DNA from: a virus
IMG/VR virus record: IMGVR_UViG_3300033148_004210
Span: 1-64,000 of that record
Reading direction: 5' to 3' (one strand)
Length of the DNA: 64,000 bases
In this document: in pieces, positions 1 to 64,000 of the stretch
Position numbering within the stretch: position 1 is the stretch's first letter
Layout: every line of letters begins with the position of its first letter
The notes under the pieces: generated by a model
The model's database searches: none
What the model was told of the DNA's origin: nothing
The model's input: the letters and a program-made list of their open reading frames with translations, nothing else
Program-made: the position numbers and the translations under genes

Positions 1-549
1 AGTTCTCCTATAGGAATAATAACTCCTGAATATATAACTCAATTGTATATGGATATAATAAATAAAAAAATATATGTTTCTACTGGATTAACATCTTCAG
101 ATTGGACAATATCCGCCCCCGACGGGGGGGGGGCAGTATCTGGTGCAAGAGTAAGAGCTAGATTAACTCAATTTCAATGGATACCCAATGATATAGACAC
201 TAAGATTGAATTCAATACTAAAGATTGGGATATAAATAGTGAATTTAATAATGGCACTTTTACAGCTAAAGAAGAAGGATATTATATAATAATGTCTAAT
301 GCTGGTCTTTTAACAGGAGACCAAACATTTATAAGTTTAGCTATTTATAAAAACGAAATTTTTTTATTTAATCAATATGAAGATTCTGCTATAGGTGCAG
401 ATATAGGAACTATAAATATTTTTAATACTTTACATTTAGAGATAGGAGATACTTTAGAAGTTTATTTTCATCATAAAGCAGGAACACAAAAAGTTTTAAT
501 AGGTATTCCAGATAGTTATATGACATTAGTATCAATTAATAAAATATAA
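1..549 (+). CDS. Tail fibre tip protein, C-terminal part, C1q/TNF-like head (5' partial)
   Basis: The frame is open from base 1, so the start lies outside the window; a TTG at 43 is only an internal codon. The first visible residues, SPIGIITPEYITQLYMDI and then a TGLTSSDW motif, are the linker type common in phage fibres just before a receptor-binding head. After a glycine-rich joint (PDGGGAVSG) come about 125 residues with a C1q/TNF jelly-roll pattern: FTAKEEGYYII, LAIYKNEI, LEIGDTLEVYFHH, YMTLVSI. Such heads trimerise and bind surface glycans or proteins. The fibre role follows from this fold and from the structural genes that follow. The receptor is unknown. Confidence 0.7.
   Translation, partial: SSPIGIITPEYITQLYMDIINKKIYVSTGLTSSDWTISAPDGGGAVSGARVRARLTQFQWIPNDIDTKIEFNTKDWDINSEFNNGTFTAKEEGYYIIMSNAGLLTGDQTFISLAIYKNEIFLFNQYEDSAIGADIGTINIFNTLHLEIGDTLEVYFHHKAGTQKVLIGIPDSYMTLVSINKI
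114..123 (+). repeat. Ten-base poly-G tract inside the fibre gene
   Basis: Ten consecutive G residues, just after a C5 run (tccgcccccgac), in a genome of about 30% G+C. The tract encodes the glycine joint between the fibre linker and the C1q-like head. Gain or loss of one base would shift the frame and remove the head, so it is a candidate slippage site. Whether it varies cannot be judged from one sequence. Confidence 0.85.
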
Positions 550-626
550 GAATATAAAATTAAGAATAAATTGATAGGATAAAGAAGGAAAGAATTAGTA
601 AAATAAATCGAGGAGGAAATTATTTT

Positions 627-2528
627 ATGGAAAAAAAATTAACGAATTTGGAGGTTCAAGAGTTTTTAACTGATTTTGAAACAAATTCAGAAACAATTAT
701 TCTTGAAGAAGGTAGCAAAGAAAAAAACGAATTAGAGAAAATAGCAGGAGCAAGAGGTATAAAAGTTAAAGATTCAAGAGACTTAGCAGTATTTAAAACT
801 ATCTACGCTTTTACGGATGTTGCAAATTCTAATGGAGCTATTTTACCTAAAAAAGAATTACTTCGTGTTCTTCCTCAAATAGTAGGTAAACCTATAAATA
901 TTAACCATGAACGACGATTTGTGGTTGGACACTATATAGATTATAGGTATAAACAGAAAGATAGCCAAATAAATGCTTATGGTATTTATTATAAAAGTAA
1001 TTTCGGTAAAGAATTCGAAGAAGCTAAGAAATTGTTAAAAAAGAAAAAGCTTTCTTCTTCTTTTGAAATTTGGAGTCCTCAAGACAAAAGAATATATAGA
1101 GAAGATGGTTCATTTGAAATGCACCAAATGGAAATAGCTGGTGGAGCACTTATATATGAAGATAAAAATAACGAACCTGCTTTTAAAGATGCCAAAGTGC
1201 TTTCTATAGGTAAAGCTAAAGATTCTTCGCTTCCAGATTTAGTTTACGCTTCTAAATATAAGGAAGATGAATTAATTACTTCTGATGGAAAGACAATAGA
1301 AACAAAAATTAATCCAACTGTTTCTAAAATTAAATGTTCCAATTGTGGTGAAGAATTCGATTCTGGTATTGTAGATAAAATAAAATGTCCTAAATGTTTT
1401 GCAATTTTAGACAAAAGCGGAAATATGATTTATCCCCCTCAAATCATAGATTTTAAAATGCTTTGTCCAAGTTGCTCAATGAACAATTGGTTACTTTTAT
1501 CTAAAAAAGAAGATAAAGTTAAAGTAAGATGTTCAGGATGTAGCAAAGAATATAATTTATCTTTTGCAATAGAACAAAAGAGAGATATTGTTAATAAAAT
1601 AAATTTTGTATATTCTAGTAGGGTATTTTGTTTACAATGTCATAAACCTATTTATGTGATGGGAACATCGGGAACAAATACGAAAAATGTAAAGTGTAAG
1701 AAATGTGGGTTAGAATTCTCATATGATATAACTCATGATAGATATAAAAAGATTTCAAAAATAGAAGAAGTTATTCCTAATAAGAATAAAATAGATAATA
1801 CAAAGGAATCTTCGGAAGAAGGAGGACAAAAAATGGCAAAAGAAAAAGAAGTTAAAAAAACTTCTGAAAAGAAAGTTGAAGTTAAAAAGGAAGAAGTTAA
1901 AGTCGAAACCCCTGAGAAAGTCGAAACTAAAAAAGAGGAAAAGGTTGAAGCTAAGAAAGAAGAAGTTAAAGAAACTCCTAAAGTTGAAAAAGCAGAAAAG
2001 CCGATAATTGAAAAGAAGGTTGAAGTTAAAAAGGAAGAAAAGGTCGAGGTTAAAGAGGCAAAGAAAGAAGTTAAAGAAGCCCCTAAAACCGAAGAACCTA
2101 AAGCAGTAGAGCCTAAGATAGAAAAGAAAGAAGAAGTTAAGGTCGAAACTAAAATTGAAGCTAAGAAAGATGGCAAGTTAGATAAATATATAGCTGGTAT
2201 AAGAAAAATTGCTAAAAGAGTTAAAGAGCTAAGGAAAGAGAAAGCTTCTCTTGAAAAGAAAGTCGAACTTTATAAAAATAAAGCTAAGACAATTATTGAA
2301 AGACAGGCAGAACTTGGTGAAGGTTGTAATTTATCTGAAGAAGAGATTCTTAATGATGATAAATTTGGAAAAGCAAAAGCTGAAAAAGAACTAGCAAAAG
2401 CAAATGCTCAACTGAATAAAGGTAATGATATAGTAGGTGCGAAAACTGCTCATGACGAAAAATGGTATGCTGAAAGACGTAAAGCGATTGATGAAGAAGC
2501 GTTTAAGCATATTAACGATAAAAAATAA
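627..2528 (+). CDS. Prohead protease with zinc ribbons, fused to scaffold domain
   Basis: The 633-residue protein has three parts. Residues about 35-205 look like a herpesvirus/HK97-type prohead protease, with NHERRFVVGHY supplying a candidate His and SSSFEIW a candidate Ser. Residues about 237-365 hold three CxxC...CxxC zinc ribbons (CSNC/CPKC, CPSC/CSGC, CLQC/CKKC). Residues 403-633 are Lys/Glu/Val-rich and then coiled-coil, as in scaffolds. AGGAGG at 611-616 precedes the ATG by 10 bases. It lies just upstream of the major capsid gene, the usual place for protease and scaffold. Expected role: guide capsid assembly, then degrade the scaffold. The three ribbons inside a prohead protease are unusual. 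The protease call rests on motifs and synteny. Confidence 0.7.
   Translation: MEKKLTNLEVQEFLTDFETNSETIILEEGSKEKNELEKIAGARGIKVKDSRDLAVFKTIYAFTDVANSNGAILPKKELLRVLPQIVGKPININHERRFVVGHYIDYRYKQKDSQINAYGIYYKSNFGKEFEEAKKLLKKKKLSSSFEIWSPQDKRIYREDGSFEMHQMEIAGGALIYEDKNNEPAFKDAKVLSIGKAKDSSLPDLVYASKYKEDELITSDGKTIETKINPTVSKIKCSNCGEEFDSGIVDKIKCPKCFAILDKSGNMIYPPQIIDFKMLCPSCSMNNWLLLSKKEDKVKVRCSGCSKEYNLSFAIEQKRDIVNKINFVYSSRVFCLQCHKPIYVMGTSGTNTKNVKCKKCGLEFSYDITHDRYKKISKIEEVIPNKNKIDNTKESSEEGGQKMAKEKEVKKTSEKKVEVKKEEVKVETPEKVETKKEEKVEAKKEEVKETPKVEKAEKPIIEKKVEVKKEEKVEVKEAKKEVKEAPKTEEPKAVEPKIEKKEEVKVETKIEAKKDGKLDKYIAGIRKIAKRVKELRKEKASLEKKVELYKNKAKTIIERQAELGEGCNLSEEEILNDDKFGKAKAEKELAKANAQLNKGNDIVGAKTAHDEKWYAERRKAIDEEAFKHINDKK
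1833..2528 (+). CDS. Internally initiated scaffold protein (231 aa), same frame as the protease gene
   Basis: A perfect GGAGG at 1821-1825 lies 7 bases upstream of an in-frame ATG at 1833 (Met403 of the long protein). Translation from here gives only the Lys/Glu-rich and coiled-coil region without protease or zinc ribbons. Lambda C/Nu3 and similar pairs make a free scaffold from an internal start in the protease gene in this way. The SD and frame are seen directly; actual use of the site is inferred. The product starts MAKEKEVKK, is highly charged, and contains imperfect EVKKEE-type repeats. Confidence 0.65.
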   Translation: MAKEKEVKKTSEKKVEVKKEEVKVETPEKVETKKEEKVEAKKEEVKETPKVEKAEKPIIEKKVEVKKEEKVEVKEAKKEVKEAPKTEEPKAVEPKIEKKEEVKVETKIEAKKDGKLDKYIAGIRKIAKRVKELRKEKASLEKKVELYKNKAKTIIERQAELGEGCNLSEEEILNDDKFGKAKAEKELAKANAQLNKGNDIVGAKTAHDEKWYAERRKAIDEEAFKHINDKK

Positions 2529-2629
2529 GCTATCTATTAAGATAGAAAAGATATGTAGCAAAGATAAATGCAAACAATAGATATAAAGAAAAAGATATAA
2601 CTAGAAAAAAATTTATGAGGTAAATTAAA

Positions 2630-3589
2630 ATGACTCCTGATAAAAACATAGTATTAGAAGTTTCTAAGTTAGTAGGTGAGCCTATTAATAAGCAACTTCC
2701 AGTTCCAGTTGAAATTTCAGCTATCGCCGATACTTTTACAGCCGAACCAGGCGAAAAAGTTTGGAGATATACTACTTTTGATACTTCTCTAGATACAGTT
2801 TTAGCGGTTGATGCTAATGGTGTTATTACAGTTGTAAAGAGAACTCCCACAGGGGATGCAGAGCTTACGTTTGATGGATTAAATTCTAAGTTAGAGTATG
2901 TGTTGATAAATGATATTCTTTCTGAAACTGACAATACTTCGGTATTGGCAAGACGAAAAGAATCGATTACTCGTTCAATGGATAAGAAAGAGCTTTATGC
3001 TATCGTTACTGCTATTCTTAGCAAAACTGGAAGTTATCTTCCTGGCGTAGACCCTGAAGAGGTTACGATGACAGGTAATGACCTTTATGATGTTATTATA
3101 GCGTTGAAGCATAAGGTTGAAGATTATGGAGATGGTTTCGTGCTACTTTGCGGTAGTGCAGTAAAAGAAGCTATTGACACTTATGATAAGGATAAAGCTA
3201 GCACGTTTAATTATAGTGTTACTTTAAGTCAGAAACTTAAAGAACTTGGTATAGAGGTATTGAAGGTATTTGGTAGTGTTGAACTTACTGACGGTGGTGG
3301 AGAGACTCGAATTATGAACACCAATAAAATGGTGCTTATAGCGAAGAATTCCAGAATCGCTGAAGGTAAGCCGATTAAGTTTGTTCGAAGAAAGATTTCT
3401 GCTGAAATAGCGAAGTTGATGGGTGCAGATGTTGACAGTGCTCAAAGGGCACTTATTGTCAACCCGACTCCAGTTAATTCTGGTTCGGCTAACCTGCTTG
3501 CCTATGGGATATATGGCTACGAAAGTATGATTTTCACAATCACAAATCCGTTAGCTATTGCGTTTGCGGACTGTTCATCGATACTATAA
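2630..3589 (+). CDS. Major capsid protein (HK97-fold candidate)
   Basis: A 319-residue protein directly after the protease/scaffold gene and followed at once by a strong hairpin, the usual arrangement for the most highly expressed virion protein. The N-terminal part is beta-rich and carries VWRYTTFDTSLDTV. A helical centre (about 105-190) resembles the spine and A-domain of HK97-type shells, and the C-terminal part ends in a beta-rich segment. GAGGTAAATTAAA precedes the ATG. A small 6-bp hairpin (2530-2545) lies in the 101-base leader. Codon choice is somewhat more GC-rich than in neighbouring genes, which fits high expression. Assignment rests mainly on synteny and size. Confidence 0.75.
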   Translation: MTPDKNIVLEVSKLVGEPINKQLPVPVEISAIADTFTAEPGEKVWRYTTFDTSLDTVLAVDANGVITVVKRTPTGDAELTFDGLNSKLEYVLINDILSETDNTSVLARRKESITRSMDKKELYAIVTAILSKTGSYLPGVDPEEVTMTGNDLYDVIIALKHKVEDYGDGFVLLCGSAVKEAIDTYDKDKASTFNYSVTLSQKLKELGIEVLKVFGSVELTDGGGETRIMNTNKMVLIAKNSRIAEGKPIKFVRRKISAEIAKLMGADVDSAQRALIVNPTPVNSGSANLLAYGIYGYESMIFTITNPLAIAFADCSSIL

Positions 3590-3600
3590 TCGATAATTTT

Positions 3601-3630
3601 CTTAGGGGAAGCCTCAAAACTTCCCCTAAG
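3601..3630 (+). terminator. Hairpin downstream of the major capsid gene
   Basis: CTTAGGGGAAG at 3601-3611 pairs perfectly with CTTCCCCTAAG at 3620-3630 around an 8-base loop. This 11-bp stem starts 11 bases after the capsid stop codon. Only a weak T-rich tail follows (attct), so it may act as a partial terminator or as a 3' stability hairpin for capsid mRNA. Confidence 0.75.
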
Positions 3631-3644
3631 ATTCTAACAAAAGT

Positions 3645-4430
3645 ATGGTAAATATGAAAAAAAGAAAAATAACAAAAAAATATTTAGTAGAGCAATATAT
3701 AAAGAATAAAAAGAATTCTATTCAAATTGCTAAAAGTATAAAATGTTGCGATACTACAATAAGAAATTATCTTAAAAAATATAATATAAAAATAAGAACT
3801 TTATCAGAAGTTCATAGAGGATTAAAACATACATTTAAAACTCGACAAGAAATGAGTATTTCTCATAAGGGATTAAAACATACTGAAGCAACAAAAATCA
3901 AATTAAGTTTATTTCATAAAATATATGACAAAATTTTAACAAAACAATTTTTAATAAAAGAATATATAAAAAATAATAAATCTACTTTAAAAATAGCAAA
4001 GAAAATCGATTGTTCAGTAACAACAATTTGGAAATTTTTAAAGAAATATAATATTCCTGTAAGAAATTTTAGAGAAAGTAGTTGTTGGAAAGGGAAAAAG
4101 AATCCAGAACAGAGTAAAAGAATGAAAGGTAAGAAACATCCCAATTATATAGAAGGATTAGACAGAAAATATCCCTTAGAATTTGATAATCAATTAAAAC
4201 AACAAATTCGTAAACGAGACGATTATACTTGTCAAAACTGTAATATGACAGAAGAAGAACATATTATAGTTCATGGAAGAGTTTTAGATGTCCATCACAT
4301 TGATTATGATAAAGATAATTTAGCCCCAGAAAATTTAATAAGTTTATGTCAAAGTTGTAATATTAGAGCAAATTATAATAGAAAGTATTGGATAGAATAT
4401 TTTCAAACAAAAACAAAGGAAAAGGTATGA
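3645..4430 (+). CDS. HNH homing endonuclease with two HTH modules
   Basis: Free-standing homing endonuclease of 261 residues. Two copies of an HTH module occur (about residues 5-45 and 95-140), each with the pattern L(T/I)KQ(F/Y)L, IA(K), C, TTI and KKYNI. The C-terminal nuclease carries RDDYTCQNC, LDVHHIDYD, ENLISLCQSC and NRKYW, the HNH fold with zinc-binding cysteines. It probably cuts DNA at an intergenic site in related phages lacking it and spreads by repair. It sits between the capsid hairpin and the next gene, with which it shares an ATGA stop-start overlap. No intron or intein around it is evident. Confidence 0.9.
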   Translation: MVNMKKRKITKKYLVEQYIKNKKNSIQIAKSIKCCDTTIRNYLKKYNIKIRTLSEVHRGLKHTFKTRQEMSISHKGLKHTEATKIKLSLFHKIYDKILTKQFLIKEYIKNNKSTLKIAKKIDCSVTTIWKFLKKYNIPVRNFRESSCWKGKKNPEQSKRMKGKKHPNYIEGLDRKYPLEFDNQLKQQIRKRDDYTCQNCNMTEEEHIIVHGRVLDVHHIDYDKDNLAPENLISLCQSCNIRANYNRKYWIEYFQTKTKEKV

Positions 4431-4897
4431 TAATCTTCAAAAGCGGAAAAGTTTCAAAACAAGAAAAAGAAATTATCAATAACATTTTAATAGAATATAC
4501 TGATATTTGGAAGGATTGTTATATAACGAAAAATAATCTTCGTTTATTTCTCGCTGATAATAAAGAACTTCTTTATGAAGGATTGGTTAAGGGAGATAAA
4601 ATTGCTTTTGATGAAAATCAAGGGCTTATATTTATATGTGGATATTCAGATAAATTTCCTCGTAAGTATTTAAAAATTTTAGCTAAAAATGAAGATTCTG
4701 CAAATCGACTTTTAAAAATTTTGTCATGGAATATTAAAGATGATTTATATGCGAAAATGAAAAAATCGAATCCTATAATTAAAGTATTGGAAAGAAACGG
4801 TTTTAGATATATAAAAGATAGGGGAGCAGAAGCTCTTTTATTTAGAAAATATCTTCCGACAAGACCTATAAAACAAAAGGATAAGAATGAAGAATAA
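4427..4897 (+). CDS. Hypothetical protein, possible GNAT-like fold
   Basis: A 156-residue protein whose ATG overlaps the stop of the preceding endonuclease (ATGA), with AAGGAAAAGG just upstream; an in-frame ATG at 4388 lies inside the endonuclease and is less likely. The C-terminal third (NPIIKVLERNGFRYI then EALLFRKY) resembles the last strand-helix-strand of GNAT acetyltransferases, but no convincing acetyl-CoA P-loop is visible. It lies among head genes, so a head or connector role is possible. I do not recognise it firmly. Confidence 0.6.
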   Translation: MIIFKSGKVSKQEKEIINNILIEYTDIWKDCYITKNNLRLFLADNKELLYEGLVKGDKIAFDENQGLIFICGYSDKFPRKYLKILAKNEDSANRLLKILSWNIKDDLYAKMKKSNPIIKVLERNGFRYIKDRGAEALLFRKYLPTRPIKQKDKNEE

Positions 4898-5072
4898 TAG
4901 ACCCTGGTTTTTAAATAAAAAATGTGAATTATGTGGAAAACAGGGAACAACTTTTAGACTTATAAAAAATAGGCATTATGTCCTTTGCGATAAAAAAATA
5001 TGTGATTATAAAACAAGAATAAGGGCAGGGTTTTTTAGTGAATTAAATTTTAAGGAGAAAATAAAATGTTAA
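4887..5072 (+). CDS. Small zinc-finger protein
   Basis: A 61-residue basic protein with CELCGKQG and a second pair in CDKKIC, enough for one zinc-binding site. Its start overlaps the end of the preceding gene by 11 bases and its end overlaps the next gene by 7, so it is translationally coupled inside the head operon. No function is recognisable; one of several tiny zinc-ribbon proteins in this genome. Confidence 0.65.
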   Translation: MKNNRPWFLNKKCELCGKQGTTFRLIKNRHYVLCDKKICDYKTRIRAGFFSELNFKEKIKC

Positions 5073-5647
5073 GCACAATAGGCACTTTAAGAACAAAAAC
5101 CAGAGCACTTGTAAGTGATATTATCAAATCTGACAAAGAAACATTTACTTATTCTAATTCGGCTATTTTTATTCTTGCCGAAGAAAATATAGAAAGTATA
5201 ACTCAAATAACTAAAAACGGGACAGCTCTCGGAACTGGCGAATTTTCTTTCGATTCTACTCTTAACGAAGTAACAGTTAGTCCAGATACAGGAAATGAAT
5301 TGACAAATGGAGATGTAATAATTGTTACATATACTTTTTATAAATATAGCACAACAGAATTAGACGAATACATAAGAGCTAGTTTAGTTTGGATGAGTGT
5401 TTTTGATGCAAGCGAAAATGATTTTGAAATAGAGAATGGAGACATTTACCCAACCCCAGATAATAGGACAATGGATTTAATAGTTTTAATTGCTTCCATT
5501 TTAATAAAACCGAATCATAGTGAATATCGTCTTCCAAATCTTACTGTGAAATATCCGCGTAAATGGAGCAAAGAAGAGAAGATAGAAAAATTAATTAATA
5601 GGTTTACTTTTGGACTTGGAATCTCGGACATAATTTCTTGGGACTAG
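5066..5647 (+). CDS. Putative head-tail connector protein
   Basis: The 193-residue protein has an N-terminal helix, a beta-rich segment of fibre or adaptor type (ITQITKNGTALGTGEFSFD, VIIVTYTFYKY) and a helical C-terminal half. Its place a few genes after the capsid gene suits a head-completion or adaptor protein. AAGGAG precedes the ATG and the start overlaps the zinc-finger gene. The beta-rich part resembles the C-terminal modules of the proteins at 6026-6373 and 7342-8121, suggesting a shared structural fold. The exact role is inferred. Confidence 0.5.
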   Translation: MLSTIGTLRTKTRALVSDIIKSDKETFTYSNSAIFILAEENIESITQITKNGTALGTGEFSFDSTLNEVTVSPDTGNELTNGDVIIVTYTFYKYSTTELDEYIRASLVWMSVFDASENDFEIENGDIYPTPDNRTMDLIVLIASILIKPNHSEYRLPNLTVKYPRKWSKEEKIEKLINRFTFGLGISDIISWD

Positions 5648-5666
5648 AAATAAAGGAGTCAAAGAT

Positions 5667-6011
5667 ATGATACATAAAGAAATAGAAATTGTAAGAAAGA
5701 CCACTAAGATTTTTGAATTACATTTTACCAAAAGTGGTCAGAATGAAGACATTACAGGTTGGTCAGTATATTTTACTGCTAAATCCAATATGAACGATAT
5801 TGATGCCGATGCTAAAATTTCAAAAACTGTTACTTCTCATAGTGACCCTGTAGATGGTAAAACTTTAATAACATTAGAACCTGCCGATACAAATATTGAT
5901 GCAGGGAATTATTATTTCAGTATAGATTTTAAAGATTCTGATGACCAAATAGGAATTTTATTTCATGGAAAATTAAAGATAGTAGAGCCTGTAAGAAAAG
6001 ACAGAACTTAG
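5667..6011 (+). CDS. Structural protein, BppU N-terminal-like beta-sandwich
   Basis: A 114-residue protein with the pattern of baseplate upper-protein N-terminal domains: FELHFTKSGQNEDITGW, VYFTAKS, a DPVDGKTLITLEPADT turn, then IDAGNYYFSIDFKD and a final strand (FHGKLKIVEP). That domain is a small immunoglobulin-like sandwich used to attach fibres or decorate virions. AAAGGAG lies upstream. It is coupled with the next short beta protein, so the two may form one virion accessory. Confidence 0.6.
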   Translation: MIHKEIEIVRKTTKIFELHFTKSGQNEDITGWSVYFTAKSNMNDIDADAKISKTVTSHSDPVDGKTLITLEPADTNIDAGNYYFSIDFKDSDDQIGILFHGKLKIVEPVRKDRT

Positions 6012-6025
6012 TAGGAATTTAAAAA

Positions 6026-6373
6026 ATGCCAATAGACACTGAATTAAAAGTCGATTTAATTGAAAAAGAATTAGTAGACATAGAACTAATCGATAAAGAA
6101 TTGGTAGATATAGATTTAGTTGTAATTGATGTTTTACAATATCATGAAAAAGAAATTATTTCTAATTTTAAACAAGAAGTCCCTACTCATGTAAGTGGTT
6201 ATCAATTTAGGACTTCATTAGAATATGTATCGACTACTCTCAAAGTCTATGTAAACGGAATAAAAGAAAAAATAAATCAAATACAAATAGACTCTTTAAC
6301 CACTTTTACATTTTTAGACCCCATAGATATTAATCTAGATTATATAGAAGTAAGTTATGTAGAAGTTACTTAA
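6026..6373 (+). CDS. Small structural protein with acidic N-terminal repeat
   Basis: The 115-residue protein begins with a repeating IEKELVDIELIDKELVDI segment (about residues 11-36), probably an extended coil. It ends in a beta module (TLKVYVNGIKEKI, FTFLDPIDINLDYIEVSYVEV) of the type found in phage fibre and decoration proteins. It follows the BppU-like gene by 14 bases. A virion role is inferred from module and position; no family is named with certainty. Confidence 0.5.
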   Translation: MPIDTELKVDLIEKELVDIELIDKELVDIDLVVIDVLQYHEKEIISNFKQEVPTHVSGYQFRTSLEYVSTTLKVYVNGIKEKINQIQIDSLTTFTFLDPIDINLDYIEVSYVEVT

Positions 6374-6387
6374 ATAAAGGATAAACA

Positions 6388-6654
6388 ATGCAAATAGCTA
6401 AAGAAATATTTTTAAAAAGTCTTAATATTATGAAGAAAACACTGGACTTAGGTGAAGTTTTATTCGATATGAGAACTAAACAATTTAAATATTTTCGTGC
6501 ACAAGTTATGGAAATAACATATACAGATTTAAAAAAATTATTTAAATATTTCTCTGATGAAAAAATTCTCAAAAAATGTCCTGAAAAATGTAATTTAAGG
6601 AAGGGCTATTCTAAATGTTTATGTGGGGGGTCAGGATTTATTAATGCCAAGTAA
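6388..6654 (+). CDS. Hypothetical protein with C-terminal Cys cluster
   Basis: An 88-residue protein, helical at first, ending in CPEKC, CLCGGSGF and a few residues. The last part resembles half of a DnaJ-type CxxCxGxG zinc knuckle. AAAGGATAAACA precedes its ATG. Its end overlaps the following endonuclease by 11 bases, so that endonuclease probably inserted at its stop codon. Function unknown. Confidence 0.6.
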   Translation: MQIAKEIFLKSLNIMKKTLDLGEVLFDMRTKQFKYFRAQVMEITYTDLKKLFKYFSDEKILKKCPEKCNLRKGYSKCLCGGSGFINAK

Positions 6655-7210
6655 AGGATATAAACAAACAAAAGAACAAAAAGAAAATATTAGTAAAGCT
6701 ACTAAGAAAGCTATGGCTAGACCTGAAGTTAAAGAAAAAATGATAAAAGCTAATAAAAGAAGAAGAAAATATAATCCCTGGAATAAAGGATTAACTAAAG
6801 AGATAGATTTAAGATTGAGAAAAAGAAGTAATGATTTAAAAGGACATGATTTCAAAAATCATAAACTTAATTGTCAATGTCCGATTTGTAAACAGACAAG
6901 AGGAGAATGGATTTCTAAATTTGGCAAAGAAGCCCCAAATTGGCAAAATGGTAAATCCTTCGAACCTTATCCTTTAGGTTGGAACAAAACTTTTAAAGAA
7001 CAAATAAGATTTAGAGATGGATATAAATGCCAAATTTGTGGATGTCCAGAAGTTGAAAATAATAGAAAATTAGCAGTGCATCATATTGATTACGATAAAG
7101 AAAATTTAGCCCCTGAAAATTTGATAAGTTTATGCAATGGTTGTCATAGTAAAACTAATGGAAATCGAAAATATTGGACAGAATTTTTAAGAGATATAAT
7201 TAAAGTTTAA
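6644..7210 (+). CDS. HNH homing endonuclease
   Basis: I use the ATG at 6644 (MPSKGY); a GTG at 6623 lies deeper inside the previous gene. The 188-residue protein starts with a NUMOD3-like basic DNA-binding segment (TKEQKENISKATKKAM). A CQCPICK zinc pair follows, then the HNH domain: RFRDGYKCQICGCPEV, LAVHHIDYD, ENLISLCNGCH and NRKYW. It lacks the HTH module present in most of the other endonucleases here. Probably a free-standing intergenic homing nuclease. Confidence 0.88.
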   Translation: MPSKGYKQTKEQKENISKATKKAMARPEVKEKMIKANKRRRKYNPWNKGLTKEIDLRLRKRSNDLKGHDFKNHKLNCQCPICKQTRGEWISKFGKEAPNWQNGKSFEPYPLGWNKTFKEQIRFRDGYKCQICGCPEVENNRKLAVHHIDYDKENLAPENLISLCNGCHSKTNGNRKYWTEFLRDIIKV

Positions 7211-7230
7211 TAATTTAAAATGAAAACTGA

Positions 7231-7246
7231 GTAATTTGTGTGTTTT
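7231..7246 (+). repeat. Left arm of a 16-bp inverted repeat flanking a fibre gene
   Basis: GTAATTTGTGTGTTTT here is the exact reverse complement of 8154-8169. The pair brackets the fibre-like gene 7342-8121 and could mark a cassette boundary or site-specific inversion arms. The left arm also forms part of the leader helix. Confidence 0.7.
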
Positions 7247-7323
7247 CGCAAGGTAAAATGCGGAAAATAGCTCGAAAGAGCCTGAAAAATGAATATGACC
7301 CTTGATAATTGAAAATAAATTAC
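7231..7323 (+). promoter_or_regulatory. Structured 5' leader of the fibre gene
   Basis: The 131-base gap before the next gene can fold as follows. A closing helix GTAATTT (7231-7237) pairs with AAATTAC (7317-7323), ending one base before the AGGAGG. TTTTCGCA (7243-7250) pairs with TGCGGAAAA (7259-7267, one bulge). GCTC/GAGC (7270-7281) closes a GAAA tetraloop. CAAGG (7249-7253) could alternatively pair with CCTTG (7300-7304). This looks like a leader controlling translation of the downstream gene. I do not match it to a known riboswitch class. Confidence 0.45.
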
Positions 7324-7341
7324 AAGGAGGAAATAAAATTT

Positions 7342-8121
7342 ATGGCAAATCGTAATACAAGAATAAGAGGAATACAAATTTTAGATAAAGGTGTAGATAC
7401 TGCTCAAATAGCTGATAGTGCTGTTGAAGCTTTACAGATTAATGCTGATGCGGTTACTACTGTTAAAATTTTAGATAATAATGTTACTTTAGCTAAAATA
7501 GCAGATGGAACGGATGCTCAAATGATAATTTGTGATGCTAGCGGTTATCCTACCTATGCGGTAGTAACTGGTGGAGATGTTCATATTGATAATGCTGGTT
7601 TAGCTACTATCCAAGCTACTAAAGTTACTGATGCCATGCTTAATGATGATGTGGCTACTGGTTTAGCTGGTGTCGGTCTTTCTGATACTAGTGGTGTTAT
7701 GGCACTCGATGTTAATGAAGTTGGAGAAGTTGTGGTAGATGTTGCTAATGATTCGTTTTGTTTAACTGACAATTCCGATTCAGATGCTACTAAAAGGGAT
7801 ACCATTGCTGATTTAGTTACTGCTATAGCTGGAGCTGGATTAACAGCTACTGCTGGTGTTTTAGCAGTTGATGAACATGCTTCTGGTATAATTACTGAAG
7901 ATGATATAGTTAGAAATGAAGTTGTTGAACCCGATACTGCTTCAGATACTGATTATACTTTAGCTAATAGTCCTGTTGTTGGCACTGTGAATATCTATTT
8001 AAATGGACTTTTACAGCAACCAGGCACGGGAGAAGATTATGTTATTGATGGAGCAAGTGTAGTTTTTGCAACTGCGGTTGATGCTTCAGACCTCGTTTTA
8101 GCTGACTACATTGTGACTTAG
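7342..8121 (+). CDS. Fibre/decoration protein sharing N-terminal motif with the large fibre
   Basis: The ATG at 7342 follows AGGAGG (7325-7330); an earlier TTG at 7309 lies before the ribosome site. The 259-residue product begins MANRNTRIR, nearly the start of the large fibre at 9446 (MADRNTSIR), so both may dock at the same virion site. A middle region is rich in Ala, Val, Asp and Thr repeats (DAVTTVKILDNNVTLAKIAD), typical of phage fibre stalks. The C-terminal module (VNIYLNGLLQQPGTGEDYVI) is a beta head found in phage structural proteins. Ala/Gly/Asp codons make it more GC-rich than its neighbours. Confidence 0.65.
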   Translation: MANRNTRIRGIQILDKGVDTAQIADSAVEALQINADAVTTVKILDNNVTLAKIADGTDAQMIICDASGYPTYAVVTGGDVHIDNAGLATIQATKVTDAMLNDDVATGLAGVGLSDTSGVMALDVNEVGEVVVDVANDSFCLTDNSDSDATKRDTIADLVTAIAGAGLTATAGVLAVDEHASGIITEDDIVRNEVVEPDTASDTDYTLANSPVVGTVNIYLNGLLQQPGTGEDYVIDGASVVFATAVDASDLVLADYIVT

Positions 8122-8124
8122 AAA

Positions 8125-8146
8125 TAATTTAGAGTAATCTAAATTA
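8125..8146 (+). terminator. GNRA-capped hairpin after the fibre gene
   Basis: TAATTTAGA (8125-8133) pairs perfectly with TCTAAATTA (8138-8146) around a GTAA loop (GUAA in RNA, a GNRA tetraloop). It starts 3 bases past the stop codon. An A7 run follows, so on the plus strand it is more a 3' mRNA hairpin than a classical terminator. Confidence 0.55.
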
Positions 8147-8153
8147 GCCTAAA

Positions 8154-8169
8154 AAAACACACAAATTAC
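8154..8169 (+). repeat. Right arm of the 16-bp inverted repeat
   Basis: AAAACACACAAATTAC, exact reverse complement of 7231-7246. It lies between the fibre gene's hairpin and the start of the next homing endonuclease. Confidence 0.7.
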
Positions 8170-8187
8170 AATTTTATAAGAAAAAAT

Positions 8188-8838
8188 ATGATACATACTA
8201 AATTATCGAAAGTTTTAACAAAACAATTATTACTAAAAGAATATACAAAAAATCTAAAATCTGCAAACCAAATTGCTAAAAAACTTAGATGTTCCAGTGG
8301 AACTATTTATATTTATTTGAAGAAATATAACATAAAAACAAGAACTTATATTGAAGCTTTAAGTGGAAAAAAAGCTGGCAGGTTTAAAGATGGTAGAACA
8401 ATGAAAAAATATTATTGTAAAGATTGTGGTATAAAAATCACTTATCAATCTGGTTATTATGGTCAAGGAAAATGTAATCATTGTAATCAAATAAGTAAAC
8501 CTTTACCTTCTAAGGAAGCGATTCGAAACCAAAGTCTGGCTCATGGAGGAACTGGAATTCCTTACGAAAACGATGAATATGGTGCAGAATTTGATAATGC
8601 TTTAAAAGAACAAGTTAGATTTCGAGATAAGTATAAATGCCAAGTTTGCGGATGTCCTCAAATAGAAAATGGAAGACAATTAGACGTTCATCATATTGAT
8701 TATAATAAGAGGAATAATATTTTAAATAATTTAGTATCCTTATGTCGCAAATGCCATATGAAAACAAATTACAATAGAGAAGAATGGGAAGAATATTTCC
8801 AAGCAAAATTAAGGAGAATTCATGAAACCCAAAGGTAA
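8188..8838 (+). CDS. HNH homing endonuclease with HTH and zinc ribbon
   Basis: The 216-residue protein has an N-terminal HTH module (LTKQLLLKEY, IAKKLRCSSGTIYIYLKKYNI). A zinc ribbon follows (CKDCG...CNHC, about residues 75-95), then the HNH nuclease: EYGAEFDNALKEQVRFRDKY, CQVCGCPQ, LDVHHIDYN, LVSLCRKCH. The nuclease half is very close to that of the gene at 15284, indicating recent spread within this genome. The start ATG has only a weak ribosome site. Its end overlaps the next gene by 17 bases. Confidence 0.9.
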   Translation: MIHTKLSKVLTKQLLLKEYTKNLKSANQIAKKLRCSSGTIYIYLKKYNIKTRTYIEALSGKKAGRFKDGRTMKKYYCKDCGIKITYQSGYYGQGKCNHCNQISKPLPSKEAIRNQSLAHGGTGIPYENDEYGAEFDNALKEQVRFRDKYKCQVCGCPQIENGRQLDVHHIDYNKRNNILNNLVSLCRKCHMKTNYNREEWEEYFQAKLRRIHETQR

Positions 8839-9112
8839 AAATTATTCTCGAATGAACAAAAAACAACAAGTAAAAGTTGATAAAACTATAAAACGTATGG
8901 AAAAAACAAGAATTAAAGATGATGTTAGGCTTCGTAAATCTATAAAAGCCAAACTTGAATGGGCTAAAGAACAGAAAAAGAAAGGTTTGGAAGCTGTTGA
9001 GGATTTTAAAAAAAGAATTCAGACAAATACGAAAGAATTACTTAAACTTGAAGGTATAATATTAGTATTAAGTCAAATATTACAGGAAGAACAACCAAAG
9101 AAAGAAAAATAA
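8822..9112 (+). CDS. Small lysine-rich coiled-coil protein
   Basis: A 96-residue, very basic protein predicted to be nearly all helix (KQQVKVDKTIKRMEKTRI ... LKLEGIILVLSQIL). AAGGAG precedes the ATG by 5 bases, inside the tail of the endonuclease gene. It abuts the next small gene with no gap. No family recognised; its place between fibre genes suggests a virion or assembly role. Confidence 0.6.
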   Translation: MKPKGKNYSRMNKKQQVKVDKTIKRMEKTRIKDDVRLRKSIKAKLEWAKEQKKKGLEAVEDFKKRIQTNTKELLKLEGIILVLSQILQEEQPKKEK

Positions 9113-9292
9113 ATGCTTACAGCCCAATTAGATTTTAAATGTAATATATGCGGATGTGAAAAATTTTTTGTAATGCCTGTTGGAAAATTAACCAAAAGTG
9201 GTGATACAGTAACTACTCTTTCGGAATATTTGCTGAAATGTAAAAAATGTTTAAAGGCATATATTTTAGATTTTTCAATAAAGGCGTGTTAA
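9113..9292 (+). CDS. Small zinc-ribbon protein (59 aa)
   Basis: An ATG directly after the previous stop codon opens a 59-residue frame with CNICGC near the start and CKKC near the end, spaced as a four-Cys zinc ribbon. It ends at TAA 9290-9292. The next small gene starts 14 bases later. Function unknown. Confidence 0.6.
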   Translation: MLTAQLDFKCNICGCEKFFVMPVGKLTKSGDTVTTLSEYLLKCKKCLKAYILDFSIKAC

Positions 9293-9306
9293 AAAAGGAA
9301 TAAAAG

Positions 9307-9456
9307 ATGATAAGACGTATTAGAAACTTAAAAGAAATAGAAAAGGGAAAGCAAGAAAAGAAACATCAATCTCTTTTGGAAGATTTAATTATCCTTTTAA
9401 TTAAAAAAGGTATTATTTCAAAAGAAGATTATGAGGAATTAACAAATGGCAGATAG
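9307..9456 (+). CDS. Small basic protein (49 aa)
   Basis: An ATG after AAAAAGGAATAAAAG opens 49 codons (MIRRIRNLKEIEKGKQEKK...), ending in an amphipathic helix with acidic residues. The stop at 9454-9456 overlaps the start of the large fibre gene (ATG 9446) by 11 bases, so translation of the fibre is probably coupled to it. No homologue recognised. Confidence 0.5.
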   Translation: MIRRIRNLKEIEKGKQEKKHQSLLEDLIILLIKKGIISKEDYEELTNGR

Positions 9457-12400
9457 GAATACATCGATAAGAAGAAGCCAATTAAAACCTATTATTTGGG
9501 ATGATTTAGATGCTACCAATTCTCCTAGTGATAATTATGTCCCTTCTTATGACGATGCTACAAAAAAATTTACTTGGATTGCAGTTGTAGGAAGCCATGA
9601 TAGACAACACAGTATAGTAGCATCTGCCGACCATTCTGATAAAGCTGATTATATAGACATACCTTATTCTCCTACTATTTTAACTGGTGGAGTTCTTTCT
9701 GAAGGAACAAATCCAGGAACTTTAAAAATAAGTGCTTTAACTGCTTTACTTAGAACAACAGATTCTACTACTGGAGCATTAGCAAAAATAACTTTGACTG
9801 AACAAGATAATCAATCTATAGGTTCTGCTAATACAATATATAAAGTAGTATTAGATTATAATGACGGAAGTCCTCAAATACTTATACAAATAGCTGGTGC
9901 AGACCATAAAAGACAAATAAATATTGGGACTTGTATGAAAGAATTAGATAATACTATTCATATTACTAATGCAGGGTTTAGATTAGCCGAAAGTGCTAAA
10001 AAATCTCATCGTAGAGCTGGTAAACTTAGAAAATGGGAATTGTCTAATGAAATAACAATAACAGATGAAGGCAGTAAACAATTTTCAATATCTTCAGGAG
10101 AACTTTTTAAAGGAATTAATAATTTTATTTGGGCTGGATTTGATTCTTCTGCAACTGGAGAAACTTTTACTTATGTATATTTTGATGGAGATGTTACTGC
10201 TGGAGGAGCTTGGGTATATGTTCCTGACCAAACAGACATAGATGTAGATAATTATAACGATATAGCAATTGGATTAGATTCTTTTACTAAATATAAATGT
10301 GATTGGGTTTTCATTCATCCTGATGATGGACATGTTTATGTAGTTTATGGTCAACAGGACGGAACAATAGGGCAAATATCTGATTCAAGTGTTCCTACGC
10401 TTCCTGATTTAATAGATACTTTTGGAGCATTAGTAGGAAGAATTATAGTAGATGCTGGTGTAGCTACATTTCATAGAATAGAAGTGGTTCAAAATGTAAC
10501 TTTTAGTCCTCAAGTGGTTATAGACCATAATGATAATTCAAATATACAAGGTGGAACTACAGACCAATATTACCATTTAACTTCTGCCGATTATACAGAA
10601 CTTACTCAATGGTTAGATAATGTTACTTTGGGTAGTGATGGCAAATTGACTTTGGTAAGTGGAACAGCTATTAACGAATTTTCTACAGATGGAACTTTAT
10701 CGGACAATTCTGATGATGCAGTGCCAACAGAAAAAGCAGTAAAAACTTATGTTGATAATGCAGTTCCTAATTTGTCTACCAGTGTAGACGATTTTACAAT
10801 TAAATATGAAAACGATAAATTAAAAATCGCAGACCGTATTGAACAAAATATAGCGTTATTAGCTTTTTATAGAGCAATAGACCAATCAGAATCTATTTAT
10901 AATTTAGTGGATGGATTTATAGACGAATTTGAAGACGAAACAGGAGTAGATACTGGAAATTCTACAAATGAAGATTATGATAGTGATAACGATTTATATA
11001 GTCCTTTAACTTTAGCAAATTTAGAATTAGATTATATGGAATATTCTAGTGATGAATTGGTTAGGGCTGATTGGGTATCTTCTGACCCCACATCAGGGAG
11101 TGGCGGTATAGATGCAAATACAAAATTACTTATTCATGGCAATGATGGAGATGCCAGTGGACAAAATCATATACCTACTTATGTAGGAACAGCTAAAATA
11201 GATGCTACTACTTATAAATGGGAAAAAGGTAGTTTATCAGTAGATGGAGATTCCGATTGTCTTACTTTTTCAGACAGTGGTGATTGGGATGTGATAGGTT
11301 CAAATTCAGATAATTGGACTATAGATTTTTGGGTAAAACATACTGACCATGCTGGAAGCGAATATTATATGGCTCATCATGAAGATGGTAGTAATCGATG
11401 GTTTTTCAAACATGGAGATGGCACGGGTTTACTTTTTTATGTTCAAGGCGTTGCGAATTTCAACACAGGTTCTGGTGGAGAAATAACAGATACGGATTGG
11501 CATCATGTTGCAGTTTGTAAAATAGCAGATAAATATGCTTGTTATTTAGATGGAACTCAAGTAAATTATGTTCAAAATAGTGATGTTGATACTTTTGCAG
11601 GAAGTTTATATATAGCACAATCTGGGAGTGGTGATAGTTGGTTTGCTGGTAATATGGACAGTATTAGAATAAATCATAGTAATGTTTTAAATGCAGTAAT
11701 AGATGCTGATGGAAGTTCAGGAACTTGCGACCTTCCTACTTCAGCTTCAACAGCAGATGCAAATACTAAACTTTTACTTAATTTCGAAGACGGAGACCAA
11801 TATGGAGGACATAATGTAGAACCTCAAGGAACAGCTCAAATAGATAGAACTACTAAAAAATGGGGCAATGGTTCTTGGAAATTTGATGGAAACAGTGATT
11901 ATTTAGAATTACCAGATAGTGCAGATTGGGATATAGGTGCTTCAAATTCAGATGATTGGACTATAGATTTATGGGTAAAATGTAGAGTAGCTGATATTTC
12001 TGATGAAGCCCAAGTTATAATGAGCCAAAGAAACGGTGCTGATTATTGGCTTTTTTATAGACATCCTGCCGAAAGTCTTTACTTTTCTACTTCTTGGGGA
12101 GTATCTTCAATAAGTGCGACAGGTCTTCTTGCAGATACTGATTGGCATCATATTGCTTTAATAAAAGTAGCAGATAAATATGCTATCTATTTAGATGGAA
12201 CTCAAATATCTTATACTCAAAATGCTTCAGTTGGCAATATTACTGCTAGTCTATTAATAGGAAAACAAACTGCTGGACAATGGTGGGATGGTCACATGGA
12301 TGAAGTAAGAATACAACATAGTAATATATTTAATGCTTCTCCAAACGATACTCCAAATGATACCATAACAATTCCTACAGGAGAATATGATGTATTAGTA

Positions 12401-13147
12401 GAAGGTTCATTAAATGTATATTCAGAAGGTGGAACAGGTGCTATAGTAAATCAAGGAACTTATTCTTTAAAAGGAATAGCAGAAGCAGTAAACTCTTTAA
12501 ATGAAACTATAACCAAAACTTTAGGAACAGGCGAACATTTAGATTTAACTAATTATGATACTATAAAATTTGACGTATATGCTTCAGAAGTAGGAACTAA
12601 TTTACAATTACAAATACATGATAGTGGAGGCACAACTTCTACTAAAGATATAGTAATAGGAACTGGAGACGAAGATAGTTGGGTAACAGTTACTTGGGAT
12701 ATATCAGGAATTTCAACAGCCAATAAAGATGATATTGATTCTATAATAATAAAAGTAATAGCCAGCGATACTGGAACAAGTGATAACACTTTTTATATCG
12801 ATAATATGTATGCCGAAGGATTAACTCAAAATATGACCCTTATTAGTAATAGCCAAACTGCTGAAGCTGTGCCCTCAGACGGGCGTGTGATTATATTTCA
12901 GGAGGACGTGGATGCAGTTACACTCAATGTGGACATCAAGGCATATTTGAGTAGGGATTCTGGTTCAACTTGGGCAGAAATAACACTCGCAGATGAGGGG
13001 AATTACAGTGGAGCGAAGAGAATTTTGTCAGGATTAGCCGATTTTACAGCGACAGGAATTGGTAGTGGAACAAATATGGAGTATCGTGTCACTACACATA
13101 ATAATAAAGATATGAAAATTCACGGAATTTCCGCGAGTTGGGACTAA
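9446..13147 (+). CDS. Large tail fibre/tail spike protein with two LamG-like domains
   Basis: A 1233-residue structural protein. The N-terminus MADRNTSIRRSQL matches the fibre at 7342. Around residues 365-390 is the motif HNDNSNIQGG with YYHLTSADY, common in phage tail proteins. Two tandem LamG/concanavalin-like jelly rolls follow (about 555-750 and 770-965), each with TKLL, a SL/SWxxDGxSD strand, W(T)IDxWVK, TDWHH(V/I)A and YLDGTQ. A further beta domain (about 990-1125) resembles a carbohydrate-binding module. The last 90 residues form a separate module of clearly higher GC. LamG domains bind glycans, so this is a strong candidate for host recognition. Confidence 0.8.
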   Translation: MADRNTSIRRSQLKPIIWDDLDATNSPSDNYVPSYDDATKKFTWIAVVGSHDRQHSIVASADHSDKADYIDIPYSPTILTGGVLSEGTNPGTLKISALTALLRTTDSTTGALAKITLTEQDNQSIGSANTIYKVVLDYNDGSPQILIQIAGADHKRQINIGTCMKELDNTIHITNAGFRLAESAKKSHRRAGKLRKWELSNEITITDEGSKQFSISSGELFKGINNFIWAGFDSSATGETFTYVYFDGDVTAGGAWVYVPDQTDIDVDNYNDIAIGLDSFTKYKCDWVFIHPDDGHVYVVYGQQDGTIGQISDSSVPTLPDLIDTFGALVGRIIVDAGVATFHRIEVVQNVTFSPQVVIDHNDNSNIQGGTTDQYYHLTSADYTELTQWLDNVTLGSDGKLTLVSGTAINEFSTDGTLSDNSDDAVPTEKAVKTYVDNAVPNLSTSVDDFTIKYENDKLKIADRIEQNIALLAFYRAIDQSESIYNLVDGFIDEFEDETGVDTGNSTNEDYDSDNDLYSPLTLANLELDYMEYSSDELVRADWVSSDPTSGSGGIDANTKLLIHGNDGDASGQNHIPTYVGTAKIDATTYKWEKGSLSVDGDSDCLTFSDSGDWDVIGSNSDNWTIDFWVKHTDHAGSEYYMAHHEDGSNRWFFKHGDGTGLLFYVQGVANFNTGSGGEITDTDWHHVAVCKIADKYACYLDGTQVNYVQNSDVDTFAGSLYIAQSGSGDSWFAGNMDSIRINHSNVLNAVIDADGSSGTCDLPTSASTADANTKLLLNFEDGDQYGGHNVEPQGTAQIDRTTKKWGNGSWKFDGNSDYLELPDSADWDIGASNSDDWTIDLWVKCRVADISDEAQVIMSQRNGADYWLFYRHPAESLYFSTSWGVSSISATGLLADTDWHHIALIKVADKYAIYLDGTQISYTQNASVGNITASLLIGKQTAGQWWDGHMDEVRIQHSNIFNASPNDTPNDTITIPTGEYDVLVEGSLNVYSEGGTGAIVNQGTYSLKGIAEAVNSLNETITKTLGTGEHLDLTNYDTIKFDVYASEVGTNLQLQIHDSGGTTSTKDIVIGTGDEDSWVTVTWDISGISTANKDDIDSIIIKVIASDTGTSDNTFYIDNMYAEGLTQNMTLISNSQTAEAVPSDGRVIIFQEDVDAVTLNVDIKAYLSRDSGSTWAEITLADEGNYSGAKRILSGLADFTATGIGSGTNMEYRVTTHNNKDMKIHGISASWD

Positions 13148-13150
13148 AAT

Positions 13151-13510
13151 ATGGACGAATTATTTAACGAAAAAAGCGAATATATAAGAATTTTTATGGG
13201 GACGGAAAATATCGACGACCCCTACGAGAAGAATGTGACAGAAACTTTAATAAATTCTATTCCAATTAAAGCAATTGTAACTGATGTTTCTCCAGCTTCT
13301 TCTCAATGGAAAATGCCTGGTATTGTTAGCGAAAAGACAAAACAAATTTTAATAAAAAAGAAATATGAAGATATGCTAAAAATGTCGCGAAAAATAGAAA
13401 TAGATAATGAAGACTATTATGGATATAAGACGAATGGTAGATTGAATTATGTTATTGAGGGCGAATACATTCGTGCATATGTGTATATAAAGAAGGAATC
13501 TAATGCTTAA
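13151..13510 (+). CDS. Putative head-tail joining protein
   Basis: The 119-residue protein starts 3 bases after the large fibre's stop. The order that follows (this gene, HK97 gp10-like, tail terminator, tube) matches siphovirus neck clusters, in which this place is held by a head-closure or connector protein. The sequence is a mix of strands and helices (IRIFMGTENIDDPYEKNV, VTDVSPASSQWK, YVIEGEYIRAYVYI) and looks like a small beta-barrel. Assignment is by synteny. Confidence 0.55.
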   Translation: MDELFNEKSEYIRIFMGTENIDDPYEKNVTETLINSIPIKAIVTDVSPASSQWKMPGIVSEKTKQILIKKKYEDMLKMSRKIEIDNEDYYGYKTNGRLNYVIEGEYIRAYVYIKKESNA

Positions 13511-14021
13511 AATTACACCCAGGTTCTCTGCAAAAGAGATAATTTCAGATACTATAGAAAAAGACTGGTTTTTTTTCCAAGCGGAAGCTTTTGCTTTAGG
13601 AAGTAAGATGGCTAATTACATGTCTGCCTACATAAATAATAATAGAAAAAGACGTGGTGGCACTGGAAGACTTGCTAAAGCTATGAAATTTCAAGGATTT
13701 ACTGGTGCAGGTTTAGTTTCTTGGGGAATAGGATTTATTCCTTCCTTACCTAAATATTGGTATGTTATAAATTATGGTAAAATGGTAAGTGGCGAACCTT
13801 TTGTTCCGTTTCGAGGAGGTTTTGTGCCAGGAAGTTTTGAAGGAAATAAACCCGATTCTGCATTAAAAGGTGGAGTAGAAAGATTTAATATTGGGGACGG
13901 AAGTAAATTTGGAATGAAACCCAAATCAATTGTGAGACCTATGAATTATATACAAGCAACTAAAGCAAGATTAAATGCTAATTTGACAGCACTTCTGGCA
14001 AGAATAAGGATGGGAAAATAA
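13503..14021 (+). CDS. HK97 gp10-like neck/tail-completion protein
   Basis: The 172-residue protein has the typical pattern of the HK97-gp10 family: an N-terminal helix, GTGRLAKAM, then IGFIPSLPKYWYVINYG and PFRGGFVPG. Family members join the head connector to the tail. The start overlaps the preceding gene by 8 bases. Its TAA shares a base with the ATG of the inserted endonuclease (TAATG). Confidence 0.7.
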   Translation: MLKITPRFSAKEIISDTIEKDWFFFQAEAFALGSKMANYMSAYINNNRKRRGGTGRLAKAMKFQGFTGAGLVSWGIGFIPSLPKYWYVINYGKMVSGEPFVPFRGGFVPGSFEGNKPDSALKGGVERFNIGDGSKFGMKPKSIVRPMNYIQATKARLNANLTALLARIRMGK

Positions 14022-14818
14022 TGAGAAATAGAAATAAAATAATTAAATCAACTTTGACTAAATATTTTCTTATAACAAAATATATAAAAAACAAAAAATC
14101 TATTTTACAAATTGCTCATGAACTTGGAAATTGTAATTATGTAACAGTTTATAACTATCTGAAAAACTACAAAATTAAGATTAGACCTTTAAGCGAGAGC
14201 ACTAAAGGGAATAGAAATGGTTTCTTTGGCAAACATCATACTGAAACTCAAAAAGAAAAATGGAGTAAAACTCGTAAAGGAATAAAACTTTCTATAAAAA
14301 CTAGGGAAGCGATGTCTAAAGCTTCAAAAGGAAAAAAGAAATCTTTAGAAACGAAAAAGAAAATGAAAGTAGGGGCATTAAAAAGATGGAAGAATAATTT
14401 TATAGAAAAAAAGAGGTTAAGTAATTGGAATAAATTGAGATGGAGTAATTTAAAATATAAAGAAAAAGTTTTGAAAAAGATGTTTGAAACAAGAAAAATA
14501 AAACCAAACAAACCCGAAAAATTTTTAAATAAATTAATTGGCAAGTTATTCCCAAAAGAATATAAATTTGTTGGAGATGGTAAAATCTGGTTTGACCATT
14601 TCAATCCTGATTTTATAAATATAAATGGTCAAAAGAAAATAATTGAAATGTATGGTGATTATTGGCATAATAGAGAAGAAATGATAGAAAGAGATAATCG
14701 AAGGATTAAAACTTACAAAAAATATGGTTATAAGACCTTAATTATTTGGGACTATGAATTAAAAAATTTAAAAATACTTAAAGAAAAAATAAAGGAGTTT
14801 CACGATGGGTCAATATAG
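14021..14818 (+). CDS. Vsr-like (EDxHD type) homing endonuclease with HTH module
   Basis: The 265-residue protein begins with the shared HTH module (LTKYFLITKY, IAHELGNC, VYNYLKNYKIKIR). A NUMOD3-like basic segment follows (GFFGKHHTETQKEKWSKTRK). The C-terminal 100 residues show the Vsr/EDxHD nuclease fold: NKPEKFLNKLI, FDHFNPDFI, IIEMYGDYWH, RRIKTYKKYGYKTLIIWDYE. I-Bth0305I is the reference member. The gene is inserted between two neck genes: its start overlaps one stop (TAATG), and its end overlaps the start of the next by 14 bases. Confidence 0.88.
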   Translation: MRNRNKIIKSTLTKYFLITKYIKNKKSILQIAHELGNCNYVTVYNYLKNYKIKIRPLSESTKGNRNGFFGKHHTETQKEKWSKTRKGIKLSIKTREAMSKASKGKKKSLETKKKMKVGALKRWKNNFIEKKRLSNWNKLRWSNLKYKEKVLKKMFETRKIKPNKPEKFLNKLIGKLFPKEYKFVGDGKIWFDHFNPDFININGQKKIIEMYGDYWHNREEMIERDNRRIKTYKKYGYKTLIIWDYELKNLKILKEKIKEFHDGSI

Positions 14819-15284
14819 AACGAGTAGAGCTATCGAAGCCTCATTAATAGATTTTCTTAAACCACTATTAGAGGCGAATTGGGGTAATATTTCAGTAGAA
14901 AAAACTTTTGCAAAAATTTATGATATTTCCTTGCCTAGCGTATGTATAAGAGTAGGAGATACCTCCCATGCAAAGGCAGAAATCGGCGATGATAGCACTA
15001 TTAGAACAGTCCAAGTTTTTATCGATATTTTTGCTTCGAGTGATGGACAGAGATTAGATATAAAAGATTTTATAGTAGAAAATATAAAAAATGGTGGAAT
15101 TTTTTATGATTATGTTATTTCTGGAGGTTCTGTTCAAAGCAAAACTGCCAATGGTCGTTTGAGAGTTACTAGTATAGAAGACAGTGGTATTAATTTTGAT
15201 ACTGATAAAGAAAAACTTGATAAACATGATAGATATAGGTCACTCATTACTTTAAGTATTAGCTTAGGGAGAATAGAAAGCTAA
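14805..15284 (+). CDS. Putative tail terminator (tail completion) protein
   Basis: The 159-residue alpha/beta protein has the features of tail terminators: an N-terminal helix (AIEASLIDFLKPLLEANW), a strand with SLPSVCIRVGD, VQVFIDIFASSDGQRLDIKD, and a final strand (RYRSLITLSISL). AAAGGAG stands 8 bases before the ATG. It follows the gp10-like gene once the endonuclease is discounted and precedes the tail tube, exactly as in lambda-like gene order. Expected role: cap the tube and join it to the head. Confidence 0.65.
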   Translation: MGQYRTSRAIEASLIDFLKPLLEANWGNISVEKTFAKIYDISLPSVCIRVGDTSHAKAEIGDDSTIRTVQVFIDIFASSDGQRLDIKDFIVENIKNGGIFYDYVISGGSVQSKTANGRLRVTSIEDSGINFDTDKEKLDKHDRYRSLITLSISLGRIES

Positions 15285-15904
15285 TGTATCCTAAAAAATA
15301 TTATTTAACCAATAAATGTATTGATTGTGGCAAATTAATCCATAGACAAGCTATAAGATGTAGAGATTGTCAAGACCGCCACCGTGCTTTATTAATAAAA
15401 GGAGATAAAAACCCAAATTTTAGGCACGGAGAAACATTAAAAAAACATTATTGTTCCGATTGTGGAAAAGAAATAAGTGACTATAGACGTAAAAGATGTC
15501 AGTCTTGTGCAAATAAATTAATAAATTTAGGAAGAAAACATACTATAAAAGCAAAACAAAACATGAGCAAAGCATTAAAAGGGAAACCGAAATCTAAAAA
15601 ACATATAAAAAATTTGAGTTTAGCTCATGGTGGCACAGGTATCCCTTATGAAAATACTGAATATGGTGCAGAATTTGATAACGAACTAAAAGAGCAAGTT
15701 AGATTTAGAGATAAATATAAATGTCAAATATGTGGCTGTTCCCAATTAGAAAATGGTAAACAGTTAGATTGCCATCATATTGACTATAATAAAAAGCATA
15801 ATATTTTAAATAATTTAGTGGCTTTATGTATAGGTTGCCATAGAAAAACGAATTTTAATAGAAAGTATTGGAAAAATCTTTTCCTTAGTAGAGTGGAGGT
15901 ATAA
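15284..15904 (+). CDS. HNH homing endonuclease with two zinc ribbons
   Basis: The 206-residue protein starts with two zinc ribbons (CIDCG/CRDC and CSDCG/CQSC) and a NUMOD-like basic stretch (KHTIKAKQNMSKALKGK). The HNH nuclease follows: EYGAEFDNELKEQVRFRDKY, CQICGCSQ, LDCHHIDYN, LVALCIGCH, NRKYW. The nuclease half is almost the same as in the gene at 8188. It starts at a TAATG overlap with the tail terminator. Confidence 0.9.
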   Translation: MYPKKYYLTNKCIDCGKLIHRQAIRCRDCQDRHRALLIKGDKNPNFRHGETLKKHYCSDCGKEISDYRRKRCQSCANKLINLGRKHTIKAKQNMSKALKGKPKSKKHIKNLSLAHGGTGIPYENTEYGAEFDNELKEQVRFRDKYKCQICGCSQLENGKQLDCHHIDYNKKHNILNNLVALCIGCHRKTNFNRKYWKNLFLSRVEV

Positions 15905-15906
15905 TA

Positions 15907-16209
15907 ATGAAAGAATATATGGGATTTATATCAGATTGGAGATTTTGGTTTTTATTAGTAAGTGTTTGTTCATTTTTATTTAGCATAATTAATTTAATGA
16001 TTGGGAGACATGTTGCTAATAAAATAATGGGAAACGATTTAAAACACATCACTGCTGATATTGTTGATTTAAAAAAAGAAAATAAAGAAATTAAAATAGA
16101 TTTGAAAGCAGATTTGGGCAAGATTTTTAAACGATTAGGTCGTATTGATAAAGGTTTAGCTATCAGAAAAGCAATCTGCGACGAAAGACATTCAAAAGAT
16201 AGAAAGTAA
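15907..16209 (+). CDS. Small membrane protein with cytoplasmic coiled coil
   Basis: The 100-residue protein has one hydrophobic segment (about residues 12-36, FWFLLVSVCSFLFSIINLMI) and a charged helical tail (DIVDLKKENKEIKIDLKADL). TGGAGGTATAATA precedes the ATG, just after the endonuclease stop. A single membrane segment with a coiled coil would suit a holin-like or tail-associated membrane protein, but nothing specific identifies it. Confidence 0.6.
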   Translation: MKEYMGFISDWRFWFLLVSVCSFLFSIINLMIGRHVANKIMGNDLKHITADIVDLKKENKEIKIDLKADLGKIFKRLGRIDKGLAIRKAICDERHSKDRK

Positions 16210-16234
16210 GGAGTATCTAATAGATTAGTAAGTA

Positions 16235-16266
16235 AGTGTGAAATTTCATAGGAGGAAATTAACACT
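16235..16266 (+). promoter_or_regulatory. Hairpin displaying an extra Shine-Dalgarno, tail-tube leader
   Basis: AGTGT (16235-16239) and AATTTC (16242-16247) pair with GAAATT (16255-16260) and ACACT (16262-16266), leaving ATAGGAG in the loop. No start codon of a plausible gene follows this AGGAGG. A second AGGAGG at 16283-16288 serves the tail-tube ATG at 16296. The duplicated site in a hairpin loop could be a ribosome standby site or mRNA stabiliser for a highly expressed gene. Confidence 0.4.
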
Positions 16267-16295
16267 AAAATAAATACTACATAGGAGGTAGTAAT

Positions 16296-17540
16296 ATGAT
16301 TCATAGTAGTTACTTTAAGCCGAGAATATTTCCGATTAAAGGAGACACAGTTCCTGCGGAAATAGATAGAGCACAATCAATTGACCCTACAGTTTCTCTT
16401 AATAGAGAAAAGGTAGAAGAGATTGGAAGAGATGGTGTAGTTGGTTATCTTTCAAAGAGTCCGACGGTTGGTTATAGATTAACACAGTTAGAATATGGTT
16501 CATTGGAATTTTGGCAGAAGTTAGTTAATAGTGATGTATTGGGAAATGATGGACAAACTGAAATTGACATATCAGATTTCAAAACTCCGTATTTTGATAT
16601 ATGTGCTTATTTAACTGATGATGATGGCACTTTTCAAGGAACGATTTATTATCCTGCATTAAGAGCTTCAGGTTTTTCCTTTAGCGTGGGAGACCCCCAG
16701 GCAAGAATGGAAAGAAGTTTTGATTTTGTTGGAGAATCTGCAAAGATTCTAAAGGGGGCTAATAAATATTTGATTTATGTTAGAGATGATGTAGAAACTG
16801 CTGATTTGGTAACTGGAGACGATGTAGTTGTGGATTTAAGTGCAAGAACACCTGTAGAAGACCCTAATAATTCTGGCGTTTATATGCTTCGAGTTGTTAG
16901 AGTAAGAAGCGGAGTTAGCACTGAATTAGTAGATGGAACAGATTTTAGTTACGATAGTGTAACTGAAGAATTAAGAGTTGAAGTTTGTGTAGTTGGCGAT
17001 GTCATTAAAATTTGGCATATGTCTGCTACAGCACCTGCAACGCAGTTTACTTTAAATGATAATGATGCTTCTGCATTACTTGGAGATTCTGCTTCGATTT
17101 ATTTATATGTTCCTGCAACTGGTAAACCTTCGTCTAGCGATTATATTTATCGATTACAAAGTGTTACTCTTGATGTTAGATTTGATAGAGAAGATGTTAG
17201 AGAAATCGGTAATAAAAATGTTGTTGCTAGAGGAATTAAAAACTCAACAGTTACAGTTACATTAGGTAGAATTCTTGAAGATTTTACAGTTGAAGAAGCA
17301 TTGCATGGCTCTAGTATAGATGTCATAGATGTAGAGAATCTTTCAGATGAATGTGTTTTAATAGTGAAAATTTTTAGTGATAACACTAAAGATACTTTAA
17401 AATACGGATTTATAGCAACTGGATTAACACCTACAGAGCTTCGTGGTGGAGCTTCGGTTAATGAGTATGTTCGCAAGGACAGCACTCTTGAAGGAGAAAG
17501 TTTAAAAATATCTGCTGACACTACAGTGCTTGGTATATAA
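16296..17540 (+). CDS. Major tail tube protein, internally duplicated
   Basis: The 414-residue protein lies between the tail terminator and the chaperone/tape-measure genes, where the tube gene belongs. Its two halves are related: residues 26-60 (SLNREKVEEIGRDGVVGYL then VGYRLTQLEYG) correspond to about 285-330 (VRFDREDVREIGNKNVVARG then TVTVTLGRI). Two tube domains on one chain would form a trimeric pseudo-hexamer ring; a similar arrangement is known for T5 pb6. AGGAGG lies 7 bases upstream and codon choice is rich, fitting high expression. Confidence 0.72.
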   Translation: MIHSSYFKPRIFPIKGDTVPAEIDRAQSIDPTVSLNREKVEEIGRDGVVGYLSKSPTVGYRLTQLEYGSLEFWQKLVNSDVLGNDGQTEIDISDFKTPYFDICAYLTDDDGTFQGTIYYPALRASGFSFSVGDPQARMERSFDFVGESAKILKGANKYLIYVRDDVETADLVTGDDVVVDLSARTPVEDPNNSGVYMLRVVRVRSGVSTELVDGTDFSYDSVTEELRVEVCVVGDVIKIWHMSATAPATQFTLNDNDASALLGDSASIYLYVPATGKPSSSDYIYRLQSVTLDVRFDREDVREIGNKNVVARGIKNSTVTVTLGRILEDFTVEEALHGSSIDVIDVENLSDECVLIVKIFSDNTKDTLKYGFIATGLTPTELRGGASVNEYVRKDSTLEGESLKISADTTVLGI

Positions 17541-17546
17541 TTTTTA

Positions 17547-17615
17547 ATTAATGGGAATGGCATTGTTTTTGTGGAAGTAACCCTTCTGTGAAAACCTTGC
17601 CTATCCCTCATTAAA
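17547..17615 (+). ncRNA. Long imperfect hairpin after the tail-tube gene
   Basis: The 92-base gap folds as one rod. TTAATGGGA (17548-17556) pairs with TCCC-T-CATTAA (17604-17614). GGCA pairs with TGCC, GTTTT with AAAAC and TGTG with TGTG by G-U wobble. GAAG (17573-17576) closes a TAACC loop with CTTC. The regular stacking of short stems over about 69 bases looks selected. There is no T-run, so a processing site, attenuator or small RNA is as likely as a terminator. Confidence 0.45.
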
Positions 17616-17632
17616 GTAAGGGAAGTAAGAAA

Positions 17633-17854
17633 ATGGACGAATATAAAATAACTGAAAAATTTTTGGACGATATATTAACAAAGACTTCTAGAACTCTTGT
17701 AGGAATAGTCTGTAAGCGTTTCGAAATCTTAGAAAACAAAGAGGATATTAAGAAGTCTGTCAAAGAACTTATTTATGAAAATGCTCGAAATATTAAAGCG
17801 TTTATAAAATCTTTTAATTGTGGAGTAGAATTCAAAAACAAACCCAAAGAATAG
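17633..17854 (+). CDS. Small helical protein of the tail operon
   Basis: The 73-residue, mostly helical protein (FLDDILTKTSRTLVGIVCKR, IKKSVKELIYENARNIKAFI) lies between tail tube and chaperone genes, with GGGAAG upstream. Short proteins of this pattern, ending in SFNCG and a basic tail, occur in similar positions in other phages, but the function is unknown. Its stop codon lies inside a terminator-like hairpin. Confidence 0.6.
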   Translation: MDEYKITEKFLDDILTKTSRTLVGIVCKRFEILENKEDIKKSVKELIYENARNIKAFIKSFNCGVEFKNKPKE

Positions 17855-17882
17855 GTGGAGTTTACCTACTTTGGGATTTTTT
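17843..17882 (+). terminator. Intrinsic terminator overlapping a stop codon
   Basis: CCCAAAG (17843-17849) and TAGGT (17852-17856) pair with ACCTA (17864-17868) and CTTTGGG (17869-17875), with a 7-base loop and two unpaired A residues. A T6 run follows at 17877-17882. The structure is a textbook intrinsic terminator and includes the stop codon of the preceding gene, so terminating ribosomes could disrupt it. It would lower expression of the chaperones and tape measure relative to the tail tube. Confidence 0.8.
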
Positions 17883-17909
17883 ATTGTAAGGAAAATAAGG
17901 AGGAAAGAA

Positions 17910-18548
17910 ATGGAAAGTAAGAAAAAGAATGAGAAACATCTATTAGCGAAAGAGGGGATGAAAGCTATATCGGAATTAGAAGAAACAATAAAGATGGAAA
18001 ATGTTATTAAGGATAATAAAATAGTTTTTACTTCTGGCGGTAAGTCTTTTAGAGTAAGAAAACCGACTTTAAGTGAACAACAGGAAATAGACTCTATTCG
18101 TAGAAAAAAATATATGGGATTAGTCAGAGATGACAGTTTTATGTTTAGAAAGCAATGGGTAGAAATTTATAAGAAAAAAGGTATTGATATAAATAAAATG
18201 AGGGATGATATAAATAGAATTCAAGATGACCTTAGAAGTTTATTGTTAAGATTGGCAAAAACAGCAGAACCGAAAGCTGTTAAATTGTTAAAGGACGAAA
18301 TAATTAAGTTAAAAGACAAATCTTATAATTTATCAATTGAAATGACAGATTTGCTTGTTTATTCAATAGAAGACCAACTTACTATTCATGTAAATTCTTA
18401 TACTACTTATGTGGTATTAGAACGAAATGAAGGAGGAAAGTGGACGAAGAATTTTAAATCTTATGAAGATTTTGAGAAATCGGAGAATAATGATTTAATA
18501 GGTAAGGCGTTTTATTTTATAAACAATTTGATGTATGGACAAAAATAA
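17910..18548 (+). CDS. Putative tail assembly chaperone
   Basis: The ATG at 17910 follows AAGGAGG by 6 bases; an earlier in-frame ATG at 17871 lies inside the terminator. The 212-residue protein is helical, with FRVRKPTLSEQQEIDSIRRK and a coiled middle (DDINRIQDDLRSLLLRLAK). It sits between tube and tape measure, where siphoviruses encode the G-type chaperone that coats the tape measure. Its TAA overlaps the next ATG (TAATG), so the second chaperone-like gene is coupled by reinitiation rather than by frameshifting. Confidence 0.55.
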   Translation: MESKKKNEKHLLAKEGMKAISELEETIKMENVIKDNKIVFTSGGKSFRVRKPTLSEQQEIDSIRRKKYMGLVRDDSFMFRKQWVEIYKKKGIDINKMRDDINRIQDDLRSLLLRLAKTAEPKAVKLLKDEIIKLKDKSYNLSIEMTDLLVYSIEDQLTIHVNSYTTYVVLERNEGGKWTKNFKSYEDFEKSENNDLIGKAFYFINNLMYGQK

Positions 18549-18892
18549 TGGATTTTACGATATTAAAAAAATTAGCTAAATCTGATAAATATCAGATTTT
18601 ATACAATAGAGCAAAGGAGATAGGAACTTTAAAGTTATTTTCTAATGATTCTGATTTATCAGGTATTCAACTTTGGTTTTTATATCTTTTGCAAATGTAT
18701 AATATTTTATATCAAGATTTAGCAGAAGATAGAGATTATATAAGCGAAGAAGTTATAGCAGACGATATACGAACGGAAGCTTATTTGTTATTAAGAAAAC
18801 AAATAAAAAATAAAAAGAATAAAATAAATCCAAGTAAGAAAGAAGTAAATACTTCTGGAGAAATTCCAGGGATTATTTTTAGAGGGAAGTAA
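18548..18892 (+). CDS. Putative second tail assembly chaperone
   Basis: The 114-residue protein begins at a TAATG overlap with the previous gene. It is helical (FTILKKLAKSDKYQILYNRA, LWFLYLLQMYNILYQDLAED) with a basic, lysine-rich linker and a short beta tail (GIIFRGK). Directly before the tape measure, it takes the place of the T-type chaperone. The assignment is positional. Confidence 0.5.
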   Translation: MDFTILKKLAKSDKYQILYNRAKEIGTLKLFSNDSDLSGIQLWFLYLLQMYNILYQDLAEDRDYISEEVIADDIRTEAYLLLRKQIKNKKNKINPSKKEVNTSGEIPGIIFRGK

Positions 18893-18897
18893 AAAAC

Positions 18898-21435
18898 ATG
18901 ATAAATGCTCGCCAATATCTAATTTCATTTTTAGCGACCATATCGGGACATAGAGCTGTTACGAGTGGTTTGACTCAAATGGAACGAGGAACAAAAGGAT
19001 ATGCCACTGCTACTGGTAAATCGACAATGCGAACCCAATCCTTTAATGATATGTTAAATAAAGCCACTAAAAGGGCTTTGATTGTTGCTCCAGTATGGAT
19101 GATGTTAAGAACTATTATGATGGGATTTGTTAGAACTATAGGAGATATGGTAAGAGCTGGTTTGGATTTAGAAGAAGGTATGGCTAGAATAAAAACAGTT
19201 GTGCATGGAACTGCTTCTACAGTAAAAGCAGATTTAGTAGCTATCAGAAGTCAAATTTTAACTACTGCTACGGATTCTAGAATAAGTATAAAAGAATTAG
19301 CAGAAGCTTTTTATTTTCTTAAAACAGCAAGTTTATCTACACAAGAGTCTATGTCAGCCTTTAAAGTCGTTACAGATGCTATGGTAGGCACAGGAGTAAA
19401 AGCTAAAGAAATGGCTAGAGCTGTTGCTGGTATATATAATACGATGGGGCAATATATGAATAAAAATTTAACTATTGCCGAAAAAATGACAAAAATTGGA
19501 GATGCTTTAACATATACTTATGCGACTCAAGATGTTGAAATGAGTGAGTTAATAGCTGGTTATACCAAATTTGCTCCATATATTTCAGGATTGACTGATG
19601 ATATTACTGAAGTTATAACTGTTTTAGGATTTTTAAATACTAAAATGTTAAGAGGTTCGAGAACAGGAAGATTATTAGGTAGAGCAGTTTTACAAATAAC
19701 AAAAAATTCAAAACAATTAGCCAGTGTATTTAACATTACTTTTGACCCCGATAAGCCCGTTAAATTTTTAGATGTTATTTCTAAAGTTACTAAAGCTATG
19801 GGAGCAACCACTAAATTAACAGAAAAGCAATCAAGAGCATTACAAACTGTTTTTGCTACTAGGGGTGGAGTTCCTATTAGATTATTAATTCCTCATTTTG
19901 ATGCTTTAATACATACTTTAAAACTCGCCGAAGAAAATATGTCAGGGTTTAATGAAAGAATGAAAGAAATTAGGATGCAAACTGTAATGGCTCAAGCTGA
20001 AAGATTTGGAAATATATTAAAAGTTATGGCAATTCAGTTTGCCGAAGGCTTATTTGGGGCTGGAACAATGGCACAATCTTTAAAAGAACTTAACGATACT
20101 TTTCAAGGAGGGGTTTCAGTAGCTAAAGCATATGGAGATAGTATAGGATATATATTCACAGAATATGCTAGAGTAGCATTATTATTATCTCAATTTACTA
20201 AAGCAGGAATTACTGTTGCCGATATATTAAATCCTGGTATGTTAGGAACAAAATACAAAGAAATAGGAGAAGCTGTTGAAAATATCATAAAAATGTTTGA
20301 TGAAGGTGAGGTTGGACATCTTACTCCAGATGAATTTTTAAAGAAAAGAATAGAGCAGGAGCAAAAGGAAGCAGATATAATTAAAAAAAGAGAAGCATCA
20401 ACTAAACTTAATTTAGATAGATTAAAAGAGGAAAAAGATATATTAAAAAGTAATGTTAAGATTATGAAAACTTTTGGAGCACATGCTTTAGATATTGCTA
20501 AATATAAAAAAGAATATTATGAAACTTTAAAAAAGGAATTAGCAGAAAGAAGTGAAAATATAAATCTTGCAGAATATGATTTACAAATAGCAGATGCTCA
20601 ATTAGAAATATTAGAAGCCGAAATTAAATATAGAAAAGAAATTCAAGATTTAGTGAGAGGAACAGGAATTCAAATTTTACAATCTATAGGTGCTTCCGAA
20701 TCTCAAATTTTAGAAATAAAAATAAGACAATTAGAAGCAGATAAAGAATCAATGGGAAATACTCAATATTTGCTTAATTTCGATAAATTAAGATTACAAC
20801 AAGTGGTGGCATTACAAAAAGAGAAAGAAAAAGAACTTCAAACTGCAACTAATCTTGCAATGCAATATGAAAAAGCAGATGCAATGGAAAGGTCTCGTTT
20901 GAGAAGAATGATGGAATTGAGGGGATTATCTCCAGAAAAATTAACAAAACAATATGAAGAAGATATGTATGATAGAACTATTATAGAGGAATATTGGAGC
21001 AACTTTTCCAAAGAAGGACAACAAGCTATAGGAGAAGTTATTAGAAAGATGTATGATTTACCAGAATCTCCTACAGGAGGTCTTGGAGAAGTTCCAGATA
21101 ATTTAACAGATATTTTTGCTCCTACAGGTGCTCATCGGTATTGGGATGAATGGACAACTCGTTCTAGAGATGCTTTAAAAGAATTTGGAGATGAATGGGT
21201 AAAATTAGGAGGTTTAGGTGGGGGCTTGGGTGCAGTAGGTAAAACCACCAGAGATAGAATTGCAATTAACCAAAAAGTAGATATGAGCACAACTATAGAA
21301 AATATAGAAGTTAAATTACCAAAAAATGCGTTAGATAAAGTAGCAGAAGAAGCTTCAAAAAAATTCAAAGAATTTTTAGAAAATGACGAAGCTTTCCAAA
21401 AAAGGACTGCGAATCTTTTAAGACCGTATCTATAA
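18898..21435 (+). CDS. Tail tape measure protein (TP901 core type)
   Basis: The 845-residue protein shows the TP901 tape-measure core near residues 85-330: EEGMARIKTVVHGTAS, SIKELAEAFYFLKTASLS, VKAKEMARAVAGIYN, TYATQDVEMSELIAGY and MLRGSRTGRLLGRAV. A hydrophobic patch near residues 47-75 could be membrane-active. Residues about 470-670 are long charged helices. By the usual 0.15 nm per residue this predicts a tail of roughly 125 nm, moderate for a siphovirus. GAGGGAAG precedes the ATG. Confidence 0.88.
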   Translation: MINARQYLISFLATISGHRAVTSGLTQMERGTKGYATATGKSTMRTQSFNDMLNKATKRALIVAPVWMMLRTIMMGFVRTIGDMVRAGLDLEEGMARIKTVVHGTASTVKADLVAIRSQILTTATDSRISIKELAEAFYFLKTASLSTQESMSAFKVVTDAMVGTGVKAKEMARAVAGIYNTMGQYMNKNLTIAEKMTKIGDALTYTYATQDVEMSELIAGYTKFAPYISGLTDDITEVITVLGFLNTKMLRGSRTGRLLGRAVLQITKNSKQLASVFNITFDPDKPVKFLDVISKVTKAMGATTKLTEKQSRALQTVFATRGGVPIRLLIPHFDALIHTLKLAEENMSGFNERMKEIRMQTVMAQAERFGNILKVMAIQFAEGLFGAGTMAQSLKELNDTFQGGVSVAKAYGDSIGYIFTEYARVALLLSQFTKAGITVADILNPGMLGTKYKEIGEAVENIIKMFDEGEVGHLTPDEFLKKRIEQEQKEADIIKKREASTKLNLDRLKEEKDILKSNVKIMKTFGAHALDIAKYKKEYYETLKKELAERSENINLAEYDLQIADAQLEILEAEIKYRKEIQDLVRGTGIQILQSIGASESQILEIKIRQLEADKESMGNTQYLLNFDKLRLQQVVALQKEKEKELQTATNLAMQYEKADAMERSRLRRMMELRGLSPEKLTKQYEEDMYDRTIIEEYWSNFSKEGQQAIGEVIRKMYDLPESPTGGLGEVPDNLTDIFAPTGAHRYWDEWTTRSRDALKEFGDEWVKLGGLGGGLGAVGKTTRDRIAINQKVDMSTTIENIEVKLPKNALDKVAEEASKKFKEFLENDEAFQKRTANLLRPYL

Positions 21436-21454
21436 TATTTTAAGGAGAAAAAAA

Positions 21455-21868
21455 ATGGATTATACTGTAAAAATTACATTTCTTGAAGATAGCACAGGTT
21501 CTGTAGATTATGATTTGCCTTATGTATTTCATGTAACCGACCCTCATCCTGGTATGAAAGCTACTGTTATTCATGGGACTAGAGGAGATGGTTCTATAGT
21601 AATCGAAGGTGGTAAAAAAAGCCAAGAAATTATTGTAAGAGGAAAATTATTCGATACAGATGGATATAAAGATTTAACTACTTTAATAAACGAGATGAGA
21701 ACAAAACTTACAACGGAAGTGGCAACTTTAACTATGAAACATAATGATGGTGGATGGGTAACTGATTGGCAATACACTGTCCGACGTATTGAGGAGATTA
21801 GATTCCCAAAGAGCTATCGAACCCAAAGCCAAGATTATGAAGTCAGCTTTTTAGTGTTGGCATATTAA
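21455..21868 (+). CDS. Distal tail-like protein
   Basis: The 137-residue protein follows the tape measure by 19 bases with AAGGAG upstream. It has the compact pattern of small baseplate/distal tail proteins: GDGSIVIEGGKKSQEIIVRG, GYKDLTTLINEMR, then FPKSYRTQSQDYEVSFLV. Proteins of this shape form the ring between tube and hub. The related hub candidate is at 24188. Confidence 0.6.
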   Translation: MDYTVKITFLEDSTGSVDYDLPYVFHVTDPHPGMKATVIHGTRGDGSIVIEGGKKSQEIIVRGKLFDTDGYKDLTTLINEMRTKLTTEVATLTMKHNDGGWVTDWQYTVRRIEEIRFPKSYRTQSQDYEVSFLVLAY

Positions 21869-21886
21869 TTTTATAGGAGGAAATAA

Positions 21887-22522
21887 ATGACAAATCTAAC
21901 TTTACGGGTAAACAAAGGAGATGCTGATACTGCTTATGGAGAGACAGGAGCAGATTATATTAATGCAGACCTTACAAATGATTATATTATTTGGACTGCT
22001 GGAAGTTCTGCGGTAGCGGATGGGCAAGATGAACCTACTGAAGACGAATTAAATCAAGCTTATTCTATAATTACCGATAGCGACCTTACAGTTGCACATT
22101 GTTTATTTTTCGATTATAGTGGAGATGTGTTAGAAGATGTAGAAGGTATGGGATTAAATAAACGATACGTATTTTGTTTTTCTTTTGATGGAGCAACTGC
22201 AAGTGAACCACAATTGGAAGCTTGGGACGATTCTGACCATGATTCCATTGATAAACATGTTCTTGGTGTAGAAACTGGTGAAGATTCTTTTGTAAAGGGA
22301 GTTTGCACTACTTTAGGATTACCTGGAGCAGATTGGGTTGGAGACCCTATTGCAGGAACTGATGTATTGTTATTAAATAATACTAATGGTGCTTTAAGTG
22401 CTTTAGCTACTGGAGAAACAAGTCAAGAATTATATGCTAATTTAAAAATTGTTATTCCTGCAAACTATAGCACTCCTGCAATTGAAACTTTTGTATTAAC
22501 AGTGCGATATACTTGGATGTAA
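21887..22522 (+). CDS. Tail structural protein, unknown family
   Basis: The 211-residue acidic protein follows the distal tail gene with a strong ATAGGAGG. It is beta-rich (LTLRVNKGDADTAYGETGAD, NLKIVIPANYSTPAIETFVL ending RYTW), without helices or signals, as expected of a virion component. No family recognised. Codon choice resembles the capsid and tube genes. Confidence 0.55.
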   Translation: MTNLTLRVNKGDADTAYGETGADYINADLTNDYIIWTAGSSAVADGQDEPTEDELNQAYSIITDSDLTVAHCLFFDYSGDVLEDVEGMGLNKRYVFCFSFDGATASEPQLEAWDDSDHDSIDKHVLGVETGEDSFVKGVCTTLGLPGADWVGDPIAGTDVLLLNNTNGALSALATGETSQELYANLKIVIPANYSTPAIETFVLTVRYTWM

Positions 22523-22532
22523 TAAAGGAGAA

Positions 22533-22916
22533 ATGATGAAATCTTTATACACAGTAATATTTGAAGACGGAAGTAATTATCTCGGAGGAAATTATCAAAA
22601 TACTGGATGGATGGATATTCCTAATAAACCTATTAAAAGAATAATATATTCTTTACCAAATGGCGATAACTTGGTTTTAAATGGTTATGACGAATATTTT
22701 CATTATATTGAAGTTACACAAAACATAATGGGCAAAAACTCAGGAAAAATGAGACTTGAATCCGCTAATATTTTAGGATTGAAAAATAATATAGTAACGA
22801 GTTATAAAATAGCATTATTTCAAAATTCTGAACATAAAATTGGAGAAATAAAAAAAGAAATTTTTAATAAAAACGATAAAAAAATAAAACAATTAAATCC
22901 TTCAGGATGGAAGTAA
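22533..22916 (+). CDS. Hypothetical tail-region protein
   Basis: The 127-residue protein begins with ATGATG after AAAGGAGAA, so either Met could be used. The N-terminal half is beta-rich (SLYTVIFEDGSNYLGG, WMDIPNKPIKRIIYSLPNG), and the end is lysine-rich. An inserted endonuclease gene starts immediately after its stop codon. Function unknown; probably tail accessory by position. Confidence 0.55.
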   Translation: MMKSLYTVIFEDGSNYLGGNYQNTGWMDIPNKPIKRIIYSLPNGDNLVLNGYDEYFHYIEVTQNIMGKNSGKMRLESANILGLKNNIVTSYKIALFQNSEHKIGEIKKEIFNKNDKKIKQLNPSGWK

Positions 22917-23657
22917 ATGAAAGAATATCTTAAAAAACATTATTGTATAGAATCTAATTGCAACAACAAAATTTGTTATTCTACTTTTCTTTATGGGAGT
23001 AAAAAATGTAGAAGTTGCTCAAATAAAGGAAGAATTGTTACAGAAGAAACTAAGAAAAAAATAATTAAAATACATACGGGTTTGAAGCGTTCCAAAAAAA
23101 CTTGTAAAAATATTAGCGACTCTTTAAAAGGAAAATACAAATATAATATTTCTAAAGAATTTTTGATTAAAGAATATATAAAGAAGAATAAATCAATGAA
23201 AATAATAGCAAAAGAGATAGAATGTAGTGAAGCCACTATTTGTTATAGAATGAAAAAATACAATATTCTGCGGAGAAATAGGTATGAAGCAATGAAAGGA
23301 GTCCCTAAATCAAATAAAGGTAAAAAACATCATTGGTATGGGAAAATTATTCATGGCAAATGGGGGAAATATAAAGGGATTTATATGCGGTCTTCTTGGG
23401 AAATATTATATGCTAAATATCTTGATAAACAACATATTAATTGGCAATATGAACCTATAGCATTTGAATTGGATAATACTACTTATACACCAGATTTTTA
23501 TTTACCAGAAAAGAATAAATATATAGAAATAAAAGGTTATTGGAGAGACGATTCCAAAAAGAAATTTAATAAATTTAAGGAAAAATATCCAGATAAAGAT
23601 ATTACAGTATTAATGAAAACAGACTTAGAAGAATTGGGAATTTTAGAAAAAAAATAA
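22917..23657 (+). CDS. PD-(D/E)XK homing endonuclease with HTH module
   Basis: The 246-residue protein starts directly after the previous stop codon. It has a Cys-rich ribbon (CIESNCNNKIC, CRSC), a NUMOD-like stretch (TEETKKKIIKIHTG) and the shared HTH module (ISKEFLIKEY, IAKEIECSEATICYRMKKY). The C-terminal nuclease reads MRSSWEILYAKYLD, then YTPDFYLP and YIEIKGYW, that is the PD...(D/E)XK catalytic motif. This is the third nuclease fold in the genome to carry the same HTH module. Confidence 0.85.
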   Translation: MKEYLKKHYCIESNCNNKICYSTFLYGSKKCRSCSNKGRIVTEETKKKIIKIHTGLKRSKKTCKNISDSLKGKYKYNISKEFLIKEYIKKNKSMKIIAKEIECSEATICYRMKKYNILRRNRYEAMKGVPKSNKGKKHHWYGKIIHGKWGKYKGIYMRSSWEILYAKYLDKQHINWQYEPIAFELDNTTYTPDFYLPEKNKYIEIKGYWRDDSKKKFNKFKEKYPDKDITVLMKTDLEELGILEKK

Positions 23658-23684
23658 AACAAAAAAAACAAGGAGGAAAAAATA

Positions 23685-24140
23685 ATGAAAGATGGAATTA
23701 AATTAACAGGTGATGTCGTAATTGAACGACGAAGAAAAGATGGTTCAGTTATTGATAGGGAAGAGTTGAAAAATCTAATTGTAAATTCTGGCAAAGAAAG
23801 AGTTGCTAGACTTATTGCCGAAGGTGTCGGAACTGGTTTAACAGGATTTAGTTATATTGCTATAGGGACAGGAGTAACTGGTGCAAATGCTACCGATACT
23901 TCTCTTGAAACAGAAGTAGAGAGAGAACTTTCTACAGTAGATTATGAAGCTAGTTATAAAGCTACTTTTGAAAAGACATTTACTTTTGAAACTGGCGACA
24001 GTTATGCCATTACCGAAGCTGGAGTTGGAGATAGTGCAAGTTCAACTGGAGATACTTTATTGGATAGGTTTGTATTTACAGCAAAAAATGTAGATATAGA
24101 TACTGACCTTTATGTGAAAATTACTATAACAGTAGCCTAA
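23685..24140 (+). CDS. Tail-associated structural protein
   Basis: The 151-residue protein follows an AAGGAGG. It shows a pattern seen in phage tail accessory proteins: SYIAIGTGVTGANATDTSLE, then ETEVERELSTVDYEASYKAT, ITEAGVGDSASSTGDTLLDR, FVFTAKNVDIDTDLYVKIT. This fold is beta-rich and probably lies near the tail tip or fibre attachment site. Its exact role is not known. Confidence 0.55.
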   Translation: MKDGIKLTGDVVIERRRKDGSVIDREELKNLIVNSGKERVARLIAEGVGTGLTGFSYIAIGTGVTGANATDTSLETEVERELSTVDYEASYKATFEKTFTFETGDSYAITEAGVGDSASSTGDTLLDRFVFTAKNVDIDTDLYVKITITVA

Positions 24141-24187
24141 GATTGATTTATATTTAAATAATTCAAGTAAGGAGGAAAAGTTTTTTT

Positions 24188-26758
24188 ATGGGCTACCTTT
24201 CACAATATCCCCCTGCACATAGTGATACTTATGTAAAAGCTACAGAAACTTACAGTAGTAGTTATTACCCTTATTTTTCGACAGACCCTGCTAAATCTCT
24301 TATAGGAACAGGTGCTGATAATAAATGGTATCCTAATGTTTCAACTGTAAGTAATCAAAGATTTCATATAGATTTAGGTTCTGCAAAAATAATTAAAAGA
24401 ATATATTATGAAAATGACCATACATCAGGAAGTGCAACTGATAGAGGAGTTCAGAATTTCACTTTCTGGGGTTCGAATGAAGCTTCGGCTTTTGCAGACC
24501 TTGTGTATGGTAATGATGACGATTGGACACAATTAACTACTGGACAATCGACTTTTGATGAACACGTAGGAGCAAACCAAGCAGACCCTAAATATATTTT
24601 AGTAACTAATTCAACCGCTTATCGTTATTATGCTTTTAAATTTGTAGATAATCGTGGAGATGTTAGTTTTTTAGGTATTAGGCGTGTAGAATTACAAATA
24701 GAAGAAAGTATTCCTACCTATGAAGGCGAAGACACTCTTACTCTTTCCGATGTAATAGAGTTAAATGTTTCTTTGGAAAAAATAGAACTGTCCGATACTT
24801 TAAATTTATCCGATAATTTGAAATTTTCCGCAGAACAACAAGAAAGTTCAGATACTACTGATTTAAGTGATGAAATATCTCTTTCAATAGCAAAATCTAA
24901 TGAAGATACTTTAACTCTTTCTGATGATTTAGAAGTTTTACTTTCTAAAGATTTGGATGATACTTTAACTTTAAGTGATGAAATAACTGTAGCTACTATT
25001 GAAGAAGCTAGTTCAAATATTTACAATAAATTTGGTATGGTTAATGGAGTTTTATTGGATGTTGATAATAAAATAGGATTTATTGGTAGAAATCTTTCTG
25101 ATATAAATAATAAAGTGGGTTTTCTTAAATCTTGGCAAGTTGCTGGAGATGCTGGATTTCAATCTTTAGGAAAAACATATATAAAAGTATATATAGATAG
25201 TGTAGAACAAACAGATGTGGATATAGACAGTATAACAATATCAAAAATTCTTAATGGGTCTCATTCTGCTAATTTTATATTGGGAAGACCTTATGATAAT
25301 AATAAACCTTCTCAAGAATCTGTAGTAGAAATTAAATATCATACTTGGACTTTATATAAAGGATATATAACTCAAATAACTCCTACCAATAACCCAGATT
25401 CAATAAAAATAATATGTCAAGATGAATATTGGAAACAAAATAAAACGAAACAGTATTTTTATATTGGACATAAACCGACTGATAATCAAGAACTTTATTA
25501 TAATCATATATCGGAAGGATTATCTGTTTGTGGGGTTAATTTTGGTATAGGGGGATTTATACCACAACCTATAAATTGTTTTGGAACAGGGACTTCAGAA
25601 TGTATTAGTAATTTAGTAACAAATTCAGGCAATTATGCTTGGTATTATGATGTGGACGGTAGTAAAAAATTATGGACATCAGGACAAGGAGATATAATTA
25701 ATTTAGAAAAACAAGAGATAGGTAAAAATTTAGGTTTATATCAAGTATTACGACATTCTTTTAAAGAGTCTATAGAAAATATAGTAAATAAATTTAGAGT
25801 TCAAATGGGCGATAAAGTTATAAGGAGATTTAATAATTCTGGAGGAACTAAAGAATATACAGGTCATGAATATGAATATTTTTATGGAGGAGCTTCTTCG
25901 GCTTGGGATTCTACCTATGAAAGATTAGCCCAAAATTCAGACGATGGACATGGAGTGTTTCATCATCCTGTTTCTCAAAATGATTTATATGAAGATGTAT
26001 TTACAAAATATTATTTACCTACTTTAAATTCTACTTTGGAATCTTGGACTGATAGATTTCCTCCTTTAGTTAAATTAATGATTCCTTTTGGTTTTTGGAA
26101 ATGTTCTTTTGGAGATTTTAAATGGTATGATGGTTCAAAAAGAATAACAGAAGGATTTACTATTGATTATGAATCAGGGACATTGACATTTAACGAACCT
26201 GTTTATATTTTCCAAACTAACGAAAATGGAGAAATGACATCAATTAGAAAACCTACTATTACATTACAATTATGGAAAGAAAAATATTATTCTAATACTG
26301 AAACACCAAGTGACAATCCAGCTACAGATATATCAAATCCGTTAATGTTTTTTACTGATAAAATGGGAGATTATCCTGAAACTATTATGGAAAATTTGGA
26401 TTTAGGAGGATTAAGTATTCAAGTAGGAAGTTGGTATATAGCTGAACAAACAGATGAACAAACTACATGGAGACTTGTTCCTTCTTGGAATGATACTTTA
26501 TTTGCTACGGATTATGCTAACTGGCAATTAAGTAAAAATTGCGATAAAAAAGTTAATGGGTCTATAGATTTAACAATAGATACCATACAATTTTATGATA
26601 TAACTTTAGATAAAAGAATAATGATAGATGGTATAATAGAAAATCCTTTAAATATAATAGGAATTACTTATAATATCGGAAACTGGAGAGCAAGTGTTCA
26701 ATTAGAAAATGGTAGATATTATAATCGCACTTCAAGTATCCAATCGAGAGGAGAATAA
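24188..26758 (+). CDS. Tail hub protein with N-terminal discoidin-like domain
   Basis: The 856-residue protein starts with about 170 residues of F5/8 type C (discoidin) pattern: RFHIDLGSAKIIKRIYYEND, QNFTFWGSNEASAF, YYAFKFVDNRGDVSFLGIRR. A linker of imperfect DTLTLSD repeats follows (about 180-262). The rest resembles siphovirus hub/tail-lysin proteins: VYIDSVEQTDVDIDSITISK, TLYKGYITQITP, IKIICQDEYWK, and at the end IENPLNIIGITYNIGNWRAS. Discoidin folds bind sugars or lipids, so the hub may carry its own adhesion module. AAGGAGG lies 12 bases before the ATG. Confidence 0.7.
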   Translation: MGYLSQYPPAHSDTYVKATETYSSSYYPYFSTDPAKSLIGTGADNKWYPNVSTVSNQRFHIDLGSAKIIKRIYYENDHTSGSATDRGVQNFTFWGSNEASAFADLVYGNDDDWTQLTTGQSTFDEHVGANQADPKYILVTNSTAYRYYAFKFVDNRGDVSFLGIRRVELQIEESIPTYEGEDTLTLSDVIELNVSLEKIELSDTLNLSDNLKFSAEQQESSDTTDLSDEISLSIAKSNEDTLTLSDDLEVLLSKDLDDTLTLSDEITVATIEEASSNIYNKFGMVNGVLLDVDNKIGFIGRNLSDINNKVGFLKSWQVAGDAGFQSLGKTYIKVYIDSVEQTDVDIDSITISKILNGSHSANFILGRPYDNNKPSQESVVEIKYHTWTLYKGYITQITPTNNPDSIKIICQDEYWKQNKTKQYFYIGHKPTDNQELYYNHISEGLSVCGVNFGIGGFIPQPINCFGTGTSECISNLVTNSGNYAWYYDVDGSKKLWTSGQGDIINLEKQEIGKNLGLYQVLRHSFKESIENIVNKFRVQMGDKVIRRFNNSGGTKEYTGHEYEYFYGGASSAWDSTYERLAQNSDDGHGVFHHPVSQNDLYEDVFTKYYLPTLNSTLESWTDRFPPLVKLMIPFGFWKCSFGDFKWYDGSKRITEGFTIDYESGTLTFNEPVYIFQTNENGEMTSIRKPTITLQLWKEKYYSNTETPSDNPATDISNPLMFFTDKMGDYPETIMENLDLGGLSIQVGSWYIAEQTDEQTTWRLVPSWNDTLFATDYANWQLSKNCDKKVNGSIDLTIDTIQFYDITLDKRIMIDGIIENPLNIIGITYNIGNWRASVQLENGRYYNRTSSIQSRGE

Positions 26759-26761
26759 ATA

Positions 26762-26980
26762 ATGGGAGAAAAAACCTACAAACAAAAATTTAAAGAAATA
26801 CAACAACAATTAAAAGAAAATAGAGCTTTGCTTGATGATATACTTAATAATATTGAGGATAAAAAAGCAAAACCTCATTCTAAAGTAAAAAGTCAATCAA
26901 AACTTGGTAACATGGATATGGTTTATGATGCTAAAACTGGGTTATGGAAATCGCATGCAATATATAAGGACGATGAGTAA
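26762..26980 (+). CDS. Small coiled-coil tail protein
   Basis: The 72-residue protein starts 3 bases after the hub stop. It has an N-terminal coiled coil (KQKFKEIQQQLKENRALLDD) and a flexible lysine-rich end with MVYDAKTGLWKSH. Probably an accessory of the hub or fibre; no family recognised. Confidence 0.55.
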   Translation: MGEKTYKQKFKEIQQQLKENRALLDDILNNIEDKKAKPHSKVKSQSKLGNMDMVYDAKTGLWKSHAIYKDDE

Positions 26981-26982
26981 AA

Positions 26983-28023
26983 ATGTCAAAAGATAGATGT
27001 CCTAGATGTTTCAGTGAATTAAATGTTACAGGAGGATACACAGATGACCCGATTTTAACTCCAAAAGGTGAAGCAGGGGATGATTATAAAGGATTTACTG
27101 ATATAAAACCTATACATATACAAGAATTGCAAACTCTTAGAGCACAACAAGAAATAGATGCAGGAATTGCAGAAGAAGATAGAACTACTTTTACAGAAAT
27201 AGATACTACACATAATTTAGTTAATTTTTATAGAAAACATCTTTTAGAATTACGAGAATCAACAGAGAAATTATTAACTGCACTCGGACAAACAAAAGAT
27301 ACTTATTTTAATTACGACGAAGAAGGAACAGAATATAATATTGGAGAACATCAAACAGATTGGACAGACCCTAATTTAGAAACAAGAGTTAATAAATTTG
27401 TAAATATAAAGGCTTATCATATAGAAGATTTGAGACACTTTTTAATGGTAGTTTCTCCTTGTAAAAATTTATTAATATATAATGAAGATAGTGATAGTAA
27501 TACTATTCTTATGGGAACAGATACTACACCAGGTTTAGAACAAACAGGAGTAGGACATAGTTGGAATACAGAAGACGATTACGCATGTATATCTGGTGGT
27601 GGTTCGCATTATGTAAGTGGATATTATTATACTAAATATGTTTATCATTATGATGCTCAAGGTTGGAATCATAAAACTTATTCGTTAAATTCTACAAATA
27701 TAAGCCAGTTTTCACAATTTAATTTTACTTTGGAGTCTTCTGCACCTAGTGGAAATAATTTAATTTGTAATATTAAATCTACTAATGAAGAATATCATTG
27801 GACAAGAAGTTATAAATACGATGTCCATAGACATTGGGTAACAAATTATTATTCTAGATGTTATGATAGTGATTGGAATTTACTTTGGGAAATTACTCAT
27901 CCTGGAGAAGAATGGGGATTTATACCTGGAGCACCTTACCATTATTGGTATATAACTGATGTATCTGATGATATTAATGAGTATTATGATGATTATAGAT
28001 GGGGAGCTTGTTGGAAAACATAA
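26983..28023 (+). CDS. Tail structural protein, Tyr/Trp-rich
   Basis: The 346-residue protein starts 2 bases after the previous stop. A CPRC pair stands near the N-terminus. The motif TDIKPIHIQELQTLR recurs in altered form as VNIKAYHIEDLRHFL (about residues 37-51 and 137-151), a pattern known from phage tail proteins. The C-terminal half is very rich in Tyr, Trp and His (SGYYYTKYVYHYDAQGW), typical of carbohydrate-contacting beta domains. A receptor-binding or baseplate role is likely but not proven. Confidence 0.55.
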   Translation: MSKDRCPRCFSELNVTGGYTDDPILTPKGEAGDDYKGFTDIKPIHIQELQTLRAQQEIDAGIAEEDRTTFTEIDTTHNLVNFYRKHLLELRESTEKLLTALGQTKDTYFNYDEEGTEYNIGEHQTDWTDPNLETRVNKFVNIKAYHIEDLRHFLMVVSPCKNLLIYNEDSDSNTILMGTDTTPGLEQTGVGHSWNTEDDYACISGGGSHYVSGYYYTKYVYHYDAQGWNHKTYSLNSTNISQFSQFNFTLESSAPSGNNLICNIKSTNEEYHWTRSYKYDVHRHWVTNYYSRCYDSDWNLLWEITHPGEEWGFIPGAPYHYWYITDVSDDINEYYDDYRWGACWKT

Positions 28024-28037
28024 AAGGAGGACAAAAA

Positions 28038-28250
28038 ATGGCTTGTAAAAACTGTCCAGAGAATAAAAAATATATAAAACCAGATAAAACTGAATTAGAT
28101 ATTTTGTTACAGCAATTCGAAGAGCAGAAAATAAATAATAAACAATTAAAACAAAAAATTAAAAATTATATACAAGAAACGATAATAGTATTATGTCCTA
28201 AATATAAAAACTGCTATTTTATTGATTATTTAAACAAAAATAAATTTTAA
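28038..28250 (+). CDS. Small Cys-containing protein, last gene of the plus block
   Basis: The ATG at 28038 follows AAAGGAGG; an earlier ATG at 27999 lies inside the previous gene. The 70-residue protein has CKNCPENKKYIKP, a helical coiled middle and a CPKYKNC pair near the end, so it could hold one zinc ion. Its stop overlaps by 4 bases the stop of the first minus-strand gene, so the two transcription units meet tail to tail. Confidence 0.6.
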   Translation: MACKNCPENKKYIKPDKTELDILLQQFEEQKINNKQLKQKIKNYIQETIIVLCPKYKNCYFIDYLNKNKF

Positions 28251-28732
28251 TATAATTCTTTTACGGTAAGATTTTTAATAAGCTTGCTGTTATCAATATC
28301 GGCTGGTGTAACGAGTAAAGGATTCTTTCCTTTCTTAAAATAAAAACCTACCTTACTTAAACAATTAGCAATCATTCCTGAACAACTCATTACAGGTTTT
28401 CTTCTTGCATATCCACAACCTATCAATAATAATGTCCAGAAAAATTGAAAGTAAGACCTGTCTTTTTTATATCCTAATCCTATTTTTATAGCTTTATCGA
28501 TGTCTTTCCTTTTGATTTTTTTAAGACGTAACAATTTTACTTTACAATAAGGTCTTTTGTAATATTTATTTATAGGACGAGTTATTAGACCATAACTTCT
28601 TAATTCGAATAATTGAGTATCACTTAAACACCAACAGGCATGAGTCCATTTACTATGAGTAAACCAAGAAATTATCCAAGACAAAGGGTCTATATAATTT
28701 CGAACTAATAGTATATCTCCCTTACGAATCAT
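28247..28732 (-). CDS. Permuted NlpC/P60 (YiiX-like) amidase, lysis candidate
   Basis: The 161-residue protein matches the YiiX/YebB branch of permuted NlpC/P60 papain-like enzymes. RKGDILLVRN is followed by SWFTHSKWTHACWCL, with the catalytic His in the TH motif. Later comes MSCSGMIANCLSKVG, with the catalytic Cys, and VTPADIDNS. These enzymes cleave amide or ester bonds in cell-wall peptides or lipids. Next to two small membrane proteins it is the best endolysin candidate in the window. A lipid substrate cannot be excluded. Confidence 0.65.
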   Translation of the reverse strand: MIRKGDILLVRNYIDPLSWIISWFTHSKWTHACWCLSDTQLFELRSYGLITRPINKYYKRPYCKVKLLRLKKIKRKDIDKAIKIGLGYKKDRSYFQFFWTLLLIGCGYARRKPVMSCSGMIANCLSKVGFYFKKGKNPLLVTPADIDNSKLIKNLTVKELY

Positions 28733-29397
28733 TTTAATTTCTCCTTTATATATTGTCTTAAAAGAGTTTGGTCAAAAGTTTTTTTATTCAACATTTTATA
28801 AAAAGTCGTATAGTCTATTTTTTCGAAAGTATTTATTTTTGAGTTAGGACTTACATTATATATTTTAACTCTCTTCTCTTTAGCATAAGGAGCAAAATCT
28901 CTATCAGCTCTTCCCTTAGTGCCATAATAGTTTATTTTACCTCGTCCTTTATGCTCTATATTCTCATAATAATGAGTATTCGCCCTACCTTTATTATCTT
29001 TACCTATTCCGCAAAAATCATAACCTAAAAGAAAAATTTCCCCAACATCAAGTAAATATATTGCTAAACTTAAAGCATAGTAACCCGAAAGACTGCCTTT
29101 ATAAACTCCTTTTCTAACATCTCTATTATAAGAAGAAACTGTTTTTAATTGTATAGTATTGGGAGGTAGTTTTTTACCTGTTTTAGTAATTATTAAAGGA
29201 AATTTATTAAGAGCTTCTTTATTTCTATCGTAAAATTTATAATCTAACCATACTTGGAAAGTAGGGTTTTTTAAATGGCGATAGGAATAATTTATTCCGA
29301 TAACAAACTTATTTTCGATACTAGACCATAATTGAGGCAAAGCTTGTTTGATTGATGACCCTCCACCGACAATAACACATTGCGTTGGTCTATTCAT
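28729..29397 (-). CDS. DUF115/Maf-like Rossmann protein, putative sugar transferase
   Basis: The 222-residue protein opens with CVIVGGGSSIKQALP, a glycine-rich nucleotide-binding turn, and continues FVIGINYSYRHLKNP and VWLDYKFYDRN, with GSLSGYYALSLAIYLLDVGE in the middle. This resembles the DUF115/motility-accessory-factor group, members of which transfer or activate nonulosonate-type sugars. It starts the minus-strand glycan block from the lysis side and overlaps the amidase gene by 4 bases. The family call is moderately sure, the substrate unknown. Confidence 0.5.
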   Translation of the reverse strand: MNRPTQCVIVGGGSSIKQALPQLWSSIENKFVIGINYSYRHLKNPTFQVWLDYKFYDRNKEALNKFPLIITKTGKKLPPNTIQLKTVSSYNRDVRKGVYKGSLSGYYALSLAIYLLDVGEIFLLGYDFCGIGKDNKGRANTHYYENIEHKGRGKINYYGTKGRADRDFAPYAKEKRVKIYNVSPNSKINTFEKIDYTTFYKMLNKKTFDQTLLRQYIKEKLK

Positions 29398-29408
29398 TTT
29401 TTATCTCC

Positions 29409-29678
29409 TTAAAATATTAATAACATCGCAAAAAGAGTTAAAGTAGAATAAGGTATTATTTCACTCCAAGTCAGACTTTTTCCGAAAATTGTAACACTTC
29501 CTAATGTTCTCCAACTTAATAAAGCGAAAACCGAAGTTGTAATTATACTTCCTATAATATATACAATCCAATTTGATTTTATTATAGGTATAGTTAAAAA
29601 AGTCAAACAAGACATTAATCCTATTGTTCCTCTTGTCATACAGTTTGTTAATAATAAAATTTGTTCTTTTTTATTCAT
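29409..29678 (-). CDS. Small membrane protein (three hydrophobic segments)
   Basis: I take the ATG at 29678 (MNKKEQILL), which overlaps the end of the upstream endonuclease; a TTG at 29705 is also in frame. The 89-residue product has three hydrophobic stretches (about 15-31, 37-55, 70-88). With the amidase two genes away, holin is one possibility. Nothing in the sequence is specific. Confidence 0.55.
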   Translation of the reverse strand: MNKKEQILLLTNCMTRGTIGLMSCLTFLTIPIIKSNWIVYIIGSIITTSVFALLSWRTLGSVTIFGKSLTWSEIIPYSTLTLFAMLLIF

Positions 29679-30435
29679 AATTAAATACCAATATTTTAGA
29701 TTCAAGTTTCTCTAAATTTCCTAATTCTTTTTCCCATACTATTAAGGTTCTATATCCACATTTTTTGTAAGTTTTAATACGACGTTTATCTCTTTCCTTT
29801 ACATCTTTTCTATTATGCCAGTAATCGCCATATAATTCTATAATCTTTTTCTTATTTTTATGTATAAAATCAGGACAAAATCCTCCTATTATTAACTTTC
29901 CATCTCCTACGAATTTATATGTATTAGAAAATATTTTATTTAATAATTCGATTAATTTTAATTCTTTTTTATTAGGTGTTAATTTCAAAGCTTTCCAAGT
30001 GGCTTTGATAGTTTTTTCTCTAAATTTTAAATCCTTCCATTTCCTCTTACTTATTTCGGAAAATTTCTTTTTTTGTTTTTTAGAAAATTTTTTACCATAC
30101 ATCCCATTGTTTTTTCCTTTGGATTTTTCAGGATTAGTAATAATATCATATTTTCTTGCACAAGACCGACATCTTCCTCCTCCATAAACCCCAGAAAAAA
30201 CAGAAATTTCTTTACCACAATCTTTGCAAAAATACTGCTCAGAATATCTACCATCTATATATCTTCCATTATTTTTTCCTGAATTACTATTAGGACGAAT
30301 TTTTAATTTAAATTTTCTTAAATAATTTCCAACTGTCATTTGTGAACAGTCCATTGTTTTGACTGTTTGTGTTTGAGATTTTTTATTTTTATCGTATTCT
30401 CTTATTAAAAATTTTTTAGTTATTATTTTTTTCAT
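29671..30435 (-). CDS. Vsr-like (EDxHD type) homing endonuclease with HTH module
   Basis: The 254-residue protein starts with the HTH module (ITKKFLIREY, TMDCSQMTVGNYLRKFKL), then a zinc ribbon (CKDCG...CRSC) and a NUMOD-like stretch (GKKFSKKQKKKFSEISKRK). The C-terminal nuclease reads LIELLNKIF, GGFCPDFI, IIELYGDYWH, RRIKTYKKCGYRTLIVWEKE. It is a close relative of the gene at 14021 but on the other strand. It is inserted between two small membrane-protein genes, overlapping both. Confidence 0.87.
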   Translation of the reverse strand: MKKIITKKFLIREYDKNKKSQTQTVKTMDCSQMTVGNYLRKFKLKIRPNSNSGKNNGRYIDGRYSEQYFCKDCGKEISVFSGVYGGGRCRSCARKYDIITNPEKSKGKNNGMYGKKFSKKQKKKFSEISKRKWKDLKFREKTIKATWKALKLTPNKKELKLIELLNKIFSNTYKFVGDGKLIIGGFCPDFIHKNKKKIIELYGDYWHNRKDVKERDKRRIKTYKKCGYRTLIVWEKELGNLEKLESKILVFNYE

Positions 30436-30719
30436 TTTATTATTCTATTCCAAAAGTTATAAAAAAATTTTCCTAAAGGACTCCCTTCGTCTCCCGAATA
30501 AGAACAAGGTAAACCATAACCAATAGTTAAAACAGCATATAAGCTCATTATAGACAATACATACCATTGTTTTATTACAATAAAGGCTAATACACTAATT
30601 AATATAGGTAGTCCTAACCTTCTCCATAATTTAGAAGTATTATCTGCACCACCGAAAGCACCTAAAATACCTCCAATTAATCCTATTCCTATAGATTTAA
30701 ATATTTCTTTAATTTTCAT
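30432..30719 (-). CDS. Small membrane protein, possible holin
   Basis: The ATG at 30719 is preceded by GAGGGAAAG. The 95-residue protein has a glycine-rich hydrophobic start (IGIGLIGGILGAFGGADNTS), then KLWRRLGLPILISVLAFIVI and a third segment. Membrane proteins with a GGAD...W-RR-G-P pattern occur in other phages without known role. Together with the membrane protein at 29409 and the amidase, it could form a lysis cassette split by the endonuclease. Confidence 0.55.
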   Translation of the reverse strand: MKIKEIFKSIGIGLIGGILGAFGGADNTSKLWRRLGLPILISVLAFIVIKQWYVLSIMSLYAVLTIGYGLPCSYSGDEGSPLGKFFYNFWNRIIK

Positions 30720-30745
30720 TTTCTTTCCCTCAATAATTTTTTTTA

Positions 30746-31366
30746 TTATCTTTTCCAATTTCTTCGATTACGATATTGTCTAGATTTTTGATGATGAAAT
30801 ATTACAGGTTTTTTTATATATTTTGGAATACTTCCATCGTGCATAGCAACTGTAGTATATTCTGCTGGTAATATGTAAGATTTTATTTCTTTATTATTTT
30901 TAATAATTTCTTGTAATATCCGTTGTTCCCACTTGGTAGAAGTCTTAGTCCTTTCTACCCATTTTCTTACTAAAGATAAAACCTTTTCATTATACCTGAA
31001 CATCATCGTTCCACTTAAAAGCTCCCATTTATCTCCACCTTCTTTATTACGCCATTGTCTCATCCAATCAAGTAAGTGATAGGCTATATCGTATTCTTCA
31101 GGTATCTCCCAAAATAAAGAAGGATGTTTCTCTATAGTGCCATCTGCATCTATAAATACTATATTTTTTTTGTGTTTTAATAACATTTTTAAAATAAATT
31201 CACTTTTGTAACTTGTATTTTTTTGCCAGTTTCCCCTGTCTTCCACTTCTTCTATATCATGAATTAAATTGAACTTTTCTAAGCTAGGTCTCAAATGGGT
31301 ATTCATTACTTTTTCATAAGGAGATTTACGAGTATAAAAACTTATAAATATTATTGATGAAGGCAT
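30746..31366 (-). CDS. GT-A type glycosyltransferase
   Basis: The 206-residue protein (ATG 31366; another ATG at 31378 is possible) has the pattern of small nucleotide-sugar transferases: SSIIFISFYTRKSPYE, NIVFIDADGTIEKHP (a DxD-type metal site), ELLSGTMMFRYNEKV, and near the end MHDGS and VIFHH. Family members transfer a single hexose or galactose. It overlaps the upstream transferase gene by 16 bases and belongs to the same operon. Confidence 0.65.
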   Translation of the reverse strand: MPSSIIFISFYTRKSPYEKVMNTHLRPSLEKFNLIHDIEEVEDRGNWQKNTSYKSEFILKMLLKHKKNIVFIDADGTIEKHPSLFWEIPEEYDIAYHLLDWMRQWRNKEGGDKWELLSGTMMFRYNEKVLSLVRKWVERTKTSTKWEQRILQEIIKNNKEIKSYILPAEYTTVAMHDGSIPKYIKKPVIFHHQKSRQYRNRRNWKR

Positions 31367-32160
31367 TGTTCTATCCATTCTACTATTGCTTTAGGAGTGC
31401 AGTATTGTCGAAATAAATCTTTGGCATTGAATCCGATAGCTTGACATTCTTTTCTATGAGTTTTACACCATTCTATTCTTTCAATCAAATTAGAATAATC
31501 CCTATAACATTCTAAATAATGAATATTGGGTATTAATTTTTTATTATAAGGTAATATAGTATTTATTTTTGGTGAAATAGTGCAACAACCAAATGCCATC
31601 ATTTGTAATTGACCTCTATCTAAAATATCATTTCTATAACCTGGAACATGGACAGATACCAAACAATTATTAGCTTTCTTCCAATAAGTAATTTGGTCTG
31701 TCAATGTAAAATTTACATAATCTCCATATCTATCTTTCAATTCCTTTTGGACTTTCTTTCTCCTTTCTTTAGCGTTAGCATAAGCCCGTTGATTATTTAA
31801 AATTATATCAGTGCCACAATTATATTCGATTTGTCCTTTCAAAAGGTTATATTCCTTCCAATCAAAAAAACTCATAGCTCCCAAAGGATAAAGATTTTTA
31901 ATTCCATCATGTATATTTTTAGTGACATGATATTTAAAACAAGCGTAATAATCTTTATATTTAGGATATAATTTTGGGTCATCGGAAACATCTATTAAAA
32001 TTTGTTTACCATCGATATTAATGGAGAAATGAGTAGTATCTAATTCAGTAGAAGAACAAAGCTCAATATTCGCTCCAGCTTCTTTGAATACATTGAGAAG
32101 GAAGAAGTAATGAAATTTATAGTAATGCTGGTGCTCTTTTTTAGGAAATTTAATTTTCAT
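31351..32160 (-). CDS. GT-B type glycosyltransferase (group 1-like)
   Basis: The 269-residue protein carries the C-terminal half of a GT-B glycosyltransferase: NNCLVSVHVPGYRNDILDRG, QLQMMAFGCCTISPKI, YRDYSNLIERIEWCKTHRKE and a terminal helix. The N-terminal domain is short (FHYFFLLNVFKEAGANIELC). The E/D-containing nucleotide-sugar site is represented by DRGQLQMMAFG. Donor and acceptor are unknown; it presumably acts on the same glycan as its operon neighbours. Confidence 0.6.
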   Translation of the reverse strand: MKIKFPKKEHQHYYKFHYFFLLNVFKEAGANIELCSSTELDTTHFSINIDGKQILIDVSDDPKLYPKYKDYYACFKYHVTKNIHDGIKNLYPLGAMSFFDWKEYNLLKGQIEYNCGTDIILNNQRAYANAKERRKKVQKELKDRYGDYVNFTLTDQITYWKKANNCLVSVHVPGYRNDILDRGQLQMMAFGCCTISPKINTILPYNKKLIPNIHYLECYRDYSNLIERIEWCKTHRKECQAIGFNAKDLFRQYCTPKAIVEWIEQCLHQ

Positions 32161-32162
32161 TT

Positions 32163-32342
32163 TTACACCTTATAGAATTTGTCAACATCGTGTCCTTGAC
32201 CGTTTCTTATTTCCATCCATTCAATACATTTAAGAGCACAATCTAAACCTTTATCATGAGGTTGTTTAGCTATTTTCCTGTTCTCTATTGCATCTAAAAT
32301 CGCGTCTTTGGCTAAATCTATTATTTCTTTTTTTGTAAACAT
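32163..32342 (-). CDS. Small helical protein (59 aa)
   Basis: A 59-codon frame, MFTKKEIIDLAKDAILDAIE and on to KFYKV, fills the gap between two operon genes. Its ATG overlaps the stop of the upstream reductase (TAATG), the same coupling used elsewhere in this genome. It includes CALKCIEWMEIRNGQGHDVD. No function recognised. Confidence 0.6.
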   Translation of the reverse strand: MFTKKEIIDLAKDAILDAIENRKIAKQPHDKGLDCALKCIEWMEIRNGQGHDVDKFYKV

Positions 32343-33184
32343 TATCTTTTCCTTTCGATAAATTCTTTCATTTCTATTAATTGAGTTTTATAATTAGGTA
32401 TCTTAGGGTTATATTCTTTCTTTCGATTGTTGATTAGTGTTTTATCTTGTCTAAAGGTATCATTTTTCAATATATATACATCCCATTTTTCCCATATCCT
32501 ATCTATTAATTTCAATAAATCATATTTAGAAATTTTAAAATCAGGAGCAAGATGATAAAGTCCTATTAGTTTGGTATTTATAATCCTATCTATTTGTTTT
32601 GCAAGTTCGAACGTAGTAATCCCACTCCATATAGCCTTCGTATAGCCTTCTATATCCCCTTCTTGTCGCAGAAACCATTCAAAAAGACCACTTCCATCTC
32701 TCTTTAATTCATCTCCTATAATCGATAATCTAAGGGTCAGATGTTTATTATCTATAATTTCTCCCAGAACTTTAGTTTTTCCATAAACATTAGTTTCGTT
32801 TGGTATATCAGTCTCAGAATAATTTCCCTTCTTTCCATCAAAAACACAATCAGTGCTTATATGAATAATTTTAGTTTTCATATTTTTAGTAATATCTACT
32901 AGTGTATGAGGAAATACAGCATTAACAATCCAAGCGTTTTGAGGATATTTTTTAGAATCTTTAACTAAAATACCTACGCAGTTAATTATAATATCTGGCT
33001 GACTATTTATAATAACTCTTTCAAGAAAATTAATATCTCTAACTACATCTATAATAAGAGTATCTTTATTAAATTTTTGTCGGGCAGTATTTATTAATTC
33101 GTATTTATTAAGGGAGTCTAAATATTGGAAGATAGTATGACCAGCCATACCTCTTGAGCCGATGATGAGAACTTTCTTTTTCAT
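32342..33184 (-). CDS. RmlD-like NDP-hexulose reductase (WbvR/FnlB role)
   Basis: The 280-residue short-chain dehydrogenase has the NAD(P)-binding turn VLIIGSRGMAGHTIFQYL. The catalytic set is STDCVFDG with YGKTK (Tyr and Lys). PDIIINCVGILVKDS is typical of RmlD. With the 4,6-dehydratase at 33508 and the 2-epimerase at 34492 it forms a three-enzyme set that makes UDP-2-acetamido-2,6-dideoxy-L-sugars. Lacking the C-terminal cupin of CapF/WbjC, it is nearer WbvR-type enzymes, which favour the L-RhaNAc/L-QuiNAc branch. The product assignment is inference. Confidence 0.75.
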   Translation of the reverse strand: MKKKVLIIGSRGMAGHTIFQYLDSLNKYELINTARQKFNKDTLIIDVVRDINFLERVIINSQPDIIINCVGILVKDSKKYPQNAWIVNAVFPHTLVDITKNMKTKIIHISTDCVFDGKKGNYSETDIPNETNVYGKTKVLGEIIDNKHLTLRLSIIGDELKRDGSGLFEWFLRQEGDIEGYTKAIWSGITTFELAKQIDRIINTKLIGLYHLAPDFKISKYDLLKLIDRIWEKWDVYILKNDTFRQDKTLINNRKKEYNPKIPNYKTQLIEMKEFIERKR

Positions 33185-33196
33185 TCTTTTTTATCC

Positions 33197-33511
33197 TTAT
33201 TCGTTATATTTTTTAGCTAAATCAGGATACCAAAAACTTGAAACAGTATTTGACCCTTCTATTTTATCATCAATTTCATTTGTTCTTAATTGGGTTCTTA
33301 CCATTTCTATAGGAATTCGTTTAGTTGTTTCTATTATCGCAAACCCTCCATTATGTTCGAACCCTAAAGAATGTAACATTTTTAAAACTTTATTAAAATG
33401 CTTACTATCTTCTTTAGAATATATTCGAGTTTCAAGACAAGTATATAATCGAGGAACTACAGAATTATTATAAGAACATCTGGTTATAATTTGACCATAA
33501 TGCCATTTCAT
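33197..33511 (-). CDS. Hypothetical protein, copy 1 of a duplicated gene
   Basis: The 104-residue protein (MKWHYGQIITRCSYNNSVV ... SSFWYPDLAKKYNE) is almost identical to the product of 60295-60630, differing mainly after DLAK. It interrupts the three sugar-nucleotide genes and overlaps the dehydratase stop by 4 bases. No family is recognised; VEMVRTQLRTNEIDDK-like helical and beta segments suggest a small folded domain. Its presence in two unrelated operons suggests recent mobility. Confidence 0.7.
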   Translation of the reverse strand: MKWHYGQIITRCSYNNSVVPRLYTCLETRIYSKEDSKHFNKVLKMLHSLGFEHNGGFAIIETTKRIPIEMVRTQLRTNEIDDKIEGSNTVSSFWYPDLAKKYNE

Positions 33512-33516
33512 TTTAA
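33216..33516 (-). repeat. 301-bp dispersed duplication, copy 1
   Basis: This block matches 60335-60635 at a constant offset of 27119 with about ten substitutions and no visible gaps, roughly 97% identity. It covers most of the 104-residue gene and a few bases before its start. Similarity stops abruptly at both ends. Confidence 0.9.
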
Positions 33517-34491
33517 GTAGCCTCCTCTTTTAAGTAACTCTTTAATTTCTTCTTTTGTCATAAGCTTTTGATATGAATTATATTCTTCTAAAGTTGTTTT
33601 CTTATATCCTATATTATTTGCTGAATCCGCTTCATTGGTAATTAAATAATAATTCTTACCGTATTCATAAGCATTTGAAGTTTCATGTTTAGAGATAAGA
33701 ACTTCATCTATCTTTTCACCAGGTCTTATACCCATTATTTCTATTTTAGTATCTTTATTACCATAATATTCTTTCATAACTTCGGCTAAATCTATAAGCT
33801 TGCATGAAGGCATTTTCATAACAAACAATCCACCATTAATACCACTTCTCATAGCGACAAATAAAAGTTTAATTGCTTCTGGTAAAGTAAGGAAATATCG
33901 AGTCATTTCTTTAGAAGTTACCGAAATTTTATTAAATCGTTTAATCTGGTCTATCCAATGAGGCACTACTGAACCTGCTGTGCCTAAAACATTACCACCC
34001 CTTACAACCATAAATTTAGTTTTTTCACTTAATTTTGAGGCATTAAGCATGAGTTTTTCTCCTATAGCCTTAGTCATACCATAAGTATTGATTGGAAGAA
34101 CTGCTTTATCAGAAGAAACATCCACTACTAATTCAACCTCATTATCAATAGAAGCTCTTATTATATTTCGAGTGCCATTAATATTCGTTTTTATCGCTTC
34201 ATAAGGGAATTCTTCACAAATGGGAACGTGCTTGAGGGCTGAAAGATGAAAAACGTAATTAACCCCCTTACAGGCAAATTTAAGTTTACCATAGTCTCTG
34301 ACATTACCAATTTCTATTTTAATGCGAGGGTCATTGAATTTTCTCTTCATGGATACTTGATTGAATTCATTACGAGCAAGGATTTTAATTTGTTTTACGT
34401 CGAATTGTAGTAACTGTTTAGTTAATTCTTGACCCCAACTCCCAGTTCCTCCGCTTACCAGAATTATTTTTCCTTTAAACATATTTCCCAT
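33508..34491 (-). CDS. UDP-GlcNAc 4,6-dehydratase/5-epimerase (FnlA/WbjB/CapE family)
   Basis: The 327-residue SDR protein has ILVSGGTGSWGQELTKQLLQ (nucleotide site), IEIGNVRDYGKLKFACKGVN, FHLSALKHVPICEEFPYEAI, SSDKAVLPINTYGMTKAIGE and VVRGGNVLGTAGSVVP. These are hallmarks of CapD-like 4,6-dehydratases. The 2-epimerase gene next to it supports the FnlA/WbjB branch over PseB. Expected reaction: UDP-GlcNAc to a UDP-2-acetamido-2,6-dideoxy-hexulose with C5 inversion. Overlap with the next gene indicates one operon. Confidence 0.78.
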   Translation of the reverse strand: MGNMFKGKIILVSGGTGSWGQELTKQLLQFDVKQIKILARNEFNQVSMKRKFNDPRIKIEIGNVRDYGKLKFACKGVNYVFHLSALKHVPICEEFPYEAIKTNINGTRNIIRASIDNEVELVVDVSSDKAVLPINTYGMTKAIGEKLMLNASKLSEKTKFMVVRGGNVLGTAGSVVPHWIDQIKRFNKISVTSKEMTRYFLTLPEAIKLLFVAMRSGINGGLFVMKMPSCKLIDLAEVMKEYYGNKDTKIEIMGIRPGEKIDEVLISKHETSNAYEYGKNYYLITNEADSANNIGYKKTTLEEYNSYQKLMTKEEIKELLKRGGYLK

Positions 34492-35571
34492 TTATATTCT
34501 CCCTGTTAAATATTTAATAATTTTTTCCGACACGTTTAAATCCATATAACCTTCTGGCATATCCCAATTTCTTTTAGAAGTTACCATTAATTCTGTGCAT
34601 TTTAAAATACTTTTTCCATCTATTCCTGATAATATTGCACTACCTACTTCAATAGTTTCAGGTCTTTCCGTTGAATTACGACAAATAACTGTAGGAGTTT
34701 TTAAAATTGTCCCTTCTTCACAAACTGTTCCCGAATCACTTATAATACATAAAGCATTTTTTTCTAATTTTACGAAGTCAAAAAATGATAAAGGTTCTAA
34801 AAATTTAATATTTTTGTTAAGAGCTTTCAATCCCCATTTATCCAGCTTTTGTCTGGTTCTTGGATGGATACTTGCGATTATAGGTAAATTATATTTACTT
34901 GCAACTAATTGTAAACCGAATATTATTTCATATAATTTTGTATATTCATCAACACACTCAGCCCGATGAAACGTAGCTAAAAAATAACCTCTTGAATTTA
35001 GATTTAATTTTTTCAATATTTTACTTGCTTGTATTTTAGTTTCATAAAATTTTATTACTTCTCTAATAGGATTACCCGATATAATTATTTTCTTTCTATC
35101 TATACCTTCTTTACATAAATTTCTTCGACTTCCAGGAGTATAAGGAAAATTATAGGTAGAAACATGGTCAATTATTTTGCGGTTAATCTCTTCAGGAACT
35201 TCTTTATTATAACATCTATTACCAGCTTCCATATGGTAAACAGGTATTCCCATTCTTTCCGCTATAATTGCAGATAACCCTGAATTTGTATCGCCTAAAA
35301 CTAATACTTTATCTGGTTTTTCTCTAATAAATATCTTCTCAACTTCTCTTAAAATAATACCGATTTGTTCTCCCATACTTCCTTTAGCTCCTAAATAGTA
35401 ATCGGGTTGTCTTAATCCCAAATCTTTAAAGAATATATCACTAAGTTTAGGGTCGTAATTCTGACCCGTATGAATCATAATATGGTCACAAACTTTATCA
35501 AGTTTTGGCATAATCCGAGATAGTCTAATAGTTTCAGGTCTAGTTCCTAAAACTGTAATAATTTTATCCAT
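34492..35571 (-). CDS. UDP-N-acetyl-L-sugar 2-epimerase (FnlC/WbjD/CapG family)
   Basis: The 359-residue protein belongs to the UDP-GlcNAc 2-epimerase superfamily, with ITVLGTRPETIRLSRIMPKL, HTGQNYDPKLSDIFF, VLVLGDTNSGLSAIIAERMG, HMEAGNRCYNKEVPEEINR and IISDSGTVCEEG. The TGQNYD and RLSR variants resemble WbjD/FnlC rather than WecB. Expected role: the last step, inverting C2 to give UDP-L-FucNAc or UDP-L-QuiNAc. The gene directly abuts the dehydratase. Confidence 0.8.
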   Translation of the reverse strand: MDKIITVLGTRPETIRLSRIMPKLDKVCDHIMIHTGQNYDPKLSDIFFKDLGLRQPDYYLGAKGSMGEQIGIILREVEKIFIREKPDKVLVLGDTNSGLSAIIAERMGIPVYHMEAGNRCYNKEVPEEINRKIIDHVSTYNFPYTPGSRRNLCKEGIDRKKIIISGNPIREVIKFYETKIQASKILKKLNLNSRGYFLATFHRAECVDEYTKLYEIIFGLQLVASKYNLPIIASIHPRTRQKLDKWGLKALNKNIKFLEPLSFFDFVKLEKNALCIISDSGTVCEEGTILKTPTVICRNSTERPETIEVGSAILSGIDGKSILKCTELMVTSKRNWDMPEGYMDLNVSEKIIKYLTGRI

Positions 35572-37270
35572 TTAAATTTCTCCCATTAAAGTTATCGTTC
35601 AACGCTTTTTTCATACATAAACCTATGACTTTATCAAATTCTTGCCAATTTTCTTCACAAACTTTATTTACCATTTTACCAGCTAAAGGATGTCCAGCAT
35701 ACCAATGTAATCCTATAGTATTTTTTGTTATTCTACATAAATTAGGTTCTGTGTATATTTCATTTATTTTAGTAGCATTGTATGGATAAACTGTAGATTC
35801 GGAAATATTTTTAGGGAACAACACGGGAAATCTTTTATTTATCGATTCAATAGAAGAGAATTCTTTATTTAATAATTTAACTCCTATACTTTGATAATGA
35901 GAGGAATTAAATTTTTTACGAGCTTCTGCAAACAAATAATCGAAATATCTATTTTTAGGGGAAGATAACATAAATCCTATAGAATGACCATAGTCTTTTC
36001 CAATACAAACAACAGTATCTGTTTGATTATAATCTTCTCGATTAATTTTTATTTGATTCATAGATTCGAAATATATTATATCCATATCTGACCATAATCC
36101 TCCTTCAATAGCTAATAAATACCATCTTAAAAAATCGGATTTATGGACTTCTGAAATATTATTATTTACTCCCAAAGCTCTCATATCTACAGTAATAATT
36201 TCCACTCCCATCTTTTTTAATTTTGAAAAATAATTTGCACCTGTTAATTGATATTTTTGTTCATTAGTTGTCCATGTTTTTGTTTTGGTTGGAAACAGTG
36301 GAACATAAAATTTAATTTTCCAATCAGAATTAAATTTATGAAAAGATAATACTGTCAAATATCTAAGAAATGGTAATATTTCTTCTCCCCAATAAAAATG
36401 AGCAACTTTAGGAATTCTATTTAAATTCCATTTTATCTTTCTTTCCTTATACATGTCTATTAATTTTTTATTATCCTCACTGTCTTTCATTTGTCCCCAA
36501 ATTTTACCAACATTACTGTATATAATCCCTTCTTTATCTTTTTTTTCATATAAATTTTTATTATGATGATATAATTGCATAATACTTTTTAATCCTATTC
36601 TATGCCGAGGGTGATATAAATGAATAATAGTAGAATTTATTTTTGTATAAGTGCATCCATATCTTCTTAATCTCGCAATAAAATCTGTATCATCGTAAGC
36701 CCATCCAATAAAATCTTCATCGTATCCTCCAATAGTTAAATAATCTTTTTTATTCATTCCTAAAAAGAAAGGAAGATGAGTTTGTAAACCTTTTAAAGAA
36801 TTTACTTTAGACTTATCTATTATTTCTCCTTTAGTATTTTCAATATATTCTAAAAACAAACCTTTCCTATCATCTTTACCAAAAGTTTTAACCAATTTCT
36901 TTTTTTGGTTAATTAAATTTTTTATTACTTTTTGAATGGCTCGATTATCCATATGAAAAATTTCAGGACAAGTTAAAATAATATATTTACCTTTGGCTCG
37001 TTTAACTCCTATATTTATTGCATATCCTGGACATCTCCAGAAAATATGTTTCAAATTTCTTTGTCCTGTAAAAACATATTTAATATTTAATTTATTTTTA
37101 TATAGTTCACATATTTTTTCGGTTTCATCAGGAATTCCATCGTTTAAAACTATTATTTCAAAAGAATAAGAACATTTTTGTTGAGACAAGGAATGTAATC
37201 CCCATTTTAATAAATGTGCTCTTTTAAAAGAAGGTATTATTATCGAACATGTGGGTTTTTTAGCTTTCAT
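35564..37270 (-). CDS. Bifunctional glycosyltransferase: GT2 plus GT32-like
   Basis: In this 568-residue protein, residues 1-260 form a GT2 domain: CSIIIPSFKRAHLLKWGL, FEIIVLNDGIPDETEK, KYIILTCPE and GWAYDDTDFIARLRRYG (ED/DD motif). Residues about 280-560 form a GT32/DXD domain: VAHFYWGEEILPFLRYL, HKSDFLRWYLLAIEGGLWSD, then MDIIYF. Two linked transferases can add two successive sugars to a glycan. It overlaps the upstream gene by 11 bases and the epimerase by 8. Confidence 0.78.
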   Translation of the reverse strand: MKAKKPTCSIIIPSFKRAHLLKWGLHSLSQQKCSYSFEIIVLNDGIPDETEKICELYKNKLNIKYVFTGQRNLKHIFWRCPGYAINIGVKRAKGKYIILTCPEIFHMDNRAIQKVIKNLINQKKKLVKTFGKDDRKGLFLEYIENTKGEIIDKSKVNSLKGLQTHLPFFLGMNKKDYLTIGGYDEDFIGWAYDDTDFIARLRRYGCTYTKINSTIIHLYHPRHRIGLKSIMQLYHHNKNLYEKKDKEGIIYSNVGKIWGQMKDSEDNKKLIDMYKERKIKWNLNRIPKVAHFYWGEEILPFLRYLTVLSFHKFNSDWKIKFYVPLFPTKTKTWTTNEQKYQLTGANYFSKLKKMGVEIITVDMRALGVNNNISEVHKSDFLRWYLLAIEGGLWSDMDIIYFESMNQIKINREDYNQTDTVVCIGKDYGHSIGFMLSSPKNRYFDYLFAEARKKFNSSHYQSIGVKLLNKEFSSIESINKRFPVLFPKNISESTVYPYNATKINEIYTEPNLCRITKNTIGLHWYAGHPLAGKMVNKVCEENWQEFDKVIGLCMKKALNDNFNGRNLNG

Positions 37271-38228
37271 TTAACCAGCCTTGAATTTTATTGTCTATAA
37301 TAGAAGCTACTTTTTTCATATCTGTGCATTTTTGTATTTGACTGTCCCATTTCTTTTTATTTATTGGAGTATTTATTTCTTTTAATAATTCTATTTTATT
37401 ATTAAAAATTGGGATATTAAATCTATCAATATTATATTTAGGTATTGCTCCATTAGGACTTAATACTTTTATACCTCTTACTAACATATCAATAACACTG
37501 AAATTATAACTACCTACATGTGTAATTATAAAAGTCTCCATTGTTTGAGTTTTTTCTAAATAATCCATATAATCGGTTGCTTGTATAGGAATAATCCAAT
37601 TAGGTAATACCTTTAAATGCTCGTTTTTCGGATTTCCGCATTTCAAATCAATAGAACGAGAAATAAGACTGTATATTTTATATTCGTTTTTTATCTCCTC
37701 TAACCAATTCCAAATTCTTTTTGACCAAGCGTAATGTTTTATTTTCTCATTTTTCCAGGCATTTAAATATATATGGTCTAATAAAATAGATTTAGATTCT
37801 TTCGGAATATTAAAATAAAAATCAGAAATATAAGGAGCTGGAATTATTTCTGTTTTATTTTTATCCTGCTTAAAAGGAGCATTTTTAAACATAAAAGAAA
37901 AATCTGATAGTTCTCCTATTTCTAAAAACGATATAACTTTTTTACATTTCTTTTTTAATAACGATATGTTTTCTTGGGTAAAGAAAGGATGATAATTTAT
38001 TATTATAATAAAATCTACATTTGGTATTTTTGATAAGTCTAATTTTGGCATTGATAGTCCACTATAATTTTTATTGGTCTTTATAAAATAATCACTTTCG
38101 ATTAAAGTAATATGTTCCATTTGTTTAAAGGACTGTTCTAGTCCATAAGTAAGCATTGAAAAACATAGATTTATATGTCTCTTGTTTTTTACTGGATAAC
38201 CTAATATTAATAGTTTATATTTTTTCAT
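37260..38228 (-). CDS. Putative GT-B glycosyltransferase
   Basis: The 322-residue protein has a Rossmann-like start (YKLLILGYPVKNKRHINLCF) and a C-terminal half with ETFIITHVGSYNFSVIDMLV, then RGIKVLSPNGAIPKYN and a helix, resembling the acceptor/donor domains of GT-B enzymes. The pattern is weak and no donor can be named. Overlap with genes on both sides places it in the glycan operon. Confidence 0.5.
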   Translation of the reverse strand: MKKYKLLILGYPVKNKRHINLCFSMLTYGLEQSFKQMEHITLIESDYFIKTNKNYSGLSMPKLDLSKIPNVDFIIIINYHPFFTQENISLLKKKCKKVISFLEIGELSDFSFMFKNAPFKQDKNKTEIIPAPYISDFYFNIPKESKSILLDHIYLNAWKNEKIKHYAWSKRIWNWLEEIKNEYKIYSLISRSIDLKCGNPKNEHLKVLPNWIIPIQATDYMDYLEKTQTMETFIITHVGSYNFSVIDMLVRGIKVLSPNGAIPKYNIDRFNIPIFNNKIELLKEINTPINKKKWDSQIQKCTDMKKVASIIDNKIQGWLNES

Positions 38229-38796
38229 TTTTTAATGTTATTATATGTTCAATTACAAATCTTTTATTTAAATTATATTTTCGAGTATTGTTATCAGTAT
38301 AAAAATTCTTTTTGGGTTTTTTCCAATCATTACCATATAAAATGTTTAAATAAGATTTATAATCTAAAATTATTTTAACTTCTTTACCTAGAAACAAGTA
38401 TTCGTTTCTTTCTGATATTATTTTTCTTGGGAAATATCTGATATGTTGTTTACTTAAATCTATACAATAATAAATATCTTTTTTCTTACTTAAAAAATAT
38501 CTATCTATATCCACATGTAAAGAACTATCTTCTTCTATTTTAATCGACCAATTGCCTCTAATTAAAGGAATTTTTAATCCTCTTTTATATAAAGAACTTA
38601 AAAAAGCATTGAGTTTATTATAATCATCAAAAAAATCATTAGTTGTTCCTATATCTATATCTTTATCATATTTAATAAAATCTTTATTTCTCATAGCTCC
38701 TAATAATGTTCCAGCTTCTAAAAAATAATCTATATTATTTTCTTCTAAAGCTTCTATTACTTTGAATAACAATTCTTTTGCTTTTGTTTTATTCAT
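38215..38796 (-). CDS. LicD-family phospho(no)transferase, copy 1
   Basis: The 193-residue protein carries the LicD/fukutin core: NNIDYFLEAGTLLGAMRNKD, FIKYDKDIDIG (the D-x-D metal site), and GNDWKKPKKNFY near the end. LicD enzymes move phosphocholine from CDP-choline to glycans; relatives in phosphonate clusters are thought to move AEP from CMP-AEP. The nearby cytidylyltransferase-PEP mutase gene makes the second substrate attractive here. ATGA overlap with the next LicD gene. Confidence 0.75.
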   Translation of the reverse strand: MNKTKAKELLFKVIEALEENNIDYFLEAGTLLGAMRNKDFIKYDKDIDIGTTNDFFDDYNKLNAFLSSLYKRGLKIPLIRGNWSIKIEEDSSLHVDIDRYFLSKKKDIYYCIDLSKQHIRYFPRKIISERNEYLFLGKEVKIILDYKSYLNILYGNDWKKPKKNFYTDNNTRKYNLNKRFVIEHIITLKNEKI

Positions 38797-39368
38797 TTTA
38801 CATCCTTATATAAAGGCATAATAGATTGGTAACTTATTAAAGTATAATGTTTATAAGGTATTTTATTTGTCCTACCTTTTTTTCCATGTTGAGGTATTCT
38901 CCAATCATTGCCATATAAATAATTTAAATATTTTTCTGGATTATGAGGAACTTTAAATTTCCTTTCTAAGAAAATAAGAGTGTCTAATGAACTTATAAAT
39001 TCTTCTGGAAACTTACTTATCATATCTTTTAAATAAATGTTATAATATTTTCCTTCTTTTTTATAATGATAAACATCAAGAGGCACTTTATTAGCATTTA
39101 AAAAACATGTCGAAGCAAAATCATTCCAATTTATATGTGGATAAATATTAACTTTCTTTAAATCTGCAAGTATATTATGCCACAATTTACCATCTTTAAA
39201 ATACTTATATTTGACTCCTATATCAATATCAGCATCTCCTTTAATAAAATTATTATCTCGGATTGCTCCTAAAAGAGTCCCAGAAGATAAGAAAAATTCT
39301 ATATTATATTTTTCTAATACATCTGCCATTTTAAAAAGATAGTTTTTTAACCCTAAATTTTTACTCAT
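38793..39368 (-). CDS. LicD-family phospho(no)transferase, copy 2
   Basis: The 191-residue protein is a diverged paralogue of the preceding gene, with YNIEFFLSSGTLLGAIRDNN, FIKGDADIDIGVKY and YLNYLYGNDWRIPQHGKKG. Two adjacent LicD genes suggest two acceptor positions or two different sugars to decorate. It overlaps the fused endonuclease/decarboxylase gene by 8 bases. Confidence 0.75.
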   Translation of the reverse strand: MSKNLGLKNYLFKMADVLEKYNIEFFLSSGTLLGAIRDNNFIKGDADIDIGVKYKYFKDGKLWHNILADLKKVNIYPHINWNDFASTCFLNANKVPLDVYHYKKEGKYYNIYLKDMISKFPEEFISSLDTLIFLERKFKVPHNPEKYLNYLYGNDWRIPQHGKKGRTNKIPYKHYTLISYQSIMPLYKDVK

Positions 39369-40581
39369 TTATAGCCCTCATAAATCTTTCTTTAATTTGT
39401 TTTCCAGTTAAAGGAATTCTTGGAGCATTTCCTTTGCCTTTTTCTATTTTAATAACTATAGTATTAGGAGCTAACGATTTAAAATCACAATAATTAGAAG
39501 CTGTTTGTTGTCCTCCTGTTGAAGCATGGGTGTTGTTATCCAAAATATAATGATGTAAATTTTTAGGATTTAATTTTTTATGTGTTATTAAACTATTTAA
39601 TCCCATAAGGGTTTCTCCATCTCCTGTTATAACAACTATTTTCTTTTTGGTATTTTTTGCAATACCGATACCTATAGAAAGACAACTGCCCATTCCTCCT
39701 AAAAGATATAAATTTTTATCACTATCTAATATTTTATAAATCGTCCTTGAAGTCATGCCTAATGAAGATATTAACAAAGTATCTTTTTTTAATGTATATA
39801 AAATTAATTTAATCGCTTCCTCTCTTGTGGGATTTTTATTGTTTACTAGATACTTAAAATATTTTTTCCAAAATTTTCTGTTTATATTTGTTTTGCCATG
39901 ACATGATAAACAAAGACTTATAAGGTTATTAAAATTTAAATTATTTTTATTGTAATCTATATGATGGATACATAAAGATTTTTTTATTTCGGATTGTTTT
40001 ATACTACATAATTGGCAACTATATTTATCTCTTTTTCTAATTTCTTTTTTTAATCTTTCTGTAAATTCTATAGGATAAGGTTCAAAAGAAGAACCATTAT
40101 TCCAATGAGGACTATTTTCTCCTTTCTTTGCACATGCCCCACATCTTCCTAAACCAAAACAAGCGGAATCATAACAAATTTTATTTCCACATTCTATACA
40201 ATAATAAATTTGTTTGGTTTTTCCATCTTTATAATTATGATTTAATTTATCTTTTTTAGATTCGCTCAAACTTCTAATAGGAATTTCATGTATTTTTAAA
40301 TATTTAAAAACAGTAGTTATTGAACAATTCTTTTCCATTGCTATTTTAGAAGGAATTTTTGAATTTTTGATATATTGTTCATAAAGAAATTCTTTAGTTA
40401 AAATTTTATCCCACTTTTTTTGATGGAGGTTTCGTCTCGGAATATTATATTTTTTCATCCAATATAATATCACTTTATGAGAACAATCTAATTCAGATGC
40501 AATCCTATGTAATGATATTTTATTTTTTATATATTTCTTGATAAGCAATTTTCTTGTTATGTTGTATTTTTTCTTAGCCAT
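39361..40581 (-). CDS. HNH homing endonuclease fused to phosphonopyruvate decarboxylase C-terminal half
   Basis: In this 406-residue protein, residues 1-245 are a homing endonuclease: two HTH modules (ITRKLLIKKY and LTKEFLYEQY, each ending with K(Y/I)xIP), a ribbon (CIECG...CGAC), then HNH (RDKYSCQLC, LCIHHIDYN, LISLCLSCH). From about residue 247 (NPTREEAIKLIL) it is the TPP-binding half of phosphonopyruvate decarboxylase: SSLGMTSRTIYKI, GGMGSCLSIGIGIAK, VVITGDGETLMGLNSL, HYILDNNTHASTGGQQT. GDG and NN of the TPP motif are kept. The N-terminal half is the next gene (40574-40939). The nuclease apparently invaded the decarboxylase gene at the domain boundary and left the C-half in frame. Confidence 0.85.
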   Translation of the reverse strand: MAKKKYNITRKLLIKKYIKNKISLHRIASELDCSHKVILYWMKKYNIPRRNLHQKKWDKILTKEFLYEQYIKNSKIPSKIAMEKNCSITTVFKYLKIHEIPIRSLSESKKDKLNHNYKDGKTKQIYYCIECGNKICYDSACFGLGRCGACAKKGENSPHWNNGSSFEPYPIEFTERLKKEIRKRDKYSCQLCSIKQSEIKKSLCIHHIDYNKNNLNFNNLISLCLSCHGKTNINRKFWKKYFKYLVNNKNPTREEAIKLILYTLKKDTLLISSLGMTSRTIYKILDSDKNLYLLGGMGSCLSIGIGIAKNTKKKIVVITGDGETLMGLNSLITHKKLNPKNLHHYILDNNTHASTGGQQTASNYCDFKSLAPNTIVIKIEKGKGNAPRIPLTGKQIKERFMRAINE

Positions 40582-40939
40582 TTTGTTTTACATATTTTAT
40601 GTTTTTATAATTAAGTAAATTTAATAATTTAGGAGTTATTTTACTCATATGTCTATGATATTCAGGTTTTTTTCTTAGACTTATTAATAAATCTATTTCT
40701 ATGTCATAATATTGCATAATAGAAGTTAATAAAGTTAAACAAGAACCCAATCCACTATCTTGCATAAAAACTAAAGGATTTTTATCCATTAATTTTGCTC
40801 CTATCGCCATAGCCAAAGCTTCATCCTCTTTTGTGGCAATAATAACCTTATCATAATTTATTATTCCTTTAAATTTAGAACAAGGAACTCCCGTAATAAA
40901 ATCATGAGAATCGACCCATCGTTTTAATTTTCTATTCAT
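40574..40939 (-). CDS. Phosphonopyruvate decarboxylase N-terminal (Pyr) half
   Basis: The 121-residue protein matches the start of phosphonopyruvate/sulfopyruvate decarboxylases: FITGVPCSKFKGI, IIATKEDEALAMAIGAKLMD with the cofactor-activating Glu, LVFMQDSGLGSCLTLLTSIM and PEYHRHMSKITPKLLNLLNY. The full enzyme converts phosphonopyruvate to phosphonoacetaldehyde. Separate alpha and beta chains are normal in ComDE, so the pair could still be active. This half is shorter than usual alpha chains (about 165), so a terminal segment may be missing. It overlaps the endonuclease start by 8 bases. Confidence 0.8.
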   Translation of the reverse strand: MNRKLKRWVDSHDFITGVPCSKFKGIINYDKVIIATKEDEALAMAIGAKLMDKNPLVFMQDSGLGSCLTLLTSIMQYYDIEIDLLISLRKKPEYHRHMSKITPKLLNLLNYKNIKYVKQNG

Positions 40940-42188
40940 ATTTTAATTTTCTTCTTTTTGTTTCTTCTATAGGAGTAAGACTACGAAATTCGTCCAAAGT
41001 AGATATATACTTTTCTAATGATTTTGCGTTTTGTTTAGTTTTCAATATCTGTAATATTTTTTTAACTCCAAATATTTTTGCTCTCTGAGTTTGGTTCGCA
41101 AATATCACTATCGAATATCCAGCATCAAATAATTCTTTATTAGTAATATGTGGGAATTTTGAAGGCACAATTATTAATGGTATTTCTCTTTTCCAATATT
41201 TAGGAATCCCCAGGGCTTCTTTTCCAGTTTTGTCTTTTGAGTGCATTAAAATAAGGTCTGCACCACAATCAGCATAATAATTAGCTCTTATTAATGCTTC
41301 TTTTTTCCCGTATCCTCTAATAAGAGCCTCTGTTCTTGCTATAATACAAAAATCTTTTGTTCTTTGTATTGCTTTTCCAGCTTTAATTTTAGCACCATGT
41401 TTTTTCATATCTACTATAGGAATTTTTCCTCCCCAAAGAGAATTAGATTTTGGAAAAATATTATCTTCTATACAAATTGCAGATACTCCAATTTTTTCTA
41501 ATTCCTTAACTGCTCTTATAAATTGTTCTATATTCCCATATCCAGTATCGGCATCTACTATAACAGGAATATTAACAGATTCTACAATTGGTCTTGCAAT
41601 ATTTATCATATCCGTTAAATTTATAGTTTCATTGTCTACTAATCCTAATCGGGCACTTGTTTCAAAAGAAGAAACCCAAATACCATCGAACCCATACTGT
41701 TCTACTAATTTCGCTGTAATGGCATCATTAGCAGATACTATTACTAATTTTTCTTTAAAAGCATTTTTTAAAGTGTTTTTACTCCTAATATTTTGTAATA
41801 ATTTGGTAGTTGATAAATTAGGATAATAAGGAACTAAAACAGTTTTAATTCCCATTTCTTCAGCTTTTTTAGTATAAGGAGGTATAAAGTCATCGCCATG
41901 AACTATTATATTAACATCGTATTTTTTCAAGTTTTCATATGTTGTAGGGGATTCTTTATCTCTACAATCTTTGATTACCAAATCAATTTCTTTAATAGAT
42001 TTTAATATTTCCACTCTATCTTTATAAGGCATTATAGGTTTTCTTTTATAATCTTGAGTTATATTATCAGGATGCACTCCAATTATTAAATAATCTCCCA
42101 AAGCTTTAGCTTTACGGAAAAATTCTATATGTCCCCGATGCGGTATATCTGCCACTACATTAGCGTATACTATTACTTTATTTTTCAT
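40932..42188 (-). CDS. Cytidylyltransferase-phosphoenolpyruvate mutase fusion
   Basis: In this 418-residue protein, residues 1-130 are a nucleotidyltransferase: VYANVVADIPHRGHIEFFRK with the HxGH site, then LVPYYPNLSTTKLL. Residues about 145-400 are PEP mutase of the isocitrate lyase superfamily: IVSANDAITAKLVEQYGFDG, VSSFETSARLG, IPVIVDADTGYGN, EDNIFPKSNSLWGG. The mutase makes phosphonopyruvate from PEP; the cytidylyltransferase would charge AEP as CMP-AEP. The usual EDKX5NS signature reads EDNX5NS, while the gating-loop FPKxNS is kept. Such fusions are known in bacterial phosphonoglycan loci. Confidence 0.85.
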   Translation of the reverse strand: MKNKVIVYANVVADIPHRGHIEFFRKAKALGDYLIIGVHPDNITQDYKRKPIMPYKDRVEILKSIKEIDLVIKDCRDKESPTTYENLKKYDVNIIVHGDDFIPPYTKKAEEMGIKTVLVPYYPNLSTTKLLQNIRSKNTLKNAFKEKLVIVSANDAITAKLVEQYGFDGIWVSSFETSARLGLVDNETINLTDMINIARPIVESVNIPVIVDADTGYGNIEQFIRAVKELEKIGVSAICIEDNIFPKSNSLWGGKIPIVDMKKHGAKIKAGKAIQRTKDFCIIARTEALIRGYGKKEALIRANYYADCGADLILMHSKDKTGKEALGIPKYWKREIPLIIVPSKFPHITNKELFDAGYSIVIFANQTQRAKIFGVKKILQILKTKQNAKSLEKYISTLDEFRSLTPIEETKRRKLKYE

Positions 42189-43153
42189 AAATAAAAACTT
42201 CCTTTATAATCATTAAAAAATTGATTTCTAATTCCTTTTTTAACTGCCTTTTCATAAATTATTTTCGCTAAAGCAATATCGCAAATAGCTATCCCTATAT
42301 TATAAGCTATAATTTTTTCTTTATTATTATCTCTTGCTCTTTTTCCTAAAATAATTTCCCCTAATTCTGCATAAATGTTTGGTAATCCTCCGCTAAATTC
42401 TCCTTTTGATTTATAATATAAAGTTTGTTCTTTGTCATCGGTAATAGTTTTATCAAATTTCATAGCACAATTTTCCCATCCTCTATGATGAATAGGTAAA
42501 ACCAATACCCCTTCTTTTAACCAATTCGGATTAACAAAAGGTTTATTTACATAAGTAGTTGCTGTTAAAATAATATCCGAATCTTTTACTGTTTTTTCTA
42601 TTGATGAACAAATTTCAAAAATTAACTTTGTTGGGCGAAATCTTTTAATAAACCTAACAGCAGTGTTTTTATATCTATAAATTTTTATTTTCTTAATTTG
42701 TGGACATAATTTATATATAAATTGCAAGCAAGCTACTGATTGGACACCTGCACCTATAATTGCAAGGGTTTTTGCTTCTTGAGTAGCAAAATATTTCGCA
42801 GTCAACCCAGCCATTACTCCTGTTCTCATAGCAGTAAGCCAACTAGCTTCCATTACTGCTAAAGGATGTCCTGTAATCATGTCATTTAATAAATAAGTGC
42901 TAATTACTTTTGGAATATTTTTATTAGTATTTTTGGGAAAACGACTTACCCATTTAATTCCTGACATATTGTATTTCGGAACATAAGAAGGCATTGAGGT
43001 AAAAAATATACCATCTTCAGGAGCAATACTTACTTTGGCTGGCATAAAAACTCTTTCGTTTGCGTGTTCTTTTAAAACATCTACTATCGCATTTAAACAT
43101 TCATTAAAAGTAATCTTTAATGATAATATTTGTTTATGAGATAAAACAATCAT
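42185..43153 (-). CDS. Ornithine cyclodeaminase/mu-crystallin family dehydrogenase
   Basis: The 322-residue NAD(P)-dependent protein has FMPAKVSIAPEDGIFFTSMP, GIKWVSRFPKN with the substrate-binding Lys, AMRTGVMAGLTAKYFA, LAIIGAGVQSVACLQF (nucleotide turn) and GGLPNIYAELGEIILGKR. Family members reduce or form imines of small amino acids. It lies between AEP transaminase and PEP mutase, with overlaps on both sides, so it probably acts on a phosphonate or an amino acid linked to it. I cannot name the substrate. Confidence 0.75.
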   Translation of the reverse strand: MIVLSHKQILSLKITFNECLNAIVDVLKEHANERVFMPAKVSIAPEDGIFFTSMPSYVPKYNMSGIKWVSRFPKNTNKNIPKVISTYLLNDMITGHPLAVMEASWLTAMRTGVMAGLTAKYFATQEAKTLAIIGAGVQSVACLQFIYKLCPQIKKIKIYRYKNTAVRFIKRFRPTKLIFEICSSIEKTVKDSDIILTATTYVNKPFVNPNWLKEGVLVLPIHHRGWENCAMKFDKTITDDKEQTLYYKSKGEFSGGLPNIYAELGEIILGKRARDNNKEKIIAYNIGIAICDIALAKIIYEKAVKKGIRNQFFNDYKGSFYL

Positions 43154-44240
43154 TTTTTACCTTCTTTACTGCTTTCAAAAACTTTCTAATATCTTTCTCT
43201 GTTATATTCCCTATATTTCCTAACCTAAAGGTTTTTTCATTGGTTAATTTTCCAGGATAAATAGTGAACCCTTTTTCTTTTAATTTATCATGAAATTTAT
43301 TAAAATCAAATTTTTTAGGTTCATAAAAAGTCGAAACTATCATACTTTTTTCCTCATCTATAAATAATAAAGGTCGAAATCCTAATTGTATCATACCATA
43401 TTCCAATTCCATAGAATTGCGACAATATCTTTTATATCGATTTATTCCCCCTTCTTTAAAATATTCTTTTAAAGCTTGTTTTAAAGAATATAAACATTGC
43501 ACCGCAGGTGTAAAAGGAGTTTGATTATGTTTATCAAAATGCTTATAATTACGCCATAAATTTAGATAATAAGACCTTATAGGATAATTTCGAGTTTTCA
43601 TAAGTGCCATTTTTTTTGCAATTACAAATGAAATTCCTGGCATCCCTTGTAAACATTTATTTGCTGAACCCATAATAAAATCGGCTTGAACTTTTTGAAT
43701 ATCAATAGGTATTCCCCCAAACGAAGATATAGTATCAACAATATAAATTTTTTTATGTTCTTTAACTATCTTTCCTATAGTTTCAATATCATTTAAAATT
43801 CCTGTAGTAGTTTCGTGATGAATTACTGCTACTGCGGTTATATCAGGATAATATCTAAAACAATATTCGATAGCATCTATTCTGATAGAAGTTCCCCATT
43901 CTGTTTTTATTGAAATAGTATTAATACCATAACTTTTTGCTATTTCTTCTATTCGTGTTCCATAAGCTCCATTTTCTAAAATCAATAATTTTCCATTTTT
44001 CGGAATAACAGAATTAATAGTGGCATCCATAACAGAAGTTCCTGAACCAGTAAATAATATAGAAGTATATTTTTTATCCCCATGAACTACTTTAAGTAAA
44101 TCTTTTCTAATACCTTCCATCACTGCCCCAAACTCCTTTTCTCTTGGACAAATATCAGGAACAACTTGAGCATATTTTACAGTGTCGGTAGTTGTTGCTG
44201 GTGCTGGAGTTAATATAATATTTCGTTTAATTTTTTTCAT
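43134..44240 (-). CDS. 2-aminoethylphosphonate-pyruvate transaminase (PhnW-like)
   Basis: The 368-residue class V PLP aminotransferase has NIILTPAPATTTDTVKYAQV, DICPREKEF, SILFTGSGTSVMDATINSVI, AVIHHETTTGILNDIE, VDTISSFGGIPIDI, and MGSANKCLQGMPGISFVIAK with the PLP Lys. These match AEP transaminase. In a synthetic setting it would run towards AEP, amination of phosphonoacetaldehyde. It overlaps the sulfotransferase by one base (TAATG). Confidence 0.82.
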   Translation of the reverse strand: MKKIKRNIILTPAPATTTDTVKYAQVVPDICPREKEFGAVMEGIRKDLLKVVHGDKKYTSILFTGSGTSVMDATINSVIPKNGKLLILENGAYGTRIEEIAKSYGINTISIKTEWGTSIRIDAIEYCFRYYPDITAVAVIHHETTTGILNDIETIGKIVKEHKKIYIVDTISSFGGIPIDIQKVQADFIMGSANKCLQGMPGISFVIAKKMALMKTRNYPIRSYYLNLWRNYKHFDKHNQTPFTPAVQCLYSLKQALKEYFKEGGINRYKRYCRNSMELEYGMIQLGFRPLLFIDEEKSMIVSTFYEPKKFDFNKFHDKLKEKGFTIYPGKLTNEKTFRLGNIGNITEKDIRKFLKAVKKVKNDCFIS

Positions 44241-45220
44241 TAATATTTCCTATAAGGTTTCCCAGAATGGAATCCATTGGCATTAAGCCATTTATAATGT
44301 TCTCTAACTGCATCCACACATTCTTCTTTTTTATAATCAAGAGTATATCCAAAATACTCCATTATATCTCCAAAATAATATTCAATAACTTTTCTTTGAT
44401 ATTCTGTTAAAATTTCCTTATAAATACCAATTCTATTTTTATTAATTCCTTTATAAATTTTAGTAAAACTATTTCCTTTCCATTCTACTCCACAACAAGT
44501 TGGATTAAGATTTAAAAGGGATTCTCTAATTCCTATCCATTGACATAATTCTGTCATTGATTTTTTTGGAGATTGCACTAACTTCTCATAACAAATATTT
44601 TTATATTTTGTAATTCCGAATTTAAGCCAATTATCTTTCGCCATATTCATACATAAATAACCTCTATCAATAAAATCTCTTAATAATCTTTCTTTACTGT
44701 CATATTGATTTTTGTAATGCTTATCCCATCCAGTTAAAATAGAAGCGAAATTATCTCTTGGGTCTCTAACTATATTTATAAATTTGGCATCTGGGTAGAT
44801 TTTAAAAATTTCATTTACATATATTTCAGAATGGGTATCTTTAGTAATTACAATTTTATCTTTTATTCTTATTTCTTTATCTAAAACATTTCTTACAGCA
44901 TCTATCATAGAAACAAAAAACCCACATACATCTTTATTGTGAATCGATAAAAGTGCATCAAAATTATTTTCTAATTCTTTCTGAAAAATCTCCTTTTTAC
45001 CCCATTTTAAAACTATTTGACACAAATCTTTTAATAAAAAATTCTTTATTCTATCTTTTTGTTGTTCTAAAGTATATTTAGATTTTAAATATTCAGGATA
45101 AAAAGAATACCAAAAATGAGTTTCATAAGGATAGACCCATAAATCAGGATGTCCATCTAAAAGACTAGCGAGTAAAGTAGTCCCTGATTTTCTATGTCCT
45201 CCAACAAATAAATGTTTCAT
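44240..45220 (-). CDS. Sulfotransferase (PAPS-dependent), long form
   Basis: The 326-residue protein has the 5'-phosphosulfate loop FVGGHRKSGTTLLASLLDGH and the 3'-phosphate site FINIVRDPRDNFASILTGWD, hallmarks of the sulfotransferase superfamily. YEKLVQSPKKSMTELCQWIG is the usual third region. It probably sulfates a sugar of the glycan assembled by the operon, using host PAPS. No PAPS synthase is encoded in the window. Confidence 0.82.
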   Translation of the reverse strand: MKHLFVGGHRKSGTTLLASLLDGHPDLWVYPYETHFWYSFYPEYLKSKYTLEQQKDRIKNFLLKDLCQIVLKWGKKEIFQKELENNFDALLSIHNKDVCGFFVSMIDAVRNVLDKEIRIKDKIVITKDTHSEIYVNEIFKIYPDAKFINIVRDPRDNFASILTGWDKHYKNQYDSKERLLRDFIDRGYLCMNMAKDNWLKFGITKYKNICYEKLVQSPKKSMTELCQWIGIRESLLNLNPTCCGVEWKGNSFTKIYKGINKNRIGIYKEILTEYQRKVIEYYFGDIMEYFGYTLDYKKEECVDAVREHYKWLNANGFHSGKPYRKY

Positions 45221-45221
45221 T

Positions 45222-45398
45222 TTACCTCTTAAATATTTTATAAAAAACTATATCGTAAATAAAATAAACTATGGTAGCAACTATAGCAATCAATAATGCG
45301 GTTTTAATCCCAAATAAACAGGCATAAATTATAGTTGCTAAAATACGATAAAAAAGAGCTTTTAAAAATAATATATTAGAAGTAATCTTCGATTTCAT
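45222..45398 (-). CDS. Small two-segment membrane protein, DUF2061-like
   Basis: The 58-residue frame MKSKITSNILFLKALFYRIL, then ATIIYACLFGIKTALL and IAIVATIVYFIYDIVFYK, has two hydrophobic segments. It resembles DUF2061 (K-a-x-x-R-x-x-a-T ... YD/YY). The start overlaps the stop of the upstream gene (ATGA), and the stop lies 1 base before the sulfotransferase start codon. Confidence 0.6.
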   Translation of the reverse strand: MKSKITSNILFLKALFYRILATIIYACLFGIKTALLIAIVATIVYFIYDIVFYKIFKR

Positions 45399-45553
45399 TT
45401 CTCTAATTCCTTATGAATTAAATAATGTTCTTTTAAAGCTTCGTTTAACCAGTTTTTTAACTGTATTCCTTTAAATAACCTATCACTTCTTACTATCCAC
45501 TTATGACCACATAAATAACATTCGTAACTTGTGGTGTCATAGAATTTTTTCAT
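45395..45553 (-). CDS. Small CxxC protein (52 aa)
   Basis: The 52-residue frame starts MKKFYDTTSYECYLCGHKWI, with one CYLC pair and a helical end (NWLNEALKEHYLIHKELEK). Its ATG overlaps the stop of the second sulfotransferase (TAATG). Half of a zinc ribbon, so a homodimer could bind metal. Function unknown. Confidence 0.6.
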   Translation of the reverse strand: MKKFYDTTSYECYLCGHKWIVRSDRLFKGIQLKNWLNEALKEHYLIHKELEK

Positions 45554-46137
45554 TATTTACTCCAATTTTTAGGGGGTTTTATATACTTTTGTAATCCGTT
45601 TATAGACTTTAAATCCAATAATTTCCATACTTCTTTTAGTTCTTTATCAGGATTTTTTACTAAAAATTCATACGATACAATATTACTAATATTTAAGTTT
45701 TTTTCTTCAAAATGAAGAAAACTAGCTACCATATGGTGTCTAAATCCTATATATAAATTCTTACTACATAATCCTCTAACACTATGTTTATCTTGTCCTA
45801 CCCAAGATTTATAAGTTTGTTCAGCATCTCTAACAATAAAAATAAACTTCGCTTCAGGAAATACTAAAGCCAATCTTCGCCAAGTCATAGCTTCTATACC
45901 AGCATTTAAAGCAAATTTAGCTCCCTTATATTTCCCAGGTGCATAAGAAAATTCTTTAATAATCTTTTTAACATAAGGGTCGTTTTTATATCTTCCTAAA
46001 TGAGAAACCCTAATACTGTGCCAAAGTTCATAAGGCTCAAATTTTATTTCTTGGACTTCAGGATGTTTTAATATTAAGTCTCTTAAAATGCTAGTGCCAC
46101 TTCGTCTCATACCAATTATAAAAAATAGTTTATCCAC
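45553..46137 (-). CDS. Sulfotransferase (PAPS-dependent), short form
   Basis: The 194-residue protein keeps the PAPS-binding loop FFIIGMRRSGTSILRDLILK and the FIFIVRDAEQTYKSWVG site, plus IVSYEFLVKNPDKELKEVWK. It is shorter than the other sulfotransferase and only distantly related, so the two probably act on different positions. It is the first gene of the glycan block when read in the minus direction. Confidence 0.75.
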   Translation of the reverse strand: MDKLFFIIGMRRSGTSILRDLILKHPEVQEIKFEPYELWHSIRVSHLGRYKNDPYVKKIIKEFSYAPGKYKGAKFALNAGIEAMTWRRLALVFPEAKFIFIVRDAEQTYKSWVGQDKHSVRGLCSKNLYIGFRHHMVASFLHFEEKNLNISNIVSYEFLVKNPDKELKEVWKLLDLKSINGLQKYIKPPKNWSK

Positions 46138-46141
46138 TTTT

Positions 46142-47566
46142 TTATTCCTTATTTAAATTTATTATACCGATATTTTCTGGAATATCGTTAAAATGATGCA
46201 AACACATAATTAATTGGAAAGGCAATCCTTCAAAAACTTGTAATATATGCTGTAAATTATTAGTATCAAGATTCGCAAACCCTTCATCTGCAATTACGAC
46301 ACCAGTATCGTTATTTTGTAAAAGTAAAGCCAACTTAAATGCAATCTGAAGCATTAATTTTTGTCCACAAGAAAGTTCTTTATACTTGTAATCTATATTA
46401 TTTTTTCGTAATTTAATCCCAAATTTTCCTTTAGTATTTACATCAAAAGATACAGTGAAATTAATTTTTTGTAAAATAGAATTTATTATCGGTTCTAAAG
46501 TTTTAACCGTCTCTGTTAAATAATAAGAAGAAATATTATCCAATTCTTTAATAGCTTGTTTAACTATTTCTTCATCTTTATTAGTATATATAAATTCTTT
46601 CATTTTTAATCGAGATTCTAATTTAATTTTTAAATTTAATAAGACTTGTAATTTATTACTAATGTTTTCTATAATAGTCCTATGAGAAGCGATAAGGTCT
46701 TTCATTTCCGCTATCTCTGAAGTCTTAGTTGCTAAAGAAGTATTAATCTCCTTAACTTCTTTTTCTATATCTACAGTTAATCTTTTTTGAGTAGTTTGAG
46801 GAATAACCTGTTTACATACAAAACAAGTTCTGTCTTTAGTAACTTTATTTTGATTATACTTTATAGTCTTTTTCCTTTGTTCTAATTGTCCCATTTCTCT
46901 TTCGGTTTTACGAAAATCGTTTTCAAATTCTCTAACAGTTTTAATTAGTTCTAAATTTTGTTCATCTAATTCTACATATTTACTATTTATAAGTTGTAAT
47001 CGTTTTTCACTAGGATAATGAGTAGAAGCTTGAATCCTGTCTTTATTATAAAGTTCTCTATTTCGTTTTATCTCTAATAATTTAACCCTCATATTATTAA
47101 AAATCTCATCTGAACCTGCAAATATAATTCTCTTTAAAGCAACATTGCCTTGTTCTAATAAATTGCTTTCTTTAGCAGAATCTATAACTCTAAATTTTTG
47201 AAAATTCTCCCTAGACCCTATTAAATCAGTAATAAATCTATTGCCTTCTGCACCTGTATCAAATTTAACTGGTTTATTGTCTTTAATAATAGAAAGTTTA
47301 GTAGGAAAACTTCTTTTTACGATATAGTTAGAGTTATTATGTTTAAATTCGAGTTCTACAGAACAGGATTTGGATACTCCTTTTGTAGGTAAATCGCTTA
47401 ATAAAGGATGTGTCGTGTAGCCAAACAGGGCATAAAGCAGTGATTCTAAGGCTACAGTGGTCTTTCCTGACCCGTTAGCTCCCTGCACCAATGTCATAGG
47501 GTCAAATAGGAATTTAGCCCCTTTAAAACACTTAAAATTCGTTAAACGAACAGTCTTTATAATCAT
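46142..47566 (-). CDS. SbcC/Rad50-like (T4 gp46-like) recombination ATPase
   Basis: The 474-residue SMC-type ATPase has IIKTVRLTNFKCFKGAKFLF, Walker A QGANGSGKTTVALESLLYAL, a short coiled coil with a CFVCKQ zinc hook near residue 250, the signature LSCGQKLMLQIAFKLALLL and Walker B TGVVIADEGFANLD. With the nuclease at 48706 it forms the complex that resects DNA ends for recombination-dependent replication. The coils are much shorter than in cellular SbcC, as usual in phages. Confidence 0.85.
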   Translation of the reverse strand: MIIKTVRLTNFKCFKGAKFLFDPMTLVQGANGSGKTTVALESLLYALFGYTTHPLLSDLPTKGVSKSCSVELEFKHNNSNYIVKRSFPTKLSIIKDNKPVKFDTGAEGNRFITDLIGSRENFQKFRVIDSAKESNLLEQGNVALKRIIFAGSDEIFNNMRVKLLEIKRNRELYNKDRIQASTHYPSEKRLQLINSKYVELDEQNLELIKTVREFENDFRKTEREMGQLEQRKKTIKYNQNKVTKDRTCFVCKQVIPQTTQKRLTVDIEKEVKEINTSLATKTSEIAEMKDLIASHRTIIENISNKLQVLLNLKIKLESRLKMKEFIYTNKDEEIVKQAIKELDNISSYYLTETVKTLEPIINSILQKINFTVSFDVNTKGKFGIKLRKNNIDYKYKELSCGQKLMLQIAFKLALLLQNNDTGVVIADEGFANLDTNNLQHILQVFEGLPFQLIMCLHHFNDIPENIGIINLNKE

Positions 47567-48471
47567 TTTAAACTCCTAATAAATTCCACTAATGTTTTAA
47601 TAGGTTCACCAGTTGCTTTATTTTTCTTTTCATCGAAAGCAGATGAGGCAATATCGAGGTGAATCCAATTATTAGGGTATTTAATGAATTGTTTAAGAAA
47701 CATCCCTGCCATAATTGTGCCACACTTTTTCTTTGAAGCATTTTGTATTCTTTTCTTGTTAAAATCTTTTTGTAGATAATCCCAAAGTGGTAAACGCCAT
47801 GCTAATTCTCCAGTTTTCATACTTGCTTTTTTATATGCGTGAGTAAATTCTTTAGTTGGTGTCATAAAAGCGGTTGCCTTTTTTCCTAACGCATAAGCAC
47901 AAGCTCCAGTTAAAGTCGCTACTGTAATAATTATATCGTTTTTTGAAGCGTTTAAATTCGTAATCGCTTCAGCCAAAATTAATCGACCTTCGGCATCTGT
48001 ATTCGTTATTTCAACTTCTTTAGTTCCTATTTTAATATAATCGCCAGGAATAATTCCATTAGGAATAAAATTTGTAGCTACAGGACAATAAGCAATTATA
48101 TTATCATTATCAAAATAAGAAGAAACTCCAAAAGCTACTGCCATCCCAGCCATATCTGCTTTCATTCCTAACATTTTAGTTTTTAAATCATATCCTCCTG
48201 CATCGAAAAGAATTCCCTTACCTACAATATAAATATTTCTCTTCTTTTTATCAATAGTGTTCATTAAAACAGAAGAAATTATTTTGGCATTTTCATGTTG
48301 ATTAGACATTAATTTAATAGGAGATTTAGAAGAAGTTTCGTTAAGTCCTAAACAAAAAAGAGAATACGCTTTTAATAATTTATCTTGATAATTATCAAGA
48401 TTTAATTTATTATAAGGCATATCAATTAATTTTTTACAAGCATTAATATAATAATCGAGTTTATTCTTCAT
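47563..48471 (-). CDS. M17 leucyl aminopeptidase, catalytic domain only
   Basis: The 302-residue protein has the M17 metal and catalytic motifs: IVGKGILFDAGGYDLK (Lys, Asp), MLGMKADMAGMAVAFG (Asp), ITNTDAEGRLILAEAI (Asp, Glu, Arg). The end (GTIMAGMFLKQFI, WIHLDIAS) also fits. Cellular enzymes have about 480-500 residues with an N-terminal regulatory domain, which is missing here. It lies between SbcC-like and SbcD-like genes with 4-base overlaps. It probably trims peptides in the infected cell; its place in a recombination operon is unexplained. Confidence 0.82.
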   Translation of the reverse strand: MKNKLDYYINACKKLIDMPYNKLNLDNYQDKLLKAYSLFCLGLNETSSKSPIKLMSNQHENAKIISSVLMNTIDKKKRNIYIVGKGILFDAGGYDLKTKMLGMKADMAGMAVAFGVSSYFDNDNIIAYCPVATNFIPNGIIPGDYIKIGTKEVEITNTDAEGRLILAEAITNLNASKNDIIITVATLTGACAYALGKKATAFMTPTKEFTHAYKKASMKTGELAWRLPLWDYLQKDFNKKRIQNASKKKCGTIMAGMFLKQFIKYPNNWIHLDIASSAFDEKKNKATGEPIKTLVEFIRSLK

Positions 48472-48716
48472 TTTATATACTCCTGTATTAGTTTTTTATT
48501 TTTCTTCGCAAATTGAATATTCTTAAAATTGAGAGTTAATCTGCCATTATAAGCATGGCAATATAATTTTTGTTTTCTGCGAATTACTTTATAAACTTCA
48601 AAAGTATATATTATTTCATTTGTTTTTTTGTTTTGCAGTTTAAGAATAGCCTCTGGAAGATGTGCTCCTATTTCTTCAATTTTATTTCTGTTTAAAGTTA
48701 TGGTTTTATTTTTCAT
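48468..48716 (-). CDS. Hypothetical 82-residue protein
   Basis: A basic protein with an N-terminal helix-like segment (NRNKIEEIGAHLPEAILKLQ) and beta strands (IIYTFEVYKVIRRKQKLYCH). It overlaps the SbcD-like gene by 11 bases and the aminopeptidase by 4. No family recognised. Perhaps a small partner of one of its neighbours. Confidence 0.55.
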   Translation of the reverse strand: MKNKTITLNRNKIEEIGAHLPEAILKLQNKKTNEIIYTFEVYKVIRRKQKLYCHAYNGRLTLNFKNIQFAKKNKKLIQEYIK

Positions 48717-49575
48717 CTAAAATCTCCCTTAAAAGAATTTGAACCTCTTTATCTTTAACTTTTTTTATCCCTTCTATAAGAATTTCTTTTAATTTTTTAG
48801 ATTGTGTTATTGTTTTTTCTGGTTTAGCAATTGTATTGGTAAAATTAAGTTTAACTTTAAATACATTAAATTTATGTTTCCATTTATTTATTTCATTTAC
48901 TTCTTTCTTAAATTGGTCGAAAGAATTTATTACCAAACGAATTTGGATTTTGCCAGGGATAATGTTTGGTAACTCTTTTACACTATGAATGTCAAGCATT
49001 GGGTAAGGAGATTTTAAGGGAATAAATTTAATCTTTCCATCTTCTAATAAAATTACCCTTTTAAATTTATCGTCTACTTCATTAAAATGTTGCCATCTAA
49101 TACTTCCTGGATGATAAATTTTATCTTTTTTAAGTTCCTGAAATAAATGCTGATGCCCTAAAAACACAAAATCATATTTTGCCAAATCTTTTACTCCACA
49201 CTTACCAGTTCCATATTCAAGTTTGGAGGAATGTAACATGTAATGTCCAAATCGAATATTATCTCTTACAAAATCTCCTTTAACAGAATTAATTCCCAAC
49301 TCTTTTAAGAATTCGATAATACTTACATCATGTAAAAGGTCGTGATTCCCTGTGCCTGAAATTATAGTAACATCTTTAAATTTCTTTTTTAATTTTTTTA
49401 CAATGGAAGTAGCAAATTTTAACTCCGCAGGAGTAGGTCTATTATGCTCAAAAAAATCACCCAATTGCACAAATCTATCTGCCTTGATTTTTAATATTTC
49501 TTTAAAAATTCCTGTCAATTCAGGGATTGCTTTTTCTTCTATATGAATATCTCCGATGATTAAGGATTTGTTCAT
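48706..49575 (-). CDS. SbcD/Mre11-like (T4 gp47-like) nuclease
   Basis: I take the ATG at 49575, which gives MNKSLIIGDIHIEEKAIPEL; an upstream frame extension to 49605 lies in the remnant of an HNH gene. The 289-residue calcineurin-like phosphoesterase has GDIH, QLGDFFEHN, SGTGNHDLL, FGHYMLHS and FLGHQH, all metal ligands of Mre11-type nucleases. It pairs with the ATPase at 46142, from which it is separated by two inserted genes. Confidence 0.85.
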   Translation of the reverse strand: MNKSLIIGDIHIEEKAIPELTGIFKEILKIKADRFVQLGDFFEHNRPTPAELKFATSIVKKLKKKFKDVTIISGTGNHDLLHDVSIIEFLKELGINSVKGDFVRDNIRFGHYMLHSSKLEYGTGKCGVKDLAKYDFVFLGHQHLFQELKKDKIYHPGSIRWQHFNEVDDKFKRVILLEDGKIKFIPLKSPYPMLDIHSVKELPNIIPGKIQIRLVINSFDQFKKEVNEINKWKHKFNVFKVKLNFTNTIAKPEKTITQSKKLKEILIEGIKKVKDKEVQILLREILDEK

Positions 49576-49640
49576 TATTGTTTCCTTAAATTTTCCTCCG
49601 CCCATAAGGGTTGGAGATTTTTATAATTAAAACATTTCTT
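49575..49640 (-). pseudogene. Fossil C-terminus of an HNH endonuclease
   Basis: Immediately after the stop of the gene at 49641, the same frame reads KKCFNYKNLQPLWAEENLRK plus Gln and a stop. This matches the end of the intact HNH gene at 56758 (KKCFHYTNLQPLWAKENRQK). The rest of the nuclease is gone. The fossil's TAA overlaps the ATG of the SbcD-like gene (TAATG). Confidence 0.8.
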
Positions 49641-49877
49641 TTATTTTTTGTCTGGAGTGGGAAGAGAAGCATAAGCACCTAAATCTTTAACTTCCTTTTT
49701 TTCTTTTTTAATTTTTAATTTAAGACGAATAACTTTTTCTTTGGGTAATCTAAAGACAGAATAATTTTTTTCTAACCATTGTAAGTTCCGTTGTAATTTA
49801 GCAACACGTTCATAACGCTTGCGAACACTTCTTTCAGTAAGCCATATATTTCTTTTTAATGATGGATGTTGACTCAT
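49641..49877 (-). CDS. Small basic helical protein
   Basis: The 78-residue protein is very basic, with SVRKRYERVAKLQRNLQWLE and a lysine-rich helix, and ends SLPTPDKK. Because its stop directly adjoins the HNH fossil in the same frame, its present end may result from the loss of that gene. It could bind nucleic acid by charge. No family recognised. Confidence 0.5.
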   Translation of the reverse strand: MSQHPSLKRNIWLTERSVRKRYERVAKLQRNLQWLEKNYSVFRLPKEKVIRLKLKIKKEKKEVKDLGAYASLPTPDKK

Positions 49878-49880
49878 AAT

Positions 49881-50132
49881 TTATTCTCCTTTATTTTCAA
49901 CGACAACAAACCTGCTATCCGCATCTATAAGATTGGGCTTCTTTTTTGAAAGTTTAAGTCCCGAAAGAATTACCCCTACATCGAGAACCTTCTTCCAACG
50001 TGCAAAATTACGAAATTTAGGAGCAATATAAGAGATATAACTTTTACCTGTTAAAGATTTGAAACAAACCAGGTATACATCGCCTCCGAATTTTGACCTT
50101 TGCTTACTAATTTTAATTATCTCACAAGTCAT
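49881..50132 (-). CDS. Small beta-rich protein, possible OB fold
   Basis: The 83-residue protein has a run of strands (CEIIKISKQRSKFGGDVYLV, YISYIAPKFRNFARWKKVL, RFVVVENKGE) with many basic residues, as in small OB-fold nucleic-acid binders. It lies in the recombination operon, 3 bases after one gene and 1 base before another. The function is only a guess. Confidence 0.5.
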   Translation of the reverse strand: MTCEIIKISKQRSKFGGDVYLVCFKSLTGKSYISYIAPKFRNFARWKKVLDVGVILSGLKLSKKKPNLIDADSRFVVVENKGE

Positions 50133-50133
50133 T

Positions 50134-50355
50134 TTATTTTCCTTTTTCTGGGTTTTTATCTTTTTCTTTAGGAACTATCCCTAATTCTTTTGCTTTAGTA
50201 ATAACTTCATTTACCCCTTTTAATCTTTTAGTTAATTCTTCTAGCTGTTTCTCCAAAGCTTCTTTACCTTTAATAAGCCCAGCTAAATCTATATTAACTT
50301 TTTTTTCAGTTATTACTTGAATTGTATTTGCATCTACTTTTTTGTATTTAGCCAT
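50134..50355 (-). CDS. Small coiled-coil protein
   Basis: The 73-residue protein has a short beta start (TIQVITEKKVNIDL) and a coiled coil (LIKGKEALEKQLEELTKRLK), ending in a lysine-rich tail. No family recognised. AAAGGGGAATAAAAA stands before its start codon. Confidence 0.5.
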   Translation of the reverse strand: MAKYKKVDANTIQVITEKKVNIDLAGLIKGKEALEKQLEELTKRLKGVNEVITKAKELGIVPKEKDKNPEKGK

Positions 50356-50368
50356 TTTTTATTCCCCT

Positions 50369-50548
50369 TTAAGTTTTCTTTTTAGTTTTCTTTTGCAAAC
50401 TTATTATCCCTTCTTCTATAACACAAATTGGACAAATGTTTAACTCGCAGTATAATATCGAAGCCTTCGTCCATCCCAATATGGTTTTCTCGACCTCACA
50501 ATAATCAAAAGGACGTTTACAAATTTTACAATGTATATGTTCTTCCAT
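50369..50548 (-). CDS. Small zinc-ribbon protein (59 aa)
   Basis: The frame MEEHIHCKICKRPFDYCEVE ... LYCELNICPICVIEEG has two CxxC pairs (CKIC, CPIC) plus extra cysteines, a complete zinc ribbon, and a lysine-rich end. AAAGGAGC precedes its ATG. It fills the gap between the coiled-coil gene and the phosphoesterase. Confidence 0.65.
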   Translation of the reverse strand: MEEHIHCKICKRPFDYCEVEKTILGWTKASILYCELNICPICVIEEGIISLQKKTKKKT

Positions 50549-50574
50549 TTTTTTGCTCCTTTTTTATCTTTGTT

Positions 50575-51609
50575 TTAAATATTGCCATTATACATTTTGC
50601 CATTGTAGATAAATTTTCCTTTAACAATTCTTATATTTTGAACAAAGAAATAACCATTTGGCATGTAATATACTATTGCAAATCCATGCGACCATTTGTT
50701 CGGCTTATTTCTTAAATAGTCTGGATTTTTATCACATAAGCAACCCCCATTATAACCGATAATTGCTATTTCTTTCGCAGGAGAACTTGATGACCTTGAA
50801 CCTATTCTATGTGTATGAAAAAACAATACATTGGTTTTAAACTCGTCAATATGCTTCTTAACTGCATGCACGTTTGCATATACCCCATGAGTTGTTGATA
50901 ATCTTCCGACTTTTTCGATATAATTCAAATTCTCATAAACTTTATAACCACGCTTCTCCAAATGTAATTCTGTTGTAGGATTTAACATCCCTTCCAAAAC
51001 AGGCATCTTTTCTATGAGTTGATTATACCAATCTTCATGATTACCCCAAAAATACGCTTTATCGCAATCTTTCGGCAATCTCTTATCGTATTCATCTAAA
51101 AGAGTATTACCTATAATATAATCTTTTTTGATTCTTTGTGTTTCAAGTGTTTTTCTTTTATGTTCGTTCCAGTGACTTATAGGAGACATATCCATATAAT
51201 CGCCTACAATCCTAAACCCATCAAATTTAATATCCTCCATAAGTTTATGAATAGCCCTATTTGCAGGAATATTATGGTCTGGAACATGTTGGTCTGCTAC
51301 ATATAGCCAAATTTTAAAGGTCTCATTATCTCCTTCTTTTTTAACACCTTTAGGCACTTTCCATTGACTTACAGCAAGTTTCTTCTGCTTATCTTCATCA
51401 AGAGTAGAAAGTTTATCCAATCCCAATTTATCTGTAGTTTGAATCACTTTTCTGGATTTAATTTTGTTTTTAGCTCTCAATCTTTGAGCAAATCTGGAAA
51501 CTGTTCTTTCCCCTAAGCCCAATAATTGACTGATTTCAAAATCATTCTTACCTATTTTATACAATTCTATAAACAACTTTTCGTTTATTTTAACTTGTTT
51601 CTTTTTCAT
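50575..51609 (-). CDS. Calcineurin-like metallophosphoesterase with N-terminal HTH
   Basis: In this 344-residue protein, residues about 10-50 look like an HTH (FIELYKIGKNDFEISQLLGL, GERTVSRFAQRL). The rest has the metal motifs of the calcineurin phosphoesterase superfamily: VADQHVPDHN, RIVGDYMDMS, FWGNHEDWYN, THGVYANVH and FFHTHRIG. Such phage enzymes are thought to act on nucleic acid; the HTH would bring it to DNA. It belongs to the unit driven from the promoter at 51898-51927. Confidence 0.72.
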   Translation of the reverse strand: MKKKQVKINEKLFIELYKIGKNDFEISQLLGLGERTVSRFAQRLRAKNKIKSRKVIQTTDKLGLDKLSTLDEDKQKKLAVSQWKVPKGVKKEGDNETFKIWLYVADQHVPDHNIPANRAIHKLMEDIKFDGFRIVGDYMDMSPISHWNEHKRKTLETQRIKKDYIIGNTLLDEYDKRLPKDCDKAYFWGNHEDWYNQLIEKMPVLEGMLNPTTELHLEKRGYKVYENLNYIEKVGRLSTTHGVYANVHAVKKHIDEFKTNVLFFHTHRIGSRSSSSPAKEIAIIGYNGGCLCDKNPDYLRNKPNKWSHGFAIVYYMPNGYFFVQNIRIVKGKFIYNGKMYNGNI

Positions 51610-51610
51610 T

Positions 51611-51880
51611 TTATTTTCTCCTATTTAAAGTAATATCTAAAATCCAATCTTTTTCACCATCTTTAATTCCTACTATTAATTTCGGAAGTTTATTCGATTC
51701 CAATGCTTCGTCCCAAATTTTTTGTAATATTTTTTTTGTAATAGAAAATGATTTCTTTTCAGTATATTTACATTCAATAAGATAATCGTCTGTTTTTAAA
51801 TCTCCTTTGTCAAAAAATAAAGCCCCACTATTTATTGTTTTTTGAACTTTTTCTTCGAACTTTCGCCCTATGTTTTTCAT
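51611..51880 (-). CDS. Small PD-(D/E)XK nuclease, Holliday-junction-resolvase-like
   Basis: The 89-residue protein has GRKFEEKVQ (Glu), LKTDDYLIECKYTEKKSFSI (D...ECK) and a helix with KIWDEALESNK, the minimal core of archaeal Hjc-like and phage nucleases of the PD-(D/E)XK superfamily. GAGGTAGATA precedes its ATG. It is the first gene after a strong promoter. A junction or flap nuclease role is likely. Confidence 0.65.
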   Translation of the reverse strand: MKNIGRKFEEKVQKTINSGALFFDKGDLKTDDYLIECKYTEKKSFSITKKILQKIWDEALESNKLPKLIVGIKDGEKDWILDITLNRRK

Positions 51881-51897
51881 TATCTACCTCTACATAT

Positions 51898-51927
51898 AGT
51901 ATATCATATCAACCCTAACACTGTCAA
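51898..51927 (-). promoter_or_regulatory. Sigma70-type promoter for the recombination operon
   Basis: Read on the minus strand, TTGACA (51927-51922) and TATACT (51903-51898) are separated by 18 bases, a consensus -35 and a 5/6 -10. Transcription would begin close to the ATG at 51880. This is the clearest promoter I see in the window. It suggests use of the host RNA polymerase for these genes. Confidence 0.78.
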
Positions 51928-51968
51928 GACTATAGGACTAACTTTTGGAACTCTTAACTATAAGGTAA

Positions 51969-52003
51969 GCTGGGAGGAAAAAATATATATAAATCCCCCC
52001 AGC
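51969..52003. terminator. Hairpin between two minus-strand units
   Basis: GCTGGG (51969-51974) pairs with CCCAGC (51998-52003), with further G-C pairs inside, around a long A/T loop. It lies just past the stop codon of the gene ending at 52012 and upstream of the promoter. It could terminate the replication transcript, although no T-run follows. Confidence 0.5.
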
Positions 52004-52011
52004 AAAATTCC

Positions 52012-52233
52012 TTATTTCTTTACACCTTCGCTAGGGCTTCTATCTGTTCTCTCGTTTCGTATCTTAACTCCACTTGCCTCAGCGATTTTAACTTGGTTAG
52101 TTCTAATATCAAGCAATAGCTTTAAAATTAGACTACCAATCTTTGCAACATCAGATACAGTAGCTTTTCCTTCCTTAATCCTAGCTTCAATATCAACTAA
52201 ATCTTCTCTTGCATGTTTAGCTCTTAATGGCAT
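52012..52233 (-). CDS. Small helical protein
   Basis: The ATG at 52233 follows GGGAGGTAATGAT; an in-frame ATG at 52269 lies in the upstream gene. The 73-residue protein is helical (HAREDLVDIEARIKEGKATV, SLILKLLLDIRTNQVKIAEA) with a polar end. It is the last gene of the polymerase unit. Function unknown. Confidence 0.6.
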   Translation of the reverse strand: MPLRAKHAREDLVDIEARIKEGKATVSDVAKIGSLILKLLLDIRTNQVKIAEASGVKIRNERTDRSPSEGVKK

Positions 52234-52249
52234 ATCATTACCTCCCTTC

Positions 52250-52450
52250 TTAGTCGTTAAATTTCCCAAATTCCATTCCTGATGGCTTTTTGGGTTGTTC
52301 TTTTACTTTATAATATTTTTTTATACAATATTTAATATAAACTTCTTTTATTATTGCCAATAAAATTTGAAATAAACTCCACGCAATAATAGCACCAGTA
52401 GCAAATAAAAACCCTATTGATACAAATGACAGTGCATTAAGTAGTCCCAT
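52250..52450 (-). CDS. Small membrane protein
   Basis: The 66-residue protein has one long hydrophobic region (LNALSFVSIGFLFATGAIIA, then WSLFQILLAII) and a basic tail. Its start lies one base after the polymerase stop codon. No family recognised. Confidence 0.55.
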   Translation of the reverse strand: MGLLNALSFVSIGFLFATGAIIAWSLFQILLAIIKEVYIKYCIKKYYKVKEQPKKPSGMEFGKFND

Positions 52451-55400
52451 TTATTCCTCCTTTAAATCTTTTATTTTAGGGTAAGGTTGTTCAGGAAATT
52501 TTTTATACCAATCTCTTTTTTCTTTTTTATTACCTAGACACATTAAATAAACATGTTTTTTCAAAGCGGATTTTATCTCTAATCTATCTCCGTAAATTTG
52601 TTCTAAATTTTTCTTAGATGTGCTTCCATGTTTAGCATTTAAATTTCTTGTATGCACTTCTTTCCCATCAATAAAAATTCTTCTTTCTGGTAATAATCTC
52701 CTTTGAACACCAACATATCTCCAATTAGTTGCTTGATAAATATAACCAATATGTCCATGATTCGGGTCAGCATAAGAAATTAAATATTTAAATTCTGGTC
52801 TATTTTGTCTAATATATTTGAAAGATTGACCTATACAATAACTTTCTATATTTTTAGGTAATCCGTCTTTACTAAATAATCTGATTAATTCTACACAATT
52901 TTCTCTATCTATCTGTAACCATTCAGTAACTCTTCTTCCTATAGGGCATCCATAGACAACAGCAGTAACTAATTCTTTATTATAATAGAATCCTAAAGCC
53001 AGTTTAACAGATGAAGCAATGGTGTGGGAATAATGATTTTTTATTATGTATTTTTTAGCTTCTCGAAAATCTATTTTTTTTATTTCTAAATCTTTTAATT
53101 CAAAATCCAATTCTTTTATTTGTTTTTTCTCTTTTTGAATTCTTTGATATTCTTGATTTACAATGTCTATATTTGGAGCGAGGTTAGAGACTTGCACTCT
53201 ACTCTCCGAACTGGAAGTTCGGCATGTCTTTTTCGACACTTCCCTCGCAAACTGTTTTTCGTTTTTAAGTTTATTAATATATTCTGCCACTTCGTCTTTA
53301 GTTTCTATTCCTATAATTTCCTTAATATTCCACCCCATTGCCTCAAATATAGTTTGGAGTTTCATTAAAATATTACGATTCTTCATAGTTTCCCAATCTA
53401 CTTTGTTTTTATCCACATGTCCGTATGTTTCTTCATCAAATGCCATCACATTTTTTAATTTGCCTTTAGTTGTAATAGAATGTGTAGTTACTTTCCCTTT
53501 GGTAATTAAATGTTCGATTAATTCTTCTTGTTTAATTTTATCCATATTTTTTACTAAAACTTTTTGTCCAAAATGTAATTCCCATTCTTTCTTTAATTTA
53601 GAAGAAGTTAATTTACCTCCATCATACCAAAGAATATTCTTTTTATTCTGCTCATATTCATCTGAATTTACATAAATATAATAAAATAATTCTCCTACTT
53701 TTTTCTTAAAAGAAGGAACTAATTCTTGAGCATATTTTGAAGCCCGAACAAAGATTGGCATGTTTTTATATTCATCTATAGGTTTGCCAATTTTACAGGG
53801 AAAAGCGATATTTTGCAGTGGTTGATTTCTTATTTCTTTAATTTGATTTTTAATCCATACAAAAATAGATTCTTTGGATTCTTTATCGAGTATTTTATCT
53901 ATAAGAGTTCGTTGGAATTTTTTCATAAATACAGTGCTATCTTTTCTTTTTGCTTCTACTCCTTTAACTTCTTCTTCTAATCCTTTGTCTGTTCGAACAT
54001 AACCAAGATACCTACACTTTGTTAATATCAAAATTTTCTCATAATATCCTTTATATTCGAATTCGTTGACAATATTTTCTTTACCATATTTATCCTTAGC
54101 CCATTTTTTTACTAAACTATTCAAAAGATTGGAAATATCATCAGTATTGTTGTTTATCATAACCCCATCGGTGTCCACATATATAACTTCGTAACCCTTT
54201 GATTTTAAAGCAGTTATGACATAATGTAAAAGGTCTCGAACTAAAAAAGTAGTCGCAGATGCAACTTGTTTATTATAAAGTCTAAAAAATCTATTCCCAA
54301 ATACTCCATATGCACTATTCACAACTGTTTTAACTGCATCATATCTTTTTTTTATATCTTTATAATGTCCACTATTTATTGGACATTTTGATAAAGCGGA
54401 CTTAATTTGATTTTTCAAAGTTATCAACTTCTTGACAACTGTTGGAAGTAACGCATTTGAATTTTGTGCGAAATGGCTATTTTCTATAGGAAGTATGTCA
54501 AAACCATCTGCTATCAATCCTTGTTTATCAGATTTTCTTATATTAGCAGGGTCTAAACAAAAATCTATAATCATTGAGGGGTAGCAAGAACTAAGGTCAT
54601 AGATTCCAGTTCCTTCAGTAAACGCTCCAGTTTTAAACGCTTCTCTAAATGCTCCAGCAAAATCTTCTTTTTCTGATAATGTTCCTCTCATTTCGTCAGG
54701 TTTCATTGGTAAAGCTACTTTTTGATTTTTAGCTTCTTGTAATAAAAGCATATCCAATACTCTACTATTCCACAAAAGGTCTTCCCATTCTATTTTCGAC
54801 ATTCTTCTAATTTCATCAAAATAAGAAATAATTTTATGTTTCTTTTCTAACTCAACTAATATCTTAACATCGTCTATATTTCTTTCTTTTGTTTCAGGAG
54901 AAAGTTTAGAAAAATCTAACTTCATATGCTTCTTGCCACGACCTAAATGTTTTTTAGCAATATAATCTAGAGAATAGGCTTGCTCTCTATTTAAAGTTAC
55001 CTTTTTAAACCAAGAAAGATAATCTATAATACTTATACCAGCAGGGTAATAAATTTCTCCGTCTCCATAACGAGTTTGTCCAATAGGACTAATTGATTCG
55101 GCAAAATCTGGATAACGATTACATAAATACGGAAAATCGAATCTTGTAAAATTCCAACCCAATAATATATCAAATTTCTCTTGTTTAAGATACTCTATAA
55201 AAGAATCTATCATTTTGTATTCTGTTTCATAATCTTCGAGATAAAATGTTTTAATTTTCTCACTAAAAGAATTCGAAACACTAATACAACTAACAGGTTT
55301 ATTTGCTTTTTTTACATCAGGCAATTCATCCGATAATATTTCTATATCTATAAAGGAATATTTAATAGGACATTTATCTAATTTATCAATAGCATCAATC

Positions 55401-55651
55401 ATATATCTTTGACAAAATCTTATATCTCCTTCATACGATTTATCACTTCTTTGTTTACGAATGTCGGAAGGCTTGCATATAAATATTTTTCTTAAAGGAG
55501 TTCCATCGAATCCTTTAAATTTACCGTTAATATCGTGTTCGTATAGATAATGAAAGAAATTATTAACTTTTTTAATTTCCTGTTGTCCTTCTTTATTACG
55601 AAGGAAAAGATATATTTCACGATATTTATTATAAATATTAACTAACTTCAT
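52451..55651 (-). CDS. Family B DNA polymerase fused to a Mom-like GNAT domain
   Basis: In this 1066-residue protein, residues about 1-800 are a family B polymerase. The exonuclease has FIDIEIL, GWNFTRFDFPY and NIDDVKILVELE; the polymerase has GIYDLSSCYPSMI (motif A), KTVVNSAYGVFGN (motif B) and IYVDTDGVM (motif C). Residues about 855-1050 resemble the Mom family of DNA-modifying GNAT proteins: IKNHYSHTI, EWLQIDRENCVELIRLF, ISYADPNHGHIGYIYQATNW. Mu Mom modifies adenine. Between them (802-826) the reading frame passes through a tRNA-like sequence. A Mom-type domain on the replicative polymerase is unexpected. Confidence 0.82.
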   Translation of the reverse strand: MKLVNIYNKYREIYLFLRNKEGQQEIKKVNNFFHYLYEHDINGKFKGFDGTPLRKIFICKPSDIRKQRSDKSYEGDIRFCQRYMIDAIDKLDKCPIKYSFIDIEILSDELPDVKKANKPVSCISVSNSFSEKIKTFYLEDYETEYKMIDSFIEYLKQEKFDILLGWNFTRFDFPYLCNRYPDFAESISPIGQTRYGDGEIYYPAGISIIDYLSWFKKVTLNREQAYSLDYIAKKHLGRGKKHMKLDFSKLSPETKERNIDDVKILVELEKKHKIISYFDEIRRMSKIEWEDLLWNSRVLDMLLLQEAKNQKVALPMKPDEMRGTLSEKEDFAGAFREAFKTGAFTEGTGIYDLSSCYPSMIIDFCLDPANIRKSDKQGLIADGFDILPIENSHFAQNSNALLPTVVKKLITLKNQIKSALSKCPINSGHYKDIKKRYDAVKTVVNSAYGVFGNRFFRLYNKQVASATTFLVRDLLHYVITALKSKGYEVIYVDTDGVMINNNTDDISNLLNSLVKKWAKDKYGKENIVNEFEYKGYYEKILILTKCRYLGYVRTDKGLEEEVKGVEAKRKDSTVFMKKFQRTLIDKILDKESKESIFVWIKNQIKEIRNQPLQNIAFPCKIGKPIDEYKNMPIFVRASKYAQELVPSFKKKVGELFYYIYVNSDEYEQNKKNILWYDGGKLTSSKLKKEWELHFGQKVLVKNMDKIKQEELIEHLITKGKVTTHSITTKGKLKNVMAFDEETYGHVDKNKVDWETMKNRNILMKLQTIFEAMGWNIKEIIGIETKDEVAEYINKLKNEKQFAREVSKKTCRTSSSESRVQVSNLAPNIDIVNQEYQRIQKEKKQIKELDFELKDLEIKKIDFREAKKYIIKNHYSHTIASSVKLALGFYYNKELVTAVVYGCPIGRRVTEWLQIDRENCVELIRLFSKDGLPKNIESYCIGQSFKYIRQNRPEFKYLISYADPNHGHIGYIYQATNWRYVGVQRRLLPERRIFIDGKEVHTRNLNAKHGSTSKKNLEQIYGDRLEIKSALKKHVYLMCLGNKKEKRDWYKKFPEQPYPKIKDLKEE
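53174..53248 (-). tRNA. tRNA-Gly(UCC)-like cloverleaf inside the polymerase ORF (degenerate)
   Basis: On the minus strand, GCGAGGG (53248-53242) pairs over 6 bp with ACCTCGC near 53184-53178, followed by T and CCA (53177-53174). Inside are a D-like stem GTGT/ACAT, a perfect anticodon arm CCGAA-CTTCCAG-TTCGG (U33, anticodon TCC, A37), a 4-base variable region and a perfect T stem TAGAG/CTCTA with loop TGCAAGT. U73 and CCA are usual for tRNA-Gly. The D loop lacks GG and T55 is G. Local GC is high. It could be a relic, a mimic or a minimal tRNA. Confidence 0.55.
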
Positions 55652-55937
55652 TATGTAATTCCTTCCAAATTTTAACTATAACATCTCCATGACAAGCTTT
55701 CGGTTTACAATAGCATCCAAGTATTATATTTTTTGGCATATCGTCCAATAATTTTCTCCATACACTATAAGGTTCTAAAATGCCAGGTTCAGATATTTTT
55801 TTCCTTAACCAATTCTCATATTTTGCAATTACTTCTTCTCTTGTTCCATCTTTTCCTATTACAAAAGGATTTCCAAAAGGACTACCTCTTCCTATATAAA
55901 AGTCATATTTTTCTTTTCTTAAATTAACGACTCTCAT
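55638..55937 (-). CDS. DUF4326 family protein
   Basis: The 99-residue protein matches DUF4326: VVNLRKEKYDFYIGRGSPFG, NPFVIGKDGTREEVIAKYE, and IILGCYCKPKACHGDVIVK. The conserved Cys and His suggest a metal site. The family is common in phages and has no proven function. It overlaps the polymerase start by 14 bases, so the two are probably co-translated. Confidence 0.78.
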   Translation of the reverse strand: MRVVNLRKEKYDFYIGRGSPFGNPFVIGKDGTREEVIAKYENWLRKKISEPGILEPYSVWRKLLDDMPKNIILGCYCKPKACHGDVIVKIWKELHNEVS

Positions 55938-56167
55938 TTCTCTAACTCCTGACCAAAAATTAAACGCATAGTTCTATCAACATTACCGATACCAACATAT
56001 TCATTATCACCCATAAAAAACTCAATCCCTTTTATACCTATTTTTTTTGTTATCTTTTTTTCTAATCCATATACAGCAGTCCTATATAAATCGTCCATTG
56101 CTTTTAAACTTTCCCAATAAGGTTTTAATTTTTTTATTAATGCTTTTGTAACTTTTATATTTTTCAT
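55934..56167 (-). CDS. Hypothetical 77-residue protein
   Basis: Helical N-terminal half (VTKALIKKLKPYWESLKAMD) and a beta part (GIKGIEFFMGDNEYVGIGNV). It overlaps the DUF4326 gene by 4 bases. No family recognised. Confidence 0.5.
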   Translation of the reverse strand: MKNIKVTKALIKKLKPYWESLKAMDDLYRTAVYGLEKKITKKIGIKGIEFFMGDNEYVGIGNVDRTMRLIFGQELEK

Positions 56168-56177
56168 ATTATAACTC

Positions 56178-56369
56178 TCATTTTAATAAATATATCTCTC
56201 TTTTATAGTTGTTTATTCTAAGCAAATAGGGTTTTTGGAATTCATCACTTTGCCATAAATGTAAATTTAATTCTTCATGCCAAATTTTATCTTTTAATTC
56301 TTCGATTTTAATCTTAATTTTTAATTTTTCTATTTTGTTTTTGAGTTTAGCTATTTTTAAATTTATCAT
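56178..56369 (-). CDS. Small coiled-coil protein
   Basis: The 63-residue protein is one heptad-rich helix (LKIAKLKNKIEKLKIKIKIE) followed by LNLHLWQSDEF and a basic end. It overlaps the cupin gene by 4 bases. Function unknown. Confidence 0.5.
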   Translation of the reverse strand: MINLKIAKLKNKIEKLKIKIKIEELKDKIWHEELNLHLWQSDEFQKPYLLRINNYKREIYLLK

Positions 56370-56761
56370 AAATCTAACAACCCTTTCTTCCTCATTTTAT
56401 CTTCTGTCATTTCTTTACCCTTAACTACACGACCACCTTGTTTCTTTCTTTTAATATCTTTAGGTTGAATAAAACCACTATCTACATATGCCAATTCAAT
56501 CATCACCGAATCTTCTACAGCAATAAATCTATGGCGTAAAGGAGGTTTTACTTCGAAGCTTTGATTTTTAGTCAATGTCTTCTGACCAAATTCAGTTTCA
56601 ATTCTGACCTTGCCTTCAATGACAACGAACTTATTTATTTTAGTAAGATGAGAATGAGTTGAGCAAAAGGTGTCTTTTTTAACGTAAAGGAGGTCTATCT
56701 CAGTTTGGTCAGTTAATAATATTCGCCGACGTTCGCCCCAAATTTTAAAAATGGAACTCAT
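56366..56761 (-). CDS. Cupin-fold protein
   Basis: The 131-residue protein has the small cupin pattern: STHSHLTKINKFVVIEGKVR (metal-binding His and Glu), then LTKNQSFEVKPPLRHRFIAV. This resembles the mannose-6-phosphate isomerase/sugar-epimerase cupins. It might be a sugar-nucleotide enzyme related to the glycan operon, perhaps acting like the cupin part missing from the reductase at 32342. That link is speculative. It is preceded by an endonuclease gene. Confidence 0.68.
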   Translation of the reverse strand: MSSIFKIWGERRRILLTDQTEIDLLYVKKDTFCSTHSHLTKINKFVVIEGKVRIETEFGQKTLTKNQSFEVKPPLRHRFIAVEDSVMIELAYVDSGFIQPKDIKRKKQGGRVVKGKEMTEDKMRKKGLLDL

Positions 56762-57171
56762 AATTTTACTCCTTTTTGTCTATTTTCTTTTGCCCATAAG
56801 GGCTGTAAATTAGTATAATGAAAGCATTTCTTTTGTTCTTCAGGTTTACTTAAATCAAAACTACAACAAGGTTTTATATGGTCTACACACCATTTTCTTT
56901 TCCCTTTTCCATAATTTTTCCAAGTCATACCTTTTTTGAATTGATTTTGTAAATATTCTTTTCGTTGTTTTTTTATCTTCGCTTTATTTTTACATTGGTA
57001 TTTTTTGCTGTATTTTAAACTTTTTTCTTTGTTATCATTATACCATTTTGCATCATACTCTTTTCTACAATGTCTACAATAATTACTATATCCATCCTTT
57101 CTTATTTTATTTTTGTAAAATTTATTTATACTTTTTATTCTATAACATCTACTACAAATCTTAGTTTTCAT
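56758..57171 (-). CDS. HNH endonuclease, second type
   Basis: The 137-residue protein starts with a zinc ribbon (CSRCYRIKSINKFY, YCRHCRKEY) and a basic linker. It ends in an HNH domain with KWCVDHIKPCCSFDLSKPEE and HYTNLQPLWAKENRQKG. Its nuclease belongs to a different HNH subgroup from the other endonucleases in the window. The fossil at 49575 comes from the same subgroup. It lacks the HTH module. Confidence 0.82.
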   Translation of the reverse strand: MKTKICSRCYRIKSINKFYKNKIRKDGYSNYCRHCRKEYDAKWYNDNKEKSLKYSKKYQCKNKAKIKKQRKEYLQNQFKKGMTWKNYGKGKRKWCVDHIKPCCSFDLSKPEEQKKCFHYTNLQPLWAKENRQKGVKL

Positions 57172-57175
57172 AGTT

Positions 57176-57619
57176 TTATTGATTTTGATTATATTCTACT
57201 GCCATATATCTTAAAATAGACTGTAAACTAGAAATCGCTTTTTCAGCAGATTCTTTATAACCTAAAATTAAATTTTTAATTCTTCTGTATGCACTAACTT
57301 CCCCACTTGCTTGTTTTTCTGAAGAGGCAGAAATAAACTTTTTACCAGCATTTTCGACATCAATTCTGATTTGATTATATGCTCGTATTTCACGATTTTT
57401 CTTTTCTGTTTCTGCAATAGCTAATGCTGTGCGAAGATTGGAAAAAGTGCCTGTTAATTCTGTAAGGGCTGATTTTACTTCTTCTGGATTATTTACAATA
57501 TTAGTTTGCATAAGATTTGCATAATAATCCGTTTTATCAAAATCGGCTTTTAATTCTTCCAATACTTTATCAAGAGTTTCTTCTTTTTTAAATAAATTTT
57601 CTAATTCTAATATTCTCAT
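57176..57619 (-). CDS. Helical protein of the replication block
   Basis: The 147-residue, almost fully helical protein (ETLDKVLEELKADFDKTDYY, EVKSALTELTGTFSNLRTAL, SAEKAISSLQSILRYMAVEY) has probable coiled coils. It may bind DNA or another replication protein. It overlaps the next gene by 4 bases. No family recognised. Confidence 0.55.
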   Translation of the reverse strand: MRILELENLFKKEETLDKVLEELKADFDKTDYYANLMQTNIVNNPEEVKSALTELTGTFSNLRTALAIAETEKKNREIRAYNQIRIDVENAGKKFISASSEKQASGEVSAYRRIKNLILGYKESAEKAISSLQSILRYMAVEYNQNQ

Positions 57620-57870
57620 GTTTTCTCCTTTTTTATTTTTTCGGTTAATTTTTCTCTTATAATTTCTCTAACTTTTTCTGGTTGTTTCTTTAGTAAAATC
57701 GAACTAAAATAATCTATTGATGTTGCTTTATGAGTTTTTTGGTTATAAGCGTAATATCCTAACATTAATGAACCTGCACTACTTTTAACTGAATTAGGGT
57801 CTATTATTATAATATATTTTTGTCCATTTACTTGAAATCGTTTCCCTTTAAAATGTTTATCTATTCTCAT
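57616..57870 (-). CDS. Hypothetical 84-residue protein
   Basis: A small protein with a beta-rich start (FQVNGQKYIIIIDPNSV, LMLGYYAYNQKTHKATSIDY) and a helical lysine-rich end (VREIIREKLTEKIKKEK). It begins at a TAATG overlap with the zinc-ribbon gene. No family recognised. Confidence 0.5.
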   Translation of the reverse strand: MRIDKHFKGKRFQVNGQKYIIIIDPNSVKSSAGSLMLGYYAYNQKTHKATSIDYFSSILLKKQPEKVREIIREKLTEKIKKEKT

Positions 57871-57995
57871 TATTTTTTCTCCTTTTTATTTATACTTTTC
57901 TTTTTTTTAAAACTTAAACATCTATTACAACCATAATAATATTCATGTGCTCTTTTGTTATGACCACAAATACAAGTTTTTCTTTTATAACTCAT
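57870..57995 (-). CDS. Tiny zinc-ribbon protein (41 aa)
   Basis: The frame MSYKRKTCICGHNKRAHEYY then YGCNRCLSFKKKKS has the C-x-C-G-H...H...C-x-x-C pattern of small zinc-binding proteins. GGGAGATATATT precedes its ATG. Its stop overlaps the next start (TAATG). Function unknown. Confidence 0.6.
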   Translation of the reverse strand: MSYKRKTCICGHNKRAHEYYYGCNRCLSFKKKKSINKKEKK

Positions 57996-58028
57996 AATAT
58001 ATCTCCCAATTTAGTTATACCTAAATTA

Positions 58029-58352
58029 CTATTCATAATTGATTTCAAGTATTTTACGTCCATGTTCAGTTGTTATCACGATAGATTTCTTTAACTCAAG
58101 AATTACTAATGAATAAAGATTATAAAGGTCTTTTGTAAGGTCTAAGTCTCCATAAAAAATTTCATGGTCTTGTCCTTTAAAAAAATCTTTAATATCTTCC
58201 AATCGGGCTTTGTAAGTCGTTTTAGTATAAATTCTGGCATTAAAGACTGTTAGATTATTAGGATTTCTGTCATGATAACCAGATTTACTTCCAAGTAATC
58301 TTCCAAAATTAAATCCGTATTTTTGAAAAACGTCTAAATATTCTTTATTCAT
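58029..58352 (-). CDS. Hypothetical 107-residue protein
   Basis: An alpha/beta protein starting EYLDVFQKYGFNFGRLLGSK, with YTKTTYKARLEDIKDFFKGQ and LYSLVILELKKSIVITTEHG. It overlaps the upstream small gene by 8 bases. No family recognised. It lies in the RecA/RNA ligase operon. Confidence 0.5.
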   Translation of the reverse strand: MNKEYLDVFQKYGFNFGRLLGSKSGYHDRNPNNLTVFNARIYTKTTYKARLEDIKDFFKGQDHEIFYGDLDLTKDLYNLYSLVILELKKSIVITTEHGRKILEINYE

Positions 58353-58527
58353 TATCTGCCTCCTGAATAGAATCTCCGTCTCCTAATTCAAATCTGATTT
58401 TTCCTTCATCTCCATAAACTTCATAGCCAACCAACACTAATGCTGATATTAAATCTTTCCAAGCTTCCCTAGAAACTTCTTCCGCACCTGACCACCTATC
58501 AATATTTATCATTGTTTTTTTATTCAT
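58345..58527 (-). CDS. Small acidic protein
   Basis: The 60-residue acidic protein (NIDRWSGAEEVSREAWKDLI, YEVYGDEGKIRFELGDGDSI) starts at a TAATG overlap with the RNA ligase gene, preceded by AAGGAG. No family recognised. Confidence 0.5.
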   Translation of the reverse strand: MNKKTMINIDRWSGAEEVSREAWKDLISALVLVGYEVYGDEGKIRFELGDGDSIQEADNE

Positions 58528-59198
58528 TATTTTATTTCTCCTTTAAAGTCTTTTGTTTTTATTTTAGTTATTATTCTATATCCTCTTCTGTCTCTTAATT
58601 CGTATTTTAGTTTGCCTACTACTCCTTCGGCTATAAAGTCTCCAAATGTTGAATACACTCCTTTTTTAATACTGCTAATTGCACAATCAATGGTAGTTTC
58701 TCCTATAATAGGAACAATCCCTATTCCTAATTGGTCGGCTATTTTTTCCAGGTCTTCCCTTTTTAGCCAATAATTACCTATCTTAATATCGAATAAAATA
58801 AATTCTACTCGCTTTTCTCCATTAACATATTTGCCACCAGTTTGTATTTTATATCCGTATCCTTCTCCGTAGAGACAAACATCAGGCAGTTCATCTCCCA
58901 TTCCAAATATTTCTTTCATTTTTTCTAAAGGAAATAATTGCTGTAATTTTTCTAATAAATGTTTAGGCACATCTGCTTTATCTGTCTTCCCTTTGAATTC
59001 TATTTCAGGATAACATAAAGGACAAGTATAATAACAAACTCTAATATTAGTTCCATCTATTTTTTCTGTCCAGACCCATTGTAAGTCTTTTAAGAATTCA
59101 AATTCAGGTTTACTGTATTCTCCGATAATAAATTTACCTTTCTTCGCTCCTTCTAAATATCTTTTATACAATCCGTTGATTTTTGGGTATTGATTCAT
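58527..59198 (-). CDS. RNA ligase (T4 Rnl2-like)
   Basis: The 223-residue protein, starting at the ATG of the TAATG overlap with the RecA-like gene, has the nucleotidyltransferase motifs: WTEKIDGTNIRVCYY (motif I, catalytic Lys), LYGEGYGYKIQTGG (III), EFILFDIKIGNYWL (IIIa) and AEGVVGKLKYELRDRR (IV) ending IITKIKTKD (V). It may repair nicks in host or phage RNA such as cleaved tRNA. No polynucleotide kinase is visible in the window. Confidence 0.82.
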   Translation of the reverse strand: MNQYPKINGLYKRYLEGAKKGKFIIGEYSKPEFEFLKDLQWVWTEKIDGTNIRVCYYTCPLCYPEIEFKGKTDKADVPKHLLEKLQQLFPLEKMKEIFGMGDELPDVCLYGEGYGYKIQTGGKYVNGEKRVEFILFDIKIGNYWLKREDLEKIADQLGIGIVPIIGETTIDCAISSIKKGVYSTFGDFIAEGVVGKLKYELRDRRGYRIITKIKTKDFKGEIK

Positions 59199-60160
59199 TA
59201 TTTCATTACCTTCCATATTTGTTTTTCTATATGTTCCCAATCTTTATCTGTTAGCAATTTTATGAAGTTATCTTTCCCTACCGCTTTCTTTTTACCGTAA
59301 GTATATGTCTTTCCTGATAATTCAATTATTAAATATTTTAATGCACTAAAGAATACGCATTTTTTATTGTTAATTTTGCCAGTTATAAAAAAGTCAATAA
59401 CGCCTCTACGATATGCTCTGCCTTTTTTATTCTTCTTTGCAAAAATATTAATCTCCATCCCTATTCTTTCCTTCTTATCTCCACTACCTACATCTATAGG
59501 TTTACCAGCTCTGAATTGGATTCGTGAATCGTATAAATGTTTTAAAGCCCTACCCCCAGCAGTATGTTCTGGATTACCATACATAACCCCGACTTTTTCT
59601 CTTAGTTGATTAATAAAAATTACTGTAGTTTTATATTTATTTCTTATCCTATTAATTTTCCTACACATTGGAGAATTAACACTTGCTTGAGATGCCATTG
59701 TTTTTTCTGTTAAATCTCGTTCTATTTCAGCCTCTGGAACTAACGCTACAATACTATCAATAACTATTAAATCTACTTGGGGAATTAATTCTAAAAGACA
59801 TTCCCCAGCTTCTTCTAAAGTATCAGGAGTAATAAGCAATATATTGTCATTATCTACTCCATTTATTTTAGCCCATTGAGGGTCATAAGAAGCTTCAGCA
59901 TTAATGAAAGCACAAGTCTTACCTAATTTTTGATATTTAGCAATAATCTTTAAAGCAAAAGTAGTTTTACCAGAAGATTCTCCACCATAAAATTCTATCA
60001 TATGTCCACCAGAATATTGGGAGATACCGCCATCAAGACAATAATCAAGAGGATAAACCCCTGTCCTAATCTTAGGCTCTACAATAATATCAGAACCTTT
60101 TTGAACTTTGTAATTTTTTTCCAATGAGTTTAAAAGTTTATTTAGTTTTTCATTTTTCAT
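59198..60160 (-). CDS. RecA/UvsX-like recombinase
   Basis: The 320-residue protein has Walker A FYGGESSGKTTFALKII, Walker B LIVIDSIVALVPEAEI, TEKTMASQASVNSPMCRKI, VIFINQLREKVGVMYGNPE and GGRALKHLYDSRIQF, the core of bacterial RecA. The C-terminal domain is short. Expected roles are strand exchange and recombination-dependent replication together with SbcCD-like, RuvC-like and primase proteins here. It overlaps the small HTH gene upstream by 11 bases. Confidence 0.88.
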   Translation of the reverse strand: MKNEKLNKLLNSLEKNYKVQKGSDIIVEPKIRTGVYPLDYCLDGGISQYSGGHMIEFYGGESSGKTTFALKIIAKYQKLGKTCAFINAEASYDPQWAKINGVDNDNILLITPDTLEEAGECLLELIPQVDLIVIDSIVALVPEAEIERDLTEKTMASQASVNSPMCRKINRIRNKYKTTVIFINQLREKVGVMYGNPEHTAGGRALKHLYDSRIQFRAGKPIDVGSGDKKERIGMEINIFAKKNKKGRAYRRGVIDFFITGKINNKKCVFFSALKYLIIELSGKTYTYGKKKAVGKDNFIKLLTDKDWEHIEKQIWKVMK

Positions 60161-60320
60161 TTTCTTCCCATCTTTCTTCAGGAATGTCTCCTCGTTTTAA
60201 TCCTTCTTTAACTCTCTCTATATTTCCAGGTCTTCCCATAAGTTTGGCAATTCTTTCTAAAGTTTTGCCTTTTTGAAACTCGGCTATTATTTTTTTATCT
60301 GTTCCGTTTAAATGACCCAT
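60150..60320 (-). CDS. Small HTH-like protein (56 aa)
   Basis: The frame MGHLNGTDKKIIAEFQKGKT then LERIAKLMGRPGNIERVKEG has a helix-turn-helix look (IIAEFQKGKTLERIAKLMGR), as in resolvase-type HTH regions. It overlaps the gene on each side. It might regulate the recombination genes. Not confirmed by family recognition. Confidence 0.55.
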   Translation of the reverse strand: MGHLNGTDKKIIAEFQKGKTLERIAKLMGRPGNIERVKEGLKRGDIPEERWEENEK

Positions 60321-60630
60321 TATTGTATTCCTTTGCTAAATCAGGATACCAAAAACTTGAAACAGTATTTGACCCTTCTATTTTATCGTCTATTTCATTT
60401 ATTCTCAATTGGGTTCTTACCATTTCTATAGGAATTCGTTTAGTTGTTTCTATTATCGCAAACCCCCCATTATGTTCGAATCCTAAAGAATGTAAAATTT
60501 TTAAAACCTTATTAAAATGCTTGCTATCTTCTTTAGAATATATTCGAGTTTCAAGACAAGTATATAATCGAGGAACTACAGAATTATTATAAGAACATCT
60601 GGTTATAATTTGACCATAATGCCATTTCAT
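60295..60630 (-). CDS. Hypothetical protein, copy 2 of a duplicated gene
   Basis: The 111-residue protein is nearly the same as the product of 33197-33511; the last residues differ (DLAKEYNNGSFKRNR). Here it lies between a small HTH gene and a RuvC-like gene, where the longer C-terminus is generated by reading on into local sequence. Function unknown. As it survives intact in both places, selection on both copies or a recent duplication is indicated. Confidence 0.7.
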   Translation of the reverse strand: MKWHYGQIITRCSYNNSVVPRLYTCLETRIYSKEDSKHFNKVLKILHSLGFEHNGGFAIIETTKRIPIEMVRTQLRINEIDDKIEGSNTVSSFWYPDLAKEYNNGSFKRNR

Positions 60631-60635
60631 TTTAT
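60335..60635 (-). repeat. 301-bp dispersed duplication, copy 2
   Basis: This block matches 33216-33516 at about 97% identity (about ten substitutions). The copies are 27 kb apart, in the same orientation. Direct repeats of this length could recombine, deleting the glycan and half of the replication block. Confidence 0.9.
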
Positions 60636-61201
60636 TCCTCCACCAATCCTGCTAAAGCTAATACACACGCATCTGCAATATCTTGGTCTTTTATTTTTAA
60701 TTTCAAATCCAACGCATTATTGATATATTCTACGATTTCTTTTTTGAGTGCATGTCCCTTTATTTTTTTAGAAGATTTTTTAAAATTTACTTTATTTCTT
60801 GCCGAAGTTGGTAATAGAAATTTCTGCTTACGAGCCAATCCTTTAAATTTATCATAAACAAGCACCGAATGACGAGCCAATGCTTTAAGCGTATTGACAT
60901 TAGACCCAAAATAACAATCTTCAATAATATTAATATCTATTTTATAAGTTTTACTTATTTCCATAGCAAATTCATTTAATTGATTAATGAATAAATCAAG
61001 AGCATCTATTTGAACTACATTTTTAGGAATAGTTATTTTTCGGGTTTTATCTATAATAAGATAACTATCAGTAGTTCTAATAACAGCTACCCCTGTGCTT
61101 CGAACACTAACATCCCAACCTATAGAAATCATATTAGGTTTCAAGTGGATTCCTAAAAAAGCTTCTACTCTGGATTTATTAATCTTTTTTATTGGTTTCA
61201 T
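60632..61201 (-). CDS. RuvC-like Holliday junction resolvase
   Basis: The 189-residue RNase H-fold protein has MISIGWDVSVRSTGVAVIRT (first Asp), INIIEDCYFGSNVNTLKALA (Glu) and IKDQDIADACVLALAGL (final Asp pair), the catalytic pattern of RuvC-type resolvases found in phages. LPTSARNK also fits. It would resolve recombination intermediates before packaging. It overlaps the primase gene by 23 bases. Confidence 0.78.
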   Translation of the reverse strand: MKPIKKINKSRVEAFLGIHLKPNMISIGWDVSVRSTGVAVIRTTDSYLIIDKTRKITIPKNVVQIDALDLFINQLNEFAMEISKTYKIDINIIEDCYFGSNVNTLKALARHSVLVYDKFKGLARKQKFLLPTSARNKVNFKKSSKKIKGHALKKEIVEYINNALDLKLKIKDQDIADACVLALAGLVEE

Positions 61202-63086
61202 TTTGTTTTATTTTTTCCTGTTCAATTTCTTCTACTGTTTTTACTAAATGATTTTCCCAATCATATAAACAAGGTATAGGAAATCTTTTACGTCTTATTT
61301 TTGCATCTCTTACGTTTTCTACTAAAAATTGAGTATCCGTTCCTTCTTCGTTATTATAAACATATTTTGCTAATAAAGCAGGGAATTGTCCTATTTGGTC
61401 TTTTGCAAAAAAGTTATCGTCATTTCTTAATTGCACGAAACAAATTAAAAATCCATTTGTCTTTTTAACTTTTTCTATAAGTTCTGCAAATACATTATCA
61501 GTTCTCGCAAAATCATCTGGTTTAACCCAATCGAATATAGTTACTTTTCCTTCTCTTAAAATTACTTTGGAAGGACTACTTACCCACGCACTAGAAAAAT
61601 CGCCACCCTTCATACCTAATTTTAAAGCCACTTTAGCAAATCTTCCACCAGTTTCATTGTAAATATAATCTGGCTTTATTCCTTGATTAACTAATTTTTT
61701 TACAAAGTTCATCGAAAGGGTCGTCTTCCCGTATTTATTTTGACTTCCTATTATTATTAAATCTTGTTGATTAAAATAAGCCCAATTATGAAAATAAGGC
61801 ACTTTAAATTTTATAGGAACTCCGATTTGAAGTAATTCTTCTGACCAATCTAATTGTTTAATTATTGAATACTTAGCACCTCGTTTACATAAATATTCTT
61901 CTCTAACTAAATATTCCAATACTTTATCTACTCTCTTTTTTTCTTCCCCTCTATTAGTTCCTGCAATAGTCATTGCCATTTCTGTTCTACTCATTTCGCC
62001 AGTTTCTTTTAAATGTTCAAGCACTTTATGAGCTAATTCTTTTTCATCAAATACATTATATTTATCCAATTCTCTAATCATAGCTCTTATTGCTTGTTGT
62101 TGCATAGGTTTTTCTAACATGTGCTTATTTAAAACATTTAATACATATTTTGTTTGGTCAATATTTAATTGTTTTCTTAAAATACCCCCTAATTTTATAA
62201 ATTCGGTATTACAACTTCCATCTAAATTATTATTTTTTAAAAGAAATTTTTTCGGGTCTATTTTAAAATCTTCAGTTATAATATCTTCTCTTAATTTTTC
62301 GCTATTCGTTTTTCTTGGCACTGTTATTTTAGAAAGTAAAAGTTTTTTTAATTCCTTTGGCATTTCTATAATTGGGCGTATTTGTATTATTCGTGAAATA
62401 TCTTTAACTTTAGAAGGATAAATAACAACTTGACCGCCCTCATTTTCAATATCTATTTTAAGAGAATCTATTCTTGTTTTTGGAAAGTTTTTATCATATT
62501 TATAGAAAAGGTGAAACCCATTAGTAGATTCTTGTGTTAAAGTTTTACCCATTAACTTTTTTATTTCTTCAGGAATAGGTTTTTGGTCTATATCTATAAT
62601 AATAATATTACTTTTACTACCAGTTTTAACTCCTAAATTTAATCCATTAACTAACCACCCCTGCCATTCGTCTTTTTCCTTGTGGTTTTTATTTGTCCAA
62701 TCTTTTTCGATAGGTTTTTTTTGGTTATTAGCAATAGGAACTAAATCGAATCCGTTTTCTACATAAAAATCTAAAACTTTTTCTATATTTATTTCGTCTG
62801 TTTTTGTCATTACTTTTACTTTTAATAATTCTTTAAGATAATGATATTGTTCTTCTTCATCGACAGGAAAATTTTTCTCTATTTTTTTAGCTATATCTAA
62901 AACGGTATATTTCTTTTTACAAACAAAACAATTCACAATATTTGTATTGGGAATGATATTTGCTACCATCTTATCTTGATTACAAAAAGGACATTTTACC
63001 ATTATCACCTTGCCAGATTTTTTATAAGGAATTTTTCTTAATTTTAAATATTGAAGTAAATAAGTCTCTATAATTTTTTTATACAT
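61179..63086 (-). CDS. Primase-polymerase with zinc finger and C-terminal RecA-type ATPase
   Basis: In this 635-residue protein, residues 32-60 form a zinc ribbon (CPFC, CFVC). Residues about 110-245 form an archaeo-eukaryotic prim-pol: FDLVPIANNQKKPIEKDW, SKSNIIIIDID, STNGFHLFYKY, IENEGGQVVIYPS. A winged-helix-like region lies at about 345-415. Residues about 440-600 are a RecA-fold ATPase with Walker A IIGSQNKYGKTTLSMNF. It combines primer synthesis with a helicase- or loader-like motor, as in other phage primases. It probably starts DNA replication. Confidence 0.8.
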   Translation of the reverse strand: MYKKIIETYLLQYLKLRKIPYKKSGKVIMVKCPFCNQDKMVANIIPNTNIVNCFVCKKKYTVLDIAKKIEKNFPVDEEEQYHYLKELLKVKVMTKTDEINIEKVLDFYVENGFDLVPIANNQKKPIEKDWTNKNHKEKDEWQGWLVNGLNLGVKTGSKSNIIIIDIDQKPIPEEIKKLMGKTLTQESTNGFHLFYKYDKNFPKTRIDSLKIDIENEGGQVVIYPSKVKDISRIIQIRPIIEMPKELKKLLLSKITVPRKTNSEKLREDIITEDFKIDPKKFLLKNNNLDGSCNTEFIKLGGILRKQLNIDQTKYVLNVLNKHMLEKPMQQQAIRAMIRELDKYNVFDEKELAHKVLEHLKETGEMSRTEMAMTIAGTNRGEEKKRVDKVLEYLVREEYLCKRGAKYSIIKQLDWSEELLQIGVPIKFKVPYFHNWAYFNQQDLIIIGSQNKYGKTTLSMNFVKKLVNQGIKPDYIYNETGGRFAKVALKLGMKGGDFSSAWVSSPSKVILREGKVTIFDWVKPDDFARTDNVFAELIEKVKKTNGFLICFVQLRNDDNFFAKDQIGQFPALLAKYVYNNEEGTDTQFLVENVRDAKIRRKRFPIPCLYDWENHLVKTVEEIEQEKIKQNETNKKD

Positions 63087-63597
63087 TTATCCAGTCCTCT
63101 CCATTCCATATTTTATTGAATTTTTCTTTCATCACGAACGCAAGCCAGAGCTGTTCCATAGAATTTATCTTTTCATTATCTTGGATAAAACTTGAAAAAT
63201 CCCATATCAAGTCATGGGGGAATTTTTTCGACCAAGCATATTTGTCTTTCAACATCTCCTGCAACTGGTCTTGACGAGGACAAAATATTACATTATTAAT
63301 AAGAGTTACCACCCCTGCTCCATCTGTCATTCCTTGAGCTATCTTCACTAACTTTTCCTTTACTCCAATTTTACAACTACCACCGAAACCATTAAGACTC
63401 GAAATATATCCGTATCGTTCAAAAGGAAGACTATAATATGCCCATTTATTCTTGCCAAATAAATAAGTTTCCCAATTATAACTCCTGCCTTCAACCATTC
63501 CTTTTGTGGAAACGAAATCTCCTATTAATGGTTTCCACTTTTTCTGTATCTCCTTTGCCTTCTCACACATTTTTATATATTCTTTTAAATTGTCCAT
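63079..63597 (-). CDS. Conserved phage hypothetical protein
   Basis: The 172-residue protein has a helical start (KMCEKAKEIQKKWKPLIGDF), then VTLINNVIFCPRQDQLQEML and a C-terminal helix ending in W. The PRQDQLQEML pattern occurs in hypothetical proteins of other phages, usually near replication genes. It overlaps the primase gene by 8 bases. Function unknown. Confidence 0.6.
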   Translation of the reverse strand: MDNLKEYIKMCEKAKEIQKKWKPLIGDFVSTKGMVEGRSYNWETYLFGKNKWAYYSLPFERYGYISSLNGFGGSCKIGVKEKLVKIAQGMTDGAGVVTLINNVIFCPRQDQLQEMLKDKYAWSKKFPHDLIWDFSSFIQDNEKINSMEQLWLAFVMKEKFNKIWNGEDWINV

Positions 63598-63605
63598 ATT
63601 ATTCC

Positions 63606-63782
63606 TTATTTGATACTATCTACGAACCAGCCCGTTTTACCATTAATTATCATATAATATCCATCACAATATTTGCCTGTATTATTACAATTTTTACAAA
63701 TACCTTTCTCATCAGGATGATGATAAGTGCATTTTTGATATAAAGGAATAAACTCTACCTTTGGTTTCTTTTCCTTCGACAT
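63606..63782 (-). CDS. Small zinc-binding protein (58 aa)
   Basis: The frame MSKEKKPKVEFIPLYQKCTY continues with CKNCNNTGKYCDGYYMIIN, so it has C-x(13)-C-x-x-C-x(7)-C and a glycine turn as in DnaJ-type knuckles. AAAGGAG precedes its ATG. The upstream MgtC-like frame overlaps its start by 28 bases. Confidence 0.62.
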   Translation of the reverse strand: MSKEKKPKVEFIPLYQKCTYHHPDEKGICKNCNNTGKYCDGYYMIINGKTGWFVDSIK

Positions 63783-64000
63783 CGCTTTCTCCTTTTTGCT
63801 ATTGTAATTTTAATGTATTTTAATTTAAGAATTGCATAAATAAAAAATGCCGAAATAATTGCTAATGTATATTGACCCATACCGCATAAAATTCCAACTC
63901 CTACAATAGACCAAATACAAGCAGAAGTAGTTATTCCCCGAACTTTACGCTTGTCTCCTACTATTACTATACCTGCTAAAAACCCGACCCCTGCGACAAC
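63755..64000 (-). CDS. MgtC/SapB-like membrane protein, C-terminal part (5' partial)
   Basis: The frame is open to the right edge. The visible 81 residues read VAGVGFLAGIVIVGDKRKVR, GITTSACIWSIVGVGILCGM, GQYTLAIISAFFIYAILK, the GVGFLGAG...VRGLTTAA pattern of the MgtC/SapB family, with at least three membrane segments. In bacteria MgtC modulates ATP synthase and Mg2+ stress responses. A phage copy could act on host energy or membrane state. The N-terminus is outside the window. Confidence 0.7.
   Translation of the reverse strand, partial: VVAGVGFLAGIVIVGDKRKVRGITTSACIWSIVGVGILCGMGQYTLAIISAFFIYAILKLKYIKITIAKRRKRCRRKRNQR

What the first reader, a model, noticed from the sequence alone, without database searches (positions are those of the whole stretch)
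7231..8169. Fibre gene bracketed by a 16-bp inverted repeat and structured leader
A perfect 16-bp inverted repeat (7231-7246 and 8154-8169) flanks the gene at 7342-8121. The left arm is part of a leader with a helix ending one base from the AGGAGG and a GAAA-capped hairpin, and an alternative CAAGG/CCTTG pairing. The unit could be an exchangeable or invertible cassette, or be controlled by RNA folding.
Basis: partly seen in the sequence, partly recalled or inferred. Interest (0 to 1): 0.55.

Follow-up and report, generated by a model that had tools for sequence, protein, structure and literature searches.

The report
Phage fibre messenger pairs its ends
In a group of uncultured viruses of microbes, the start and the end of the messenger RNA for one tail-fibre-like gene appear built to stick to each other, with a conserved folded RNA next to the join, which suggests an undescribed RNA control element that encloses a whole gene.

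Summary
The repeat is real (7231-7246/8154-8169). Alone it is weak: 10 of 60 shuffled windows hold such a pair. Relatives change that. Of 11 fibre loci of this phage group, 10 have complementary arms at the same two places, upstream of the leader core and just after the stop codon, with differing sequences; L113 has none. Own leader/trailer scores beat all 90 swapped combinations in 8 of 10 loci tested. Sense-strand G-U pairs lengthen the arms in 4 of 10 loci, antisense ones in none. So the repeat looks like a conserved long-range RNA helix, not a DNA inversion signal. In 9 of 11 it closes a conserved leader RNA: two hairpins, a helix overlapping the Shine-Dalgarno, and a possible pseudoknot to the 3' UTR, with compensatory changes. 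A covariance model found one member, L191, blind. Rfam scans gave no credible match; skipping-rope was tested and rejected. Most likely it is a fold-back element controlling fibre translation or marking out the fibre transcript, comparable to hok, aapA or icaR mRNAs. Structure is well supported; function is inferred. Inversion is not supported.

The parts
6388..6654 (+). 88-aa gene upstream (family of about 90 aa: two long helices, then a Cys-rich C-terminus ending in GSGY/F). It is the next phage gene upstream in 9 of 9 loci with the core RNA (an HNH-type gene lies between in window and L106); possible partner
   Evidence: AlphaFold model mean pLDDT 89, no PDB match at E<=0.001
7231..7246 (+). 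5' arm of long-range helix A
   Evidence: arm pairing probability 1.00 in the full-length fold
7244..7265 (+). P2 hairpin, stem TTTCGCA/TGCGGAA (outer U bases shared with arm A), loop AGGTAAAA 7251-7258
   Evidence: sequence; 45/45 inner pairs kept in 9 loci with changes on both sides at 5 of 5
7270..7281 (+). P3 hairpin GCTC-GAAA-GAGC
   Evidence: 34/36 pairs kept in 9 loci, 4 of 4 pairs with double changes
7251..7254 (+). P2 loop AGGT, candidate pseudoknot strand; partners GCCT 8147-8150 (3' UTR) or the leader strand around 7298-7304
   Evidence: 36/36 pairs to the 3' UTR site, 712/20000 permutations as good; leader site 34/36, 5921/20000, not significant
7300..7327 (+). P4: CCTTGATAATT pairs with AATTACAAGG, overlapping the start of the Shine-Dalgarno
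   Evidence: base of the helix 42/45 pairs in 9 loci, 4 of 5 with double changes; energies
7324..7330 (+). Shine-Dalgarno AAGGAGG
   Evidence: sequence
7342..8121 (+). fibre-like structural gene (259 aa) enclosed by helix A
   Evidence: PHROG 'tail fiber protein' E 5.4e-5; no Pfam match at E<=0.01
8126..8145 (+). perfect 8-bp hairpin after the stop codon; by eye a similar one only in L111
   Evidence: sequences
8147..8150 (+). GCCT, 3' pseudoknot strand, 3 nt before the 3' arm
8154..8169 (+). 3' arm of long-range helix A

Best explanation
The inverted repeat is helix A of a conserved mRNA structure. The leader (P2, P3, P4) and the 3' untranslated region of the fibre gene pair with each other, so that Shine-Dalgarno, start codon and coding region lie inside one large RNA loop. 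Shown by comparison: helix A, P2, P3 and P4 are kept as base pairs while their sequences change. Possible, weaker: the P2 loop (GGGU-like) makes a pseudoknot with an RCCY-like strand just before the 3' arm. Inferred: this is a fold-back switch. P4 partly hides the Shine-Dalgarno; the P2 loop can compete for the same anti-Shine-Dalgarno strand; a finished 3' end captures the P2 loop. Whether the 3' UTR has been made, or is free, would then set how well fibre is translated.
For: Arms in 10 of 11 fibre loci (L105 with one U-U mismatch). Own scores exceed all 90 swaps in 8 of 10 loci. The fibre gene has the best own 5'/3' complementarity in 6 of 7 sequences scanned gene by gene. Sense G-U lengthens the arms in 4 of 10 loci, antisense wobble in none. 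Between the window and its relative L191, read by eye, the 5' arm gains an A and the 3' arm a T (arms). P2: 0/500 shuffles on every measure, slid versions far lower. P3, P4 covariation. Covariance-model hit in L191, not in training, with arms found in a separate scan. Arms pair at probability 0.89-1.00 in the nine loci folded full length (L191 and L113 not folded). The fibre leader ranks 1st or 2nd in stability among 7-53 genes in 7 of 7 sequences. 5' arm to ATG is 89-96 nt in the 9 loci with core RNA, 48 in L109.
Against: No expression data; one transcript spanning both arms is assumed. The local pseudoknot alternative does not covary beyond chance (5921/20000) and the long one only weakly (712/20000). 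Full-length folding instead of leader alone changes predicted Shine-Dalgarno exposure little in most loci (pseudoknots not modelled). Access is below the mean in 7 of 7 sequences but often not extreme (window rank 6 of 53, L111 6 of 14, L140 4 of 7). L109 keeps helix A without P2/P3; L113 has none. L165 is not significantly found by the leader model (23 bits, E 0.28). Arms in the covariation table were chosen partly by complementarity. A nearest-neighbour duplex swap test is noisier: own best in 8 of 11 rows. Some mismatched gene pairs score as high as the fibre gene (0-6 per sequence).
Confidence: 0.55

Rival explanations
1. Helix A is a processing or stability stem. In a long polycistronic transcript the duplex would be cut by an RNase III-like enzyme, or shield the ends, marking out a separate fibre mRNA, as stems around rRNA genes do; the leader hairpins protect the 5' end.
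For: Arms sit just outside the translated unit, the 3' arm 7-37 nt before the next start codon in 10 loci. L109 keeps only the helix, so the helix may act without P2/P3. Duplex energies -10 to -21 kcal/mol.
Against: 10-16 bp is short for classical RNase III substrates (recalled). It does not explain the conserved helix overlapping the Shine-Dalgarno.
Confidence: 0.27
2. A split catalytic or ligand-sensing RNA: P2, P3, the long-range pseudoknot and helix A form one folded domain with the gene in a loop.
For: Loop motif and element order are conserved.
Against: No credible Rfam match; L109 lacks the core.
Confidence: 0.1
3. DNA-level cassette: the arms are recombination sites for inversion or exchange of the fibre gene.
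For: Inverted repeats flank a fibre-like gene; HNH genes flank it in the window; the protein interior is modular.
Against: Arm sequences differ among phages; sense G-U pairs; same orientation in 11 of 11 loci; no recombinase among nine neighbouring proteins scanned.
Confidence: 0.03
4. Chance repeat in AT-rich DNA.
For: 16-bp pairs occur in 10 of 60 shuffled windows.
Against: Recurrence at homologous places in 10 of 11 loci and the swap test.
Confidence: 0.01

Closest known systems
icaR mRNA of Staphylococcus aureus (PMC3868564; abstract and one discussion section read)
   Different: There the 3' UTR pairs with the Shine-Dalgarno region and RNase III cuts; here the arms lie outside the translated unit, the Shine-Dalgarno helix is local, and the pairing is traced by covariation across phages
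hok and aapA toxin mRNAs, long-distance 5'-3' interaction (PMC6733600, passages read; further hok details recalled)
   Same: 5' and 3' ends pair; anti-Shine-Dalgarno alternatives and local hairpins
   Different: Those encode type I toxins with an antisense antitoxin RNA; here, in the loci with arms, a 153-341 aa fibre-like protein; no antisense RNA was looked for
T4 leaders of e, soc, 49, I-TevI (PMC3014915, passages read)
   Same: Phage mRNA helices that hide the ribosome-binding site
   Different: Described there as helices at the initiation region; the term 'long-range' does not occur in the held text of that review
skipping-rope RNA, RF02924
   Same: Found in phage contigs; outer stem, hairpin with a G-rich loop, second hairpin in the same order
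   Different: Compact 80-position RNA with a third hairpin; no gene in the loop; RF02924 does not hit the leader and the leader model does not hit six skipping-rope loci

Membership tests
skipping-rope RNA (RF02924) | match to the covariance model above the gathering score (36.7 bits) | tested here: not met
   only a 17.1-bit match elsewhere (21870-21940); below-cut-off matches also in 13 of 14 control genomes; nothing at the leader
skipping-rope RNA (RF02924) | third hairpin and closing stem within one compact RNA | tested here: not met
   six fetched members fit the 80-position model end to end within 79-141 nt; here the closing strand is about 0.9 kb away
any Rfam 15 family | gathering-score match | tested here: not met
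   Searches (window; L106): only matches far below gathering scores
5'-3' long-distance-interaction mRNAs (hok, aapA, icaR type) | pairing between 5' and 3' UTR of one mRNA | tested here: met
   by covariation; one transcript is assumed
5'-3' long-distance-interaction mRNAs (hok, aapA, icaR type) | interaction changes translation | not testable with these tools
   folding without pseudoknots shows little change
type I toxin-antitoxin mRNA | small toxin plus antisense RNA | tested here: not met
   259-aa fibre-like protein; antisense RNA not tested
invertible tail-fibre cassette | shared recombination-site sequence and two orientations | tested here: not met
   arm sequences not shared; one orientation in 11 of 11 loci
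invertible tail-fibre cassette | recombinase nearby | tested here: inconclusive
   none among nine neighbouring proteins scanned with Pfam; the rest of the record was not searched for one
group I/II intron | intron core match | tested here: not met
   no Rfam match

The most novel reading that the evidence does not exclude
A new class of gene-enclosing RNA: a pseudoknotted RNA domain split over the 5' and 3' UTRs closes a virion gene's mRNA into a loop and reads out whether the transcript is complete. The small Cys-rich protein encoded just upstream (present in 9 of 9 loci with the RNA; neither it nor the core RNA was found in the L109 phage) would be its dedicated RNA-binding partner.
Probability: 0.22. 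Interest if true: 0.85.

Novelty: new variant of a known kind. Interest (0 to 1): 0.7.

Why it matters
Conserved 5'-3' UTR interactions seem rare among described prokaryotic messengers (recalled; my paper searches turned up only a few). This one is supported by compensatory change, including a matched one-base insertion between relatives, spans a whole structural gene, and in the window is the top of 66 genes tested. It offers a natural test of whether closed-loop mRNAs exist and are used in prokaryotes or their phages.

Tried and rejected
Skipping-rope RNA was my first guess from memory; fetched members turned out to be a compact different RNA. A resemblance of the P2 region to a group I intron strand was considered from memory and dropped. 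DNA inversion: rejected above. Of 87 genes there with the shared C-terminal motif, 10 scored 15 or more, 7 of them this phage group; the other three (L243, L224, L234, GC 0.41-0.61) were not followed. 17 of 490 other genes also reached 15; the 16 of them listed lie in loci of GC 0.54-0.69. The leader model, given 71 of the 77 loci, found L191 and otherwise only chance-level scores, L199 among them. The 17 other loci of the first fibre search (L003-L019) were scanned only for the leader motif. The 90-aa protein gave no useful Pfam or PDB fold match. Consensus scans of 5000-9500 found 27 promoter-like and 2 terminator-like sites against 24.4 and 1.4 expected; no terminator-like site and three plus-strand promoter-like ones lie between the arms.

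Mismatched-gene control: 13 mismatched gene pairs equal or beat the fibre gene in six sequences. Four are the same two arms seen from the neighbouring genes, three are the end of the capsid gene against the leader of the next gene, and six (one in the window, five in L106) are unexplained.

Rows dropped: records related by capsid, portal or terminase in which a fibre search found nothing: those of L102, L103, L110/L131, L112, L132, L136, L142, L143, L144, L156. Short fragments L135, L137, L139, L149, L157-L160 were only scanned gene by gene. Of 79 loci of the pattern scan, three (L085, L094, L099) belong, judged by eye. Papers: nine searches were answered; nothing in their listings described this element, but only open-licence papers are held, and the 2017 paper on 224 candidate RNAs was not held.

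Full report
What was claimed and checked. The 16-bp inverted repeat, the hairpins and the alternative pairing exist as described, except that the helix overlaps the Shine-Dalgarno. By itself the repeat is not remarkable: 10 of 60 shuffled windows contain one as long within 1000 nt.

Context. The window is part of a 101,595-base IMG/VR virus record. The enclosed protein weakly matches a PHROG tail fibre family (E 5.4e-5). HNH genes stand on both sides (6644-7210, 8188-8838). The relative L191 (70-86% nucleotide identity in matching pieces) has neither, so they are most simply later arrivals outside the element.

Relatives. Fibre, capsid, portal and terminase searches and one pattern scan gave eleven fibre loci of this phage group: window, L107 (=L002), L111 (=L094), L104, L105 (=L099), L106, L140, L165 (=L199), L191, L109, L113. 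In ten, a stretch upstream of the leader core is complementary to a stretch just after the fibre stop codon. Contiguous helices: window 16, L107 13, L111 16, L104 15, L106 10, L140 13, L165 11, L191 15 and L109 16 bp; L111, L104, L106 and L191 include one G-U each. L105 has 7+4 bp around a U-U mismatch. L113 has no comparable helix (best 7-10 bp).

Controls. (1) Gene by gene in seven sequences, the fibre gene had the best own 5'/3' complementarity in six; L105 failed because of its mismatch. Mismatched gene pairs as good: 2 of 4290 (window), 2 of 240 (L107), 2 of 240 (L104), 6 of 380 (L106), 0 of 210 (L109), 1 of 210 (L111); four of these 13 are the same arms seen from neighbouring genes, three a capsid-end/next-leader match, six unexplained. 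(2) Ten leaders against ten trailers, L191 not included: 8 of 10 own scores exceed all 90 swapped scores (maximum 13.0); L105 and L113 do not. (3) A nearest-neighbour duplex version on eleven loci is noisier: own best in 8 of 11 rows, with L107, L104 and L191 failing. (4) Allowing sense-strand G-U lengthened the helix in L111, L104, L106 and L191; allowing the antisense equivalent lengthened no arm, so the paired molecule is most likely the sense RNA. (5) Read by eye from those arms, window and L191 differ by an extra A in one arm and an extra T in the other.

The leader RNA. Nine loci share P2 (stem variable, loop mostly GGGU-plus-A-rich), P3, and P4, which overlaps the start of the Shine-Dalgarno. 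Over nine loci: helix A 89/90 pairs with double changes in 9 of 10 positions, P2 45/45 with 5 of 5, P3 34/36 with 4 of 4, P4 42/45 with 4 of 5; whole-strand permutations reached these 0, 2, 0 and 1 times in 20,000. Strands were aligned by hand, and the arms partly chosen by complementarity, so controls 1 and 2 are the fairer tests for helix A. The P2 count on a MAFFT alignment of seven loci gave 93.9% paired, 6 of 7 pairs changed on both sides, 0/500 shuffles on every measure. The P2-loop to 3'-UTR pseudoknot is kept in 36/36 cells but little varied (712/20,000); the competing leader site, 34/36, is not significant (5921/20,000).

Independent member. A covariance model from seven leaders hit L191, not in training, at 56.4 bits directly before its fibre gene; its arms came up in the separate gene scan. 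Each of the eight records with a strong match has one strong copy (seven, L191). L165/L199 was placed by hand from its position, arms and loop: the model gives it only 23 bits (E 0.28; 0.37), level with chance matches, and the whole-record search listed a different, chance-level place. So the core RNA is found by model in 8 of 11 loci (seven of them its own training set) and by hand in one more.

Folding. In full-length folds of nine loci (L191 and L113 not folded) the arms pair with probability 0.89-1.00. The fibre leader is the most or second most stable leader in 7 of 7 sequences; Shine-Dalgarno access is below the mean in all 7 but lowest only in L105. Folding the full-length RNA instead of leader plus 30 nt lowers access clearly only in L165 and L109 and somewhat in L104 and L140, so the switching step is inference.

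Neighbour. A gene of about 90 aa is the next phage gene upstream (in window and L106 with an HNH-type gene between) in the nine loci with the core RNA. It was not found in nine other related records; in seven of these the whole record was also searched for the core RNA, with only chance-level matches or none, and in the two MAG records only the fetched loci were. Only the records of L109 and L113 among them show the fibre, so the link is suggestive.

Known systems. No credible Rfam match. Skipping-rope fails on model match in both directions and on architecture. The nearest working analogues are icaR (PMC3868564, abstract and one section), hok/aapA (PMC6733600, passages) and T4 leader helices (PMC3014915, passages).

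Verdict. A conserved RNA structure is well supported; translational fold-back control is the leading explanation, transcript processing the main rival. Invertible cassette is not supported.

Noticed in passing
window 6644-7210, 8188-8838, 3645-4430, 15284-15904, 22917-23657, 29671-30435, 39361-40581: Many HNH-like or other homing-type genes sit between phage genes (two confirmed by Pfam; the others by eye). Two bracket the fibre element just outside its arms; L106 has one at the same upstream place whose frame runs into the leader.
   Followed up: partly
window 39361-44240 (-): Phosphonate-type gene set: PEP phosphomutase fused to a cytidylyltransferase-like domain, a class-V aminotransferase, and a TPP-enzyme C-terminal domain behind what looks by eye like a homing-type insertion (Pfam).
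   Followed up: partly
window 52451-55651 (-): A DNA polymerase B reading frame continues into a Mom-family domain (residues 853-1058), an apparent polymerase-Mom fusion.
   Followed up: no
window 33197-33511 and 60295-60630 (-): Two nearly identical copies of an unknown gene (104 and 111 aa) lie 27 kb apart; no Pfam match.
   Followed up: no
L156 3255-3557 (-): In a more distant relative a 100-aa gene is flanked by a perfect 21-bp inverted repeat; by eye the right arm can also form a local hairpin. Possibly a second gene of the same design.
   Followed up: no
L112, L113: Capsid relatives lie on contigs binned as Lokiarchaeota and Woesearchaeota MAGs, while the window phage has a RecA-family protein; host unclear.
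   Followed up: no

Follow-up and report, generated by a model that had tools for sequence, protein, structure and literature searches.

Known pathways and the phage cassette

The WbvB-WbvR-WbvD set of Vibrio cholerae O37, which leads to UDP-N-acetyl-L-quinovosamine (UDP-L-QuiNAc), comprises the same three kinds of enzyme as the locus described here, including a reductase without a cupin domain. A strain of V. cholerae O37 was named as a source of L-QuiNAc in one of the giant-virus papers, and WbvD was named as a C2 epimerase (PMC9614988). The giant-virus papers also revealed that Megavirus Mg534 (Tyr140xxxLys144) and Mg535 make UDP-L-RhaNAc, which corresponds to steps 1 and 2 of the pathway considered below, and that L-QuiNAc is present in the Megavirus fibrils.

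We analyzed positions 1 to 64,000 of the viral record IMGVR_UViG_3300033148_004210 (hereafter the window; the whole record is 101.6 kb). The window contains a cassette that we read from its sequence, with a probability of roughly 65%, as a phage-borne route from UDP-GlcNAc to UDP-L-QuiNAc. The cassette resembled Megavirus chilensis Mg534-Mg535-Mg536, which is likewise a virus-borne trio with a Tyr-type inverting dehydratase and a 2-epimerase, although Megavirus is a giant virus of amoebae and not a phage. In particular, the YxxxK site of Mg534 was also found in the phage dehydratase, and Mg535, as judged from its published description, shared with the phage reductase an RmlD-like chain of 270-280 aa, the lack of a cupin and a cysteine at the catalytic position. 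The Mg534-536 system is the experimental precedent for the UDP-L-QuiNAc reading. The likeness to WbvBRD was likewise drawn from description; in contrast to the Tyr type of the phage, the 73 bacterial dehydratases that adjoin WbvR-type reductases and do not belong to the five Tyr loci were all of the Met type. A chromosomal trio of Bacillaceae (for example L012 and L194-L213) contained close relatives of all three proteins in the same order, with a Tyr-type dehydratase and a Cys-type reductase, but differed in being chromosomal and in often adjoining PAPS synthesis genes and sulfotransferases.

Overall organization of the cassette

The three ORFs that a sequence-only reading had singled out were all present on the minus strand (Table 1), with open frames and intact cofactor and catalytic motifs: GGTGSWG, SDK and Y137xxxK141 in the dehydratase; GSRGMAG, STDC113 and Y134xxxK138 in the reductase; and GDTNS, HMEAGNR and HR in the 2-epimerase. 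Its gene positions within 32342-35571 were confirmed, but its description as a simple trio had to be corrected, as an additional 104-aa ORF was inserted between the dehydratase and reductase genes. This ORF shared the last 4 bases of the dehydratase gene, had no match in Pfam or NCBIfam, and was a second copy of the gene at 60295-60630 (96% identical over 300 nt). It was not found between the dehydratase and the reductase in a related viral contig, L002, and probably does not belong to the pathway. The three cassette genes of L002 showed identities of 66, 58 and 60% and the same order, which rules out a chance run of SDR genes. The entry of a duplicated small ORF into the cassette might suggest that the phage carries these genes as passengers, or as imports in decay, without any role for them; however, the frames are open, the motifs are complete and the gene order recurs in many viral contigs, including some with a T4-type capsid gene, which makes this reading very improbable.

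Table 1. Genes of the cassette and its neighborhood in the window.
Feature	Coordinates	Strand	Description
Nucleotide-diphospho-sugar transferase	30746-31378	minus	PF03407; kept in L002
Glycosyltransferase-like protein	31351-32160	minus	downstream of reductase; PF05686 below cut-off; kept in L002
Reductase	32342-33184	minus	280 aa; PF04321, 83.7 bits; RmlD fold, WbvR/Mg535 type, without cupin; Cys113
104-aa ORF	33197-33511	minus	intervening ORF; nearly identical to gene at 60295-60630
Dehydratase	33508-34491	minus	327 aa; PF02719, 308 bits; Tyr-type, probable UDP-GlcNAc 4,6-dehydratase, SDK...Y137xxxK141
2-Epimerase	34492-35571	minus	359 aa; PF02350, 295 bits; CapG/WbjD/FnlC-clade UDP-HexNAc 2-epimerase; opens cassette
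Two-part glycosyltransferase	35564-37270	minus	GT2-like PF00535 + sugar-binding region PF04488; kept in L002
322-aa protein	37260-38228	minus	no Pfam match; adjoins glycosyltransferase in L002 too
LicD-family transferase	38215-38796	minus	PF04991
LicD-family transferase	38793-39368	minus	PF04991
Phosphonopyruvate decarboxylase, beta part	39361-40581	minus	TPP-binding, C-terminal
Phosphonopyruvate/sulfopyruvate decarboxylase, alpha part	40574-40939	minus	
Cytidylyltransferase-PEP mutase fusion	40932-42188	minus	PF01467 + PF13714
Ornithine cyclodeaminase/mu-crystallin family protein	42185-43153	minus	
2-Aminoethylphosphonate aminotransferase	43134-44240	minus	PhnW/AepZ, above NCBIfam cut-off
Sulfotransferase	44240-45220	minus	PF13469
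Sulfotransferase	45553-46137	minus	PF13469

The dehydratase forms a separate Tyr-type clade

In a tree from which rows more than 85% identical and short rows had been removed, the phage dehydratase fell into a clade of its own with 25 viral and 17 Bacillota sequences (42 rows; support 100/100). This clade was separate from CapE/WbjB, PseB/FlaA1 and Pen/WbpM, the branching order among the clades being poorly supported (35/51); two long viral branches (L006 and L092) lay outside it. The catalytic residue of the clade is Tyr, whereas FnlA and CapE have Met at that site. We found Tyr in 76/76 readable viral rows, including the window, and in all 20 Bacillaceae rows. The phage enzyme is probably C5-inverting.

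The PDB sequence search scored WbjB (257 bits) and CapE (228 bits) slightly above FlaA1 (218 bits), which would suit a genuine UDP-L-FucNAc route of the FnlABC/CapEFG type, where the cupin-less reductase, or a cupin from elsewhere, would epimerise C3 and reduce C4 in the opposite sense. However, membership in the FnlA/CapE/WbjB family was rejected because of Tyr137 in place of the MxxxK site, the separate clade and a score of 258 bits against the FnlA model, below the cut-off of 730. The best NCBIfam match was PseB (TIGR03589) with 284.7 bits, and the PseB/FlaA1 motif SDK...YxxxK is present. A route of the PseB kind, limited to C5 inversion and C4 reduction, would yield a 6-deoxy-L-altro/ido HexNAc (L-allo/gulo after C2 epimerisation). 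We consider such a product improbable, as the score missed the 407.75-bit cut-off, PseB and FlaA1 formed a separate 5-row clade (support 100/99), no PseC-type aminotransferase was seen alongside by eye, and Cys113 suggests that the reductase epimerises C3; the dehydratase was not assigned to PseB/FlaA1 on the grounds of this clade and cut-off.

The predicted structure of the dehydratase (pLDDT 91) was nearest to the folds of Pen, FlaA1, WbjB and CapE, and also matched Mg534, whose structure (4tqg) was more distant than those of CapE, FlaA1 and Pen. The top match was the 5,6-dehydratase Pen (6bwc), and the scores of Pen, FlaA1, WbjB and CapE were so similar that the fold comparison did not tell these families apart. 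Pen belongs to the same motif class, and a Pen-like 5,6-dehydratase together with a reductase acting like Pal would lead into a 4-keto-L-HexNAc pathway. We regard this as highly unlikely, since Pen belongs to another fully supported clade and the Pal structure was far down the fold list of the reductase (16% identity), behind the RmlD entries (17-28%).

The reductase lacks a cupin and contains Cys113

As previously claimed from the sequence, the reductase has no cupin; the 280-aa protein gave no PF14667 match, nor did it match CapF in phmmer at E ≤ 1e-3, and its identification as CapF/FnlB was rejected on these grounds. Across the 101.6-kb record, neither a CapF-type cupin (PF14667) nor RmlC was found above the Pfam cut-off. 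A standalone cupin at 56366-56761 might serve a UDP-L-FucNAc route, but this is a cupin of mannose-6-phosphate isomerase type that matched the CapF cupin model over 26 residues only, below the cut-off. Given a dehydratase that does not fall in the FnlA/CapE clade, a reductase distinct from CapF/FnlB and no cupin of the CapF type or RmlC above the cut-off, UDP-L-QuiNAc is the better candidate product; UDP-L-FucNAc is less likely, and we judge the route leading to it unlikely as a whole.

Cys113 occupies the position of the Tyr in the STDY site of RmlD and was aligned with Cys109 of GDP-fucose synthase (WcaG), in an alignment that spans residues 1-115 only (probability 84.5). Megavirus Mg535 conserves this cysteine of GDP-fucose synthase, which is reported to act there in the epimerisation of C3 (PMC9614988). 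Loci found with the STDCVFDG seed contain Cys113 by construction, which limits the unbiased sample to the 19 Bacillaceae reductases reached via the dehydratase; all 19 contained the cysteine, in contrast to Tyr in 3/3 RmlD. The score against the RmlD model TIGR01214 was 97 bits (cut-off 224), and the tree, with rows more than 75% identical and short rows dropped, separated the reductase from the three RmlD at 100/99; on this evidence, together with Cys113 in place of Tyr, RmlD proper was rejected. The protein is a single-domain RmlD fold with a cysteine at the epimerisation position, and its sequence makes a 3-epimerase/4-reductase probable. The role of Cys113 is a directly testable prediction.

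The 2-epimerase is of the CapG/FnlC type

When rows more than 75% identical and short rows were left out, the tree grouped the 2-epimerase with CapG and apart from WecB/MnaA (support for the split 100/100), although it did not fall within the CapG subclade. It scored 334 bits with CapG (7ya2) versus 116 bits with WecB (1f6d). It passed the cut-off of the WecB/MnaA model TIGR00236 (258 bits versus 210), but membership in that family was rejected because the tree put it outside the WecB clade. Neither grouping named as contrary to the sequence-only reading was found, since PseB did not cluster with the dehydratase and WecB did not cluster with the epimerase. The proposed match to FnlABC/WbjBCD/CapEFG held for the 2-epimerase, a feature that favors UDP-L-FucNAc, and the PF02719 dehydratase domain is also common to both; it failed for the dehydratase, which is of another clade and has Tyr for Met, and for the reductase, which bears a cupin in those systems.

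Distribution in viruses and bacteria

The order 2-epimerase-dehydratase-reductase was found in 39/39 viral loci with the full trio, including the window; in this count, in the next one and in that of the sulfotransferase loci, near-identical contigs were each counted. Where a viral locus had 3.5 kb or more of upstream sequence, the full trio was absent in 24 of 60 cases, and five large viral records wholly lacked the 2-epimerase; some phages may therefore stop at L-RhaNAc. Relatives of the reductase were present in 104 IMG/VR stretches when a three-sequence alignment was the query; the reductase alone found no close relative in viral contigs. Dehydratase matches occurred in 6 of 50,697 phage records searched, two of which (Staphylococcus) are probably host capsule DNA; among the six, only LR745206, an uncultured huge phage, had a reductase match as well. 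All three genes were present in 18/20 short Bacillaceae loci. The same gene set is found in many uncultured phages and spore-forming bacteria, and our searches of the open literature turned up no report of the trio in a bacteriophage. A search on WbvBRD likewise yielded no relevant paper.

Neighboring glycosylation, phosphonate and sulfation genes

The two-part glycosyltransferase beside the 2-epimerase is a candidate user of the sugar. The aminoethylphosphonate gene block adjoins the cassette in L002 as well. The phosphonopyruvate decarboxylase beta part, unfused in L002, is read through in the window with an N-terminal part whose match to HNH is weak (19.4 bits against a cut-off of 21.4). 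The PEP mutase frame of L002 is broken, either truly or by sequencing error.

Using four sulfotransferase queries in phmmer, we found a viral sulfotransferase next to the trio in the window, L002 and L003 only, and a sulfotransferase motif search matched zero viral loci; a general link between trio and sulfation in viruses was rejected. Among 20 Bacillaceae loci of 20 kb, a sulfotransferase occurred in 10, ATP sulfurylase in 9, APS kinase in 12 and at least one of these in 16, whereas in a set of 80 bacterial loci ATP sulfurylase occurred in one (L012); the link in Bacillaceae looks real but local. The suggested custom glycan with aminoethylphosphonate and sulfate is plausible. The phosphonate genes accompany the trio in L002 too, and the sulfotransferases adjoin it in the three viral genomes named above; judging from gene content, a single glycan could plausibly carry phosphonate and perhaps sulfate.

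Proposed pathway

These results support the claim that the three enzymes together serve the synthesis of a UDP-2-acetamido-2,6-dideoxy-L-hexose. We infer the steps in this phage, the product, the acceptor and the role as follows. The Tyr-type dehydratase would remove water across C4/C6 and invert C5, yielding UDP-4-keto-6-deoxy-L-HexNAc. The single-domain reductase would then invert C3 via Cys113 and reduce C4 to give UDP-L-RhaNAc, which the CapG-clade 2-epimerase would convert to UDP-L-QuiNAc. The neighboring glycosyltransferases, LicD proteins, aminoethylphosphonate genes and sulfotransferases may build and decorate a glycan with this sugar, the acceptor most likely being the phage's own late proteins or the host surface.

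More tentatively, tailed phages, including T4-type phages, might own a long-separate L-RhaNAc/L-QuiNAc pathway, which the lineage of the window and L002 would couple to aminoethylphosphonate genes and sulfotransferases for a phosphonate/sulfate glycan on the virion or the infected host; we consider this broader view possible but doubtful. The Tyr/Met split offers a simple sequence marker. A pathway known from a giant virus of amoebae would thereby be a trait that recurs among phages as well. Should the virion carry the glycan, this would bear on how phages alter their surface.

Record layout and location of the three genes

The IMG/VR virus record comprises 101,595 bp, and the window covers its first 64 kb. 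The structural genes occupy the plus strand up to ~28 kb of the window, and the minus-strand genes that follow form a glycan block and then replication genes. The 2-epimerase, dehydratase and reductase were located in the window and named by Pfam, confirming the three-gene observation made by the sequence-only reading.

Features of the window, with strand and supporting matches
Feature	Coordinates	Strand	Remarks
Tail tape-measure match	18898-21435	+	plus-strand structural region
2-epimerase	35571-34492	-	Epimerase_2; first of the trio in transcription order
Dehydratase	34491-33508	-	Polysacc_synt_2; second
104-aa ORF	33511-33197	-	between dehydratase and reductase
Reductase	33184-32342	-	RmlD_sub_bind; last
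Direct repeat	33204-33503 and 60323-60622		300 nt, 96% identical; holds 104/111-aa ORF without Pfam match
Phosphonopyruvate decarboxylase, beta part	39361-40581	-	read through with N-terminal part
PEP mutase	40932-42188	-	EDNIFPKSNS
M17 leucyl-aminopeptidase-type protein	47563-48471	-	PF00883, 209 bits; among phage genes
Family B DNA polymerase	52451-55651	-	read through into C-terminal Mom-family domain (PF25680, 153 bits)
Standalone cupin	56366-56761	-	PF01050 (27.6 bits), the C-terminal type of mannose-6-phosphate isomerase; lies 20 kb away from the trio

The direct repeat, one copy of which separates the dehydratase from the reductase, suggests a recent duplication within the phage. Elsewhere, the polymerase frame continues into the Mom domain, so that a single protein appears to combine polymerase and DNA-modification parts; this region also matched PHROG 1384 'Mom-like DNA modification'.

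The dehydratase is of the tyrosine type

The window dehydratase scored 284.7 bits against the PseB model (cut-off 407.75) and 257.6 bits against the FnlA model (cut-off 730), and therefore belongs to neither family by curated score. A PDB sequence search ranked A. baumannii WbjB (257 bits) above CapE (228), FlaA1 (218) and Pen (215), and the AlphaFold2 model (mean pLDDT 91.1) matched the folds of Pen, FlaA1, WbjB and CapE about equally and that of the Megavirus dehydratase Mg534 somewhat less well. The telling site among these families is the SDR tyrosine position, which is Met in CapE and WbjB (PMC3699295 and PMC5774825, excerpts) and also in WbpM and PglF, and Tyr in PseB/FlaA1 and Pen (PMC8987622, excerpt). 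The window enzyme carries Tyr137 at this site. Among 156 dehydratases that either adjoined a trio-type reductase or were found by the dehydratase scan, 81 had Tyr (76 viral rows, including the window, and five Bacillota loci, L012, L014, L015, L017 and L018), 73 had Met and two were unreadable fragments; Tyr was also present in all 20 additional Bacillaceae rows. The 104-row tree placed the window in a 42-row clade (support 100/100) with 24 viral and 17 Bacillota rows. Outside it lay the rows of CapE and WbjB, another Met-type clade, the PseB/FlaA1 group, and Pen grouped with WbpM; the tree does not settle how these clades branch relative to one another. Two viral dehydratases on long branches (L006 and L092) also lay outside the clade of the window.

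The reductase and 2-epimerase

The window reductase adopts an RmlD fold (model pLDDT 95.2; top PDB match 28% identical) and scored 97 bits against the RmlD model, for which the cut-off is 224. CapF, which has a PF14667 cupin, gave no phmmer match to it at E <= 1e-3, and its hhalign alignment was limited to residues 4-142. The window enzyme contains the motif STDC113VFDG, with Tyr at the Cys113 site in three RmlD proteins. Cys113 was present in 81/81 viral and 80/80 bacterial rows, most of these loci having been fetched with the same motif, and in all 19 Bacillaceae reductases reached via the dehydratase, an unbiased sample. Additionally, hhalign aligned it with Cys109 in the GDP-fucose synthase of E. 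coli. The cysteine that serves GDP-fucose synthase in epimerising C3 is retained in Megavirus Mg535, a 270-aa enzyme described as inverting C3 and reducing C4 to form UDP-L-RhaNAc (PMC9614988, section 30). Neither RmlC nor, above the cut-off, a CapF-type cupin was found on the phage record. Phylogeny of 102 reductases put the window enzyme into a viral clade with 28 members (support 99/93) and kept all trio reductases apart from three RmlD proteins (100/99).

The window 2-epimerase was 44.5% identical to CapG and 29.4% identical to a WecB. Together with every other trio epimerase, it was divided by a 100/100 split from WecB, MnaA and a phage protein annotated as a 2-epimerase; it grouped loosely with viral rows and was not inside the 24-row CapG subclade.

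Proposed product of the pathway

The sequence-only reading had filed the trio under the UDP-L-FucNAc pathway FnlABC/WbjBCD/CapEFG, an assignment that failed for two of the three enzymes. The phage trio probably works like WbvBRD of Vibrio cholerae O37 and Mg534-536, of which, judged by described features, it is a putative member. On stereochemical reasoning, inversion at C5 and C3 with C4 reduction would yield L-RhaNAc or L-TalNAc, which C2 inversion would convert to L-QuiNAc or L-FucNAc. The Tyr enzyme Mg534 and Mg535 produce L-RhaNAc, and Megavirus fibrils contain L-QuiNAc, ascribed to Mg536. Since the phage enzymes share the described features of the Mg534-536 set, L-QuiNAc is our first choice as the putative product; L-FucNAc, also within reach of the stereochemistry, is the lesser choice.

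Distribution and gene order

The reductase-alignment search found relatives in 104 viral stretches, of which 80 were kept, and in at least 289 bacterial stretches, of which 80 were kept. Among the 81 viral loci that carried the reductase, 76 also had the dehydratase. Where at least 3.5 kb lay upstream (n=60, near-identical contigs counted separately), the dehydratase was found in 58 and the full trio in 36. Among 17 whole viral records tested, the 2-epimerase was found in 12 and not found in five, and six carried a T4-type gp23 capsid gene. All 39 viral full-trio loci, the window included, had the order 2-epimerase-dehydratase-reductase, which occurred in only 5 of 67 bacterial full-trio loci, the same number as the Tyr-type loci there.

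Dehydratase matches at E <= 1e-60 occurred in 68 of 100 Bacillus-related genomes; 42 matches in 40 genomes scored at least 297 bits, with the next score at 251 (counted by eye). In a phage collection, 6 of 50,697 records had matches. Two were Staphylococcus records, and the one inspected contained a capE-capF-capG row and was taken for host DNA. The uncultured huge phage LR745206 matched both dehydratase and reductase; in this 634-kb record the two lie ~5 kb apart (L006, LR745206.1 426000-442000), and no 2-epimerase match was found anywhere on it at E <= 1e-10. Another viral contig (L003, 5260-13121) carried the dehydratase and 2-epimerase, with no reductase match; its surroundings included a sulfotransferase match and, by eye, head/tail-like genes and a protein resembling the window's MptE-like ORF.

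Bacillaceae Tyr-type trio loci (L012, L225-L244) often contained sulfotransferase, ATP sulfurylase or APS kinase genes (at least one in 16/20), and 6/20 had a gene product related to a small Cys-rich protein, which we take to resemble spore coat CotY/CotZ. These loci perhaps specify a sulfated spore-surface glycan.

The glycan block and its possible targets

Genes for 2-aminoethylphosphonate also lie in the window's glycan block: PhnW, above the cut-off; a fusion of cytidylyltransferase and PEP mutase; and a decarboxylase that is split. The block further encodes a pair of LicD proteins, two sulfotransferases and glycosyltransferases. The related viral contig L002 carries the trio, phosphonate genes, LicD pair and glycosyltransferases in the same order, and was the sole contig found when viral contigs were scanned for close relatives of the PEP mutase. 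A PEP mutase annotation already exists in Vibrio phage Va2. In bacteria, the fusion of PEP mutase to a cytidylyltransferase is a frequent arrangement where surfaces are tailored with phosphonates (PMC6697681, excerpt).

The PEP mutase motif is the same in the window and L002, against a consensus stated as EDKxxxxxNS (PMC6697681, excerpt), and the L002 gene (2449-3686) is split over two frames. HNH/HTH matches in the N-terminal part of the window's decarboxylase reading frame were weak and below Pfam cut-offs; the L002 beta gene is unfused, and an ORF between its 2-epimerase and dehydratase resembles HNH/HTH-type nucleases by eye.

Because glycans are cited on the capsid and tail of mycobacteriophages (PMC12619734, excerpt), the sugar could reasonably decorate the virion; alternatively, it might change the host surface.

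Follow-up and report, generated by a model that had tools for sequence, protein, structure and literature searches.

Two near-identical copies of an orphan phage gene at unrelated operon junctions, probably a retained lineage-specific paralogue

How does the same small gene come to lie in two unrelated operons of a single phage, with its reading frame whole in both places? The question is raised by the 64,000-nucleotide stretch of viral DNA analysed here (the window), which is part of a viral record of 101,595 bases; the 37.6 kb outside the window were read as well. Because the two ends of that record (1-99 and 101497-101595) have in common an exact 99-nt direct repeat, the record probably represents a complete phage genome, assembled as a circle. 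Elsewhere in the window, a minus-strand gene (52451-55651) encodes a 1066-aa protein in which a family B DNA polymerase (300-672) is followed at the C-terminus by a Mom DNA-modification domain (residues 854-1059; PF25680, E 8.6e-45). The polymerase frame of the closest relative (G001, 78% identical) has only 790 codons, and the match ends at residue 780, which suggests that this phage has gained the Mom part. A phosphonate-type cluster on the same strand (38215-44240) contains genes for a PEP mutase-cytidylyltransferase fusion, a TPP enzyme and a class V aminotransferase, together with two LicD-like genes and an OCD/mu-crystallin gene; a sulfotransferase gene (44240-45220) adjoins it.

A repeat search of the window returned a direct repeat of 300 nt at 96% identity (33204-33503 and 60323-60622, spacing 27,119). 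The near-identical 301-bp duplication, 27 kb apart, that the initial annotation had reported is therefore real, and its coordinates and description were right. The features of both loci are collected in Table 1. As had been claimed, the minus-strand frames of both copies are open, and the copies sit between sugar-nucleotide genes (Polysacc_synt_2 and RmlD) in the one case and between recombination genes (RuvC-like resolvase and RecA/UvsX) in the other. The aligned coding sequences agree at 295 of 309 bases, so that the changes are indeed few, although at 14 they slightly exceed the ten or so first counted; the proteins are 97% identical. The copies become alike 4 bases upstream of the ATG, and the first 111 nt of the common stretch, which contain no difference, are their longest identical run. 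The likeness ends 103 codons after the start, just short of the stop codon of copy 1, and the flanks on either side are at background identity (32% upstream, 35% downstream), in agreement with the sharp ends first described. The stop position of copy 1 is lost in copy 2, the 3' end of which overlaps the next gene by 26 nt, out of frame. The base composition of the duplicated gene equals that of the phage. An opposite-strand frame (33162-33473 and 60323-60592) is likewise open in both copies; it was rejected as a gene, its translation being 87% conserved against 97% for the minus-strand frame.

Table 1. Features at the two loci of the duplicated gene (positions in the window). The motifs serving copy 1, rmlD and copy 2 were read from the sequence; the functions of all four motifs are predicted.
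Feature	Position	Strand	Remarks
RmlD-like reductase (rmlD), downstream of copy 1	32342..33184	-	PF04321, E 1.6e-23
TAAGGAT at copy 1 stop	33193..33199	-	putative ribosome-binding-like site for rmlD
Copy 1, orphan gene	33197..33511	-	104 aa, own TAA stop, intact frame
Polysacc_synt_2, sugar-nucleotide dehydratase/epimerase (pst2), upstream of copy 1	33508..34491	-	PF02719, E 5.8e-92
GAGGAGG inside pst2	33521..33527	-	Shine-Dalgarno-like, would serve copy 1
RecA/UvsX-like recombinase, after the 56-aa gene	59198..60160	-	PF00154, E 1.9e-60; phrog_97, E 9.6e-61
Conserved 56-aa gene, downstream of copy 2	60150..60320	-	78% identical in L003
Copy 2, orphan gene	60295..60630	-	111 aa, intact frame, final 8 codons not common to copy 1
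AAAGGA inside copy 2 coding sequence	60329..60334	-	placed as putative ribosome site for the 56-aa gene
RuvC-like Holliday junction resolvase, upstream of copy 2	60632..61201	-	PF02075, E 1.3e-6; phrog_159, E 3.6e-10
GGAGG at ruvC end	60637..60641	-	Shine-Dalgarno-like, would serve copy 2

Both copies are maintained as protein genes under purifying selection, because third codon positions account for 12 of the 14 differences (P 8e-5), only three change an amino acid (M45I, T77I and K101E; P 3e-5), and dN/dS is ~0.06 (dN ~0.012, dS 0.13-0.20 by NG86). Across methods, dS between the copies lies between 0.11 and 0.43. For ruvC and recA of this phage and of L003, the closest relative found, it reaches 0.73 and 0.96, respectively, by NG86 (range 0.57-0.96); because these values are higher, the copies separated after the split from L003, which fits the absence of the gene from the corresponding slots of that relative. 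The transfer that the initial annotation called recent can be so described inasmuch as it is younger than the L003 split, but the divergence between the copies is too large for a last-minute event.

What occupies the two sites in related phages bears directly on the question. At the first site the stop codon of pst2 and the start codon of copy 1 overlap as ATGA. Among 59 distinct viral loci containing pst2, the gene lies directly beside rmlD in 47 (46 recognised by a motif script, together with L033 added from tblastn), usually with stop and start codons overlapping; a different, unrelated gene lies between the two in five, and seven have no rmlD nearby. In L010 the slot between pst2 and rmlD holds a different gene, of 62 aa, at an identical AAATGA junction. 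At the second site L003 (ruvC 89%, recA 87%) has an unrelated gene of 69 aa starting right at the ruvC stop codon, other genes follow ruvC in L005, L006 and L008, and recA comes directly after ruvC in L007, where the slot is empty. Further small genes stand at the adjoining junctions of L003, one of which separates primase from ruvC while the other precedes recA. The primase-polymerase, a single 635-aa gene in the window, has in L003 a homologue split into two overlapping frames (5796-6245 and 6215-7702).

In this phage the neighbouring genes are intact at both junctions, which fall at or near gene boundaries. The slot occupants of the relatives have no detectable relationship to the duplicated gene, and none of the relatives found carries that gene at either position. 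Both positions are evidently gene-junction slots with common turnover of small genes, of which the duplicated gene is one instance. The view that the sites are unrelated and the insertion not anciently conserved is thus borne out, both insertions being lineage-specific; ancient conservation of both positions, named at the outset as grounds for abandoning that view, was looked for in the relatives and was not found.

The protein itself gave no match above noise in Pfam, PHROGs, NCBIfam, PADLOC or PDB sequences, and its description as the product of an unknown gene holds for family, structure and defence matches alike. No relatives were found in viral contigs, species genomes, or phage and plasmid records, where the contig scans need an exact 8-residue match and so exclude close relatives only. 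A weak match in G002 (L014, 12.8 bits) was set aside as noise, since it covers 31 residues within an unrelated 196-codon frame; two hand-made motif scans gave chance matches only; and a structure predicted from the two copies (mean pLDDT 48.7) was too poor for a fold search.

From the position of the motifs in Table 1, each copy is presumably translated by coupling from the Shine-Dalgarno sequence of the upstream gene. The AAAGGA motif in copy 2 is partly created by a change of AAA AAA to AAG GAA, which comprises two of the 14 differences. In this genome AAATGAA is a very common start context. On the coding strand AAATGAAA occurs 25 times, against about 6 occurrences expected from base composition, and 24 of the 44 minus-strand genes checked start with ATGAA.

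The probable explanation of these findings is ordinary phage mosaicism, in which non-homologous or microhomology-scale recombination at start codons, together with selection, has left a retained lineage-specific paralogue of an accessory gene. The coding sequence would have been placed at the second junction by such recombination, joined at AAATGAA, and selection would have spared only those junctions at which the genes on either side remain whole and translated. The ends of the likeness would match the coding sequence so exactly because only neighbour-sparing junctions survive. The Shine-Dalgarno sequence embedded in the upstream gene would drive each copy, and the 3' end of the copy would in turn provide a ribosome site for the downstream gene. 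Possession of two copies may bring a benefit of dosage or of expression timing, which is a guess from the retention of two selected copies. Three considerations tell against this explanation. Independent acquisition from related donors would look the same; the uneven spread of the differences is not predicted by simple duplication followed by even divergence; and the direction and mechanism of the transfer, as well as the order of events (the priority of one copy over the other, or an outside origin of both), are what we infer, as no genome carrying just one copy was found.

The uneven spread could reflect gene conversion between the copies or local selection at the 3' end. No difference falls within the first 107 nt (post-hoc P 0.0018) and five of the 14 fall within the last 18 nt (post-hoc P 0.0003), where a span of five codons contains four synonymous changes. 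This clustering is what an older duplication might leave behind if gene conversion had kept the copies alike, the interior being exchanged while the ends drifted; RecA and RuvC genes lie beside copy 2, the phage has its own RecA/UvsX and RuvC-like proteins, and both copies are on the minus strand. Such a history is nevertheless on the unlikely side, although it deserves to be kept in mind: the tests were chosen post hoc and draw on 14 differences, the age of any duplication is limited by the absence of both copies from the L003 slots, and part of the 3' cluster may be due to selection for the internal ribosome site formed by the AAG GAA change, though such selection covers only two of the five differences in the cluster.

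It is also conceivable, if rather improbable, that each copy arrived independently from a different donor phage and that no duplication took place within this genome. Both sites accept unrelated genes in relatives, two related donors could give a dS of 0.1-0.4, and neither a donor nor a single-copy genome was found that would speak either way. However, the gene was not found in the other viruses, plasmids and genomes searched, which makes two arrivals less economical than one duplication.

The common start context might even point to a class of start-codon-precise 'plug-in' genes, promoterless, inserted repeatedly at AAATGA-type junctions by means of start-context microhomology, borrowing the upstream ribosome site, passing on a new one and spreading without a mobility gene; we consider the existence of such a class very doubtful.

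Signs of mobility were sought at both copies. There were neither terminal repeats nor a target-site duplication, only the letters of the start codon being repeated at the edges, and no common flanking DNA, whether promoter or stem-loop, was found beyond 4 bases. No terminator was found at either copy, and promoter-like matches occur at the shuffled background rate. As the initial annotation had supposed, the gene has no nuclease of its own, in that no family match to a nuclease domain was obtained; its neighbours are not homing-type nuclease genes, and the nearest endonuclease gene (29671-30435) lies ~2.8 kb from copy 1. About ten HNH/NUMOD-type genes are present in the genome, with a mutual identity of roughly 30-60% compared with 97% for the two copies. 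These paralogues exchange N- and C-terminal parts among themselves (window positions 3645, 6623, 8188, 14021, 15284, 22917, 29671 and 39361; record positions 92711 and 97895). In one of them (39361-40581, minus strand) a single frame joins a TPP_enzyme_C domain to an N-terminal part that is HNH endonuclease-like and homologous to the other HNH genes of the phage, which gives the impression that a homing gene has interrupted, or become fused with, a TPP-dependent decarboxylase.

The proposal that the gene is a selfish or mobile unit accordingly finds no support, since it has neither terminal repeats nor the target duplication that was to be checked for, and purifying selection argues that it is kept for a function. 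Carriage in trans by the homing endonucleases of the phage, as had been suggested, is most improbable: the endonuclease genes are at hand, and repair of a homing-induced break can join at microhomology, according to a review of T4 (PMC2988022), but none adjoins either copy, there is no common DNA outside the coding sequence, the endonuclease paralogues are far more diverged than the copies, and the gene was not found spread among the other phages searched. An assembly artefact (strain mixture or mis-joining of repeats in a metagenome contig) has equally little to commend it. The 111-nt identical run is longer than the 99 nt by which the ends of the contig overlap, and might have confused short-read assembly, but the gene order around each copy is that of the relatives on either side, which makes a chimera unlikely, and 14 sites, mostly synonymous, distinguish the copies.

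Comparison with known systems helps to place the preferred reading, recombination at start codons followed by selection. A phage moron is an additional gene that separates two neighbours standing side by side in relatives. The duplicated gene also lies between such genes; no terminator was found at its copies, their promoter-like matches stay at background and their base composition is that of the phage. In mycobacteriophages, genes without homologues have been found inserted at gene boundaries (PMC3029335). Gene 68 of Island3 is of this type (PMC3029335), and resembles the present case in being a small, relative-less gene between genes that neighbour each other in relatives, with those neighbours intact; the difference is that here the same gene lies at two unrelated junctions in one genome. 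Phage T4 amplifies genes via microhomologies of 6-10 bp, and its segmental amplification of tifA is alike in giving extra copies of a small phage gene, with very short homology as the likely route (PMC9391042). The T4 amplifications are tandem, however, and carry flanking DNA, whereas here there are no head-to-tail copies, and only coding sequence is repeated, 27 kb apart. In T4-like phages, the free-standing cassettes that encode homing endonucleases (mobE and others, PMC2988022) are promoterless and, like the duplicated gene, lie between genes and overlap the upstream stop codon, but the duplicated gene has no nuclease domain, relatives or nuclease neighbour. The common promoter or stem-loop flanks of a T4-type mobile regulatory cassette are also missing.

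The locus provides a clean worked case of an orphan phage gene added at operon junctions without breaking the translation of its neighbours, the same sites being empty or differently filled in relatives; otherwise it represents ordinary phage gene shuffling. That two copies are held under purifying selection suggests that the amount or the timing of this small protein matters to the phage, which makes the gene a reasonable one to test for function, for instance in counter-defence or host takeover.
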